Positions 1 to 64,000 of a DNA stretch of 64,000 nucleotides are shown here, piece after piece (positions within the stretch are counted from its first letter, which is position 1; the number at the start of each line of letters is the position of its first letter). This stretch comes from Eutreptiella sp. 'Long Island Sound 2002'. Taxonomy: Eukaryota; Euglenozoa; Euglenophyceae; Eutreptiales; Eutreptiaceae. Location of the stretch: contig OZ038384.1 of NCBI GenBank assembly GCA_964036045.1, positions 50,010,843 to 50,074,842 of the forward strand. Direction: 5' to 3'. The position numbers and the translations under genes were made by a program. The notes beneath the pieces are model-generated. The model was not told where the DNA came from, made no database searches, and saw nothing but the letters and a program-made list of their open reading frames with translations.

Positions 1-40
1 TGTCCAAACACATGGTCCTATTTGGCAGACATGCCTAAGT

Positions 41-58
41 TGGCCGAAATTTCGGCCA
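41..58. repeat. Palindrome copy
   Basis: The 18-bp core TGGCCGAAATTTCGGCCA is intact, but the outer C of the usual 20-mer is T here. It is the leftmost copy and lies beyond the 3' end of gene D, so another gene probably lies outside the window. Confidence 0.9.
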
Positions 59-272
59 GGTCCATCGAAACTCCGAATATGATCACTGAAATGGGTACCT
101 ATGACAGTAGACATGAGCAAGGAACACAGGAGCGGTGACATTTCAACAGGGTGTGCAGCATAATAGACTCAATTACAAGCAAATACTTGCCAACTGACAA
201 ATCGAATCAGACTTTTGCAGTGCCTATGGGGAAACACAATAATAAGAGGCTGAAGAGGCTGAGGACTCCATG

Positions 273-292
273 CTGGCCGAAATTTCGGCCAG
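273..292. repeat. Palindrome copy downstream of gene D
   Basis: Perfect 20-bp palindrome, 39 bp past the stop codon of the minus-strand gene at 332-1600. A transcript would form a 10-bp GC-capped hairpin with no loop or a very short one. Confidence 0.95.
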
Positions 293-331
293 ACTTCATA
301 TTGATACGCAATATAAGCAGTAGGACTGGCA

Positions 332-1600
332 TTAGCGCTTGCGCAGACCAGATGCACGGGGCTTCTTAGCACCCGTGTTAGCAGGAGGCTTGGCAGGGGT
401 TGCAAGACCAAGCTTGGCAGTGGCAGAGTTCTGTGACTGTGTGTTTCCACCCTGCGATGGTGAAAAATGATTCACAAAAGTATTCATACCTCTGCCAGTA
501 GGGGCCACAGTGCCTGAGGAGGAAGTTGGGGTGGCCCGAGTGCACTGCGTGCCACTGGGTGAGGGGGTACGGGGAGTTTTGGGTTTCTTCTTTGGAGTGT
601 GTGTCTCTGATGGCGACTCTGCCTCCCCATGTTGCTCCTCATGATCCTCATCTACATACCTAACCCCAGAAAAATCCACAGGAAAACCTGTCCCCAAGTC
701 GTGGTACACATCCTCCCACGACTTGGGGGGGCACGTGTCGGCGTTGGTGATAGCTGCTCTGATGGACTGAACAAACTCATCAGGCACAACAGTCTCCTCA
801 GCCAAAAGCGCACACACAAAATTACAGTCCTTGGAAAACATGGTAGACATCATGCTTGCAAAATACACAGACAGAGTCCCCATCAAAAACCACCTGCCTA
901 CCCGTTCTGGGACCGGAACCGGGCTCAAAAGAAATGAGAATATCTCAACAGGCATCACAGACGACATGGGTCCTTCAGTAAAAGCCACGTAACGGGGCAG
1001 CCTGTTATCAAAGGCAGTGGCAGAACAAATGGAAACCAGATGGGACGTAGAAGTGTACAGCGGGGTCTTGGTTGACAAATTGTAAATTGCAACATCACAC
1101 GGATACATATCCTCAGCCACAATGGCCTTCAAAGCAGCAACAGTGGCTTTCACATCAGCAGACTCACCCGCAATGAATACAGGCACACCGGACAAAAGAA
1201 GCTGCGCAACCAGGTTATGCAAACCAGCTGTATAGAGGCGGGGCACCTCAATGACACAAGCAGCAAAGGGCAGTGAACTAATGATACTGGGAACAGGGAC
1301 TCCACAACGCATTGCCATCAGTCCCACACGGCCTGACTCTGCAATGAGTTTGCATGTGCTTGACTCAACGAGGGACTCCCTAGCACACTCGATACTGACC
1401 AGACCAGTATCAGATTTTTCACAAACAGGCTTAGCAACAGGCTTCTGCAACAATCCCCGCAACCCCTCATATTTGGGTTCCTTCCAAAGAGGGGCCTTAA
1501 TTACTGCTGACCACGGTGGCCAGGGGTTTTCTTCCGTCCAGGTCCAACTGCCATACGCTAGCTTCAGGTGTGATGCAATGGCGCACTGCCTTTTGGCCAT
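332..1600 (-). CDS. Gene D: 422-aa protein of unknown function
   Basis: Open frame from an ATG (1598-1600) to a stop at 332, with no intron needed. I do not recognise the family. Residues 1-300 look globular, with hydrophobic segments such as SIISSLPFAACVIEV and VARYVAF-like strands. After about residue 315 the sequence becomes low-complexity: an acidic patch (DEDHEEQHGEAES), then Lys/Pro/Ser/Thr-rich sequence with PKKKPK, and a basic end KKPRASGLRKR. That tail resembles a nuclear localisation signal or nucleic-acid-binding tail. It is the last gene of the cluster, with palindromes on both sides (273 and 1682). A structural or DNA-binding role is possible but not shown. Confidence 0.75.
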   Translation of the reverse strand: MAKRQCAIASHLKLAYGSWTWTEENPWPPWSAVIKAPLWKEPKYEGLRGLLQKPVAKPVCEKSDTGLVSIECARESLVESSTCKLIAESGRVGLMAMRCGVPVPSIISSLPFAACVIEVPRLYTAGLHNLVAQLLLSGVPVFIAGESADVKATVAALKAIVAEDMYPCDVAIYNLSTKTPLYTSTSHLVSICSATAFDNRLPRYVAFTEGPMSSVMPVEIFSFLLSPVPVPERVGRWFLMGTLSVYFASMMSTMFSKDCNFVCALLAEETVVPDEFVQSIRAAITNADTCPPKSWEDVYHDLGTGFPVDFSGVRYVDEDHEEQHGEAESPSETHTPKKKPKTPRTPSPSGTQCTRATPTSSSGTVAPTGRGMNTFVNHFSPSQGGNTQSQNSATAKLGLATPAKPPANTGAKKPRASGLRKR

Positions 1601-1681
1601 CTCGATAGTACCAAGTGTAGCTGCAGACAGGTGGTGGCACAGGGTGGGCTCCTATTGTGCATTAATTGAACGACACACAAG

Positions 1682-1701
1682 CTGGCCGAAATTTCGGCCA
1701 G
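1682..1701. repeat. Palindrome copy between genes C and D
   Basis: Perfect 20-bp palindrome that begins 7 bp past the stop codon of gene C and lies 82 bp before the start codon of gene D. Confidence 0.95.
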
Positions 1702-1707
1702 GTCGGC

Positions 1708-2055
1708 CTATTTTTTCGAATACAAACTCCTGTTTGACCAAAACATACCTCTGGTGTTGTTCACAAGCCCATTGGTAACCGCCTCGGGATGAAGAATGTG
1801 GCAGGACCACATCCGGGCCTTTTTAACATCTTTTATGATTTTTTTTAGACCGGGTAGGGTACTTTTGGTCCCATCCATGTAACCTACGATGTCGCGAAGT
1901 CGGTCAGGCGTGATGCCTTCCGCTTCCTTGAACGTACCCAGTGCGGGATGTAACCCACGCTTCTCCATGGTTGCCATGGCGTCTACTGCAGCAAGACCCA
2001 CAAATTTCACCAAACGCCCAACGCCACCCCACCGTTTGGCAACAACACTCTGCAC
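1708..2055 (-). CDS. Gene C: small protein, about 115 aa, unknown
   Basis: Open minus-strand frame ending in a stop at 1708. The open stretch starts with a GTG codon at 2053-2055. The first in-frame ATG gives MATMEKRGLHPALGTFKEA, so either translation begins there (89 aa) or a short 5' exon is spliced on. An ATG at about 2063-2065 lies just after the palindrome but is out of frame. The text is plausible coding: a predicted helical run TPDRLRDIVGYMDGTKSTL and a basic stretch KKIIKDVKKARM. No family was recognised. Palindromes flank it at 1682 and 2080. Confidence 0.55.
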   Translation of the reverse strand: MQSVVAKRWGGVGRLVKFVGLAAVDAMATMEKRGLHPALGTFKEAEGITPDRLRDIVGYMDGTKSTLPGLKKIIKDVKKARMWSCHILHPEAVTNGLVNNTRGMFWSNRSLYSKK

Positions 2056-2079
2056 AGCAGAACATGTGGAACACAGAAG

Positions 2080-2099
2080 CTGGCCGCAATTTCGGCCAG
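2080..2099. repeat. Palindrome copy between genes B and C
   Basis: 20-bp copy with one mismatch to the consensus (GCCGCAAT in place of GCCGAAAT), 19 bp upstream of the gene B stop codon in plus-strand coordinates. Confidence 0.9.
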
Positions 2100-2118
2100 G
2101 TCGATCAACAAAACCGAA

Positions 2119-2919
2119 TTAATAAACGAAACACACCATAGTGCCTTCCTCGGCAGTAACACCACACTCTTCAAGCATAACAGGAATGTGATGGTACAGG
2201 GTGTACTCATTGGCATTCTCATCCTCAAGCCTATCCAGGAGTAGGGACATTCGCTCCGATGTGGTGGATGCTGAGCCAGCAGTGGTCTGGATTTGATGTA
2301 AGCCTGCAACCCGGCGCCTAGTCCGCAGGGGGCAGTCCTGTTTGACTTCATAACCACCAAATACCAGGGTCCAATCCGAAGTCTCCATATTTTTCATCTC
2401 AAATTCCTTCTTGTGTTTTTGGGCAGCAGTGTAAACATGCTGACCCTCCAACAGAACCCAGCGAGTGGCTGTGCAACAGGAATATTCGAAACAGCAAGGT
2501 CGAAAATTCAGACGCGAAAACGGTACTATCGAGAAGAATACCACAACACACATACGAGTGACTTTATAAAAAAGAAGATGCTGGATGTAATCCACAGGCG
2601 GGGCTGCCTTCAGATCGTCGTAGCGGCGTTGCACGCGATCATCCGAAATCCTACGGACGTGCCCAAATTTTCGGTCGTGGTCGATAATAATGTGATCCCA
2701 CCGAACCTTTATTTTCGTCGTTGACGTAACCCAGTCAGATAACTTGATGGAGGATGTTGAATTTTTCTTTGGTGCGGCCTTAGGCTTCTTTTGAAGTCCC
2801 TGTGTGCTCGCCTGGTCCTCTTGAGACTGGGATTGCACTTGAGATTGCCCATTGTCTGCTGCAGGCTCACCATCTGATGAAACAGCCATGTCCTGTGATA
2901 CCTCTCCAGGCTCAGTCAT
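2119..2919 (-). CDS. Gene B: ParB-like EGQH protein with one intron
   Basis: The frame runs from ATG at 2919 (an in-frame ATG at 2949 is an alternative) to a stop at 2119. Residues 87-173 of the raw frame include a cysteine-rich stretch unlike its surroundings. This stretch is bounded by GTATGTG (starting at 2555) and TTGCACAG (ending at 2469), an 87-nt phase-1 intron whose removal keeps the frame. Spliced, the protein is about 237 aa. After the junction comes VLLEGQHVYTAAQKH, which resembles the (D/E)GQHR motif of ParB/sulfiredoxin-fold proteins that bind or cut DNA or hydrolyse nucleotides. The N-terminus is Gln/Ser/Lys-rich and the C-terminus acidic. Three palindromes lie upstream of the start. 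The intron is well supported by its ends and phase; the ParB assignment rests on one motif. Confidence 0.65.
   Translation of the reverse strand: MTEPGEVSQDMAVSSDGEPAADNGQSQVQSQSQEDQASTQGLQKKPKAAPKKNSTSSIKLSDWVTSTTKIKVRWDHIIIDHDRKFGHVRRISDDRVQRRYDDLKAAPPVDYIQHLLFYKVTRMCVVVFFSIVPFSRLNFRPCCFEYSCCTATRWVLLEGQHVYTAAQKHKKEFEMKNMETSDWTLVFGGYEVKQDCPLRTRRRVAGLHQIQTTAGSASTTSERMSLLLDRLEDENANEYTLYHHIPVMLEECGVTAEEGTMVCFVY
2469..2555 (-). other. Spliceosomal intron in gene B (87 nt)
   Basis: On the minus strand it starts GTATGTGTGT and ends CTGTTGCACAG. It lies between the first and second positions of a codon. The retained translation would insert a Cys/Phe-rich segment just before the EGQH motif. Confidence 0.7.
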
Positions 2920-3038
2920 AAAATAAAGGGCTACAGGGCAACATTTCATGAAGGGGAGAGTTCCCAGATAGCAAATAACAAGCACAGATAAACCAAAAAA
3001 GGACCAAAACGGACTGCCTGACAGGAAAATCGGACAAC

Positions 3039-3197
3039 CTGGCCGAAATTTCGGCCAGTGCTGCTTTGCATGTCAAACCACTGTGTACAAATACCATTCT
3101 GAGAGGCTGGCCGAAATTTCGGCCAGAACCTTATGTCATTTGTGTTCTGGGGGTAGCCATATGACAAAACAACAAGTCTCGCCGAAATTTCGGCCAG
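3039..3197. repeat. Three-copy palindrome array upstream of gene B
   Basis: Copies at 3039-3058 (perfect), 3107-3126 (perfect) and 3178-3197 (one mismatch). Starts are 68 and 71 bp apart, leaving spacers of 48 and 51 bp. The array fills the gap between the end of gene A (3290) and the start of gene B (2919 or 2949). Confidence 0.9.
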
Positions 3198-3289
3198 AAA
3201 AACATGAAACAGCAAATAGACACACCAAAATCACTGGCAATGCGTGGCAGAACCCATACCACAGTGACAAACACAGCTGCAAACAGAAA

Positions 3290-5555
3290 TCAGTCCCAGT
3301 CCTGGGTATCCACACCGATGTGTTCCGCCTCATCTAGGGCTTCAAAGGAGGCAACGCTGTCTGCATCACAATCAATATCCCGGTCACTATCACAAGAGTC
3401 GACAGCAATGGAATCATCAGGGGCGGGGAGGGTACTGGGCGGGGGGGGGGGCTGGGGGGGGGGTACTGGGGGGCCTCTGGCTCGGGGCTTCGGGGGTGGC
3501 TTTGGGGGCAAGAAAATTCCACCAGGAGCAGCAGCAGGAGCAGCAGGCGGTGCACGGTTGGCAGCGCGGATAGAAGCATGTGCAGTACGCAACACCCCTT
3601 GCCGGGCAGCAGTGCGGGCAGGTGCATTTGTCTATAAAAAATCCTCAACACCCTCGGGAACCCTGGTACGCGCAACCAGATTTTGCATTGCATGCAACAG
3701 AACAACTTTTAAACAGTCTGTGGTGATTCCTGTCCTAGACATGGTATCGGGGAAGGTCAGATCCTCAACTGCATCCACTCTTCTCACCTCAACTTTATAG
3801 TCCGGAACGGGAACACAAATGGGCAGGCTCTGTGTATGGGCTGTCAAGATGAATTGTTTAAGATTGGCAGAGAACATTGCCACGGATCTCTCAGTCAGCA
3901 CACCACGCAAAACTTTCTCTCCCGGTTGGACAGGGGGAAGTGTCAGAAATAAATCAAACGACTGTTGGACACTGGTACAGGCAGTGTTGCGGCGACAGTG
4001 GGCTGAGAACCGACTCAGAAGTGCCTCACCCAGCTCCTCAGAGTGGATACACCCTAGGGAGGCGGAACGCCACTGACTCCAAAACAAAAGAGCAAGAGCA
4101 GTGGTTTTCACATACTCCGTGGCTAACTGCTCCTCGGGCTTTAGGATGTTCAGCATGAGCAGTAGGGACATCTCAAGTGCCTGCTTAGCTACAATCCCGG
4201 AACCTGCCCCCCGCCCCTCCCAGTTGCACTCACGAACCAAAGTCCCAATGCTGAAAGCAGCTGGACAGTATGTGTACAGCAAAGCCCTAAAGGCTAATAA
4301 CATACGCAAACCCTTGCGCTGAATGGGTGTCAAGTCCCGCTGGCTATTGAGCAGGGAAGTGACGCGCTCATCTGGTCTGCCTCTATTGGACGATGTGGCT
4401 AGCATGAGTTCAAGCAACGTCTTCTCCATATGGATGACCTTGACCTTGCGAGAAAGGATACACCCAACCTGAAGGCTGTTCCCCTGCTCCAAAAACTTAA
4501 TGAACGGCAGGAACGCCCTGTAGATCAATTCAACGCAATACTTATAGCTATGCCATACTCCGTACACCAAAGGAAAACCCAACAGTAATTGTGGTACATT
4601 CCACGGAACATAAGCAGCACCATAACACAGCTTAAGTAGGGCAAAGTGTATTTGCATGTCCACAAGCAGCGGAACACAGTGTCTGGTGCGGTGTTCCACA
4701 CATGACAAATCGACCAAGAGTTGCAAAAGCCCTTTGTGTGTGCCGGAGCGGAGCTCAGACAGGAAAAAGGGTCTGGAGTTGAGGGGACGAACATTTTTTC
4801 TGGCAATATCCAAAGGAGCACGAACCCAAACTCTCTGAATACCTTGGTTGGCAACATCAATACGATCAAACAATGCTCTATGTGAGCGAAAGATGTCATC
4901 TGCAACCTTTGGTACCCTGGCCTCAATTTCGGCCAGCTCCGGCAGACCCTGGTATGCAGGTAGGGCAGTAGTGTGCAAAACAGCAACAGTTGTACAGTTT
5001 AGGGTTAAGTCGCGTGAATGGGGATCAGCTCCCGACCTGTAACGCCTCAGGTTATCAAACCATATACAAACTTGCCTACGGTGCATGGTGTTCCACAAGT
5101 TGTGTGATGCTAGTCCAGCACGATGGTGAATGGACTCCTGCTTAGTGTTACACTGACCAAGCACTCCTACCTTACGGCGTTGGCGGCAGGACATAATACC
5201 CCAGTTGTAACCAGACCCACAGTTAGAGTATGGGAGGGCCATACGACGCAGCAGGCAGTATAGGGCATGGAACTGTGACAAAAATGCCATGTACCATCGT
5301 GGGGGCTTCTTCTCAGTGGCGGCAGCCTTCAATTGTGTCAGCGAGTGCCGGCTCCTGCGATTCTTCCGCAACATGAGGCAGAATTGCAAAAGCTTTTGCA
5401 GAGTCCCACCACGTAATGCATTTCGCAACAGCCCTTTGGCTGTAGTAGCAAAAGCACCAGTAACTGCAGCATGTACAACATTAACAATAATAGCAGAAGA
5501 AATTACTTCTGAGACAAGAAAACAGTTATGTAGGAGTGTATGGTGTAATACTCAT
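3290..5555 (-). CDS. Gene A: large protein (about 740 codons), in-frame TAG
   Basis: A long open frame covers 5551-3635, but the first in-frame ATG candidates are far inside. A better start is ATG at 5555-5553, followed after one base by a 43-nt intron (5551-5509, GTATTACACC to TTGTCTCAG). This gives MKVISSAIIVNVVHAAV in frame, 626 codons up to a TAG at 3632-3634. The same frame then stays open for 113 codons to 3290: a proline-rich segment (PPKPPPKPRARGPPVPPPQ) and an acidic tail ending DTQDWD. The TAG follows a T6 run (TTTTTTATAG), which could be a splice acceptor; readthrough or a nonsense mutation are alternatives. Landmarks are WFDNLRRYRSG near residue 180 and YGVWHSYKYCVELIYRAFLP further on. 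They recall uncharacterised transposon-borne proteins of algae and fungi, but I cannot name the family. Confidence 0.7.
4917..4936. repeat. Degenerate palindrome inside gene A coding sequence
   Basis: CTGGCCTCAATTTCGGCCAG has two changes from the consensus, at the centre-left. Read on the minus strand it encodes part of ELAEIEARVPK without breaking the frame. The intergenic copy at 5856 carries the same CTGGCCTCA variant. Confidence 0.7.
5509..5551 (-). other. Candidate 43-nt intron after the gene A start codon
   Basis: On the minus strand it reads GTATTACACC through a branch-point-like ACATAAC to the pyrimidine-rich acceptor TTTTCTTGTCTCAG. Splicing joins ATG-A to AA-GTA-ATT and opens the long frame of gene A. 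Confidence 0.5.
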
Positions 5556-5574
5556 GAACAACGACAATTGCAAG

Positions 5575-5875
5575 CTGGCCGAAATTTCGGCCAGGTGTGT
5601 TCGAAGGGGAAATAATTGCTTAAATGTTCAAAAATAGGAAAAGCTGGCCGAAACTTCGGCCAGACCGCCCAAAAACTAGAATATAAGTGCTTGAATAGTG
5701 AACAGACCAAAAAGCATGCCGAAATTTCGGCCAGCCCTAAGAAAAATAAAAATATTTATGCCTGTTCACTAGGAAACCAAAAAGCTGGCCGAAATTTCGG
5801 CCAGAAGGGTCAAAAACTGCATATACACATAGTTGTTTGCAATGTTACCCAAAAGCTGGCCTCATTTTCGGCCAG
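5575..5875. repeat. Five-copy palindrome array upstream of gene A
   Basis: Copies start at 5575, 5644, 5715, 5785 and 5856, giving steps of 69, 71, 70 and 71 bp. The first and fourth are perfect; the others have one to three changes, and the last is extended to AAGCTGGCCTCATTTTCGGCCAGCTT. Spacers of 49-51 bp are A-rich, partly alike, and several end in CCAAAAAG or CCCAAAAG, so the array is a decayed 70-bp tandem repeat with a selected or rebuilt palindrome. Confidence 0.9.
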
Positions 5876-5905
5876 CTTTAGAAAAACGTCAAATGCAACA
5901 CACTA

Positions 5906-6992
5906 GAAGAAGTGGATACACAAGGCTAACACATCAACACGTATTTCAACGGGTGTCACACAGCTCTGCCAACAACTTTGGTCACATATGTCAAATAGCA
6001 TACTCAAAGTAGAAATGTAGAATATTGTCCCATCGCGCGTATACGGGGTCCTAGAGGGTGGGCAACTTGTGACGCCTAAGTGCCAAGTGACCTTCAATGT
6101 GACCTATGGGGGGGAGGGGGGGGGGTTAACTAGGCTAAAAGGGGGGTGGTGGTGGGGGGGGGGGGGGGGGCGGGGAACCTGGCGCTCCATGAGTTGGGTC
6201 AAGCATCGCGACCCTGCTAACCATGGTAGCCGGGGCAGCTTCTCTTTGAGGAATGGCGGCGCATTAACATATATCCTTCTAGAGGTGTTGTAGCGAAGCA
6301 TTCTTTTGACGTTGTAGCGAGTGCTGGCGGCGCTCGCTACAGCGTCGCTAGAACGCCGGTAGAACGAACTTTTTCTCCAAACCGAATTCAGGTGAAAACA
6401 GTGAAATTGTGAACAACAAACCTTGGGCCTCCGAGTACGGATAGGGGGGTCCGGGTTTGCAACCCTCAAAAAAACTACCAATGACCCCCACGGGGGAGGG
6501 TAACCCCCCTTTTTTCCATTCTAGCTTTGCAGGGCCATCTAGGCTAGAAACGAATTGGGTCTTCTAGCGTGTACGAACGCCTCTAGGGTCCCCTCAGCAG
6601 CGGTGACAACGACCTCGGGGCGTGGGGTTGGGTGCGGCACCGGAAAATCGGGCATGCGGCCGGTGCGCCCAGTAGCAAGCCGGCCAGCTTACTTCATCTC
6701 CCCTTGCAGCGTGTGCCGCAGCTTCTTGTGTTCGGTGTTGTCCTTTAGGGCATTGTGGGCAGTTTGAACCTACATGTTGCCGCACTCCGGACGGGGCGCG
6801 CAAAGGGCACACCTGCTCCGTCCAGACGATCCCCAGGGTCTCGGTGCGCTGGTATCCCGAATCCCAAATCCGCGTCATCCACGTCTCCTCGTCCGTATCC
6901 AAACTGTGCTTTTTGTCCCTGCGCATCAGTTCATTGAAGAGTGTGTGTGGTCCTCTCTGCGCCTTTCTTGAATGAGTGTCTCCACTTGCTCG
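5906..6992. other. No gene recognised; G-rich runs
   Basis: Holds long G runs at about 6,108-6,170 and GC-rich imperfect inverted repeats near 6,300-6,360 (GCGAGTGCTGGCGGCGCTCGC). The small open frames on both strands have no recognisable content. Confidence 0.6.
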
Positions 6993-7022
6993 TTCTCTCG
7001 CTCTCTCTCTCTTTCTTTCTCG

Positions 7023-7191
<169 letters not shown>

Positions 7192-7204
7192 CGCTCTTTC
7201 GGCT

Positions 7205-7371
7205 CGAGGGAAAACAGGCTGATAGTATGGCCTCAATTTTCGTATTCCGATGGCCATTCCGCCAACCTCTGGCTCCGGCTCTTCGTTGTCCGACTCCCAC
7301 AGCAATGGCGCGCCTGCGGATGTGCGGCGCGCCTTCTTCAAGGCGGGTTCGCACTTGGCTTCTTGGCTCAA
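7205..7371 (-). pseudogene. Coding-like fragment next to the (CT)n tract
   Basis: The minus-strand frame contains EPALKKARRTSAGAP, then an acidic WESDNEEPEPEVGG and IRKLRPYYQPVFPRAE, a composition typical of real protein. It runs straight into the dinucleotide repeat and has no credible end. It may be the 3' part of the decayed gene at 7480-8578. Family unknown. Confidence 0.4.
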
Positions 7372-7479
7372 GGGTCACTCTTATGGGGGCCGTGGCTGGC
7401 ACCAAACCTTTTGCATCAATGTTTCCAAATGCTTGCGTTGCCCCCTGTGCTTTTGGCTTATCCGCGGCATGTCCCTTCT

Positions 7480-8578
7480 CTAGTCATTGTGTGTCTTCTT
7501 GTAGCTGGTACGCGGTATGTCCTTTTTTTGTGGCTTTTTCCTTACTGCTTTGCGCCCCTGCTGCTCCAGCCATTGAATTGCTGGTATAAAACTGTTGGAA
7601 TCCCACGCCACCTCTATGCTTCCACCAGTGAAGAAATACGCCATTGGCAAGATCTGCGATGTTCTTCTGTCCTTCACTACCGTGATATGGAAGGTGACCG
7701 GCCGACCATCTTCCGTCACCTTGCTTGCCACCGCCTCTGCCGCATGACGATACTGCTGTCCGTATTGGGCGCCCCACTACCTGTTGTGCCACGAGCCGCC
7801 GACTAGGGCAATTCCACATGTCCTTGAAACATTCCAGTCAGCCGTGTTTTCTGGCGGTGGGCCGGCTTCTTCGTATGCGTCCCTTGCGACTTCCACAAGC
7901 TTGGCAAATTCATTCTTTGAGAACTCGGCGCCATGTCCGGCAGAAATAGAGTCCCTGGAGTGTATACCTGAACCGGGTATGAAGACTCGGGGTCCAAACC
8001 AACCCTCTGACTCCGCTCCTTCTTGGGTTGTCTTTGGTGCTGGTTGCTTGCGCTATTGTGTCTTCTTCGGTGCTGCCTCTCCCGGCTACTTCGGTGCCTC
8101 CTTTGGCGCTTGCGGCGAGGTACCTCCGTTGGTTTTGCCTTTGGTGGCTGCCTCGGTGCCTTCTTTGGCGATTGCGGCTTTGGTACCTGTGTTGGTGCTG
8201 CCTTTGCTGACTGCTTTGGTGCCTCCTTTGGGGCTTGTGGGTTTGGTACCTCCGCTGGTGCTGCTCCTATTGGCTACTTGGGTGCCTCCGTTGGCGCTTG
8301 CGGGTTTGGTACCTCCGTTGGTAATGTGTTTGCTGGCTGTGTTGGTGCCTACCTTCTTGCTGCTTTGCTCGCTGCTTTCCTACCTCGCTTGGTGGTGCCT
8401 GTGTTGGCTGTTTTGGTGCCTCGTCTTGTGCTGCCTCTGTGAACTGCCTAACTACCTCCTTTGGCGCTTCCTAAGTTGGTTGCTTTGGTGCCTCCTTCGG
8501 TGCTGCCTCCGCCGGTTTCTTTGGTGGCAGCTTGGGGGCCACCTTGCAGTCCGCATTAAAACCTTGCTTGTCAACCAT
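7480..8578 (-). pseudogene. Decayed gene with Ala/Pro/Lys repeat linker
   Basis: Starting at ATG 8578 the minus strand reads MVDKQGFNADCKVAPKLPPK, then repeated EAPK and KPAEAAPKEAPKQ units. An in-frame TAG follows at about 8,470. A frameshift near 8,345 then leads to a (G/A)GTKPxSxxGGT repeat. The frame recovers as GWFGPRVFIPGSGIHSRDSI, passes another TAG near 7,778, and ends after VTEDGRPVTFHITVVKD and ILPMAYFFTGGSIEVAWDSN at 7480. Two stops and at least one frameshift make it non-functional. The low-complexity linker followed by a globular end resembles the layout at 39,043-39,432. Probably a transposon gene; no family named. Confidence 0.6.
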
Positions 8579-8639
8579 ACATCCGTCTGCACAGACGGAG
8601 GGATGCAAAGGGCAGAAGAGGCCACCAACCCCCCGCAAA

Positions 8640-9790
8640 ATGAGCAGAAAAGGTCAAAAACCCGCCAGGGGGTCGGACTTGTGCCTCCCGGTTCTCCCAG
8701 TGCCCGTCCCCAATGGACGGAACTCCTTTTGCGTTGGTTGGGGCGACCCCTCGTGTACACCTAATGCCCTCACCTGTGCATGCATTCCCCGTTGGCAAGG
8801 CACGGCACGCCAAATGCCGGGAGGTAGCAGGGAAGGGGTTTTCATTATAACCAACTAGGCGCGGTATGGGCAACAAGGCCAATAACCCCCCAAGGGGTAC
8901 AACTTGTGCCTCCCGGTTCTCCAAGTGCGCATCCCCGATGGACCGAAGTCCTTTTGCATTGGTTGTGGCGTCCCCTCCTGCTCACACAATGCCCTCATCT
9001 GTGCAGACAACCTACCTGTTGGTAGGGCACGGCACGTCAAATGCCATCTGAAAGTTCAAGGGTTTTGGTTCTAAGCAACTAGGCGCGGCATGGGCAAAAA
9101 AGGCCAACCAACTAGCCGCCGTATGGGCAAAGAAAAGCTAATAACCGCCCAAGGGGTCCAATTGGTGCCTCCCGGTTCTCCGAGTGCCCGTCCCTGACGC
9201 AGCCAATTCCTTTTGCATTGGCTGCAACGTCCCCTCGTGGACACATAATGCCCTCACATGTGCATGGGTTGCCCGTTGGCAGGGCACGGCAAGCCAAATG
9301 CCATCCGACAGCAGTGCATGCGGTTTTCATTCTAAACAACTGGGCGCAGTGTGGGCAAAAAAGGCCAGTTAGCCGCCAAAGGGTCCAACTTGTGCCTTGC
9401 GGTTCTCCCAGGGCCCGTCCCCGATGGACCCAAATCTTTTTGCGTTGGCAGCGGTCCCCTTGCGTACACATAATGCCCTCACTTGTGCATGCAATCCCCG
9501 GTGGTAGAGCCTAACATGTCAAATGCCATCAGGAACCAGTGTAGGGTTTTTCATTCTAGCCAACTAGGCGCATTACGGGCACAAAAGCCCAATAACCCCC
9601 CAAAGAATCTGACTTGTCCCCCCCGGTTCCCCTAGTGCCCGCCCCGATGGACTCAACTCCTTTTGCATTGGCTGCGGCGTCCGCTCGTGTACATATAATG
9701 CCCTGAACTATGCATGGGTTCGCCGTTGGCAGGTCATGGCACCCGGAACGCAGACCGTCCACAACGCAGGGGTTTGTATTCGTGCCCAAC
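8640..9790. repeat. 226-bp tandem repeat, five diverged units
   Basis: The landmark GTGCCTCCCGGTTCTCC recurs at about 8,681, 8,907, 9,166, 9,394 and 9,618. Each unit also contains CCTTTTGCATTGG, AATGCCCTCAC, TGTGCATG and GGCAGGGCACGGCA in the same order. Spacing is 224-259 bp. The units differ by substitutions and small indels, so the array is old. Confidence 0.85.
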
Positions 9791-9799
9791 TGGCTGGTG

Positions 9800-10660
9800 G
9801 TGTTCAAAAAACGGCAAGCAACTGCTTCCTCAACAATTGCGGAAGAGGTAGAACTTCGAACATCTCGCTGAGGTCCGGGGTCGCGCCTTGGGGGCTTGCG
9901 CAAGGCGCAGCGACCCTAATCGGGGCCTCTGCGGCGGGGGGGGCGGACTGAGAGATTCGTCGCAGCAACGAACCAAACTGCGGCAACAAGCGTGGAGCAG
10001 ACAAGCAGGCTGGGGTGCGGCATGGCCGCTTTGGGGATGAAGCAAGAAGCGGTACTGAAGAACGGGAGTGGCTGTTGAACTTGGTCAGTGGCACCTGGTC
10101 ACTAGCACGGGAGGGGGGGGGGGTCAACGAAGCAGAAGGTAGGGGGGGGCTTGGGGATATGGGGGGGTTTGGGGGCAGCATAGATGGTTGCAAGCAGCAA
10201 TGTTGCGTGCTCCTCGTGCCTGTTGAGGAAATGTGAATTGTCAATCCGCATTCCCTCCTGCCACACAAGCAGGGAGTTTTTCTTGAGGTTTTGAACCGCA
10301 AACCGGAACATGGCTCGGCGGTGCAACACCCCGTCTACACAATGTTGAACCCCGCCCCCGTGGTTGTCCCAGATCAGCTGTAGTGTCTTGGCACTATACG
10401 GCGTGTGGACAATGTGTTTGGGGGGGTGGGGGGTCTTTTGGTACATACTGGGGGTTGTGGCGGGGGATGGTGGTGGCACGGTGGTGGACAGAAGTGCCTC
10501 TTCCAAGGCTTCCAAGGCCATGTGCTATGGAGTCCAAGAAGGTTCGGCTCTAGGAGGAGGACTTGCAGTCGGTGGAGGGGGGTGGTGGTGCAGGGATGAT
10601 GCAGGGGGAGAGTGGCGAGGGGGGACATCGGGGGCTCAGGCGAGGCAAATTCAGAGCAGA
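9800..10660 (-). pseudogene. Decayed transposon-type gene, copy 1 of 2
   Basis: Near 10,420-10,250 the minus strand encodes PYSAKTLQLIWDNHGGG, HRRAMFRFAVQNLKKN and LLVWQEGMRIDN. The stretch at 42,980-42,810 encodes a similar [17 protein letters not shown] and [16 protein letters not shown], so the two are diverged copies of one gene. Both have Pro-rich sequence upstream. G/C homopolymer runs break the frames. No function is known. Confidence 0.55.
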
Positions 10661-13600
10661 CCTCTAGCAATGATTAATTGAGGGGAATTTGTCCTTCAAT
10701 GAATCATCGGAGCCCTTGAACATGGGACTAGAGCCACCTGCTATGATTCACTAAAGAGTCCACTCCCTTCAATAAATCATTATGTCCCTTGTAAATGGGA
10801 GTAGACCCCCTACGATGGTTCATTGGCGGGTCTACTACAGTCAAGGAATCCTTCTAGCCCTTGAAAATAGGGGTAGACTACCTGCAATGATGCATTGAAG
10901 CGTGTAATCCCTTCAATGTATGATTGCAGCCCTTGTAAATGGGAGTAGACCCCTACCAATCATTAATTGGGGGGTATACTCCCTTCAATGAACCATCACA
11001 GCCCTTATAAATGGGAGTAGATAGGAAGAGATGATTCATTCAAAGTTCTACTCCCTTCAATGAACCATCGCAGCCCTTGTAAATGAGAGTAGGCACTTTG
11101 CGATGATTCATTGAGGGGTCTACTCCCTTTAATGAATCACTGTATGCATTGTAAATGGGAGTAGGAACCCTGCCTGATTCATGGAGGGGTCTTCTTCCTT
11201 CAAAGAATCAATGCAGCCCTTGTAAATGGGAGTAGACCCTTGGGATGATTAAGTGGAGCATCGGATCCCTTCAATGAATCATTGCAGTCGTTGTACATGG
11301 GAGCACACCCCCTGCAATGATTCATGGGGGGGGGGGGGTTGTTCCTACAATAAGTCGTCGCAGACCTTGTAAATGGGAGTGGCCCCCCTGCCATCATTCA
11401 TGGAGAGTTTTACTCCCTTCAAAGAAGCGTCGCAGCCCTTGTTCATGGGACTAGACCCCCTGCGATGATTCATTCAAGTGTGTAAACCCTTGAATGAACC
11501 ATCGCAGCCCTAGTAAATGGGAGTAGACTCGCTTCGATGATGTGTTGGAGGGTCTACTGCTTGCAACGAATCAAAGCAGCCCATGTAAATGGGAGTACAA
11601 CCCCTGCAATGATTCATTGAGGGGTGTACCCCCTTCAATGAATAATCGCAGCCCTTGTACATGGGACTAGAACATTTGGGACAATTCATTGAGCCTAAGG
11701 GGTCCACTGGCTTCGATGATTCGTAGCAACGGTTGCAAATTGAAGTAGACCCGTTGCAATCATAGATTCAAAGTTTCACTCCCTTCAATAAATCGTTGCA
11801 GTTGTTGTTCATGGGAGCACACGTGCTGTGATGATTCATTAAGCGTCTAATCCCTTCCAACAATCATCACATTCCTTGTAATTGGAAGTAGACCCCTAGC
11901 AATCATTCATTGAAAATACTTCTTCCTTCAGTCAATCATTGCTGCCCTTGCGAATGGGAGTAGACCCCTGCGATGATTCATTGAAGAGTGCACTCCCTTT
12001 AATGAATCACCACATCCCTTGTAAATGGGAGTAGACACCACGCGATGGTTCATTAAGGGGTCTACTACGGCCGTCTAATCATCGCAGCCCTTGTAAATGG
12101 GAGTAGACTACCTACCATGATGCATTGAGGGGTCTAACCCCTTCAATGAATCATCGTATACATTGTATATGGGAGAAGACACACCACGATGGTTCATGGA
12201 GGGGTCTTCTTCTTTCGATATATCATCGCGACCCATGTAAATGGGAGTACACCCCCTGTGCTGATTGATTGAAGGGTCTAATCCCTTCAATCTATCATCA
12301 CAGCCCTTGTAAATGAGAGTAGGCACCCTGCGATGATTCATTGGGGGGTCTACTCACTCCAATGAATCACGGCACCCTGTGCAAATGGGAGTAAACCCCC
12401 TGCGAAGATTCTTTGAGGGGCGTACTCCCATCAATGAATCGTCGCAACCCTTGTAAATGGCAGTGCAGCGCCTACGGTGATTCATGGAGGGGTCTTTTAC
12501 TTGCAGCGCTTGTAAATTGGAGCGGATCCCCGGCGATGAATCATTGAGCAGTCTACCCCCTCCAAAGAGTCATTGCAGCCCTTGTAAATCGGAGTAGACA
12601 GCTTGCGATTGTTCATGGACACGTCTTTACTTTTTTAATGAATCATCGCAGCGCTTGTAAATGGGAGCAGACCCCTTGCAATGATTCATTGAAGGGTCTA
12701 GTCCCTTCAACGAATCACGGCAGCCCTTGTAAATGGGAGTAAAGGCCTTGAGATGATTCTTTGAAGGGCCCACGGCCTTGAATGAATCTTCAAACCTCTT
12801 GTAAATGTAAGTAGATGCACTACGATGATTTACTGAAGGGTCTACTCCCTTCAATGAAGAGCGCAGTTGTTGTAAATGGTACTAGACCCCTTACGACGAG
12901 CCATCCAAGAGTCTACCCCGTTCCATGAATGATCAGACCCCTTGCGAATGGGAGTAGACCCCGTGCAACCACTCAATGAAGGGTTTAACCCCTTCAGCGA
13001 ATCGCCGCGGACCTTGTTAATGAGAGGCGACCCCCGGCAACGATTCATTGAAGCGTCTACTCCCTTCAATGAATCACCAGGGCGCTTGTAAATGAGAGTA
13101 GACCCCCTGCGATGATTCATTGAGGGGTCTACTCCCTTCGACGAACCGTTGTAGCCCTTGTAAATGGGAGTAGACCCTGTGCGATGTTTCGTTGAAGGGT
13201 CCAGCCCCTTCAAAGAATCATCAAACCCGTTGTAAATGGGAGGAGACACCATGCAAATATTCATCGAGGGATCTTCTTCCTTTAATGAATCATCATTGCC
13301 CTTGTAAATGTGCGTAGAACCCTTGCTATGATTCGTTGAAGTGTCTAATCCCTTCAATGAATCACTGCAGCCCTTGTAAATGGGAGTAAACCCCCTGAGA
13401 TGATTCATTGAACGGGACACTCCCTTGAATGAATCTTCAGCCCTCTTGGAAATGAAACTAAACCCCCGGCGATGATTTAGTGAAGGGTCTAATCCCTTAT
13501 TTGATTCATCGTAGTTGTTGCAAATGGGACTAGACCCCGTGCGATGATTCATCAAAGGGTCGACCCCCTACGATGATTCATTGAAAAATATCCCCCATTC

Positions 13601-16600
13601 AAAGAATCATCAGACCCCTTGTAAACGGGAGTAGACGCCTTGCAAAGATTCCTTGAAGGGTCCCATGCCTTCAATGAAACACGGAAGCCCTTGAAAATGG
13701 GAGTAAACTCCCTCAGACGAGACATTGAAGGGCCACACCCTGTGGTTAATTGATGGAGGGGTCATCTTACTTCAATCAATCATTGTAGACCTTGTAAATG
13801 GGACTAGACTGCCTACAATGAGTAGTCCAAGGGTCTACTCCCTTCAATGAATCATCGCAGCCCTTGCAAATGGGAGTAGACCCCTTGCAACAATTCATTG
13901 AAGGGTTTAATCCCCCCCAATGGATCACGGCAGCCTTTGTAAATGGGAGTAAACCCCTTGAGATGATGCAGTGAAGGGCCAACTGCCTTGAATGAATCAT
14001 GCCAGCCCTTGTAAATTGGAGTAGACCCCATGGGATGTGTGATTGAAGGGCCCGCTACCTTGAATGAGTCATCACACCTCCTGTAAATAAGAGTAGACCG
14101 CCTCCAATGATTTATTGAGGGGTCGATTCCCTTCAATGAAAATGAATGATTGCAGCCCTTGTAAATGGGTGTGGACCCCTGTAATCATTCATTGTAGGGT
14201 CTTCTCCCTTCAATGAATCACCAAACCCTTGTTGATGGGAGTACACCCCCTGGGAAGATGTATTGAACGTCCACTCCCTTCAATGATTCGTCGCAGCCCT
14301 TGTAAATGGGAGTAGACCGCGAGCAATGATACATGGAGGGGTCTTCTTCATTCAATGAATGATTGCACCCTTTGCAAATGGGAGTAGACTGCGTACAATG
14401 ATTTATCGAACGATCCAATCCCTTCAATGAATCACTGCAGCCCTTGTAAATGGGAGTAAACAACCTGCGATGATTCATTGAAGGGTCCACTCCCTTGAAT
14501 GAATCATCGCACTCCTTGTAAATGGGAGTAGATGCCCTGCGATAATTACTTAAGCAGTGTACCCCCTTCAATGAATCATCGAAACTCTTGCAAATGGAAG
14601 CAGACCCCGTGCAATTATTGATGGAAGGGTGCAATAAATCATCGCAGCCCGCCTCGGATGCTTTATGGAGGGGTCTTCTTCCATCAATGAATCTTCTCAT
14701 CCCTTGCAAATGGGAGCACAGCCCCTGCAACGATTTATTGAACGGTCTACTCCCTTCAATGAATCACCGCAGCCCTCATAAATGAGAGTAGATCCCCTGC
14801 GATGATTCATTGACGGGTCTACCCCCCTCAATTCATCATTGTCGCCCTTTTAAATGGGGGAAGACCCCCTACGATGATTCTTTGAGTGGTCTACTACTTT
14901 CATTTAATCACCGCAACCCTCGTAAATGGGACTACACACCGTGATGTGTTTCAGTGAAGGGTCTACTCCCTTGAATGAATTGTTGCGGCCATTGTAAATG
15001 GGAGTAGACCTCCTCCGATGATTCATTGAGGGGTCTACTCCATTCAATGAATCACCGCATCCCTTGTAAATGGGAGTAGACCCCCTATGACGAATCATTG
15101 AGGGGTCTACTCCCTTCGATGATTCACCGCAGCCCTTGTTAATATGTGTTGAGCCCCTACGAAGATTTTTTTGAGGGTTCACTCCCTTCAATGAATAATC
15201 GCAAGCCTTGTAAATGGGATTAGACCCCCTTCCATGATTCATGCACGGGTCTTCTTCCGTTAATGAATCATCGCCGCCCTTGTGAATGGGAGCACACCCC
15301 CTGAGATGATTCATTGAAGGGCCCAATCATTTGAATGAATCTTTATTGCCCTTGTAAATGGGACTAGACCCCCTCCAATTGAATTGCCTACTCCCTTCAA
15401 TGAATCATTGCAGCTGTTGTAAATGGCAGTACACCCCCTGCGATCATTCACGGAGCGGTCTACTCCCTTCAATGAATCACCACAGGGGTTGTAAATGGTA
15501 GTAGACCACGTGCGATGATTCGTTGAAGGGTTTACCCCCTTCAATGAATCACGGCAGCCCTTGTAAATGGAAGTAGACCCCTGTGATGATTCATCGAAGG
15601 GTCTAGTCTCTTCAACGAGTCACCGCAGCGGTTGTAAACGGTGGTGGACCACCTCCGTTGATTCATTGAAGGGTCTACCCCGTCAACGAATCATTGCAGC
15701 CCTTGTAAATGAGAGTAGACCCCCTACGATGATTCATTGAGGGGTCTACTCCCTTCAATGAATCATCGTAGCCGTTGTTAATGGGGGTAGACCCCCTGGA
15801 AGCTTTATTGAACGGTCGGCTCCCTTCAATGAATCCTTGGGGCCCTTGTAAATGGGAGTAGACCCCTTGCAATGCGTCATTGAAGGGTGTACTCTCATCA
15901 ATGAATCACAGCAGCCGTTGTAAATGGGAGTAGACCGCTTGCGATGATTCATTGAAAGTTCCACTCCCTTCAATGAATTATCACAGCACTTGTAAATGAG
16001 AGTAGATACCCTGCAATGATTGATTGAGGAGTCTACCCCCTTCAATGAAATACCGCATCCCTTGTAAATGGGAGTAGACACCTAGCGATGATTAATGGAG
16101 GGGTCTTCTGCCTTCCGTGAATCCACGCTGCCCTTGTAAATGGGAGTAGACCCCCTGCGATCATTAATTGGAGGGGCAAATGCGTTCAATGAATCATCAC
16201 AGCCCTTGCATAGACACCCTGCAATGATTGATTCACGGGTCTACTCCGTTCAATAAATCATTGCATCCCTTGTAAAAGGGAGTACACCCCTTGCGATGAG
16301 CCACCGAGGGGTCTTCCTCCTTCGATTAAAGAGTACAGCCCTTGTAAATGGGAGTAGACCCCTACGATGATTAATTGGAGGGTCTAATCCGTTCAATGAG
16401 TCATCACAGCCCTTGTAAATGGGAGTAGACCGCGTGCAATGATACATGGAGGGGTCTTCTACCTTCAATGAATCGTGGCAGCCTTTGCAAAAGGGATGAG
16501 AGCGCCTTCAACGATCAATTGAAGGATCCAATCCGTTCAATGAAACACTGTAACCCTTGTAAATGGTAGTAAACGCCCTGAGATGACTAATTGAAGGGTC

Positions 16601-17905
16601 CACTCCCTTTAATGAATATTGTACCCCTTGTAAATGGGAGTAGACACTCTGCGATGATTATTGAAGGTGGTACTCCCTTCAATAAATCATCGCAGCTCTT
16701 GTAAATTGGAGCACACCCCCTGCATTGATTTATTGAAAGGTCTACTCCCTTCAATGAATCACCCCTTCCAAATGGGAGTAGACCCCCCGCAATGATTCTT
16801 TCAAGGACCTAGTCCCATAACCACTTCATGTGCACAAGTTTGGATGCAATGGAGCTGGTTAGGAGTCTGGGGCAAGAGGGTTGCGCCAGACACGGGATAT
16901 GGCTTGGCCACCTTGGCCAAGCAACCGAAATCCGAATCAGTTACAAAGTAGGACCACATTAAGCAGATGAAGCGTTTGAGGATCTAGGTTCTGAGGTGGG
17001 AGACCACTAGGCTTAGCCTCTAAGAAAAAAATTCAATGAATCATTGCAGCCCTTGTTAATGGGAGTAGACCGCCTGCGCTGATTTATTGAAGGGTGTACT
17101 CCCTTCAATGAATCATCGCAGCCCTTGTCAATGGGAGGAGACCCCCTGCGGTAATTCATGGAGGGGTGTTCTTCCGGCAATGAATTGTCGCAGGCCTTGC
17201 AAATGGGAGTACGCGTCTTGCAACGATTCATTGAAGGGCCTAGTCCCCTCAATGAATCATCGCAGCCCTTGTAAATGCATAGACTTCTTGAGATGACTCA
17301 TCGAAAGGTCCACGCCCTTCAATGAACCACCGCAGCCCTTGTGAAAGGAATTAGACTACATGCGATGATGAATTGAGGGGTTTGCTCCCTTCAATGACAC
17401 ACCGCACCCCTTGTTAATATGAGTAGACCCGCTGCCAAGGTTTGTTGAAGGGCCCACTCCGTTAAATAAATCCTTGCAGCCGTTGTAAATGGGATAAGAC
17501 CCCGTGCGATCATTCATTGAGGGGGCTACTCCCTTCGATGAATCACCGCGGCCCTTGTAAATGGGAGTAGGGCCCGTGAGATGACTCAGTGAAGGGTGCA
17601 CTCCCTTCAATGAATGGCCGCTAAAAGGAGTGGACCCCCTACGAAGATTTGTTGAAGGGTCCACTCCCTTCAATGAATCATCGCAACCCTTGTAAAAGGG
17701 ATAAGACCTTGTGCGGGGATTCATTGAGGGGTCTACTCCCTTTAATCACGGCAGCCCTTGTAAATGGGAGTAGACCCCCTGCGACAATTCATTGAAGGGT
17801 GTACCCCCTGCAATGAATCATATTAGCCCCTGGAAATCGGAGTGGACCACCTGCACTGATTCATTGAAGAGTCTACTCCCTTCCATGAATCACAGCAGCC
17901 CCAAA
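10655..17905. repeat. 72-bp satellite array, about 100 units
   Basis: Consensus features in order: TTCAATGAATCATCGCAG, CCCTTGTAAATGG, GAGTAGACCCC, CTGCGATGATTCATTGA, GGGGTCTACTCCC. The first and fourth blocks are reverse complements, as are the third and fifth, so every unit consists of two overlapping inverted repeats. Because 72 is divisible by 3, frames stay open over many units and encode 24-residue repeats such as NHRRGSTPIYKGCDDSLKG; I read these as by-products. Units differ by about 10-25%. A last partial unit lies at 18,222-18,285. Confidence 0.95.
16810..17030. other. 220-bp unrelated insert in the 72-bp satellite
   Basis: The satellite stops near 16,810 and resumes at about 17,031. 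Between them is unique sequence including GGCTTGGCCACCTTGGCCAAGC, an imperfect dyad. No coding content is seen. Confidence 0.75.
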
Positions 17906-18222
17906 CTTCGGGACAAAAAATTTTCAACACAAAGATTGTCAACACAAAGTTTTTCTATGCAAAATTTATTGAACGCAAATGCTTTGCCCACGGTAAATAA
18001 AACCCTCAAGATTTGAGCAAAAGCCACACTTGACCTCCATACCCAGCCTTGGCGATAGACTCGGGCACTGCTCACGAGTGTACCACAAAATCTGCACGCG
18101 GTCTGGCACCAAAAGTGCCCTCATCAGCCTTGAGTATGAAGCATTGAAAAAATATTCTCACAAGAACAAGGGGAATACACGGCGGTACAAATGTGCCTCA
18201 ACACAAAATTTTGTGTAGAAAG
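17903..18222. other. 320-bp AT-rich insert near the satellite end
   Basis: It begins AAACTTCGGGACAAAAAA with several CAACACAAAG words and ends near a perfect 16-bp palindrome, ACACAAAATTTTGTGT (18,201-18,216), after which one diverged satellite unit follows. Possibly a small non-autonomous element; clear terminal repeats are not evident. Confidence 0.5.
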
Positions 18223-18360
18223 TTGAACCTTGTAAATGGGAGTAGGCCACTTGCGATAATGCATAGAGGAGTCTACTCTTGAAGGACGCAAGTCTCAGAT
18301 GTATGAACCCCTCCAAGAAGTCTTGGAATCAAACGGCGGTGTGAGGACACCTATTGACCC

Positions 18361-19285
18361 GTGCTTGATTGTTTTCATTGGAATGAGCGTTGTGGGTTGA
18401 GGGTAATTCATGTGGATGACATGTGTTATGCCAGGACCAAGGATTGGAAGGAGACGTTCATACCCATCCCGGGCAAGAGGTTCCACATAAATCGGGTTGG
18501 AAGTGAGCACCTTGCTCTTGGGAGAGGGTCGGATACTGGGATACTAGCCCAAAGAGTACATTGACTCTTTGGAGATGGTTCCCGTGGCTGGGAAACCACG
18601 TGACATATTGGACCCTAACGAAGCCACTTTCATTCACTCTTTGTGTGGTAAGCTCACGTGGATATCTAGACAAACAGGATGAGAAGTTGCATACAAGTTT
18701 GCAATTTGTCTTTTGCTTTGGCATTACCAAGGAAGAGACATCTCGCTTGAGCAAATATGATTGTCAAGTACCTGAACAATTTGCATGTACCCTTGATATA
18801 TAGGCCCATTGTTGGAGATTGGCTCGTTGCGCACACTGACGCATCTTTTGGCACGGCCGAGAGACGTGCATCCATTGAAGGGGGGCTGAACTTTCAAGGG
18901 GGTGGTTGTGGGCTAATGATTCTTGTATGCTAGTACTCAAAGATGATTGGGAGAGTGGTGAGGTGTACCTTCACTAGGGAGTTGTTGGAAGTCAAAATGT
19001 CATTGATGAGGTCGTACCACTCATAGAATTGGACAAGGCATGCTTGGGGCATGCATTTGAGGTGAGAGGTTGGGGCGTGCATTTGAGGTGAGAGTGAGAT
19101 CCGATTGCAAAAGTGTATATGACGCGATGTACCATCACAAAAGAGCAACGGAGAACAGGTTGCTCGTTGATACTGCCATTCTCAAGAATGTTTTGCCCAC
19201 TAAAAAGGTCGAGTCCCTAATTTGCGTGCCCTCAAGTTTGCAATATGCAGATTGCTTGACCAAAGATGTTTCGTCTAGAGAGTGA
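18361..19285 (+). pseudogene. Copia-like pol remnant (RT end and RNase H)
   Basis: Broken frames on the plus strand. The first encodes LRVIHVDDMCYARTKDW, with the VDD of the reverse transcriptase active site. A middle part encodes GDWLVAHTDASFGTAERR, the start of RNase H. The last encodes SDCKSVYDAMYHHK, LVDTAILKNVLPTKK and LQYADCLTKDVS, the typical C-terminal RNase H end of Ty1/Copia-type polyproteins. There are many stops and frameshifts. No LTRs were recognised, and the 72-bp satellite abuts it on the left. Confidence 0.75.
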
Positions 19286-19299
19286 TCACTTCCGCTTTT

Positions 19300-20470
19300 T
19301 TATCATATGATGTGTCCAAAATGGAGAAGAATCAATGTTGACGGTGAATATGTATGTGCCATGTGATGCAAGCGAGCGATGTTGAGATAGTTGTGGGTCC
19401 TGCGTCCGGCGGTGTGTGGTGGTGGAAACTCAAAAAAACTCCCTTTCCTTGTAACCCTAGGCTCGGCACACACAACACACAGTTGGCATTATTTCTGGAT
19501 TCAACCATAAGGTCATCGTGTGATCTAGGGGACAACTCTCAGAATCAGGCTGGAGATCACACTGCATGTAGCACATAGAACGGACATGACACTGTGTTAG
19601 TGACCCGGGGGGAGGGGGAGCTGTTTTTCAACCTCACATGCAACTCCATCACTGAGCTACTACTAAAACAAAACGTCAAATAAGCGGCACAAAAAGAGCA
19701 AAAAAAAGCACCCACAAATTGAACCAATGACATCTTGATTGCTACCCTCTACATATACCACTAGGGTAGCATAGGTCTCTGCACAATATCTGGTCATGGG
19801 TGGCATAGAGCCCGTTTTTTTCCAAAAAGTGTGACATACTTCGGGATTGCAAAATTTTCGGGCCAACCCACCCACCCATCTCCATACTTACTCCCCCATT
19901 CACCCTTGAGGGGGGGGGGTATTTTGCCCACTAAGCAATAGCCTAGATTCCGCGGTGGGTACCCAGATTTTTGGAAACTACCCCAACGCTGCAGGCAAGG
20001 CCAAAATAGATAGAAACCAATGTTGATGTGAGTTTATATGGCATGTGGTTGATCGTTGTTGATCAACGTTACAGATTGGTGGGCCATGCCAATGATTCAA
20101 TTTGAGTATGAGAGGCATGCACACACACGCGCGATGAGAACTACGAGACAAGAACAGAGCAAAAGAGAGCGGTTGGAGAAACTCCTTAGGAATTGCAGAG
20201 GAGTCCCAGACGTCTCTCGGTTTGTTGGTGAATGCGCCATGTGCAGCACCGGGCATCTGCGGCACTCTATCCCTTGCACCGTGACATGCGGCACTCTGTC
20301 CCTTGCACCCTGACCTGCCCTCATCTCAGTGGTATGCTACCAACAACCTCAATTAATCCTTGGAAGAGTTTGTGTCCTACCGCAGTCTACCCATGCAAAC
20401 ATTTCAGAAAAGATCATGTGTTGGGTGCCCCCACCAAACCACACACACAAGCACACACGAAAATGTTATA
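19300..20470. other. No gene recognised
   Basis: Mixed-composition DNA with a G8-10 run near 19,910 and short imperfect repeats (GCGGCACTCT twice near 20,260-20,300). No coding or mobile features that I can support. Confidence 0.6.
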
Positions 20471-20479
20471 GGTTAGCAC

Positions 20480-21851
20480 GGTGCCGGAGGAGGTGGACAT
20501 CAGAACACCAAGCTGGGTTGCACCCCTCAGGTTGGAAGTCTAGTGTGATGACCCTGCCTGTGTGCTGCTGGTTGTTCCAGCGGGCTTTGTTGTTGAGCCA
20601 ACAGACCAGTCGGTTACTTGCCTCTTGCTGCGTGCACAGCTCGTGATGAGCTACCGCATACACCGCGCACATAGTGTTTTCCGCATCCCACGGGGATGCC
20701 GAGTGCGCACGGCGCACGAATTTGTGTAAGGCCCGCATTACCACCATACGTGGGTACACACTTGCCATGCCTAACTGTGCCCATGCCACAGCGCTCATAA
20801 TTAGGGCTGCCCACGTTTTTTGCCATGGCAGGGCAACGGTAAGGCTGATGATCAAAATACAAGATAGGTAGGACGGGGGGGGGCAGTACCATGGGTAATC
20901 AGGGGCATACCGTATAACAGTGACAGTCGGCAGTGAGTGCGGCCGGATGCATTGATCCGAGTGCCGTCCCACACCCCACAATCATCGAGATACCCAGTGC
21001 CCGTACTGTCTTTGCCAAGCATTTTCCTTTACAGGTCGTGTCCCCGGAGTCTAAGCAGTCACAGAGCACCTCCAAGTCCCAGATGGTTGACAGGGCTGAA
21101 CATACCTTCTGGACCAGGTTTGTTTCGGAGCCGGGGTTTAGGTTACAAGCAAGGAGGACGTTGTCCCTGAATTGACAGAGACTGAACAACATCTGTTCCC
21201 GGGTCCAGAACAAATACCCTTCTTTGGACACCTGCACCGAACCCCAATCCTCCAAATTCTTTCCTACCTTCTTTTTTCGCCAGACGGTGTGGAGGTCTGC
21301 AAACTGGGCAGAAAATGGCCCACCCATTGGTATGCCGGTGGTTCTATTCCACAGTGCTCCTAGTGCAGCGTGTTGTTATGCAATAATTCAAACTTGAGCA
21401 GTCGGCGCAATAGATCATGCGGCAGGAGCCAGAACCGCCTGCTTGTTGCAATCCCTGCCCAGTCCAGTTTTGGGGTGTCCTTATTTATTCACCAGTGAAT
21501 CTCTTTTTGGCGCCATTTTTGCTTTTTGTAAATCCAATGTGATGCCGCCGAAAAGGCGTCCATGACGTCCGTAGGGTTGATGTTGTCGAACTACTTTTTG
21601 CAGTCTACCTTTGTCAAGGAGGGGGCACCTTTTGCGGCGACAAAATGCAGCCAGCCGGAAACTTGTTTCATATCCGCGCATTGGAAATTGTGTGCAATTT
21701 CGTTGTGCAACAGTCGCAGCATGCATGTGAAAGCTCTAGCCACCATGCGTAGGAGGGGTCTTCGCGAGATCGGGGCGGGGGAAGCAGAGATGCCTCGGAA
21801 CATCCACTTACCGGTACGCAGCGATTTCGCTTTGGCTAACAAGTACAACAC
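20480..21851 (-). pseudogene. Decayed reverse-transcriptase gene, unclassified
   Basis: On the minus strand, in order, the pieces read LLHNEIAHNFQCADMKQVSG, GAPSLTKVDCKK, DVMDAFSAASHWIYKKQKW, then TTGIPMGGPFSAQFADLHTVW. The PMGG and SAQ residues match RT motif B. Next comes FSLCQFRDNVLLACNL at the place of the catalytic motif C, reading FRDN where an active enzyme has (Y/F)xDD. The tail includes MRALHKFVRRAHSAS and RLVCWLNNKARWNN. At least two frameshifts and one stop interrupt it. It is not Ty3/gypsy or Copia by its motifs; a non-LTR, DIRS-like or other algal RT lineage is possible. Confidence 0.65.
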
Positions 21852-22222
21852 ACACAGCTTCCCCTAGCTTCCCTGTTTGCTGCGTGTCAGCTGCACTTCA
21901 CTGATTCCCTTTCCAATTGCCTCGTTCCATTGTGCCATGTGCCAGGGACCAGCTGGACTTTTGAAAATTTTTCGGCTCTCATAATTTCAGTTACTTTATC
22001 CCAGACCCAGGGGAAACAGAATCCCCACAAGTGCCCGGCCCCCTTGTCTTCTACTCAGACATACTGAAATCGTGAGAGGAAGCGGGAAAGGCGCTGAAGT
22101 TGGTGGAGCAGGTTCCCTGACTCCGGGAATAAGGATGGCGGCAGCAGGATATCAAGATTTGGAACAGGGACAGACAAATGGGTGCAGAATTCCGTGATCC
22201 CACTAATTGCCCTCTCCCTCGC

Positions 22223-22226
<4 letters not shown>

Positions 22227-22274
<48 letters not shown>

Positions 22275-22284
22275 ACAAACGCAA
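22227..22284. repeat. (CA)n microsatellite
   Basis: About 58 bp of ACACAC with two CAAACACACAAAC interruptions at its right end. Confidence 0.95.
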
Positions 22285-22639
22285 TGTGGAATGAGACATG
22301 AGTTTTCATGACAAGACAATAACAAACATGCATGAACATGATACTTTGTGGGAAAATATGTTGACAAGCCATAGTGGAGCACATGTGCACCGCAATGTGT
22401 AGGCAAGCAATGCCAAGCATTGATGGGCAATTCCTACCCAAGTCAACCGCTATGACAAATTCATGAAATTGTGTAGCACAATGTTTGATTTTGATTTGAA
22501 TGTTGTTATCTCAACTTTACCATATTGGATTTACTATTGGATTTACTTGGACGTATTTGATTTGCGAGATCGTGATTGTTTTGGCCTTCTTTATCGCCGT
22601 TGCCGCGCACGGTCATTTCCTTGATGAAGTTTGGCATTG

Positions 22640-22885
22640 TTACACATTGCCATTTGAATTGCGGTTCCACACCCATGGCATTGCCATGCGAATTGCAGTG
22701 CCACACCCATGGCATTGCCAGACCCGTTGCATTGCTACCACCATTGCATCACCACACCCAATGAATTGCACCACCTGTTGCACTGTCACCCTGTGTGATT
22801 GCCACACCAATCACATTGCCACACCCGTTGCATTGCCACACCCATTGCATTTCCGAATCCATTGCATTACCACATCCTTTTCGCT
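22640..22885. repeat. CATTGCCACACC minisatellite
   Basis: Repeated words ATTGC-CACACCCATGGC, CATTGCCACACCCGTTG and CATTACCACA at a step of about 16-18 bp. It lies directly downstream of exon 5 of the J-protein gene, inside its presumed fifth intron. Confidence 0.8.
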
Positions 22886-22938
22886 GCAACCATTGCACAT
22901 AAGACGGCAAAAACACGCATGAAAGCTTCTGACAGGAC

Positions 22939-23016
22939 CTGACAAGGGCATTGTACTCACGTCGTGCCTTGTCACGCTCCTTCTTGTTCTCGGCATCAAT
23001 GGCACGCTTTTCCCAC
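22939..23016 (-). CDS. DNAJC21: DNAJC21 exon 5: WEKR...ENKK segment
   Basis: The acceptor is CCTTTTCATCAG. Its first base completes the Arg codon of exon 4, then [20 protein letters not shown] and YNALVR follow. This is the charged segment that directly follows the exon 4 motif in DNAJC21 proteins. The donor AG|GTCCTG is less certain. 78 nt, phase 2. Confidence 0.9.
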
Positions 23017-26000
23017 CTGATGAAAAGGGTGTTTGGTACTCACAGTGAGGCCAATTCATACACTGTTCACTGTTGACTCCTGTGTTGGCAGCAGCCAAGC
23101 GGTGGCAAATGTCTCTTGGACTCGCCTCTGATCTCTGTTTGTCTGGGATGTCAAGGATCATGGAGGCACAGCACGGCATCCAGGTGCCTGTTGAGCACCA
23201 ACAATCCACCCCCCACCCCCCATCCCCCATCCCCCTGGCCCACTACTCCACGGTGGGCTCAGCATCAGGCTCCCAAGCCTCCCCACCAGGCCCGAAGCAC
23301 TGGGCACACACAACCCCAACAACAGCCAAATGTGGAGCGAGCAGGTGTGCCACCATGTCCCGTCGCCCCTGACCCAACCACCTTGCCACTGCCCTCTTGC
23401 ACAGGCGTCTTCCTTCCCAGGACACACACAGGCACGGCAGTGTCTCCTTTCCGCAAGCACCACTGCAGGGTCTGGGGGCTGTCAGCAGTCCGGCAGGCCT
23501 TGCGACCGGGAGGCCCGGGTAAGCCGCGCCCAGTCAATTCCTGCAGGGAAGGCAGCATGGACCGTGGGACGACGGTGACCAGGAGAGGCCTTCCGTGTGC
23601 AGGGGGGGGAAAAAGGTGCAAATGAACTATCCAAAAAATGCAGTGCAAAAAAATGCAAAAAAGTGCAAATATGTGCAAAAAAGTGCAAAAAAATGCAAAA
23701 AAAAAAAGTGCAAAAAAAATGCAACCATAAAAATGCAATGACAAGGCAACACAATACGCTTGTCCAACAATTCAAAAACGCAAAAAATCAGTGGAGGGGT
23801 GTCCCCAGGATGTTTGGACTGCCATGGATTGCGTTGGGCCTTGCGTCGTGCCTTGGGCTCATCATCATCACTGTCATTCTCCAGCAAATCAGGTTCATTT
23901 TCCTCTTCATCATCATTTGTATGTACCTGCGCACCAGCTTCTGGCTGCGTCACAGACATCAAAAGAGCGAAAACACGAAAACAACTCTGACAGGGCAGTG
24001 GAAACAAGTGCAAAAAAATGCAAAAAAGTGCAAAAAGTGGGAAAATTGCTCAAAGTGAAAAGTGCAAAAAAAAATGCACTTTCCCCCCCCCCCCTGCCGT
24101 GTGCATCCCGCAGGGTCACTCTATGATAAAAAAATGACCTTGGCGATCAAATAAATCAGGTGTGGAGCCACCGGACCACAGCCAGTCTTGGGAGTCCCCA
24201 AGGGGAAAGGGGAAGGCCTTCCTCTTTGGTGCAGCCACAAACCATCGTCAGCAGGTGTACAAGCGTCAGCCTTTGGATCAGGCAAGGATCTTGAAAAACG
24301 CAGCCACTCCCTTGCAAGGGATTTTAAACGGCCACTAGAGCGCACATAAGACGGGCAAGACAAAGCAGAACTCCCGCACCATGGAAGACTACAACCACCT
24401 TTTTTGACCCAGGAACCAGTCTTATGCTGAAAACTTCATTGCCAAAACAACTGAAGCTGGCCCATGAGGAAGGGGCATGAGCTACCTCCCCAGATACCAC
24501 AAACACCTCCACACCAAACAACCTACAGAAAGAAGGGTGCCACATGCCCCTGTGGCACCCTGAACAGTGCGTACTTGCCTGTGCTTTGCTCTGCCAGTGA
24601 TCGCCCATATCGAGCTTCACTAGTAGCATGCAATGCCTTTCCCTTGCCCCTGCAAATCCCATGCTCATTATCCTTGTGTTCAGCCTGCCTTGTGCATCTT
24701 GGCTGGCCTCGCCAACCCTAGGCCATGCCTTACTTTTGCCTTTTGTTTCCTATGTTTGCTTTTCTCATGCCATGCCTTCCCTGTCCTAAGCCTTCCCTAC
24801 CTGCATGTCGCCAAAAAATTAGGTTTTGGCCTTACTGGGGCTGTCAGTGATTAGGTTGGATGTTTCTTTGCTGATATTTCTACCTGCTTACACTCTACGG
24901 ACTTCTTGGACCATCTAATGGCTGACCTATCGGCACGAGGAAAGCATAGGTTGATTGCGGAAATAAGCGCAATTCGCTTTTTTTTTTGGCGAAAATCGCG
25001 TACCTTTTTTTTTGGCGTAAGTCGTGGTTTTTTTCGACAGACATTTTTTTATTGTAAGTCGCGTAAACTTTTTTTTTTGGCGTAAGTCGCTTATGGAAAA
25101 AAAACCTTTTTTTTTCCATAAAAAGGGGGGTAAAAACATACAAACCAACCAACAACTGCCATTGCTACCAGAGGAGGTGAAGCGTGTAGCCCCCACGGAC
25201 ATTTTGGGTACCTCCGGAACGGGTAAAGCAATAGAGCCGTGGCGTGAAGGGTGGTTTTTACACCCATCGCCGGCAGATGGCGGAAATAACGTGGAGCAAA
25301 CCCATATGAGGTGCTAATTACGATCGCAAACAAAAAATGCAATTTGCCCTCCGGCCTTTGGCAAGCGGTATCAAAATGACCATAGTGCTGCTGGCGTCAC
25401 TGGCTACAAAACTCAAGCTAGCGATACTACCTGAGTCCGGTCACCTCGGGCCAGCTACATTCTTCGCAGGCGACCATAATGGCGTGGAGCCCACTACAAG
25501 AAGCCGGCGAACACACGCTTGTAAATCAAAGCAGTCTTTGTGTCTGCTAGCCTCGGCTTTGCACGCAGATTCCTATTCACGGAGATCCTTGGCAAGGAAC
25601 GGTTCCAGCTCCTGAATAAACTGACCCTTTGCGCCCTTTGAGTACGCCTCGGGTACCTTGACATGCTTCCCACGGATGAGCACGCATGACCACGTCAACC
25701 TCCGTTTTCCACTTGTGGTACAACCACGCATCCTCAGCAGCAGGGTATGCGGCCTCGCATAGGGCACTCAATTGTGGTCAAGCAAAAATCACAGTCTTCG
25801 CAACGCATGCACCACAAGTGCACCTTCCGGTTGCGCTGCCCACAGGTCCAAGGGGGACCGGAAAAGGCCCAACATTTGCGGAGGTTGGGAATCCCATCGA
25901 CAAGGAATTCTGCCAAAGTGGACATGCAATGCTAAGTCTAAAACTTGAGCATATTGGCATGTGGCTTAGAGGGCGTGGCAGCTTGGATGCCCGGGGATGA

Positions 26001-29000
26001 GACACCACTGAACCAATATGTGCGTTTGTCAATGCACACTTTCTGCACATAATCAATGAATGCACGGAAGGCACAATATCGTGCACCACGCGCGGCCCAT
26101 GCCGCCACAAACACCATCAAAGACCACGCAAAGGATAGTGTTTGGAGGCACTTGCCGGGTTCGGCCCGAATGGTTTTATCCAACAAAATCAGTAGTGGCC
26201 CGCAAGTAGGCAAATTGGCGACATCAGCCTTTCCGTCTAGGGGTCCCCAATGCTTCAAAGCGGGGGACAAAATCAGAAGTGCCCCACAAGTGGCCAGATT
26301 GGCTACACCATCGCCCACATTCAGGTCACTCAAAACCGAATCATGAACAAATTCACGCGCTGCATTGCCTTAAGTTGGTCAAAATGGGTGCACAACAAGG
26401 TTATCATAGCCATGTTGCTCCGAAAAAAAGAAGCCGGGTGACCATACCCCGGGATATGGCTGTTTTTGGTCTAAAACCCGTGTTCTAATGTCTAATTAGA
26501 AGAGATAGAACACCAACTTGGGATGGCACCGGTGCCGAGGGATCATGTTTGGGGGGCGGGGTCACGAGGGGGGGGTGGAATTTTGACCTCCAAGGGGTGT
26601 CCACCCCTTCAGGGCTTGTTTGAAGGCCTGCAAAGCTGCAAGAGCTTGGGCCTTACCAGGGGTACCAGAGGGGAGGCCCTGAAGGGTGGTCTCAGTGCGC
26701 TTTGCAATGCCATTTAGAATGCGGCATGCTGCATGTTGGTAGTCCCCCGGCCGTCTATCAGGGGTCACACATCTCCAAAATGCCCCCCATCTTGAGGTGG
26801 ACTCCACCCCCATTTGCTCAACAATACCATTGGGGTCTTTGCACAACCAACACTTAGACCCAGCCCCCCCCCCCCCCCCCCCATTGGTTGCATCCCCTTC
26901 CCATCCCCCGTCAAAATAACAATGCAAGCCAAAAATTGGTTTTGAAAGAGGACAACATCCTCCTCCACATCCCTCACCTCTTGGTTGAGGTTGGCGGAGA
27001 TGTCCACGCTTCTCAGAAAAGCCTGTTCATCCCCGCCATCCATGCAAAACCATGAGGCGCGTAGCTTCACCTTCGAAGCATACTTTGCCCCCCCCCCCCC
27101 CCCCCCATATATATTGACCCATACATCCGCACGGGTAGAGGATGCCTTCCACAAGGAAGTCGCATCAACTCAAATGACAACAATGGCAACGCCACTAGGC
27201 TAGGGGGGGTTTCCCAATAACTTGGGCCATAGATATCGCATTATGTACAATTGACTGCAAAGGCACATGGGCAGCTGCCCTATTGCGGCCTGTGGTAGAC
27301 TTTACAATGGTGGCTTGGGGAAACTAGGGCATGACCCCTTGCCGAACGGGCCTTAGGTCCCGTGGGGTACAACGGCGTGGCATTCGCAAAAGGGCCCGCT
27401 GGGAAAGATGCATGCTGCATGCCATGCGTAGCATGCTCTGGGCCTCATGTTCTTGAGCCGCGAATGCAAGATGGCCACCAAGTGGGCCAGAGAGGGCTGT
27501 GCACGCCGCACCACTTAAACAAACTTCTACTTTGGTGTTGGTGCCACACATAATGTTGGGATCCCCCAATAGAACTCGAACCAGCCTCTGAACAGCCTTC
27601 AACCGCTGCCGCAGGGCCTTGGGACATTGCAAATCGGTGTACCGCCGCAGGTTAGCTGAATTCAGAGCCCTCGGGGCCTCATTAACAACAGTATCCATGA
27701 AGAATAAGAGGTCCTGGGTGAGAAATGAGGGAGGGTGTTGAAGCAAGGGCCCAAAAAACACACGCGATAACCCACGCGATAACCCCGCGAAAACTAGGTT
27801 AGTGTGCGATAACCCCCGCGATAACCCACGCGATAACCCAGTTAGAGCGCGATAACGCAACGCGATAACTAGTTAGAGCACCCAGTTAGAGCGCGATAAC
27901 TACCGCGACAACTAGTTAGAGCTGAGGTTAGTGCGCACTAAGTGGAGGGGTTGGAGCGCATTGGGCACCCTAAAACCCAGGTGCACAAGCTGTTGCTGCC
28001 ACGTAGGTGTGCAGTGCAGCAACCCCCCTGCACTGTAAAAAATCACGCTCCATCGCTCGCCCTCCCATGCCAATGGAGCGTGTAGTGCCCGGGTGTTGAA
28101 CAACACCGGGGCTTGGGGCGTGGCCTTGCATGCCCAACCCCCAACGCCCTACCCTTGCTGCGGGGTGTGGTCATAGCTCGAAATTTAGGCCATGTCAAGA
28201 ATGGTGCAGCCCCACCCAACCCCCCCACCACACTCTTCTTCGCGGTCTCAAGCACACGATCCGGGACCCTTTTGAGGACCGGCAGATCGTGGAGCTTGTG
28301 GCGGTTGTGCTTGTGGTGGTTGCGGCCCCCATAGTTGCCATACGCAGTGCGGCGGGTCCCTGAATCTTGGGGCCTGCCCACAATGGGGGGGTTCTCATTG
28401 AAAATGGCTGCCTTCTCTCAGAGAGGCACCCTATCAAGATCATCCAAAATACTATCGAGTTGCACATTATTCAAAAAATTGTGCTCGAGCAAGTGGTTCA
28501 CCACCAACCTGTCCCCGGTGGTGACCACAAGATCATTTGGATCCCTATTAAAGGCACCCATGGGCTCAGCCGCAACCACTTCCTCGGCCTCCCCAAGAAG
28601 GGGGGCTGTTGCCCCAAAAGTAAAAAGAATCATCCCCTGCCCCGAAACAATGTTGGGATTGGTGACCCCATACCACTCACGCTACCACTCCCTTGTGGGG
28701 CAAAGGGAGTGCATGGGGAGCTTGGTTTCGGCGTCGTCAGTGCAGACCCGGCGGATGTTGTGGGTGAGGGGTTGGGGGAACCAACCATCCAACTTCCCCT
28801 TCCCCTTACCACGTCGGATCCTTACCTTCTGAACACTAATCATGAGGGGTTGGTGGGGCTTGTCCTTCCCCCTCCCAACCCCCATCTCCTCCACCTCCTC
28901 CACTTCCTCCTCCACTTCCTCGTCTTCCTCGTGACCCACAAAGAGGGTCGTCTTCGTCCCGGCACCCTTCTCCGCATGGGCGGTGACGGACTCCACCACG

Positions 29001-32000
29001 GCGTCGACAGCGTCCGGATGAAGCTGGATCAAAAATCCAACAACCCGTGGATTTACCTCTAGCAACCCAAAGATGTAGTTGCTGAGAACCAGGGGGTCCT
29101 TCGCGTCGGCCGTGAAGGGGGACTTATGGACGATGAGTCCAAAGTCCACACCCTTCTCAAAACGACTCGCCACAGGGCGCCTCACAGTGGTGTCACCCAT
29201 CGTAAACCCCTCGGGTCCGCCAAGGCGACGGACCCCGAGGAGCTTTTGATGATGCTCGCACCAAGGGTGGGCAGCAGCAAGGGCCATTGTAGATTACTTG
29301 AGAGCTAGAGCGAAGAGGGGAACCATACAACAAGAGAAAATGAAGCGCGATAACCTACACGGTAACTCGCGCGACAACTAGTTATCGCGCGATAACTAGC
29401 GCGATAACTAGGTTATCGCGCGATAACCCACGTGATAACTAGTGCTCTAACCCCGTTCTAACTAGTTAGAACACAAAAAGACAAAATCACAAAAAGTTCA
29501 AAACGGGCAACATCGAGCAAACGAGACATGCAAAGCACATTGTTGCATCATAGTGCACCCATGTAACATGTGAAAGTCCGGGTTCCAACCATATTAACAA
29601 CCACTAAAAATGGGGGGGTTCCGCACGACGCCCTAGAACAGCGCATCCCGTGCTCCAATCGCAGGGCCTTCTTTCCCACCTTCTCTTGCTCACAATCGGC
29701 TGCCGTGGCCGTACGGATCTCAACCCTGATGTCATCCCAACACCACTGCACCCAAACCCATGCCCTCCCCTTCGTCCACCTTTGGTGATGCATCAAGGCC
29801 TTAACGAACCCTCTGCCCGCACAATCTACCAAACGGTGCACCCCATGTCCAAAGTCGTGTGGTCTTTGGAAAGGAAGGACTGCTGGCAATGTCACCCCCC
29901 CCCCCCATTGCCAAACCTTGAGCAAAATTGAGATTCCTTGCCCAAACACAACCAAACAATGAAGACGGTTCCCCCCGGAAAGCCAACACACACGTGCCAA
30001 AGGGTCATTACACTTGAAATTGCGACACCCTGAGAGGGCAACTTGCGCCTTGGTGTTAGCTATGATCACGGAACCCAACGGGAGTTGCAAACCCTCATTC
30101 ATTCAAAACTTGCATCTCATTCACAGCCAACCCATAAAGGTTCAAATTCTCCTGGTAGGCCAAGTCGCGAAGAATTTGGGTGGTCTCCGAGCCCTGGAGT
30201 AGTACCCATGAACCAAAAGGTAAACGGCTCCCCAACTCCCCTACCGCAAAGTGCTCAAAGGAACGTTGCCAAAGTTTGGTGCCATCAATGGAAATCCCCA
30301 CCAAAACTTGGTTCCCTTGTGTTACCGGGGGGTTATGCGGCCACATACGCTGCAGCTTCTCCGTCAAATTCACCCTGGACCCTATCACATCACTACCGCC
30401 GGGAGGTTGCAACACGAAATCAATGGGGTGGGGGGCACCCAAGGTCTTTCGCACGGACACGATTTTCGCCCAAGGGCAATACCAAGTGGATGTGGACCGG
30501 CTGTACTGCAGCCGCCGCACACTTTGCCCCTCTTTCCTTGATTCCCACAACACTGCCATGGCATTCAACTCCAAATCGAGTTGATGATCCGTGGAGACAT
30601 CCGTTTACACGTCCGCCACATTCGTAACCCCAGTCCGCATTCTTACACGCCAATCCGCCCCCATAACATGATGCACCGCACGCTGCAAGTTGCTGATACG
30701 TTTACCACGGCCTTTGCGATTGCCCAGTGCCACGTGGTGCCCTTGGTACCTGTATGAAAAGTAGTATTGTTCATAATTAATATTTCATATATGAACGGTT
30801 TATATATGAACCATGAATTTTCAAAAGTTTGGGTGTGGGGCAGAAAATGCATTCTAAAAATTGCATTCCAAAAACTATCTAATTCTGAAAGCGAGCGGCG
30901 CTAACGGCAATTTTGGAATGGATTTAGAATTCATAATTAGAACGGTTTTGGAACGCGAACGCAGCACACTACACAGAACACGTTTGGTAGGGTTTTTTCC
31001 AGGCAAATAGGTTCAGGTCGTCACATGTGGCTCTGGGCTTTGAGGCCTTCGTGGGCTGGCGAAGGGGCTGGGGAAGGATGGGGTTGGGGTGGCCAGGAAC
31101 ACCAGGGGGTGTAGCCCCACTAACCCCTACCATGAACCCCTCCCTTTCCAACCCCGTCCACCCGTGTCCCATTCTCCACAACCCGGACCGCCTTCTTGCC
31201 CTCCCCCACCTTTGCAGTGCCTCCAGCACCTCCATGTCCTCTAACAGAGACACCCTCAACCGCGCGTGGGGCGTCGGTACGGACCAAGCAAGGATGTCGC
31301 CATCGGGCCTCCGGAACCGGACCCCCCCCCCCCCTAGATCCTGAGGGTTGGTCTCCACGTCCAACACCTGCGAAGTGGATGCATTTCTAAAAGCGTTCTA
31401 AAAGTGAATTCTAAAAGCATTCTAATTATAAAAACAGCAATCGGGCGGCGGTGGTCTTAGAACGGTTTCAAGAAGGATAATTGGAACGGGTGGAGAACGA
31501 ATGCACGATGCACGTAGCCATGGCCTTTGCTGGGTCGAACCCCGCAAGACGCATAATGGCATCCCAGTCGGGCTGCCATGCCCCCCCCCCCTTCCCCTTC
31601 CCGGTTTCCACTAGCTTCCCCAAGGCCGCCCGCCACACCCGGGAGCAAAAAAAAGAAAACTTGGCCGCATTGGCCAGCCCCGCAGAGCACGACAAATAAT
31701 TTAGCTTAGCCCCCTTGCTTGACAGGTAGGGGCCCGTGGGGAGGGCGGTGGGAACTTTCTCAAGGCCACTGACCCACTTCTAGGGCACGGTTTCTCCCTG
31801 CCGGACCTATGAACCGTGCTTCGTCCATCGGTCATGGAGCCCATGCAGTACATACCGCATGGTATGCACTGCACTCTTCGGATGCTACGGGAGAGGCAGG
31901 TCAAGGGCGGGGGCTGCTCCAAAGCACCGGCCGAAAAAGGAAAGTCCGTCGGGTTTTTGGCCTCTCTAGCCCCCATGAGGTTGGCGCAGGCGTTCGCTAC

Positions 32001-35000
32001 CTCTGCTGCAGCCTGTGCAAACAGCGGCAATTTGAGAAGTCTAGGACAGCTCTAAAAGCGGCTGCGGCATTTTAAGAACAAATCTATGACTTCTAGGTAG
32101 AGCAGCTTTAGGACAATAGAGCATTGCATACCTTGTTGATGAGCGACTGGATCGCGGGCGTCAAGGCGGGGGTCAACGACATGGCGTTGACTTAAAAGAG
32201 GTGGCGTCCGAACCGCGGCCGCAAGGATCGGGGCTAGTGGTGCGGCGCTCGGCATTGTGGTGCAAAACCATGCCCGGACAGGCCTGCTAACATCCGTGCG
32301 CGGAACCCTGTGGATGACAACCTGCACATGAAAGTACAAAAAAACCCATGATATGATGTGTCAAAACCTGTTCCTGACAACTCACAATTGCCTAGCATGA
32401 TGTTGTCCTCCTTCTTGCCCCCCCCCCGTTATGAGTCTTCATTGTAGGCAACTTTTTGAAAACCGTTCATCGCCTCTTGGATGTCGCCGCAAGACATTGC
32501 CAACCCAAAAGGGCGGATTGCGGCCACAACTAATGGACACTCCTTGTCCAAGAACCCCGGGTAATTGGACATCGACTTTGGTTTCACACAGTGCTTGCAA
32601 CTTTTTTCCGCAACCTTTGCACTGTGGGGACGCGGATCCTGCGGCTAGCAGCGGCAGTACACGGTTTGGACCAAAAGACCCATTTGTCCAGAATCCCGGC
32701 AATGCTAGGCGACATCGAAAAAAGGTTTTGTGTCTCCTTTCCATACGGTGCGTTGTTGTGCAGCACAGACCAGCCGCGGCGGTTGCCCACTACTAGCTTC
32801 TCCGTTCCCACCTTGTCCTGCTAGTGCGGGTGGTTTGCTAGGGGCCGTATAAAGGCATCCTAGAGCAGCCCCATTGCCATAACGCAATGAAGGATGCCCA
32901 AGACCACCCAATGTCTACAAGACGTAGCAGGGGCTTCGTGGTACAACCTGCTGCTTGTAGGGAGGATGTCCAGTCAAGTACTTGGCTAGGTGGGCGGCAT
33001 CACCCTCGTCGGTGCGCGGTGTGTCCAAATTGGGCCACTTTTTGCCCTTGATGCCCCGCACACCCTCGTTGAAGAGGGATGTGGCTCGGAGGACACAGAG
33101 ATGTCAAGCATGCGATAAAGGAAGGGGCTGTCAACACCCACTCTCAATGTGGCACGCTGGGGCCCCTCCGAGCCCTAGTCGCCCGACCCCCAGTCAACCA
33201 TGGTTTGCAGCTCCTGCAGGAAAAAAAAGTTGTGGGAAACTTCCAAAAGTTGTTGTAACGTGCTTCTAATTCCAAAAGCGAGCGGCGCCTGCGGCGGTTT
33301 TAGGACTGTTTAAGAATCCCATAATTACAGCAGTTTTGGAACATGCACCACGAACTTGGAGAATTTTCTTCTAGAGGGTGCCCACGGTCTTCATTTCCTT
33401 GTCGGTTCAATCACCCAAGGTATTGCCCATACCCCCCGGGGCGTGCGGGCTAGGTGGCGAAAGTTGGCCAGGGTGATGGGTATTTGTGTCCATACAGTGC
33501 GCGCAACCGGGCGGCCGTCACCACGTAGTATGAAGGTGAGCTCAGACCTGCGGTCAACACGGCACAACAGCGTGGGGAGGCTGTGCAAGTAAGGGATCCA
33601 TGACTTAAGCGACTAGCTCATGCCGGGAGCTCGGGCAAATGCGGAGGATACAAGGGGGACTACATCAAGCGGGGCGGCCTACTCCTTCCGGGAGGCGTCG
33701 TACTCGTCTTGCGTGGATAACGGCCGTGAGTACCACATACTCCGTTGCACCGCATTGCGGCATCCAAGGCCGTGCAAGGGGATTAGTTCCAACAACCTGC
33801 GAATCCCTTACGAGGTGCCCGCATATCCAACATGAGGCTGCCAACAGCCAAGGGGGTAAACAGGTGTTTGACTTAGTCGGTCACAACAGACTTGCAAGTG
33901 TCATGATGGATTCAGGGGCCAAACTCGGCGAGGACTAGCTTGAGTGGACATTGAGCCAAGGAGGAGGACCGGAACCATTGCACAAGCAAGTGGCCCACAC
34001 GGTCATCCCGCAAACTGGTGGCCCGGCTGAGGGCCACCAGTTGATTAGACACCTCACACATGTTAGACATAAACAAAAAAGTAGGTGTAAAAGCCCCCCC
34101 TGAACCTTGACCAAGTGAGTATCTTCTAAAAACATTAAAAACACATTGCTTAGCATGCAAAAAGCAGAACAAACAAGCACAAAGACATCACAATGCATAA
34201 CTGAGCCCCAAATGAGCCCCAACTTCACGTTTCCACTTAGCCACCAGTGGGCCGCAGGTACACAAGGGGGTTTTGAAAAACCAAGCTGGTCCCCCCAATT
34301 GAACCTCTCTTCCGGGGTGTAACCTGTAGAGGAACTCCGTTGGGAGTTCATGGTCAGTACTGCGGAGGATAACAGGCGCACCCAACCTTTGGTACTTTCC
34401 TGTTTTATCATTATGCTAAGAGTTCGTTGCGCCACACCGTTATGTCTCTGGCACAGGGGGTTGAAAGTGTGCGTAGAGGGTACACCTGTTGTTACCTGGA
34501 CGTTCAATGTGTCTAATACTCGCTTTCACCAACCGGAATTGCTCCGGGTGCATACGTCCTCATCAGAGTGCACCTCTTTACGTGTTCCATAGGGTTCGAC
34601 GCATGGTTCAACCAACATTCTTACGGTCTGTTCTGGTGTAATGTTTTTGTTGCAGCAAAATTCACGGGAGGTGACAACCAAACAACTGTGCTGGCCTCTA
34701 AACCTAGGAACACCGTGGATGTAATCCACGTAGACCAGAGAGGTAGCGCGGTAGGGGATTGGTAGACTACGGACAAGTTCTCGGTCTCTAGAGTCGCTCT
34801 GCTTGCTGGCGTGACAGCCACAAGACTCCACTTTGGAGTGCATACGCGACTTGAGTTCACAATGGGTTGCTCGGGAGTAGAGACACTCCCTGAAGATATC
34901 CACTGACCAGTTACAGCATGTGTGCCCTGAACTGAGATGGGTCCAACGTAGGAAGCCATCAAATCGTGCCTCAGGCACGACTATCTGGTCCTCAAAAGGG

Positions 35001-38000
35001 AGGTACTGGTTATCTTTATACCATCGGTCAACCTCCATTAGACGGGCCTCTAGGCCATCACTCGGGGTTCGGGGTACACATTGGTATTCCTCTTGGTAGT
35101 CAGTAAGAATCCAGCCTTTTAGGATTCGAGCAGTTCGCATAGACAGGTCAAGGCCTCCATGGCCAGCAACTGCCAGCTCTCACCTAGGAGGGCATCCAAA
35201 TTGCTTCGACGAATATGGTCAGGCAGTTCGTTTTTCATACCCTAGATATGGTGAACAGTCCGTCTCAACTGACCGATGTAGGTCCACCATTGCTTCGGTT
35301 CAGCCTTCTCAGATCGGGGACCCTTCTAAAAGGTTGTCACGGGCTCTTGGTCGCAAAGCCATAAGATAGGGTTAGAACCGAGTAGGCGTGACTAGGAAAA
35401 GAGCAAGAGCATCCCAGCCAGGAGTTGCCGGTGGTACGTGCTGTAGTTCGATTATGATTGATTCCACTTCCTTCAAATGCCCCACGGGCACCCAACCCCA
35501 TTCATTGGCAAGGTAGTCAAGCTTCAAGGACCCATCAAGCTTTAGGCCAGAAGTATGGAAGTGACAGTGAGACAGCTCATTGGGGTCAAGCTCCTGCCAT
35601 TGGTATAGGGTACCACTGCCATGTACATCACCGGCATGTGCGATGAGTACAATCTCGCCCTTGGGGCGTGGTACTCCCATGCAATTGGTTGAAGAATTCT
35701 TTTTCTTCGGTTCCCGGAAATAGGCCTCTTCCTTGGCGGTCCATCACCAGGGATTGGTCTTCGTTATGAGGTCAGTCGGGGGGCTGATGAATATGTAAAA
35801 TTGTGTATGTGGCGTGTGTAAAAATGGCACGCCCCAATAAAACTGTGTACATCCTGGAGACCTTTCTTAGGGTAAGCACGGATTTGCGTCTCCTTTAGGG
35901 GTTGCATCGTTGATGCAGCTCGTTTCTACGAGCCGTACCCTACATCGAAACCTAGGTATTCGATATGTTCATGCATGAACTCACATTTGTAGAGTTTGAT
36001 GCGGAGATGGTTTTCCTGACAGACAGTGAAACATGCTTGTAAGAGGAGGATATGATCCTCTTGGGTACTACCCAGGCTCACATCATCGATGTGGGCCTCC
36101 ATTTCAACCCCGCACGAAACCAATTTGTGCACCAGAGGTCTTCGTTTCAGGATATGTAGAATTTTGTTCATCACCTCCTGAAAAAGGGTAGGGGCATTCG
36201 CGACACCGAAGGGCATGTCCTTCCAACGGAAGAGACGGCCCTTAGGCACTACAAAGGCGAGCAGGGCCTGAGCTGCTCGGGCTAGGTCTACCTACCAGAA
36301 ACCACTGCGCTTCGCCATCTTGGTTTTGAATCGGCATTTAGCGATTCGCTCTAGGGTGTTCCCCATCTGGGGGATACCCCTTGACTGTTTCTGGGTTTTT
36401 TTTTGACCTCACCAAAGTAAACCACCAAGCCCATAGCAGTGGAGCCAGGTTTAGCAACAACGAAAAAAAGAGTACAATGGCGAGGATAGTCCCCGTATTT
36501 AGACTCCTTGATGAGGCAAGCATCTGTACCTTCTTGGATCTGGAGTTCAACTTCGTTGATCTGGTCTTGTGAAGGTGGGTAGGGGCGACACCCCACTACC
36601 AAGCCTTCAAGCTGTGGTTTGAGTTGAAGGTGCATCTGGACCAATGTTTTGCAAGAGAGAGGTGGGGGCAGTGCACCAAACACCTCTTGATATTTCTTGC
36701 TAGAGCTCGTCAGACAGAGGTCAAGATTTGGGCTCTCAAATCTATCACGGAAAACTTCCACAGCATGGAGATTGCTTCTCCCTCGTTCTTGTTTTTTCAG
36801 TCGCCCTACTGTTTCAGGGGGCAATTCATCATCGCCCATTCCCTGAGGACTCTGCGGAGTGTAGATGAGAGAGTACACTAGCGCAGTTTCGGAATCACGG
36901 AGGGTGTTTTCCTCATCGTCCTCCTCTCACCAGCTCGAAGATTTCCAAGCCATCTTCCGGAGGTCTAGGCGAGTTCGGCGCTCGATACCCTCAGCTTTAG
37001 CCCGGAGTACATGCTGCATGTTCTTGGCGTCACGTTCAGAGATGGTCATATTGTTGGGAGAGGGTTTAGCGTTAGGAATCTTACGTGTAGGGCCATCAGA
37101 GGGCCGCATACGGAGAGCAGTATGGTCGTGGGACGCAACACTGGTGGAGTCAAGGTCCACCTCTTCCATTAGCAGTTGCGCTAGGAAGGCATTTCGTTTC
37201 ACGGTCAACACGTCCGCGTTCATTGGTGGTATTGCGGTGGGGATCTCACTTAGGTTGTCATTAGCATCAATCATGGGGGCTGAGATAGCAGGAGTCTCCA
37301 CTTCATCGTAGCTCTCGACACTCCTAGTGGTGACCAAAGGGTACTGGGATGATCTCTTCTTGAGTTCATGGAGGGTGAGGCCACCATTTTTGGCCATCAA
37401 CTCCTTGAGTACTCCCTGGTCTAGGTCACTCACGGGTACGGGATTCAGACAGCCATGAAAGATGGACAGGGGACTACCCCATTTGGGGGCAGGCATGGTG
37501 TCTTGGGAGTCTTCAGGAACATATCTAGGGCCGTTCGGAAGTTTGGTTCTTCCAACACTAATGCGGTGCAATAAACGGCACCAGTATCAATGCCCCCCTG
37601 TAGTAACCATTTCAGGGGTACACCGTACCCCTCTCGCTCCTTCAAGGGCGATCTTAGTTCAGACCCTAGCAAGCCACGAGAATGGTGAATTAGCATACCA
37701 CAACCCCAATGATCTCGAGTAACAACAATAGGCATTGTTGAGGTTTTGTGAGCAGTAGGGCTGCATCGGATGCTGCTCCTTGCTCGCGAACAGTTCTACC
37801 TGAACTTCATTTAGGTCTACATGTACGGCGGCCAATCCGTTCTCAAGGACTGGTCGCATCAGCTGATAGTTTGTGTTTCCATAAAACCGATTCAGGCAAC
37901 GCAGCACCCTCTCGCAACCCTCACCAAACCCTCCCGCACACTCTCCCAACCCTCTCCCACTCTCTCCCAACCCTTGCGCAACCCTGTCCTTCCCTCTCCC

Positions 38001-41000
38001 AACCCTTTCCAACCCGCTCCCAACCCTCTACCACCCTCTGCCAACCCTCGGCCAACCCTCTCCCACCCTCTCCACACCCTCTCCCACCATCTACCACCCT
38101 CTGCCAAGCCTCTGCCAACCCTCGCTGACGCTCTCCCCACCCTCTCCCACACTCTCCAAACCCTCTACCAACCCTCTCCCACCCTCTCCCAACCCTCTCC
38201 CACGCTCTTCCAACCCTGTCCCAACCCTGTCCCAACCCTCTCCCATCCTCTCCCAACCCTCTCCCAACCCTCTCCCAACCCTCTCCCAACCCTCTCCCAA
38301 CCCTCTCCCAACCCTCTCCCAACCCTATCCCACCCTCTCCCAACCCTCTCCCAACACTCTCCCAACCCTCTCCCACCCTCTCCCACCCTCTCCGAACCCT
38401 CTTCCACCCTTTCCCAACCCTCTGCCACCCTCTCTCAACCCTCTCCCAACACTGTACCACCCTCTTCCAACCCTCTCCCATCCTCTCCAAACCCTCTTCC
38501 ATCCTCTCCCAACCCTCTCCCAACTCACCCTTGGTACCTGTATGAAAGGTAGTTTTGTTCATCATAAATGGTTTTATGAAATATTAACGGATTTTGCTCC
38601 TGCTAGGGTACCCATGGGCCATTTTCGTTCAAAATTGGGGGGGTGGGGTCAACACCGTTGAGGTGAAGTTTTTTTTGTCCGCCGGGGGTTTTTTGGAAAA
38701 AATGCCATTTTTGCCAGGTTTTGAAAATCATGAAACCCCCCCCCCTGTTCATAATTCGTTCATAATTCACTTCATAATTCACAACTCGTTTTATGAACGC
38801 GCCAGGCATTTTATGAACGCGTTTTATGAACGCGTTTTATGAACGCGTTTTATGAACAGATGCACAGGCACACAAAAATCGCTCAAGCTTCAATCTTCCC
38901 TATACTTGCTTGTCCTTGCTTGTCCTTGCCTGTTCATGGTGCCCTAAACCTCAGGGCTGGGGCGTGTCGGGTCCTCCCAAAGGGGGGCCGTGGCCTGGGT
39001 TTCGCCTCCATCCGGGGCTTGGGCATGGGTTTAGGCAGGTGGTTAGGCTGCGGGTTTGGCCGAGGGGTGCGCTAGGACATCCACCTCCATGGGTACGGCC
39101 TCAGGTGCAGCTTTGGGCTGGGGCTCAGGGGCCTGCTTAGCCTCAGGCTTGGGTTCAGGCTTAGCTGGCTTGGGGGCCGGTTCAGCCGGCGGGTCAGGGT
39201 CCGGTTTGGGGTTAGGCTTCTTTTTGGCCTTGGCGGCCTTCTTACCTACAGCTGCAGCCTTCTGCTGCTCCCAATGGGTCAGTGCTGCAGCATGAGAGGC
39301 ATACAACAGATGCCTCTCAACCCGACACATCTCCTTTTCCCCTGGGTGATCCACCCACACTCTCCCCCCCTGCCTCGCCGCAACCGAGGTTACAACCCTC
39401 AGGTAGACACCATCGGTGTAGGGCACATACAACTATTCACCAAGCAGGGGGTTAGGTGACTCATCCCCCTCCAAAAAAAAATGCACAAAAATACCCGGTT
39501 TCTAGCTAGGACCAGCAGCGGCTCACCGCTGCATCGTGCCGCATCCAAACTGTTGCGGGTCACCATATAGCGACGATGATTGTTCGCATCCGACCGCGTT
39601 GCCCTCCGAGCAGCGATGCCATTCCACCTCTTGGCCGTGTTGTCACACACGGCCTCGTTGAAAATGCTCCCCACTTGGGGAGCCACGCTGATGCCCAGCA
39701 GCCGCCGGAGCCACGGCCGGTCCCCACCAAGGAGGACCGATGTCAGCACCCAGCTGTTGCACCAGTAAAAACTTTTGCAGTCAATAATTGACTGCAGGAC
39801 CTGTGTTCATAAGACGTGTGCATAATTCGTGTTCATAAATCAGCACGGTGTTTTATGACGGCAGTTTTAGAATTATGAACGCGGTGAATTATGAACACCT
39901 TATGAACACGAAAATGCAGACTACAAACTTGTAGCACCTGAGCCCAAATTTGGCCCAAGGCCACCATATCCTTGTCCCCCGTGACCCAATGACCCATCGG
40001 AAGGCGGGTGTGCGCGCCTTTTCCCCATGGTTCAATAGCCCCACCAATAGCTGCGACCAACTGCCACCGGCGCAAGGATACCCGTCACCCCGCACCACAA
40101 GGGTGAGGGGGCGGGTCCAGTCAATAGACTGGCACGGGGCTGGCCGGGATTGCACGTATTGTGCCCACGACCGCAGGGGCCAGCAGCAACCCGATGATGG
40201 GGGTGGGCACATTCCACCGGGGGGGGACAACACAAGCGGAGCAGTCAATGACTTCCACGTTGCGTCAAATTGGTCCCGCGTGGGGATGGGCCGTGGGAAG
40301 GGCAACCCGGTGCGGGCGGTGTAGGCGCCGCCCCGGCGGGTGATGTACTCAGACAACACGCGGAAGCCGGACCGGGGTGCACCCAACTCCAAAAGGAGGC
40401 CTATCAGATAGGGTGCGGGAAAAAGGGCCTCCGCATACGTACGGATGGCCAGCACCTTGGTTTTGTCGACCGCCGGGAGGGGGGCGTGGTCCATTGCCTC
40501 CGTAAAAAGGGCCCGCACGAGGGGGGACGATGACATCCATTGGGCCAACAGGTTGGAACACGTGCTGTCCCGAAGACTAGTGGCACCACTGAGCCGAACA
40601 AGCATCATGTGCAGCTCCGTGAAAACGGAGGGAGGGTAAGACGTAACGAAATTTGTGGACAAAGAAGCGTTGATAAAAGCTGTTAATAATTCATTTTTCA
40701 TATATGAACCGTTCATATATGAAAAATGAATTATGAACAATACTATATTTCAGACTGGTACCTAGGGCTCTCCCACCCTCACCCAACCCTCTCCGACCCT
40801 CTCCCAACCCTCTCCACATCCGCTCCCAATCCTCTCCCAACCCTCTCCCACCGTCTCCCAAACCTCTTCCAACCCTCTCCCACACTCACCCAACCCTCTC
40901 GCACCCTCTACCAACCCTCTCCCAACCCTCTCCCAACCCTGTCCCAAGCCTCTCCCACCCTCTCCCAACCAACTCCCAACCCTCTCCCAACCCTGTCCCA

Positions 41001-44000
41001 GGCCTCTCCCACCCTCTCCCAACCCTCTCCACACCCTCTCCCACACTCTCCAAACCCTCTGCCAACCCACTCCCACCCTCTCCCCACCCTCTCCCACGCT
41101 CTCCCAACCCTCTCCCAACCCTCTCCCACCCGCTCCCCACCCTCTCCCACCCTCTCCCACCCTCTCCCAACCCTCTCCCAACCCTCTCCCACCCTCTCCC
41201 AACCCTCACCCACCCTCTCCCAACCCTCTCCCAACCCTCTCCCAACCCTCTCCCAACCCTCTCCCACCCTCTCCCAACCCTCTCCCAACCCTCTTCCACC
41301 CTCTCCCAACCCTCTCCCACGTCTAATTCATCACACTTTGGATCATTTGCCACAACCTTTTGGACACGGGCAAACCTTAGATTCACAAATGACTTGAATA
41401 TAGTTGTGACCTGTGTGCACCAACTCAGCATGTGGTCCATTGCTACACAACCCCTCATATGTGAATGCACGCTTCAAGTTGCGAACAGTCCTCTGTGTTC
41501 GAGTGTGAGCAAGCTCTACCAATGAAGGTGCCCAAAGCCATTGGTGGATGATGGTGCCGAATCTTCCGCGTGCATCATCTGCGGTGCCGTGTGTTCCGTA
41601 CCAACCTGATTGTAGCATCTATCTCCCACAGACCGGTGGCACCTATACATCTGAAGTAACGTCGACATTTGTTGGACTTTCCCCTCCAAGCAGCAACGGC
41701 ATGCACATTTGGTGCGAAATCTAGTGCACAACGCAACAACATTGGTTGCCACATTTCATGAATGCAATTACAACCTCCCTTTGAAGAAACATGATGCAAC
41801 ACTGCAAGGATGCGTCCCCCCATGAGCCACATGCATGTCTATCGAGAAATTTGGAAACTTCCAAATTTGGCGGAAAATCCCTTGTTTGTGTTGCAACAAG
41901 CTATCCTACGGAGTGCTCCAGTGCTTATTTCTTTGGCTGAGGGCCCACCTTTCGCAAACGGTTTGATTTCTGTCCTCAGATAGTGAGGTGGAGTTCATTT
42001 CAGACACAGGACCATATTTTGAGCTCCAAAACTCTTGACAAGCATTGGAAGGCACGTCAATGGTAAGCGTATGGCGTTTGACTTTTTATGGCGGCAAAAT
42101 ACAAACACATGTACCACCAGTGCCTAGCATAGAGCATTACAATACAGAGCAACATTCCCTCAACACCGGGGCAGTTTTTGGGGAGACCTTCCCATGTGCT
42201 TGTCATATGGTATTGTGGGGTTCCTTCCGCCACGTCAGATATTACTGCTAGGTACGATCCTTGGGACAATGCATGGAAGTTTTGGCAGCCAAATTGGGCC
42301 CCAAAGCGCAACCAATGTTGCTAGGAATGTGCCATGGACCTTCCGGCCAAGCTTCTACGGAGCTACCAAAAGAAATTTGAGTGGCATCTGTGGAACTTGA
42401 ACCCATTGAAACTTTGATTGGTTGCTTGGTGCCCGCTATGCCTGCAAGATGCTGCATGGATAGAAATGCAGTAAAGGCTGTGCGTAACAAACGACAAAGG
42501 ATGTGGTTGTCTGCCTCTTGTGCTCTTATGTCATTGCACTTCTTGTCCTCACATTAGAAGTAGACTTGTCCACCGCCCGCCAATCCGTTGCATCCCCTTC
42601 GGGGCATTCCTCTCAGATGTTGTTACTACACCACTGAGCCAACACATGGAGGAGGGACGGGTCCCTCAAGGCCCCCTATCATAGTGCCGATGGGGATGGG
42701 GTTTGTTTTCCTTGGCAACCCTAGGGGCACCCTGAAGGGTGTCCGGAATGCCTATTGTGTGCTCCACATCACTTGGCAGGAATGGGAGCGGCTAACGCGG
42801 CGCGTTGCTACTATAACAACAGGGGTTTCCTGTTGGAATTTTGCAAGGCAAACCTATACATGGCCCGCCGCTCAAAGGCTGCCTCCACAAAAAAATGGGT
42901 CCCGTCCCGCTGGTTGTCCCTAACCACCTGTAGCGTGTGTGCGATGTACGGGCCACGGACTAACAGTTTGGGGGCACTGGGCTTGTTCTTGGGGACAAAC
43001 TTTGAAGGTTCCGGGGGTGATGGGGTTGTGCTGTGGACATGATTGCCTTTTGCAAAGCAGCCAACGTAATCTCCTAGACACCCCGGGGTGTTTCAAGGCA
43101 TTCCGGTTGTGGGGTTCCCTTTGGGGCGAAGAGGAGAGGGTGGGTAAGTGTCTAGGGAGGATGGTGGTGATGGCGGTGGGAGGGGTGGCATCCCTCTACA
43201 CGGAACCCTCCCAACCCTAGTAGAAGGGCGGCCCGCCCTGACCCAAATGTAGAGGCATAGCCGCCGCTTCCGGCTCCCCCGATCTGCCTCTCTTCCCATG
43301 CGTCCCTGCTTTGACCTTGTGCCCCATTGCCTCCATCCATCTCCATCTGCCAAATTTGCTTCTTTGTTGCCCCATGCAATGTCCCCTTCCACCAAGCCCC
43401 CGGGGCCACCCCAATTTGGCTCTTTGCCACCCCCAGCCCCCCCTTCCACCAAACGTCCAAGGCCACGCCACTATGGCTTTTCGCTGCCCTTGGTGCCCCC
43501 ATCCATGAGCCCCACAGGGCCACCGCAATTTTGCTCCTTGCTTCCCCCAACAGTGCCCAATTCCACCGGCCCACCGAGGCCACGCCAATTTGGCTCCTTG
43601 CTGCCAAAAAGGGATCACGTGCACTCCACCTCTAGCGTCAACTCAAGCAACATCAACCGAAGTCTTTTGCCATGGCCGTTGGTTGTGGGCTTATGTGTGC
43701 TTGGGAGGCTTGATCTCGATATTTGTTTTGGGGTGGAGCGGTGCTTTGCATTTGTTGCACTCCGCAGGTGGTGCTGGTTCCTTTTTCTTCGTCTGGCATT
43801 CTCTCATGGTTGTACCCCGGAATTGGGTGCTATGAAGAGGGGGATAGCATCCAACGCTATGGCACAAGATAAAACTAATGATGTTGCCCATGTTTTCACT
43901 CGGTTGGGTTGTCTGCCCAGCCATGACAACAATGACTAGGCTAACTATGACAATGCTCTTTTACACTGGACAACACCCACTCTCTCACAAGAAAGCAAAC

Positions 44001-47000
44001 ATTACAGATTGGGGGCCATTACTAAAACTTGCCCAACGAGACAAAAAACCAAGACAGAGCATGACCAAGGGTTAGGGTTAGGGTTAGAAAAAGCGAGAGA
44101 GCAGCAATACTAGTCGAGTCAACCTCTAGGATTCAATGTTCAATGCTACAATGATCCCATCCACCCCCAAACCCCCAAAACATGCGCATTGCCTTGGCAC
44201 CGTAAATACAAAGCTCTTTGGAAGGCTTCTTTTGCAAGACGATAGGTGACCCGTAGCAAAGAGTGTACCCCAAGCCAGAGAGCTGCTGGCCTTAAACCAA
44301 CCCACCCACCCAAACCCTCCCCCCTCCCCCCGCTCAGAGGGAGAAGGCACTTTGGGCCAAATGGCCAAAAACCAAACTGACCCACCCACCCTCATGCCAC
44401 AAACCCACCCATCCACCCACCCTCTTGGGGGTAGGGTAGGACCCACCTTAAGCAAAGGTTTGTTCGGGGCACACCACAACACAATGCATGAACATGAACA
44501 TTTTCTGCAAGAGAAGCAAGGAGCACAATGGGGTCAGCAGAATGCACAAGGGTTTGGAGAAGGAGGAGGAGGAGGAGGATGATATGAGAATGGGCAACCC
44601 CCCCCCCCCATTGTTGCTTGTACTAAGCCTCCCCTCAAAATAATTTTCACATGTGGATATCAAACGGCGGCGAATATCACATCGGTGTGTGAGAACATAA
44701 AATGGGGTTAGGGGTGCGTTCGAAAGGTGCAAGTGGACAGACAAGAAATTCAACAAGATGTCCAAAACTTGGAAGATCACATTGCCAAAGCCAAAGCTCT
44801 GGCCTCAAATCTGTGCAACAGAAAAAATCCAAGGTTCCATGTCAACCAATCACAATTTTCTTCCGAAAAGAAGTGGCTGTACAAGCTGCAACTCCAGGTG
44901 ACCAATGATCTATGTGCCCATCACAAAGTTAGCACTATTTGTATTGTTCGGTACATAGATTCGGCTGTGTCACAACAAGTGCAAGAGTGCATTGTGCAGC
45001 TTGTGCCCCGTACTTTGCCATGCAAGAATTGGGTTCATCTGTTGCATGTGAATAGTAATTCTGCAATGAATATTAAATGTGTGTGTGAATATTTAATGGG
45101 GGTTGAATACTAAACCAATGTGAATATCATTCAAGAGTGGGGTGTCTAAATCTAGAAAAATTGTAGGAACAAATGTTCAGGTCGTACTTTCGCACAACTT
45201 GTGAACACTTTTTGTGAAATAAACTTGTGGCCTTTGGAGCCCCTGTTCCCAACTCCAGCCCCCCCAAAGCCGCCCAAAGTAAATTTTTCACCAGCCTTGC
45301 GATACCGAGGAAGGTGGTGGTTACTAAACCCACAGGTGACTGTGGGCATAGTATGGCAAGAGCAAGCTGGACACTTGGCCAAAGCAGTCCCTTGGAGGTT
45401 TTAAGGTGACCATGTGTGCCAATCTGCCAGTCTGTCCACCAAACTGTCTGTCTGCATACTGAAAGTTCGATCCCACATCCTGCCCACTGGCATGTCTATG
45501 CCTGTGGGTCTGTTTGGCTGGCTGCACTCGTTCCCCATGGGCCTGATGCATCATTATTTGGCCAGAGAGAAGCTCCGGTTTCCTTGCGCTGACTCTCAGC
45601 ACTTTTTGTCGTGGATTGTCTCCAATTCCTCTTCACTCCACGTCTAGTACCTTCACGGCTGGACACCACTGCAGACCAAAGGTCTTACAGGCCCAAACGG
45701 TGCACAGTTCTTGGCAAGTCGGTTGCTTATTGCTATTTCCTGGATGCTTCTGGATACACGCTGACATGCACAAATGCTCATGGTGTGAGGCCCACGATGC
45801 AAAACAAGCTGAACGGGACAGTGTAAACTTACTCTTGCAGTCCCAAAGAGTCTGGAACTCATGCACACGTTCCCCATCAGCGACAGGAATGAACAAGCTG
45901 GCTGCAAGCGATTTCGATTTTGGCTGCTTTCTACTTTTGGGTGCAGGTTTGGGCACAGCTGGTGCAAACAGCTCCTTTGGGATCCATTTTTCCTGAGGGA
46001 TGTCTCGAGTACAACTGCTCCCCAAATGTGTTTCCCAAACCCCAGGTTCTCTGCGCGGACTTCACCCAGACTACTTCACTGCTGCTGTCCATTTCAGTTC
46101 TGTACTGTCCACCAGAGGGTGAATAGCCCTGCGTAAACGAGCTCTGAGAACAAGGTCTCACAGTTCTAGTTGTGAGAAAAATGGAGATAGATACATAGCA
46201 CAAAAGGGTGCAGAAAAAACACCCAATGGAACTGATGTGTTTCTTTGGGAACCAGCAAGGGACTTCCCCCCCCAACCCTGAATAGGGGGGGGGGGTAATT
46301 GAAAAACAGACAAATGCAAACCAGAGAATGCAATCCACAGTAAGGCATACGTGCATCTTTATTCTCTATACCAAACCTGATTGAACCTCAAGACGCACTG
46401 TGGCTAACAGTGTGTGCAAAACAGAAAACAAAACGTCATGTCTGACTACAGTTAGTATAACGGATAACGGGGGGGGGCTGAACAAGAGGGGGGCTGACCA
46501 GTTCCCTACCCCCCACATGCAGTCACCCATACTCACACATGCCACTGGGAAGGCTCCAAGCATACATTGCGAATCCCACATCCTCTAATTCCAACGGTTC
46601 AAGACCTGCTACACCCATGGAACCCATAGGTATGCCAGGCATCCGCCACCACAGGGTGTTGAGGAGCGATGCAAGAAGAGGACGCCGCAACCACCCTCAT
46701 CATGTGGACGCCTGGCATAAGGAGGACACCTGCTCTCTGCAGATGACGGGTTGTACTTGTCTTTGTATCCAAATCGTTTGCGGGTCGCAAAGGCCACCCA
46801 ATATGTATAAAAGGCCTGGACCTCAGGATACGGGGTTTCCGATGTGCCAAAGGAGGGGGCCGGCGCCCCAGTGCCTGCCTCCTGTTCCTGTTTGATTGGG
46901 TGGTGGCTGGGGTGCAGGGGCAGAGGCGGAGGCGGTGCTTGTGGATGGACTGGGGATGAAGGGGTGCTTGGTGCAGGGGGTGCCGCCCAGTGCGGTAGCC

Positions 47001-50000
47001 CCTGCAGTATCACACAAATGTGTATTTTGAGGAAGAGGCCAAGCCTCCAATGATTTGCATCGCATAAACTAAGCATGTAGTAAGGGGGGGAGGGGGCAAA
47101 ATTTGGAACAGCAAAATAAAAAAATAAAAAAAATAAATCTTGAACACCACTGAAAAATTTGGTACAAAATCCGAGACTGTGGCACAAACACATGTAGAAA
47201 GCGTAGAAAAAGGGCTACTGGTCTTAAAACACCGTGCCATAATTTGGCACGGTGCCAAATTTTGCCGTTCCCATTTTCGCCCTCTTCAAACCCCCCCCCC
47301 TCCCCTAGTACACAATGCAAAATTTCTCCGCTCAAAATCGGTACCCAACACTGGATACATCACGGTGAGGCTGATTGGAAGGGGGTGTGGGGAGGGGTTA
47401 CAATTATGATACCACCTGCAACTGCAGCTGCAGGATCAAGTGCGCAGCCCCGGGTGCCAAGCGTCTTCCTCACACATCCCTCCTCCACTGGGCCATAAAA
47501 CCCTAGCACAAGGAAATTGGGGTTCAACAATGACGAGGTGTGGGCAAACACCTGCTCATTAATTAGCTCAAAGAGATTCCTGTACACATTCCAGAAACTG
47601 TCCTCATCTCTATCGTTGAAACCATTGTAGCAGCTGTTGCTGAAATACGGCCACAGGTTAATTTCATCCTCTGGAGCAGCTTCATCCCCCATGGGGTCCA
47701 CTCTAGTAATTGGGTGGTCAACGGACCATGCACAGGAAGGAAGAGGCTAGGGGTTGGGGCGAAGAAGCATCAATGGTGGGTGCAAGCGAGACCAATGCCA
47801 TCACAATCACAACCACAACCACAACTTTAACTACAACTACAACTGTAGCATCACCAAATCTGGCGACCAGAAGCCATTTCTGCTCCCAGAAAACCGTTTC
47901 ATTGGGCCTCAAAACAAGGTGCATCATATAAAGCCCATGCCCCTCTGGTGTGGATACCAGTCCACAGCACGGGCTGCATCGTGGCTTGCCCATCACAGTA
48001 AAGCAAATGTAAGGTCCATCTTGAATTGGCGTACGTTGAACCAGGTGTGTCTGTGGGTGGGAGGGGTACTCTGAGAGGGCAAGTGCGTGCCTGACATGAT
48101 GCATGGACAGGGTGATGGGAGTGCTCACGGATTGAGGTAGGCAGGCATAATCAGTACCCTCTCCCAAGTCCGCCAAGCCAGGTTCAACAAGTCAGCAAGC
48201 AAATGGGCCGACCAAAAACACCATAGTCTTGCTGAACGCTTTGCCACATGTCCCGCACTCCTGAGCCCTCTGTCTCACACCAATTCCCTTCATCTCCCAC
48301 TCCCTCTAAAGACACTGTGGGCAAGGTTTGGGCCAAAAAAAAAAAGAACTGACAGACATGCTGCAGTATATGGGACTGTCAGAAGCTATTTCACCCAATC
48401 GGGTGTTCGGTGGCAAAATCAACAATAATTGTGTCCTCCTCAAGATACCATCAACCTGGATCAACAGCCCCTTGAAAAAATGGAAACACACTGCTTGTGA
48501 TGGAATATGTCAACGAATTTCAGCCTCTGGGGCCAAAATTCCAAGGTTGTGTGATTCTGCTGCATGCACCCACCACTCCCACCACAATACTAAAACCTGT
48601 AGATGGTAGTGTTGGTACACACAAATTGCTTAGCCTCCTGTTGTAATTCAACAGTGAAAAGGTGCATGCAGTAGTTCAACCTGCAGGGCATGGAAGGCAT
48701 TTGCTATGGATTTAGGACGCACAGCTGGTCAAAGAAAGGCAGTTGAGTCTCTTGTTATTTCTTAATGACCTTGTTGCCCTCCTTCCCAACCGGTATTTGG
48801 TAAAACTTACTACCAAACGAGGTAAAAATTACAAAATTTTGGTAAAACTTAATAGAAACGAGGTAAAACCTAGTAAAAAGAAAAAAATTGGATATAATTT
48901 TTCAAAAATTTTGTTTACTAAGTTTCACCTCGTTTCTACTACACCCCCCCCCCCGGCTGCCGTTTTAAACAAGGTAGTCAACACTTCCCCACCACTTCAG
49001 AGGGGGGGGGGGGGGGGCAGAATCGGAGGTGGCCCTCAAGTGGGCCGGGTGGCTACGTGATTCTTGCCGCCTGGGGGGTCCCCATTGCTTCACAGCACGG
49101 GGCAGAATCAAAGGTGGCCCGCAAGTGGGCCGGGTGGCTGCATAACCTCTGCCACGTGGGGGGTCCCCACCGCTTCAAAGCGGGGGGCAAAATCAGAGGT
49201 GGCCCACAAGTAGGCCGGGTGGCTACATAACCCCTGCCGCTTTGGGGGTCCCCACCACTTCAGAGGGGGGTGGCAGGATAACAGGTGGCCCACAAGTGGG
49301 CCGGGTGGCTACACAATCCCTGCCGCCTGGGGGGTCCCCAGCGCTTCAGAGCTGGGGGCAGAACCACAGGTGGCCCACAAATGGACCGGGTGGCTACATA
49401 ACCCGTACCACCTGGGGGTTCCCCACCGCTTAAGAGCGGGGGGGCAGAATCGGAGGTGGCCCACAAGTGGGCGGGGTGGCTACATAATTCCTGCCGCCTG
49501 GGGGGTCCCCACTGCTTCAAAGCGGGGGGCAAGATTTGAGGTGGCCCACAAGTAGGCCGGGTGGCCACATAACCCCTGCCTCCTTGGGGGTCCCCACCGC
49601 TTCAGAGGGGGGTAGCACAATCACAGGTGGCCCACAAGTAGGCCGGGTGGCTACATAACCCCTGCCGCCTAGGGGGTCCCCAAAGCTGAAGACGGGGGGG
49701 CAGAATCACAGGTGGCCCACAAGTGGGCGGGTGGCTACATAACTCCTGGCGCCTCGGGGGTCCCCACCGCTTCAGAGCGGGGGGCAGAATCAAAGGTGGC
49801 CCACAAGTGGGCCGGGTGGCTACATAACTCCTGCCGCCTCGGGGGTCCCGACCGCTTCAGAGCGGGGGGCACAATTTGAGGTGGCCCACAAGTAGTCTGG
49901 GTGGCTACATAACCCCTGCCGCCTAGGGGGTGCCCACCGCTTTAGAGGGTGGGGACAGAATCACAGGTGGCCCACAATTGGGCTGGGTGGCTACATAGCC

Positions 50001-53000
50001 CCTGCCGCCTGGGGGGTCCCAACCGCTTAAGAGGGGGGGTGGGGGCAACATCAGAGGTGGCCCACAAGAGGCACGGGTGGCTACATAACCCCTACCGCCT
50101 CGGGGGTCCCCACCGCTTAGGAGGGGGGGGGCAGAATCACAAGTGGCCCACAAGTGGGCCGGGTGGCTACATAACTCCTGCCGCCTCGGGGGTCCCTACC
50201 GCTTCACAGCGGGGGGCAGAATCAAAGGTGCCCCACAAGTTGGCCAAGTGGCTACATAACCCCTGCCGCCTGGGGGGTCCCCACTGCTTCAGAGCGGGTG
50301 GGCACAATTTGAGGATGCCCACAAGTAGGCCGGGTGGCTAAATAACCCATGCCGCTTGGGGGGTGCCCGCCGCTTCAGAGGGTGGGGGCAGAATCACAGG
50401 TGGCCCACAAGTTGCCCAGGTGGCTACATAACCCCTGACGACAGGGGAGTCGCAAAAGCTTAAGTGGGGGGGGGGGGGGGCAAAAGAGGTGGCCCACAAG
50501 AGGGCCGGGTGGCTATATAATTCCTGCCGCCTAGGGGGTCCCCACCGCTTAAGAGGGGGGGAAGGAGAATCACACATGGCCCACAAATGGGCCGGGTGGC
50601 TACATAACCCTTGCCGCCTGGGGGGGTCCCCACTGCTTCAGAGGGGGGGGGACAGAATCAGAGGTGGCCCACAAATGGACCTGGTGGCTACATAACCCCT
50701 GCCACCTGGGGGGTCCCCACCGCTTCAGAGGGGGGGGGGCAGAATCGGATGTGCCCAGCAAGTGGGCCGTGTGCTTACATAACCCGTGCCACCCGGGGGG
50801 TCCTGGCCGCTTCAAAGCGGGAGGCACAATTAGAGGTGGCCCACAAGTAGGCCAAGCGGCTACATAACCCATGCCGCCTGGGGGGTCCACACCGATTCAG
50901 AGGGGGGGGGCAGAATCAAAGGTGGCCCACAAGTGGGCCGGTGGCTACATAAGTCCTGCCGCCTCGGGGGTCCACACGGCTTCAGAGCGGGGGGCAGAAT
51001 CAAAGGTGGCCCACAAGTGGGCCTGGTGGCTACATAACCCCTGCCTCCTGGGGGGTCCCCACCGATTGAAAAAGGGGGGGCAGAATCAAAGGTGGCCCAC
51101 AAGTGGGACGTGTGGCTACACAACCCCTGCCACTTGGGGGGTCCCGGCCGCTTCAAAGCGGGAGGCACAATTAGAGGTGGCCCACAAGTAGGCCAAGTGG
51201 CTACATAACCCTTGCCGCTTGGGGGGTGCCGGCCGCTTCAGAGGGTGGGGGCAGAATCACAGGTGGCCCTTAAAATGCCCAGGTGGCTACATAACCCCTG
51301 CCGACAGGGGAGTCGCAACAGCTTAAGAGGGGGGGGGGGGGCAAAAGAGGTGGCCCACAAGAGGGCCGGGTGGCTACATAACTCCTGCCGCCTGGGGGGT
51401 GCCCACCGCTTTAGAGGGTGGGGGCACAATCACAGGTGGCCCACAATTGGGCCAGGTGGCTACATAGCCCCTGCCGCCTAGGGGGTCCCAACAGCTTAAG
51501 AGGAGGGGTGGGGGCAACATCAGAGGTGGCCCACAAGAGGCACGGGTGGCTACATAACCCCTGCTACCTGGGGGTCCCCACCGCTTAGGAGGGGGTGGGG
51601 CGGCAGAATCACAGGTGGCCCACAAGTGGGCCGGGTGGCTACATAACTCTTGCCGCCTCGGGGGTCCCCACCGTTTGGCAGCGGGGGGCAAAATCAAAGG
51701 TGGCCCACAAGTGGGCCGGGTGGCTACATAACCCCTGCTGCCTAGGGGGTCCCGACCGATTCAGAGGGGGGGGGCAGAATCAAAGGTGGCCCACAAGTGG
51801 GCCAGGTGGCTACATAACCCCTGCTGCTTGGGGGGTCCCCACCGCTTAAGAAGGGGGGGCAGAATCACAGGTGGCCCACAAGTGGGCGGGTGGCCACATA
51901 ACTCCTGCCGCCTGGGGGGTCCCGACCGCTTCAGAGCAGGGGGCACAATTTGAGGTGGCCCACAAGTAGGCTGGGTGGGGACATAACCCCTACTGCTTGG
52001 GGGGTCCCAACCTTTTTAGAGGGAGCGGCAAAATCAGAGGTAGCCTACAAAATGACCGGGTGGCTACATAACGCCTGCAACCCGGGGGGTCCCCACTGCT
52101 TCAGAGCGGGGGGCAAAATCAAAGGTGGCCCACAAGTAGGCCAGGTGGCTACATAACCCTTGCCGCCTAGGGGGTTTCCCGGCGCTTCAGAGGGGGGAGC
52201 AGGACCATAGGTGGCCCACAAGAGGGCCGGGTGGCTACATAACCCCTGCCGCCTGGGGGGTCCCAACGGCTTTAGAGGGGAGGGGGGGCAGAATCAGAGG
52301 TGGCCCACGAGTGGGCCGGCTGGCTACATAACCCCTACCGCTTGGGGGGTCCCCACCGCTTCAAAGGGGGGGGCAGAATCACAGGTGGCCCACAAGTGGG
52401 CCGGATGGCTACATAACTCCTGCCGCCCGGGGGGTCCCCACTGCTTGAGAGCAGGGGGCAGAATCAAAGGTGGCCCACAAGTGGGCCAGGTGGCTACATA
52501 ACCCCTGCCTCCTGGGGGGTCCCCACTGCTTCAGAGCGGGGGGCACAATTTGAGGATGCCCACAAGTAGTCTGGATGGCTAAATAACCCTTGCCGCTTGG
52601 GGGGTGCCCGCCGCTTCAGAGGGTGGGGGCAGAATCACAGGTGGCCCACAAGTTGCCCAGGTGGCTACATAACCCCTGCCGACAGGGGAGTCGCAAAAGC
52701 TTAAGGGGGGGGGGGGGCAAAAGAGGTGGCCCACAAGAGGGCCGGGTGGCTGCATAATTCCTGCCGCCTGGGGGGTCCCCACCGCTTAAGAGGGGGGGAA
52801 GGAGAATCACACATGGCTCACAAGTGGGCCGGGTGGCTACATAACCCTTGCCGCCTGGGGGGTCCCCACCGCTTCAGAGGGGGGGGGGGGGGGCGCAGAA
52901 TCAGAGGTGGCCCACAAGTGGGCCGGGTGAGTACATAACCCCTACCACTTGGAGGGTCCCCACCGCCTCAAAGGGGGGGCAGAATCATAGGTGGCCCACA

Positions 53001-56000
53001 AATGGGCCGTGTGCTTAAATAAACCCTGCCACCTGGGGGGTCCCCACCGCTTCAGAGGGGGGCGTAGAATCGGAGGTGGCCCACAAGTGGGCTGGGTGGC
53101 CACATAGTTTCTGCCACCTGGGGGGTGCCCATTGGTTCAGAGCAGGGCGCACAATCAAAGACGGCCAGCAAGTGGGCCGTGTGGCTACATAACTCCTGCC
53201 GCTTGGGGGGTCCCCACCGCTTCAAAGCGGAGGGAAAAATTTGAGGTGGCCCACAAGTAGGCTGGGTGGCTACATAACCCCTACTGCTTGGGAGGTCCCA
53301 ACCTCTTTAGAGGGAGGGGCAAAATCAGAGGTGGCCTACAAAATGGCCGGGTGGCTACATAACGCCTGCAACCTGGGGGGTCCCCACCGCTTCAGAGCGG
53401 GGGGCAAAATCAAAGGTGGCCCACAAGTAGGCCAAGTGACTACATAACCCTTGCCGCTTGGGAGTTTCCTAGCGCTTCAGAGGGGGGAGCAGAACCATAG
53501 GGGGCCCACAAGTGGGCCGGGTAGCTACATAACCCCTGCCGCCTGGGGGGTCCCAACGGCTTAAGAGGGGGGGGGGGGGCAGATTCAGAGGTGGCCCACA
53601 AGTGGGCCGGGTGGCTACATAACCCCTACCGCTTGGGGGGTCCCCACCGCTTCAAGGGGGGGGGGGGGGGCAGAATCACAGGTGGCCCACAAATGGACCG
53701 GGTGGCTACATAACCCCTGCCACCTCGGGGGTCCACACCGCTTCAGAGGGGGGGGGCAGAATCGGAGGTGGCCCACAAGTGGGCCGGGTGGCTACGTAAT
53801 TCCTGCCGCCCGGGGGGTCCCCACTGCTTGGGAGCAGGGGGCAGAATCAAAGGTGGCCCGCAATCGGGCCGTGTGGCTACATAACTCTTGGTACCTGGGG
53901 GGTCCCCACCGCTTCAAAGCGGGAGGCACAATTAGAGGTGGCCCACAAGTAGGCCAGGTGGCTACATAACCCTTGCCGCCGAAGGGGTGCCCACCGCATT
54001 AGAGCAGGGGACAAAGTTACACCTGCCGCTTGGGGGGTCCCAACCGCTTCAGAGGGGGGCACAACGACAGGTGGCCTGCAAGTGGGCCGGGTGGCGACAT
54101 AACCGCTGCCGCCAACAGCGTGTCCACCGCTTGAGAGGGGGGGGCAAAACTACCCCTACCATCTCGGGGGTCCCCGCCGCTTAAGAGGGGGGCAGAACGA
54201 CAAGTGGGCCCGGTGGCTACATAACCCCTCCCGTTTGGGGGGTCCCCCCCGCTTCAGAGCGGGGGGCACAATCAAAGGTGGCCAACAAGTGGGCCGGGTG
54301 GCTTAATAACCCCTGCCGCCTGGGGGTTCCCCACCGCTTCAGAGCGGGGGGCAAAACATAAGGTGGCCCACCAGTGGGCCGGGTGGCTATATAACCCCTG
54401 CCGCCGGGGGGGTGCCCACCGCTTCAAAGCGGGGGGCACATTACCCCTGCCGCCTTGGGGGCCTCAACCGCTTCAAAGGGGGGTAAAACGACAGGTGGCC
54501 CACGAGTGGGCTGGGTAGCTACATAACCCCTTCTGCCTCACGTGCTTCACGGTCCTCTGAAGCAGTCGGGACCCCCTAGGCGGTAGGAATTATGTAGCCA
54601 CCTGACCCACCTGTGGGCCATCTATGATTCTGCCCCCCGCTGTGATGCGGTGGCAACTTACCAGGCTGCAAGGGTTATGTAGCCACCTGGCCCACTGGTG
54701 GGACACCTTTGCTTTTGCCCCCTCCTCGCTCTGTAGCCGTGGGGACCCCCTAGGGCAGAATTATAGATGGCCCGCAAATGGGCCGGTTGGCTACATAAGC
54801 CCTGCGGCCTAGGGGGTCACCACCGCTTCAGAGGGAGGGACCGAATCAAAGGTGGCCCACAAGTGGGCCACGTGGCGACACCGCTTGAAGACGGGGCAAA
54901 ATTAGAGGTGGCCCACCAGTGGGCTGGGTGGCTACATAACCCCTACCACATGGGGGGTCCCAGCGCGTCACAGAGGGGGGCAGAATCAGAGTTGGCCCAC
55001 AAGTGGGCGGGGTGGATACATCGCTCCTGCCGCCCGGGGGGTCCCCACCGCTTCAAAGCAAGGGGCACAATTACCCCTGCCGCCTAGGGGGTCCGAACCG
55101 CTTCAAAGGGGGGCAGAACGGCACGTGGCCCGAAAGTGGGCCCGGTGGCTACATAACCCCTGCAGCCGGGGGTGTCCCCACCGCTATAGAGCGGGGGGCA
55201 CAATCAAAGGTGGCCCACAAGTGGGCCAGGTGGCTACATAACCCTTGCCGCCAGAGGGGTGCCCACCGCTTGAGAGGGGGGGGGGGGGGCAGAATCAAAG
55301 GTGGCCCGCAAATGGGCCACCTGGGTACATAACCCCTACCGCCTGGAGGGTCCCCACTGCTTCAAAGCAGGGGGCACAATCCAAGGTGCCCCGCAAGCGG
55401 CACCGGCGGGCTAGATAACCCCTACCGCTAGGGGGGTCACCAATGCTTCAGAGGGGGGGGCGCACAATCAAAGATGGCCCGCAAATGGGCCGGGTGGCTA
55501 CATAAGCCCTACCGCTTGGGGGGTCCCGAATGTCTTAGAGAGGGGGGCAGAATCACAGGTGGCCCAAAAGTGGGCTGGGTGGCTACATAACCCCTGCCGC
55601 CTGGGGGGTCCCCACTGCTTCAAAGCGGGGGGCACAATTAGAGGTGCCCCACAAGTGGGCCGGGTGGCTACATAACCCCTGCCGCCTAGGGGGTCCACCG
55701 CTTCAGAGGGGGGGGCATAATCAAAGGTGGCCCGTAAATGGGCCGGGTGGCTACATGAACCCTGCCGTCGAGGGTGTCCAAAAACCTTGAGAGAGGGTGG
55801 CAGAATCACAGGTGGCCCACAAGTGGGTTGGGTGGCTACATAACCCCTGCCCCCTGGGGAGTCCCCACTGCTTCCGAGCAAGGGGCTCGGGCACAAGTAG
55901 AGGTGGCCCAGAAGTGGGCCGGGTGAAGAGGTTGGGACCCTCCAGGCGGCACGGGTAATTGTGCCCCCCGCACTGAAGCGGTGGGCACCCCCCTGGCGGC

Positions 56001-59000
56001 AGGGGTTATGTAGCCACCCGGCCCACTTGCGGCCACCTATCGTTGTGCCCCCCTCTGAAGCAGTTGTGAACCCCCACGGGGCAGGGGTTGTGTAGCCACC
56101 CGCCCACTTGTGGGCACCCTGTCGTTTGGCCCCCCTCGGAAGCGGTTGGCACCCCCCAGGGCAGCAGGGGTAATTTTGCCCCTCGCTCTGAAGCGGTGGG
56201 CACCCCCCTGGAAGCAAGGGTTATGTAGCCACCCAGCCCACTTGTGGGCCACCTCTGATTCAGCCCCCCGCTCTGACGCGGTGGGGACCCCCCAGGCGGC
56301 AAATGTTATGTAGCCACCCATCCTACTTGTGGGGCACCTCTGATTCTGGCCAATCTCTAAAGCTTCAAGACCCCCTAGGCGGCAGGGGTTATTGAGCCAC
56401 GCAGCCCATTTGTGGGCCACCTTTGATTGTGCCCCCTGCTTTGAAGCGGTGGGGACCCCCAGGCAGCAAGGGTTATGTAGCCACCCGGCCCACTTGCGGG
56501 CCACTCTTCATTGTGCCTCCCGCTTTGAAGCGGTGGGGACCCCCTAGCCGGTAGTGGTTATGTAGCCACCGAGCCCACTTGTAGGCCACCTATTGTGCTG
56601 CCCCCCTCTGAAGCGGTGGGACCCCCCGGCGTAACAGGGTTTTTCTGCCCCCCGGTCTAAAGCGGTGGGCACCCCCCTGGCGGCAGGGGTTATCTAGCCA
56701 CCCGGCCCACTTGTGGGCCACTTCTGATTTCGCCCAACCGGCTGTGAAGCGGTGGGGACCCCCAAGCGGCACGGGTTATGTAGCCACCCGGCCTACTTGT
56801 GGGCTACCTTTGATTTTGCCCCCTGCTCTGAAACGGTGCGGACACCCCACGCGGCAGAGGTTATGTAGCCACCCAGCCCACTTGTGGGCCACCTCTTATT
56901 CAGCCCCTCGCTCTGACGCGGTGGGGACCCCCAAGGCGGCAAATGTTATGTAGCCAACCATCCTACTTGTGGGGCACCTGTGATTCTGGCCAATCTCTAA
57001 AGCTTCAGGACCCCCTAGGCGGCAGGGGTTATGTAGCCACGCAGCCCACTTGTGGGCCACCTTTGATTGTGCCCCCCGCTTTGAAGCGGTGGGGACCCCC
57101 AGGCAGCAAGGGTTATGTAGCCACCCGGCCCACTTGCGGGCCACTCTTGATTGTGCCTTCCGCGTTGAAGCGGTGGGGACCCCCTAGACGGTAATGGTTA
57201 TGTAGCCACCCGGCCCACTTGTAGGCCACCTATCGTGCTGCCCCCCTCTAAAGCGGTGGGACCCCCCGGCGTAAGGGGTTATTCTGCCCCCCGCTCTAAA
57301 GCGGTGGGCACCCCCCTGGCGGCAGAGGTCATTTAGCCACCCGGCCCACTTGTGGGCCACTTCTGATTTCGCCCAACCGGCTGTGAAGCAGTGGTGACCC
57401 CCAAGCGGCAGGGGTTATGTAGCCACCCGGCCTACTTGTGGGCTACCTTTGATTTTGCCCCCTGCTCTGAAACGGTGCGGACACCCCACGCGGCAGAGGT
57501 TATGTAGCCACGCAGCCCACTTGCGGGCCACCTTTGATTGTGCCCCCCGCTTTGAAGCGGTTGGGACTGCCCCAAGCAGGGGATATGTAGCGACCCGGCC
57601 CACTTGTTTGCCACCTATTGTTCTGCCCCCCTCAGAAGCGGTTGCGACCCCCATGGTAGTAGGGGTAATGCTGCGCCCTGCTCTGAAGCGGTGGGCACCC
57701 CCCTGGCGGCAGGGGTTATGTAGTCACCTGGCCCACTTGCGGGCCGCCTCTGATTGTACCCCCCGCTCTGAAGCAGTGGGGACCCCCTAGGCGGTAGGGG
57801 TTATGTAGCCACCCAGCCCACTTGTGGGCCACCTCTGATTCTGCCCCTCGCTCTAACGCGGTGGGGACACGCAAGGCAGCAGGGGTTATGTAGCCAATCT
57901 GCCCACTTTTTGGCCACCTCTAATTCAGCCCCCCTCTGAAGCGGTGGGGACCCCCCAGGCGGCAAGGGTTGTGTAGCCACCTGGCCCACTTGTGTGCCAC
58001 CTATGATTCTGCTCCCCGCTGTGATGCAACGGGGACCCCCAAGGCTGCAGGAGTTATGTAGCCACCCGGCCCACTTGCGGGCCACCTGTTGTTGTGCCCC
58101 CCTCTGAAGCGGATAGGACCCCCCATGTGGGAGGTGTAATTTTGTCCCCTGCTCTAATGCCGTGGGCACCCCCTCGGCGGCAAGGGTAATTTAGCCACCC
58201 GTCCCGCTTGTGGGTCACCTCTGATTCTGCCCGCCCGGCTCTAAAGCGATCGGGACCCCCCAGGCCATAGGGGTTATGTAGCCACCTGGCCCACTTGCGG
58301 GCCACCTTTGATTTAGCCCCCCGCTCTGAGGTGGTCGGCACCCCTCCAAGCAGCCGGGGTCATTGTGCCCCCCGCTCTGAAGCGGGGGGCACCCCCCTGG
58401 CGGCAAGGGTTATGTAGCCATCCGGCCCACTTTTGGGCCACAACTTCCATTTTGCCCCCCGCTAAGAAGCGGTGGGGACCCCTCAGGCACCATGGGTTAT
58501 GTAGCCACCCATCCCACTTGTGGGCCAATTGTGATTAGGCTCCCCCGCTCTGAAGCGGTGGGGACCCCCCAGGCGGCAGGGATCATGTAGCCACCCGGCC
58601 CACTTCCGGGCCACCTCTGATTAAGCCCCTCGCTTTGACCCGGTGGGGACCCCCGAGGCGGCAGGGGTTATGTAGCCACCCAGCCCACTTGTGGGCCACC
58701 TATGATTGTGCCCCCCTCTCTAAAGCGTTCGGGACCCCGTCGGCGGCAGGGGTTATGTAGCCACCCGGCCCACTTGTAGGCCACCTTTGATTGTGCCCCC
58801 CCCCCCTGTGAAGCGGCGGGGACAACCCAGGCGTCAGGGGTTATTGTTCTGCCCCCGAGTAAAGCCGTTCGCACCACCGAGGCGGCGGGGGTAGTTGTGC
58901 CCCCCGTTGGGACCCCCCAGGCGGCGGGCGTAATGTAGCCACCCGGCCCAATTGTGGGCTACCTCTGATTAAGCCCCTCGCTCTGACCCGGTTGGGACCC

Positions 59001-62000
59001 CCGAGGCGGCAGGGGTTATGTAGCCACCCGGCCCACATGTGTGCCACCTATCCTTTGGCCGCCTTCTGAAGGGGTTGGGACCCACCAAGCGGCAGGGGTA
59101 ATTGTGCCCCCCGGTCTGAAGCGGTGGGCACCCCCCTAGCAGTAGAGGTTATGTAGCCACCCAGCCCACTTGTGGGCCACCTCTGATTTACTCGCTCTAA
59201 AACGTTCGGGACCCCCTAGGCGGCAGGGGTCATGTAGCCACCCGGCCCACTTGTGGGCCACCTTTGATTGCGCCCCCCGCTTTGAAGCGGTTGGGACACC
59301 CCAAGCGGCAAAAATTATGTAGCCATCGCCCACTTGTGGGCCACCGGTCGTTGTGCCCCCCTTTGAAGGGCGGAATCAGAGGTGGCCCACAAGTGGGCTG
59401 GGTGGCTAAATAACCCATGCTGCCAGGGGGTGTCCACCGCTTCACAGCCGGGGGCAAAATTACCCCTGCCGCCTGGGGGGTCCCAACCGCTTCAAAGGGC
59501 AGCCAAACAACAGGTGGCCCACAAGTGGGCCGGGTGGCTACATAACCCCTGCCGCCTGGGGGTCCCCACTGCTTTAGCGGGGGGGTCACAATTAAAGGTG
59601 GCCCACAAGTGAGCTAGGTGGCTAAATAACTCCTTCCACCAGGGGGGTGCCCACCACTTCAAATAGGGGGGCAGAATTACCGCTACCGCCTGGGGGTCCC
59701 AACCGCTTCAAACAGGGGTAGAACGATAGGTGGCGCACAACTGGGCCGGGTGGCTACATAACCCTTGCCGCCTAGGGGGTCCTGAACGCTTTAGAGCGGG
59801 GGGGGCAGAAGTAGAGTTGTCCCACAAGTAGGCCGGGTAGGTACATAACCCCTACTGCCTGGGGGGTCCCCACCGCGTCAGAGAGGGGGGCAGAATCATA
59901 GGTGGCGCACAAGTCGGCTGCGTGGCTACATAACCCCTGCCGCCTGGGGGATCCCCACCGCATCAGAGCGAGGGGCTCAATCACAGGTGGCCCAGAAGTG
60001 GGCCGGGTGGCTACATAACTCCTGCTACCTGGGGGGGTGCCCGCCGCTTCAGAGCTGGGCAGGCACAATTAGAGGTGGCCCACAAGTGGGCCCGGTGGCT
60101 TCATAACCCCTGCCGCCTAGGGGGCCCCCACCGCTTCAGAGCGGGGGACAAAATCAGAGGTGGCCCATAAGTGGGCCGGGTGGCTAAATAACTCCTTCCG
60201 CCAGGGGGGTGCCCACTGCTTGAGAGCGGGGGGCAGAATTACTCGTGCCGCTTGGGGGGTCCCAACCGCTTCAAAGGGGAACAGGACGACATGTGGCCCA
60301 CAAGTGGGCCCGGAGGTTACATAACGCATGCTGCTTGGGGGGTCCCCACCAAGTCAAGAGGGGGGGGGGGGGGGGCACAATCAAAGGTGGCCCGCAGGTG
60401 GGCCAGGTGGCAACATAACCCTTGGCGACTTGTGTGTCCCAACCACTTCTGAGCTGGGGGGGCAGCATCAAAGGTGGCAGACAAGTGGGCCGTGTGGCTA
60501 AATAATACCTGTCGCCCGGGGGGTCCCCACTGCTTCAAAGCGGGGGACAAAATCACACATTGCCCAAAAGTGGGCTGGTTGGCTACATAACCCCTGCTCC
60601 CTGGGGGGTCCCCAACGTGTCGAAGTAGGGGGCAGAATCTAAGGTGGTCTACAAGTGGGCCGGGTGGCTACATAGCCCCTGCCGCCTAGGGGATATCCAC
60701 CGCTTCAGAGCGGGGGGCAGAATTAGAGGTGGCGCGGAAGTGGGCCGGGTAGAGCAGGGGGCGGAATCAAAGGGGGCCCACAAGTAGGCCGGGTGGCTAC
60801 ATCACCCTGCAGCGTGGGGGGTCCCCACCGCTTCAAAGCGGGATGTAGAATGAGCAGTGGCAATCACAAATGGAAAAACTTATTTTTTTCGGTAATTGTT
60901 TTACTTAGTTAGCAAAATTTTGTTTTTCTACTAACTAACTTACTTAGTAGAAAGAAGAATCTATTCTTGTACTAAGTAAATTACTTAGTAGAAAAATAAA
61001 TTCATTCTTATACTAAGTAGTTTACTCAACGAAAAACCCACCCCCAAAGGAAAAACTTGGTAAGTAAATATTTTTAGTAAGTTTTGAAACTTAGTAAAAA
61101 AAATTAATTTGAAAAAGAATCATTTTTACTAAAGTTTACCACGGACCCCTTCCCAACCTCTGTTATTAACATTAGTCACCTCAAACTCTGAAAAGACGTG
61201 ATATCACATCATTTGAACCACTCCCATTTCTCACTTCATTGTTGTATGCTTCAAGCTGTGCCTCCAATTCCAACAGTCTACAATCTAATTAGTGGCCTTG
61301 GGGGCGGGACACGAAACCCCCAGTGTTGATCCTATGAGTGTGTTAGAGGGTGTAAAAATATGAATGTTGTGCATCTCAAAACCACGGTATCAGGAAGCAG
61401 ACACGGCACACAGTACAATGAATTAAAAAACGCACCACCAAAATCAACGGTGCAAAAATTGATGGTGCAAAAATTGATGGAACCAACGCCTAGTGTTGCT
61501 TGGATATAGGCATTGCTTGGACAGGGGGGGGGGGGGGTACAGCACAAGGGCACAAGGAACCTCAAAAAGTTGGCACAAAAGGCACCAACTGTGGAATGCG
61601 ACCGCTGACTGGGAGGGGGCTTGCACTGTACCTAGGGGCCACCCCGTACTTTGTGCACCGCAGTGGGACAATGAGTCTGGACAGACCTCTGACCATGGCA
61701 CAAAGATCAAACCACCAAGCAGCCCCGTTAAGGAGCAGTGGCAATGCATTGCATTGTCTGCCCAACAGAAGCGGTGCAGCCCAAACCCCAGACCTAGCTG
61801 CCTCTGATTACTACACTCAGTAATGATTTACAATTAGGACCCAAACCAACGCAACATTTCCCCCTACGGCCAGTACCTGCACTGCAGCCCCCCACAAACA
61901 CAATACCGTGAAAAATGTACCGAGGAGGAGGAGGGGGGCATAAAGGGAAGCTCGCCCGATACTGCTGCGGTGACTGAGTTTGTGGTGTTTTGTAGAGGTG

Positions 62001-63605
62001 TGCCTCCAGGTCGCAGACTGCTGATGCTTTGGCGGTGCAGTGCTTCTACTGCTCAGTGTGTGTGTTGGGGTGCGCGCGCCATAAGAGCTGGGAAAACATT
62101 TGCCTGGCGCGCGCCCAGTCCACTACTTTTGTACCAAGTATCCGAACTTTTTAGCCCCAGATTTCCCCTACCCAACAGAAGCCCCCCAAGCAGACGATAA
62201 TCAACCCCAAACCCTTCCCACAGAACATAAAACCAAGCTGTGAATTCCACTTCCTAAACACATGTAAAATGTATTGTGCCAAATGAACAGTTCTGTCCCC
62301 ACAAGTGTGTGGGTCAACACACTCAGCACAATAATTTTCATTACATTCGCCATAAAGTGTGGTGGTGTGCTTCTGAGCGCAATGCACAAACGTCAACCTC
62401 ATCCATTTCATCATCTTGCATGATAGTTAAGTGGCTTGCATCAACAGCATTCCGCATAACCCTTGCCTTCTTAGAGTCTCCAAAAGGGAGAGTAATAGCA
62501 TGGACCCAGGTAAGCTCAATAGCACCAGAACGATGAGCAAACACAATCAAAAGTGGCGACATAGCCACTGCCCTCTTGATCTCAAAGCGGAGAGGAATCA
62601 ACGTGGCGACATAACCCTGCCTCCTTGGGTATCCAAAACACAGTGGTAGGTAGGCATATTAAGGAGCATAGCCCTCGATGGCAGGGATGCCAAGGGGCGG
62701 AAGTAGCACCTGTAAGCAGAGTGACAACTGCCCCACTCTCTCCAGAAGAAAAGATTATTCCCCTGTGCTGTGCAGACAAACCCAAAGCAGTGTGTACACC
62801 CAGAAGTCCCAACTGGTTGGCCTACTGAATTTTTATTCCCCTCCCCACTTCCCTCCAAGGGTAGTGGAGAGCACCCTCCAAAACTTCATGGTCTGAGGAT
62901 GACACACCACCGCTAGCAGGGCTGTCACTGTCACTGTCAACGCTGGAATACACATTCCACTCTCACCCCCCCACCCCCCCACCACCACCAACACTCACTC
63001 AGCGGGTGAACGGTATTGTGCCAGGCACACACGGGGCATCGTTTTAGACCGAAGTCCCCTTGACCAACCTTTTTCTCTGCAAGCCCTGGGGGGGGGGGGG
63101 TAATTTACACAAGCCCATAAAGTGTGTGAGATTGTGCAGATCGAAGGGAGCCCTGCTCAGGCTAAGACGAGGGAGCACACCCTCGGAGGATAGCATCCTT
63201 GTGATCATCGTACCACTGGCGCTCATGCGGGTCAATGATGACGCTGTAGGCGTGTTGAACTTCCTTAAACCTAAAAAGCAAGCGCCAGCCCTGAGCTGAA
63301 GAAGCGCGAGACTGTGCCCCGCCGTCCTCCCTATGTCATTAGCTGCACGTCCCAAACCCACACAGGCCTTGGCATCTGCAACGGAGAGGCCACAAATGTG
63401 GTGTCCATGATCTATGAGGCTACCAGTACCTACCCCAGAGCAACCCACGGTTGGCACACCGCTCATCCGCCTCCTCTTTGTTGTTGTAATTCCGGTCCGG
63501 GTGCCACTTCAGCGAGAGCTTTTTGTAGGCCTTGCGGATCTCCTCATTGGTCGCTTTGGGGGTGACCTCCAAGACTTCGTAATAGCAGCGCTTCTTCTCT
63601 GGCAT
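22939..63605 (-). CDS. DNAJC21: DNAJC21/JJJ1-type J-protein, 5 exons, C-terminus missing
   Basis: Exons 63605-63460, 63270-63181, 47702-47552, 47001-46730 and 23016-22939 join in phases 2, 2, 0, 2 and give 245 aa. Residues 1-78 form the J domain, with HPD at 35-37 that stimulates Hsp70 ATPase. Next is [18 protein letters not shown] and [11 protein letters not shown], then [20 protein letters not shown] and [17 protein letters not shown] with DKARREYN. This order is diagnostic of DNAJC21 (yeast Jjj1), a cytosolic co-chaperone that works with Hsp70 in late 60S ribosome maturation. A Pro/His-rich insert (residues 130-180) looks lineage-specific. Intron 5' ends are GTGTGC, GTGTGC, GTGTTT, GTGTCC and GTCCTG. 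The (F)VRKRDPRV-type continuation and zinc fingers were not found in the window. Phase agreement across 15- and 24-kb gaps makes a chance assembly unlikely. Confidence 0.9.
23625..23785. repeat. TGCAAAAAA word array
   Basis: About 12 copies of (T/G)TGCAAAAAA(T/G) with variable A length. A second array lies at 23,998-24,078, on the other side of an acidic coding-like segment. Confidence 0.85.
23998..24078. repeat. TGCAAAAAA word array, second block
   Basis: Five to six copies of GTGCAAAAA(A/G) words, the same word family as 23,625-23,785. Confidence 0.85.
24966..25112. repeat. GGCGTAAGTCG / poly-T word array
   Basis: TTTTTTTTTGGCGTAAGTCG and TTTTTTTTTGGCGAAAATCGCG alternate, with an inverted AAAAAAAACC...GGTTTTTTTTTT-like pair around 25,095-25,120. 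Coding-like minus-strand segments lie on either side, as with the other word arrays here. Confidence 0.75.
25573..26160 (-). pseudogene. Decayed minus-strand gene, unknown
   Basis: Frames read, in order, [55 protein letters not shown] and, after a frameshift near 25,675, [20 protein letters not shown] and [10 protein letters not shown]. The text looks like real protein, but stops and frameshifts break it. No family was recognised; the setting suggests a transposon gene. Confidence 0.5.
26193..26312 (+). repeat. Stray copy of the 85-bp satellite
   Basis: GGCCCGCAAGTAGGCAAATT, GTCTAGGGGTCCCCAATGCT, TCAAAGCGGGGGACAAAATC and GCCCCACAAGTGGCC follow in the same order as in the array at 48.9-60.8 kb, covering about 1.4 units, more than 22 kb from that array. 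Confidence 0.85.
26562..27740 (-). pseudogene. Transposon gene fragments
   Basis: Minus-strand pieces: 27,725-27,330 with [40 protein letters not shown] and [15 protein letters not shown]; 27,150-26,930 with [27 protein letters not shown]; and 26,870-26,580 with [20 protein letters not shown] and [17 protein letters not shown] homopolymers (up to about 18 bp near 26,866 and 27,091) break the frame. A pyrimidine-rich acceptor CATTTCTCACCCAG lies just before the first piece. The gene family is unknown. Confidence 0.45.
27756..27935. repeat. GCGATAAC / TAGTTAGAGC word array
   Basis: About nine copies of (A/C)CGCGATAAC(C/T) mixed with CTAGTTAGAGC. The same words, in both orientations, recur at 29,338-29,475. 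On the minus strand it ends just before a splice-acceptor-like tract. Confidence 0.85.
28043..29287 (-). pseudogene. Gene between two GCGATAAC arrays, acidic linker
   Basis: An ATG at 29,287 opens a 201-codon frame: [58 protein letters not shown], then an acidic run [20 protein letters not shown] and basic [12 protein letters not shown]. After a stop at 28,682 other frames continue with [40 protein letters not shown] and [20 protein letters not shown], so it is either spliced or frameshifted. It lies between two arrays of the same word, suggesting one transposon or exons separated by repeat-type introns. No family was recognised. Confidence 0.5.
29338..29475. repeat. GCGATAAC / TAGTTAGAAC word array, second block
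   Basis: Contains GCGCGATAACTAGCGCGATA, its reverse complement TTATCGCGCGATAA, and ends CTAACTAGTTAGAACAC. Many of these words are themselves palindromic. Confidence 0.85.
29548..30640 (-). pseudogene. Transposon gene with DG core motif, copy 1
   Basis: Frame 30,574-30,095 reads [55 protein letters not shown] one-base shift near 30,100 continues as [35 protein letters not shown] and [19 protein letters not shown]. The hydrophobic-x-DG-x-W core matches RGDG at 33.5 and 40.1 kb. These look like distant relatives within one transposon protein superfamily, but I cannot assign it. Confidence 0.5.
30745..30965. repeat. GGTACC-type end and TTCATATATGAAC / TTCTAAAA words
   Basis: 30,745-30,820 matches the GGTACC ends of the element at 38,533-40,762, with the right end matching best over about 75 bp. 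On the minus strand it ends TTTCATACAG|GTACCAAGGG and is followed by coding-like [15 protein letters not shown]. From 30,830 other words take over (TTCTAAAAATTGCATTCC, AATTCATAATTAGAACGG). Confidence 0.7.
30969..33240 (-). pseudogene. Transposon gene fragments between word arrays
   Basis: 31,366-30,969 encodes [20 protein letters not shown] and [20 protein letters not shown]. 31,690-31,500 encodes [20 protein letters not shown] and [19 protein letters not shown]. 32,030-31,860 encodes [20 protein letters not shown]. 32,800-32,640 encodes [20 protein letters not shown] and [10 protein letters not shown]. Each is a short coding-like block in a different frame, bordered by TTCTAAAA-type arrays at 30.83-30.96, 31.38-31.50 and 33.25-33.34 kb. 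Family not recognised. Confidence 0.45.
31380..31500. repeat. TTCTAAAAG word array
   Basis: TTTCTAAAAGCGTTCTAAAAG, ATTCTAAAAGCATTCTAATT and TTAGAACGGTTT words. Related blocks lie at 30,830-30,960 and 33,250-33,345; all share a G/C core (GCGAGCGGCG or GGGCGGCGG). Confidence 0.75.
33250..33345. repeat. TTCTAATTCCAAAAG word block
   Basis: TTCTAATTCCAAAAGCGAGC, then GGCGCCTGCGGCGG, then TTTTAGGACTGTTTAAGAAT. It is the third member of the set at 30.83 and 31.38 kb and directly precedes the coding-like block at 33.35-34.17 kb. Confidence 0.7.
33350..34172 (-). pseudogene. Transposon gene with RGDG core, degenerate copy
   Basis: Minus-strand pieces read [32 protein letters not shown], then after stops [20 protein letters not shown] and [20 protein letters not shown]. 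They align along their length with the more intact copy at 40,670-39,910 ([20 protein letters not shown] and [17 protein letters not shown]). Several stops lie between. Its upstream end abuts the 3' end of the Ty3/gypsy element. Confidence 0.65.
34230..35140 (-). pseudogene. Ty3/gypsy integrase remnant
   Basis: [20 protein letters not shown] and [14 protein letters not shown] correspond to the N-terminal zinc-binding region. [20 protein letters not shown] and [10 protein letters not shown] hold the two catalytic aspartates. After a frameshift at about 34,520 comes [18 protein letters not shown] and [20 protein letters not shown], where the expected catalytic Glu is not evident. Downstream sequence is lost. 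Confidence 0.8.
35372..35680 (-). pseudogene. Ty3/gypsy RNase H remnant
   Basis: Reads [40 protein letters not shown] and [14 protein letters not shown], the usual start of RNase H in this retroelement group. The first catalytic Asp may be that of GDVHG. Stops interrupt it after 35,372, though [15 protein letters not shown] is readable at about 35,350 in another frame. Confidence 0.75.
35926..36850 (-). pseudogene. Ty3/gypsy reverse transcriptase remnant
   Basis: The N-terminal part reads [40 protein letters not shown] and [19 protein letters not shown]. After a break near 36,350-36,250 it continues with [20 protein letters not shown] and VMNKIL, then [12 protein letters not shown] and [13 protein letters not shown]. 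The catalytic YxDD reads HIDD, so the Tyr is replaced by His. Confidence 0.88.
36927..37735 (-). pseudogene. Ty3/gypsy gag-protease-side remnant
   Basis: Upstream of the RT, frames read [20 protein letters not shown] (a possible decayed aspartic protease, LLDxGA-like), [19 protein letters not shown], then [20 protein letters not shown] and [18 protein letters not shown]. Its place before the RT fits the protease and the protease-RT linker. Confidence 0.55.
37905..38528. repeat. 12-bp minisatellite CCCAACCCTCTC, left part
   Basis: About 52 units of CTCCCAACCCTC with an 11-bp variant CTCCCACCCTC. On the minus strand it would encode [10 protein letters not shown]-type repeats. It stops exactly at the GGTACC end of the element at 38,533. 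Confidence 0.97.
38740..38865. repeat. TTCATAATTC / TTATGAACGCG word array
   Basis: Two to three GTTCATAATTC words, then four GTTTTATGAACGC words; the two words are related by inversion. Similar words recur at 39,805-39,905 and 40,690-40,740. Confidence 0.85.
39043..39780 (-). pseudogene. Transposon protein part with AKKKP/EPKPE linker
   Basis: 39,749-39,500 encodes [40 protein letters not shown] and [13 protein letters not shown]. After a break, 39,425-39,043 encodes [40 protein letters not shown] and a Lys/Pro/Glu-rich tail with [20 protein letters not shown]. The tail style matches the decayed gene at 7.5-8.6 kb. Confidence 0.55.
39805..39905. repeat. TTATGAAC word array between coding blocks
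   Basis: Six or more GTTCATAA, TTATGAAC and CATAATTC words. It lies exactly between the two coding-like blocks of the element, so on the minus strand it would be an intron between GCTACAAG|GTTTGTAG-like and a downstream acceptor. Confidence 0.75.
39910..40670 (-). pseudogene. Transposon protein with RGDG core, most intact copy
   Basis: One open frame of about 250 codons: [76 protein letters not shown] and [20 protein letters not shown], ending near FGLRCYK before a word array. It probably is an exon of a longer gene with the block at 39,043-39,780. It is homologous to 33,350-34,172. Function unknown; a transposase is a fair guess but no DDE triad can be claimed. Confidence 0.6.
40769..41322. 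repeat. 12-bp minisatellite CCCAACCCTCTC, right part
   Basis: About 46 units, the same consensus and 11-bp variant as at 37,905-38,528 and in the same orientation. Confidence 0.97.
41340..42580. other. No gene recognised
   Basis: Minus-strand frames at 41,830-41,580 ([40 protein letters not shown]) may be an old transposon fragment. Nothing else can be supported. Confidence 0.4.
42790..43200 (-). pseudogene. Decayed transposon-type gene, copy 2 of 2
   Basis: Reads [40 protein letters not shown] and RKPLLL, then two stops. It aligns with 10,420-10,250. The Pro-rich upstream part is frameshifted. Confidence 0.55.
43340..43612. repeat. 58-60-bp tandem repeat, five units
   Basis: CCAATTTGGCTCCTTGCTGCC-like words begin at about 43,350, 43,411, 43,469, 43,527 and 43,586, each followed by a C-rich stretch and CCACCAAG-like text. 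The minus strand encodes repeated GVA-WWKG-AKSQI units. Confidence 0.8.
44069..44087. repeat. Interstitial telomere-like repeat (TTAGGG)3
   Basis: GGGTTAGGGTTAGGGTTAG. A short tract of the common eukaryotic telomere motif; too short to mark a chromosome end. Confidence 0.6.
44727..45113 (+). CDS. Unknown 128-codon open frame, plus strand
   Basis: Reads [57 protein letters not shown] and [17 protein letters not shown]. The first 30 residues could form a coiled coil. The first codon is GTG, so it is more likely a fragment or exon than a complete gene. It lies inside intron 4 of the J-protein gene on the opposite strand. No family was recognised. Confidence 0.35.
   Translation: MQVDRQEIQQDVQNLEDHIAKAKALASNLCNRKNPRFHVNQSQFSSEKKWLYKLQLQVTNDLCAHHKVSTICIVRYIDSAVSQQVQECIVQLVPRTLPCKNWVHLLHVNSNSAMNIKCVCEYLMGVEY
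45640..46125 (-). pseudogene. Coding-like fragment, unknown
   Basis: 45,990-45,840 reads [40 protein letters not shown] and [12 protein letters not shown]; 46,110-46,000 in another frame reads [20 protein letters not shown]. Basic/Pro linker followed by a short globular end. It is out of the J-protein reading order and probably a relic inside intron 4. Confidence 0.4.
46730..47001 (-). CDS. DNAJC21: DNAJC21 exon 4: Pro-rich insert and middle domain
   Basis: The acceptor is GTGATACTGCAG. It begins [16 protein letters not shown], a Pro/His/Ser-rich segment of about 50 residues not typical of the family. It then returns to the conserved [18 protein letters not shown] and [14 protein letters not shown]. 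The donor is GAGCAG|GTGTCC. 272 nt, phase 2. Intron 3 is 550 bp. Confidence 0.92.
47552..47702 (-). CDS. DNAJC21: DNAJC21 exon 3: middle domain, first part
   Basis: The acceptor CAATTACTAG supplies the third base of the Gly codon begun in exon 2. It encodes [20 protein letters not shown] and [17 protein letters not shown], as expected after the J domain. The donor is GAGCAG|GTGTTT. 151 nt, ends in phase 0. Confidence 0.92.
47718..48176 (-). CDS. Unknown coding-like frame, intron 2 left end
   Basis: Open minus-strand frame with [60 protein letters not shown] and [10 protein letters not shown], then a Val-rich run from a CAACCA repeat. The first 110 residues look like real protein. It is not part of the J-protein, whose exon 3 starts 15 bp further on after its own acceptor. 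It may belong with the segments at 62.3-62.8 kb. Confidence 0.4.
   Translation of the reverse strand: MADLGEGTDYACLPQSVSTPITLSMHHVRHALALSEYPSHPQTHLVQRTPIQDGPYICFTVMGKPRCSPCCGLVSTPEGHGLYMMHLVLRPNETVFWEQKWLLVARFGDATVVVVVKVVVVVVIVMALVSLAPTIDASSPQPLASSFLCMVR
48782..48792. other. Target-site duplication, left copy
   Basis: CCTTCCCAACC, identical in sequence and orientation to 61,148-61,158, directly outside the inverted ends of the 12.4-kb element. Confidence 0.65.
48955..54540 (+). repeat. 85-bp satellite, forward block 1
   Basis: Unit order: GTGGCCCACAAGTGGGCCGG, GTGGCTACATAACCCCTGCC, GCCTGGGGGGTCCCCACCGC, TTCAGAGCGGGGGGCAGAAT, CACAG. GGCCCAC-aa-GTGGGCC is a perfect inverted repeat, and GGGGGTCCCC and CCGCTTCAGAGCGG are further dyads. 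Since 85 is not a multiple of 3, all three forward frames read through each unit in turn. Confidence 0.97.
54541..54752 (-). repeat. 85-bp satellite, inverted block 1
   Basis: About 2.5 units in reverse orientation (TTATGTAGCCACCTG, GACCCCCTAGG). Confidence 0.9.
54753..55926 (+). repeat. 85-bp satellite, forward block 2
   Basis: About 14 units in forward orientation, some shortened (for example CACAATTACCCCTGCCGCC lacks the GTGGCCCAC half). Confidence 0.93.
55927..59362 (-). repeat. 85-bp satellite, inverted block 2
   Basis: About 40 units in reverse orientation (GGTTATGTAGCCACCCGGCC, CACTTGTGGGCCACC). A higher-order repeat is visible: 56,230-56,640 and 56,880-57,290 are near copies about 650 bp apart. 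Confidence 0.95.
59363..60850 (+). repeat. 85-bp satellite, forward block 3
   Basis: About 17 units in forward orientation; the last, near 60,840, ends in unique AT-rich sequence. Confidence 0.95.
60870..61147. repeat. AT-rich right arm, TTACTTAGTAGAAA words
   Basis: Words TTACTTAGTAGAAA, TACTAAGTAAATTAC and ACTTAGTAAAAAA recur in both orientations. The left arm at 48,793-48,945 has related GTAAAACTTA and TTTACTAAGTTT words. Confidence 0.8.
61148..61158. other. Target-site duplication, right copy
   Basis: CCTTCCCAACC, matching 48,782-48,792. Confidence 0.65.
61160..62340. other. No gene recognised
   Basis: Intron 2 sequence with a G13 run at 61,525 and short unrecognised frames. Confidence 0.5.
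62341..62830 (-). pseudogene. Coding-like segments in intron 2
   Basis: 62,800-62,600 reads [20 protein letters not shown] and [20 protein letters not shown]. 62,600-62,345 reads [40 protein letters not shown] and [20 protein letters not shown]. These look like real protein but in shifting frames. With 47,718-48,176 they flank the 12.4-kb element and could be one older gene or transposon that the element interrupted. No family was recognised. Confidence 0.4.
63181..63270 (-). CDS. DNAJC21: DNAJC21 exon 2: J-domain helices III-IV
   Basis: The acceptor GCTTTTTAG precedes it. It encodes [19 protein letters not shown] and [11 protein letters not shown], the expected second half of the J domain. 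The donor is GAGG|GTGTGC. 90 nt, phase 2 on both sides. Intron 1 is 189 bp. Confidence 0.93.
63460..63605 (-). CDS. DNAJC21: DNAJC21 exon 1: start and J-domain helices I-II
   Basis: ATG at 63605-63603, then [19 protein letters not shown] and [19 protein letters not shown]. The exon ends GATGAGCG before GTGTGCC; the unspliced frame continues only a few codons. Phase 2. Confidence 0.95.
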
Positions 63606-64000
63606 GGAACCACCACACAGCCTGTGGCGCTAAGGCCAGAGGCACACCAAGTCAAAACTGCAGGAAAGCCACAGGGCTTGGCAGCGTCAAGACAACACAA
63701 CCAAAACCGCCGCACAGCCCTACTATGGACTTAATCTCCCCATGAGAGTAACCAACTTTCAGCTGATTGGGAAGGATCATGCCCCCCCGCCCCCAATGAA
63801 CCAAGATTCTGCAAATCAGTTGGTCAAGGTGTACGATTGAAGTCGGCGGTGACCTTCTGCTGCCGCAAACACTACACTTTTTCATAGAAGTTATCTGTTT
63901 GCAAAAGGTGAGCACAGTTGCACAGTGTTATTTCTCATTACAGCACAGGAGCCTTCATTACACCATCCCTGTCACTGCTTCAGCCAGAATTCTACTGATT
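63606..64000 (-). promoter_or_regulatory. Region upstream of the DNAJC21 start codon
   Basis: This is where the 5' UTR and promoter of the J-protein gene must lie. No TATA box or other element could be fixed by eye. Confidence 0.4.

Follow-up and report, generated by a model that had tools for sequence, protein, structure and literature searches.

Results

The locus is a DNA transposon

The first 6 kb of the window, by which we mean the whole 64,000-nucleotide stretch analysed here, raises the question of why a 20-letter palindrome recurs between closely packed open reading frames. An initial annotation had described these frames as four genes, A to D, of a multigene element. We found that the locus is a DNA transposon of 6,536 bp, spanning window positions -455 to 6080 (Table 1), whose end structure and fixed length of target duplication fit class II (cut-and-paste type) elements. 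The termini read CTTAGGC. A perfect 5-bp target duplication and 21-bp terminal inverted repeats were present in all five complete copies examined, and the repeat sequence was identical at nine of their ten ends, the left end of copy L017 being two bases off. Copies L017 (C1:1.21 Mb, 95.5%) and L022 (C1:29.9 Mb, 95.7%) aligned over about 6.54 kb and had unrelated flanks. The host genome is eukaryotic (2.28 Gb), and copies of the element are numerous and dispersed in it, with D protein clusters of 267, 79, 54 and 33 members and A protein clusters of 175, 134, 66 and 39. D, C, B and A were found together in other copies of the window family, and their order is retained in the sister-family locus L051, which together with the inverted repeats and target duplications bears out the multigene mobile element that had been proposed.

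Table 1. Features of the element in window coordinates; negative positions lie left of the window.
Feature	Position	Strand	Remarks
Element, part inside window	1..6080	-	456 more bases left of window
Left terminal inverted repeat CTTAGGCGTCACAAGTTGCCC	-455 to -435		outside window; pairs with right repeat
Right terminal inverted repeat GGGCAACTTGTGACGCCTAAG	6060..6080	.	21 bp
Target site duplication TGCCA	6081..6085	.	5 bp; second copy abuts left end of element
Gene C-B-A, spliced model	332..2919	-	761 aa; exons 2919-2556, 2468-2137, 2049-1749, 1620-332
Intron 1 (predicted)	2469..2555	-	87 bp, phase 1; palindrome absent
Intron 2 (predicted)	2050..2136	-	87 bp, phase 0; holds palindrome 2080; donor similar in sister-family loci
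Intron 3 (predicted)	1621..1748	-	128 bp, phase 1; holds palindrome 1682; splice sites retained in L017 and L022
Gene D, candidate transposase	3290..5551	-	in-frame TAG at 3632-3634 in this copy
Single palindrome	40..59	.	downstream of C-B-A
Single palindrome	273..292	.	downstream of C-B-A
Single palindrome	1682..1701	.	within intron 3
Single palindrome	2080..2099	.	within intron 2
Ladder of 3 palindromes (3039, 3107, 3178)	3039..3197	.	D / C-B-A spacer
Degenerate palindrome	4917..4936	.	inside D reading frame
Ladder of 5 palindromes (5575, 5644, 5715, 5785, 5856)	5575..5875	.	upstream of D

The open reading frames are best read as two genes

Judged from their sequence, the four described genes are best read as two, namely D and a spliced gene C-B-A. 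A, B and C are better modelled as exons of one gene than as separate genes: the spliced model contains no internal stop, and C and B share one frame in a sister family. The spliceosomal introns suspected in the initial annotation gained support in C-B-A, because they have GT..AG borders, the position of intron 1 is common to three families (lengths 87, 87 and 84 bp), and several sister copies (e.g. L042 and L027) have in-frame stops inside this intron. Under this single-gene model, palindromes 1682 and 2080 would fall in introns.

In the window copy, the D frame 3632-5551 closes with TAG; relatives carry glutamine at this codon (CAG in L019), and the frame then runs to 3290. An intron within D was considered and rejected, the interruption being a stop codon. 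D has 26 homologues, and the residues invariant in eight aligned sequences include WxxN, PLDxxR, D291, GxWHxxK and E498/E502. With regard to an RNase-H fold, D has conserved D, H and E residues, and its fold model (pLDDT 45) was too poor for use. Pfam gave no match for the window D frame or P0001. Among the D relatives, searched up to E 10, no hAT model was hit, and the sole match, of Tht1 to P0025 (E 0.079), was taken as noise. The best PDB match of the D profile had an E value no better than 1.4.

For C-B-A, no Pfam match came near the cut-off; matches of B to HTH_47 (E 0.21) and of two of nine C members to a poliovirus 3A-like model (E 0.18) were likewise taken as noise. Foldseek with the predicted structure of C, which was too poor for use, gave a best E of 2.2. 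C carries a GGQH-type motif. Its seven PDB matches consisted of an unrelated protein as the best (E 0.65) and six near-identical, and thus not independent, sulfiredoxins (E 1-2.1), and one of nine C members weakly matched phrog_1033 (ParB-like, E 0.2); a ParB/sulfiredoxin-type match was absent with a second C alignment and in Pfam. As no Pfam family matches the proteins of the window element at a level close to its cut-off, the element may also represent an undescribed transposase lineage.

Palindromes concentrate in the non-coding parts of the element

Thirteen window sites lie within three mismatches of the palindrome CTGGCCGAAATTTCGGCCAG, all of them at positions 40-5875 (0.00 in 100 shuffles), and a 14th is located at -31, just left of the window. 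The earlier statement that the remainder of the 64 kb holds no copy proved correct, the next-best matches having at least 5 mismatches. Genome-wide, the 18-mer of the palindrome occurred 7,450 times versus 0 for a reversed control. The even spread across unrelated host loci that would have spoken against the multigene element was not observed, as all 50 listed places of these 7,450 fall into five clusters. Single exact palindromes in 11 stretches of prokaryote species genomes are probably chance matches.

The palindrome had been described as standing at every gene boundary. Its sites are real, and every spacer between open frames holds at least one; there are, however, more sites than boundaries, and one lies inside the D frame. 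Thirteen of the 14 sites fall outside coding sequence, namely in two introns, in the spacer between D and C and at either end, whereas only 30% of the element is non-coding, a placement whose binomial P of about 2e-6 treats the sites as independent, which the ladder members are not. Ladder steps measure 68-71 bp, and part of one ladder (5639-5805) is picked up as a tandem repeat with a period of 71. Among three full-length copies of the window family, the palindromes showed no extra conservation over their flanks (divergence 0.0436 vs 0.0428); they diverge like the flanks, and selection on individual copies is thus not seen.

A mostly non-coding derivative lacks A and B sequence and matches D over only 26 residues. 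It retains both ends, the target duplication and 31 palindromes (up to 4 mismatches), and a 451-base piece of it occurs at 40 places with 98-100% identity. Because this derivative is largely without coding sequence yet keeps its ends and 31 sites, a role of the palindromes in cis appears plausible.

Sister families carry their own motifs

The same genome houses six further sampled families whose D genes are related, and each has its own inverted-repeat motif; a window-like end was seen in three of them. To the window family motif given above correspond CTGGGCGAAATTTCGCCCAG in the P0020 family, with a variable right arm, CTGGGCTCTGCAGAGCCCAG in the P0024 family and, each from one 1-kb piece, GTGCGCGAGGCCTCGCGCAC in family 672, C[AT]ATCGAAATTTCGAT[AT]G in 713, GTCTGGnnCCAGAC in 718 and GCTGGnnCCAGC in 768. 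In the 718 and 768 motifs the two-base centre is asymmetric and the dyad scores lie at 5-7 of 9, to be read against shuffled controls that reached at least 6 in about 23% and at least 7 in about 4% of cases. In all seven upstream pieces, the commonest 8-mer exceeded the maximum of 60 shuffles. Spacing is regular as well: of the steps shorter than 100 bp, 55 of 58 measure 69-70 bp in the P0020 family and 19 of 19 measure 70 bp in the P0024 family. A perfect palindrome is not the rule in the P0020 family, where position 15 is G at 59, T at 55 and C at 38 of 159 sites and the most frequent upstream form ends TTCCAG. The family-specific spelling suggests that each family may use its motif as a private protein docking site.

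Centre and arms of the motif are kept to different degrees

The four bases at the centre are retained at 148 of 159 sites in the P0020 family, 47 of 48 in the P0024 family and 59 of 62 in the window family, whereas all eight outer pairs are kept at 19, 31 and 47 of these sites, respectively. In the P0020 family, 140 of the 159 sites are therefore incompletely paired over the eight hairpin positions. Most of this loss falls on pair 6, which is kept in 36%, and 90 sites have at most a single missing pair. Since the centre is kept in this family while pairs are lost, the pattern moderately favours DNA sites, which a symmetric protein would read, over RNA hairpins.

Discussion

We consider it rather probable that the element is a two-gene DNA transposon with an array of palindromic cis-acting sites that are putatively bound by C-B-A. 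According to this working model, D would be the transposase and act at the element ends, and all or part of the C-B-A protein would bind the palindromic DNA as a symmetric dimer. With many sites occupied along its length, the element could be compacted and its two ends drawn together for transposition; occupancy could also, or instead, protect the non-coding DNA of the element from silencing by the host. A family-private site would reduce cross-mobilisation among co-resident families. Several observations weigh against this explanation: one palindrome is placed within a coding frame, intron 2 is palindrome-free in the P0020-family loci printed, the palindromes show no excess conservation, P0020-family sites often depart from a perfect palindrome, neither D nor C-B-A matches a Pfam family near its cut-off, and four of the motifs come from one 1-kb piece each, two of them (718 and 768) with the asymmetric centres and dyad scores given above. 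Co-resident families whose sampled ends are alike and whose internal palindromes are unlike constitute a natural experiment on the avoidance of cross-talk and on the joint change of a DNA-binding protein and its site; their comparison makes a protein-site code testable.

Binding by a host factor (a transcription factor, insulator, origin or silencer protein) instead of an element protein is unlikely in our view. Non-coding placement would also suit a regulatory site, and binding by an element protein is itself inferred; the seven sampled families with their different motifs would, however, require either one host factor each or a single permissive factor, and the listed palindromes sit in element-like clusters. 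We regard it as improbable that the palindromes are neutral hitch-hikers, short sequences that slippage and conversion multiplied inside the elements and that coding DNA does not tolerate. Their divergence at the level of the flanks and the period-71 repeat would agree with such an origin, but the motif differs in each sampled family within a similar architecture, and steps of about 70 bp recur in three families despite differing palindromes. Similarly doubtful is a more specific proposal, an undescribed superfamily in which a ParB-parS-like pair, consisting of the C domain as a putative ParB/sulfiredoxin-like dimer and a private palindrome, would have changed jointly in at least seven families; the dimer would load on the element and serve as a mark, as a means of pairing the two ends or as a shield against silencing. 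In bacterial ParB-parS systems, parS is a palindromic site, and the likeness consists in the palindromic sites and the GGQH-type motif of C, whose similarity to sulfiredoxin or to a ParB-like phage family is weak and in no case significant.

The initial annotation had likened the palindromes to giant-virus hairpins, and mimivirus-type hairpin polyadenylation, as far as the available text of PMC4402537 describes it, shares with the element the position of palindromes between open frames. That RNA hairpins set transcript 3' ends here is very unlikely. The palindrome does fold well as RNA (z -3.0), every spacer between open frames holds one or more, outer pairing is intact at most window-family and P0024 sites as counted above, and, with losses in the P0020 family concentrated at pair 6, many of its sites could still fold into a hairpin. 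Against this, palindromes form ladders of three and five, five copies lie upstream of the first gene and two in introns, and pairing is often imperfect in the P0020 family at sites that keep the centre; the giant-virus reading is thus unsupported. The annotation had also left the choice between a transposon and an endogenised virus-like element, of which the former stands through the element ends. We give the latter almost no credence: all that points to it is that the element has several open frames and is spliced, whereas the element is short, has transposon ends and resembles no viral Pfam family near the cut-off. In the viral contigs searched, a collection that may omit records near this genome, none of seven pattern matches to the D profile was confirmed and the palindrome was not found.

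The preferred reading, a transposon with protein-bound palindromes, can be compared with known systems. The literature searched, mainly at title and abstract level and with most subscription journals outside it, yielded no description of such palindromes in a eukaryotic transposon. Zisupton/KDZ and Plavaka elements are likewise eukaryotic DNA transposons able to carry non-transposase genes; according to the available part of PMC12730594, target duplications measure 8 bp in Zisupton and 2-3 bp in Plavaka, so that the 5-bp duplication of the window element, which also lacks a Pfam match, departs from both. The same source gives 5 bp for hAT5, as in the window element, but similarity to hAT transposases was not found in the D relatives with Pfam. 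As summarised in the accessible text of PMC2613891, En/Spm (CACTA) elements have conserved short ends and family-specific repeats that are bound by an element DNA-binding protein (TnpA) and act as cis-determinants of transposition. Short conserved ends and family-specific repeated motifs are common to both. En/Spm, however, has CACTA ends and a 3-bp duplication, in contrast to CTTAGGC and 5 bp in the window element, whose inverted-repeat motifs also occur in introns and spacers and whose D has no Pfam match. By description rather than by sequence, the co-resident related families with family-specific non-coding motifs also resemble the VANDAL elements of Arabidopsis, in which differing short non-coding tandem-repeat motifs are each recognised by the family's own VANC; in the portions available of PMC5735166 and PMC10398659, these motifs are 8-9 bases long and not dyad-symmetric, compared with the 20-letter palindrome of the window element.

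Boundaries and copies of the element

Comparison with copies on C1 of the 2.28-Gb assembly, in which the window starts at G000:C7:50010843, revealed sharp boundaries for the window element. Both the size of this assembly and the presence of introns mark it as eukaryotic. A perfect 5-bp target duplication was found in all five complete copies examined (the window's own copy, L017 and L022, L021 with its internal deletion, and the derivative L018), and a single one of their ten ends deviates, namely the left end of L017, in which two bases are changed. The own copy is 95.5-95.7% identical to L017 or L022. A sixth copy of the family, made up of L019 and L020 (G000:C1:24397500-24414000), is interrupted by other sequence and carries an internal deletion.

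Coordinates of the element and of other features in the window (negative positions lie left of the window start)
Feature	Position	Size or strand	Description
Window element	-455 to 6080	6,536 bp	21-bp inverted repeats CTTAGGCGTCACAAGTTGCCC
Tandem arrays	10654-17901 and 49010-60794		large; 72-bp and 85-bp units
Palindrome clusters	27757-27920 and 29346-29472		palindromic CGCGATAAC / GTTATCGCGCGATAAC
Open frame between these clusters	28682-29293	minus
Retroelement-like frames	33935-37586	minus	resemble remnants of a Ty3/gypsy reverse transcriptase and integrase, judged by eye
TTCATAA / TTATGAA repeats	38571-38858, 39803-39900, 40697-40731		on both sides of the next open frame
Open frame	39889-40749	minus

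Two probable genes, one of them with a spliced model

Searches for relatives of the candidate transposase gene D gave 26 hits, with 90%-identity clusters of 267, 79, 54 and 33 members, and those for A gave 40 (clusters of 175, 134, 66 and 39 members). Database fusion proteins that combine parts of D and A, of B and A, or of C, B and A are consistent with the same gene order elsewhere. An 87-bp intron lies in C, a second (GT..AG) links C to B and a third links B to A, and the predicted spliced C-B-A frame comprises 761 stop-free residues. The position, phase and splice strings of the C intron were matched (87 bp) in 6 of 14 loci tried from the sister family P0020, the other eight giving no match to the exact splice strings or frame, and recur (84 bp) in the sole P0024-family locus tried. 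Because C and B form one continuous frame in the P0024 family, their junction is supported; for the putative B-A junction the support consists of the splice consensus, the frame and its occurrence in L017 and L022.

Palindromes of the window element

The 20-base palindrome occurs in 13 copies (up to 3 mismatches), all within 40-5875 and none in the rest of the window, with 0 copies across 100 shuffles and runner-up matches having at least 5 mismatches; a 14th copy lies at -31. Ladders with 68-71 bp steps occupy the D-C spacer and the region upstream of D, and single copies stand at other places. Under the spliced C-B-A model, introns hold two palindromes and 13 of the 14 are non-coding, against a non-coding share of 30% for the element (P about 2e-6, treating sites as independent). 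The palindrome's 18-mer is found at 7,450 places in the genome and the reversed control at none; five clusters take in all 50 of the matches listed. Among three copies compared, palindromes were no better conserved than their flanks, the pattern to be expected if copies decay once they have inserted. The case for selection therefore comes from the family comparison alone.

Sister families and their motifs

In the P0020 family, whose D is 41% identical to the window D, the loci contain relatives of C, B and A (in the order D-C-B-A at L051), and the 5' end is CTTAGGCCACGCTAACTACCC or a near copy in 14 of the 15 loci listed. Its motif, CTGGGCGAAATTTCGCCCAG, has a variable right arm: downstream of D the symmetric form leads (11 of 49 sites), and upstream the commonest forms end in TTCCAG or CCCCAG, the three commonest making up 36 of 110 sites. 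The P0024 family (D 33% identical) has the order extra open frame, D, C-B, and its motif, CTGGGCTCTGCAGAGCCCAG, has 1,439 exact genome copies. A search with P0025, a D relative, revealed more D families, some present as several stop-free copies with identical scores. Among the matches listed, the 768-aa family has four such copies (G000:C6:45103838, 54520480, 95332787; C10:26628375), which suggests recent activity.

From 1-kb pieces upstream of D at five loci, four new motifs emerged, in families with open frames of 672, 713, 718 and 768 aa, and the window family's motif turned up in the remaining piece. The 672-family motif occurs 3,608 times in the genome. Candidate ends resembling the window end are CTTAGACGGCCCAAGTTGTCC (718) and CTTAGGCCACGCAAACTGCCC (768), from one piece per family; no ends were found for families P0024, 672 and 713. 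In seven of seven pieces, trimmed by hand to non-coding DNA, the commonest 8-mer exceeded the maximum of 60 shuffles. Perfect dyads (9/9) were present in five families. The 718 and 768 dyads score 5-7 of 9, and shuffled controls reach at least 6 in about 23% and at least 7 in about 4%; when scored as inverted repeats with a spacer (at most 2 mismatches, 500 shuffles), the 718 motif has 4 sites (shuffle mean 0.01, maximum 1) and the 768 motif 5 (mean 0.19, maximum 4).

DNA sites, RNA hairpins and the candidate binder

Palindromes of this kind could also act as RNA hairpins that set transcript 3' ends. A hairpin depends on its stem, the central four bases being dispensable, yet these bases are kept more often than all eight outer pairs in the window family (59 against 47 of 62 sites), the P0024 family (47 against 31 of 48) and the P0020 family (148 against 19 of 159), counts that are non-independent because each site was picked for its likeness to a chosen motif (with 4 or 5 mismatches allowed) and many sites share a common origin. 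Intron and upstream placement likewise speaks against hairpins. Pair loss in the P0020 family is concentrated at pair 6 (kept in 36%), with one pair lost at 71 sites, two at 56 and three or four at 13, and many sites could still fold into a hairpin. Because this loss falls mostly at one pair, we rated the hairpin explanation upwards, to a level at which it is still very unlikely. Pairing counts and placement favour double-stranded DNA sites for a putative symmetric protein.

As a binder, C is a ParB/sulfiredoxin-like candidate, which we treat as a lead, not an assignment. It contains an invariant G-Q pair inside a GGQH-type motif. A first C profile gave 7 hits in PDB, the best to an unrelated protein (E 0.65) and the other six, on the GGQH-type motif, to near-identical and thus mutually non-independent sulfiredoxins (E 1 to 2.1). 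One of nine C members matched a ParB-like phage family (E 0.2). A second C alignment returned unrelated proteins alone, a Pfam search of C gave no ParB model, and the predicted fold of C was too poor for use.

The element is read, with some confidence, as a DNA transposon with two genes and palindromic cis-acting arrays, the C-B-A product being the putative binder; its closest analogues are Spm/TnpA (PMC2613891) and VANDAL/VANC (PMC5735166, PMC10398659). That it belongs to an undescribed transposon superfamily, each family having a ParB-parS-like pair of element-encoded C domain and private palindrome, seems improbable. Both readings are rated slightly lower in view of the concentration of P0020 pairing loss at a single pair and the mutual dependence of the sulfiredoxin hits.

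A mostly non-coding derivative

In L018 (3.9 kb) both ends and a target duplication are present, and the palindrome is counted 31 times when up to 4 mismatches are allowed. Its matches to the genes comprise 128 residues of C (64%) and 26 residues of D (E 0.004), with none to A or B. Since identity between its pieces and the window element is 73-81%, L018 is assigned to a divergent subfamily. A 451-base piece has at least 40 full-length places, its own included, at 98-100% identity (40 of 1,175 candidates scored). Because this identity, compared for that piece alone, exceeds the 95.5-95.7% between the own copy and L017 or L022, a recent spread of the palindrome-rich derivative, presumably through mobilisation in trans, seems likely.

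Elsewhere in the window, the palindrome clusters and open frame within 27757-29472 possibly belong to another element with a non-coding motif of its own.
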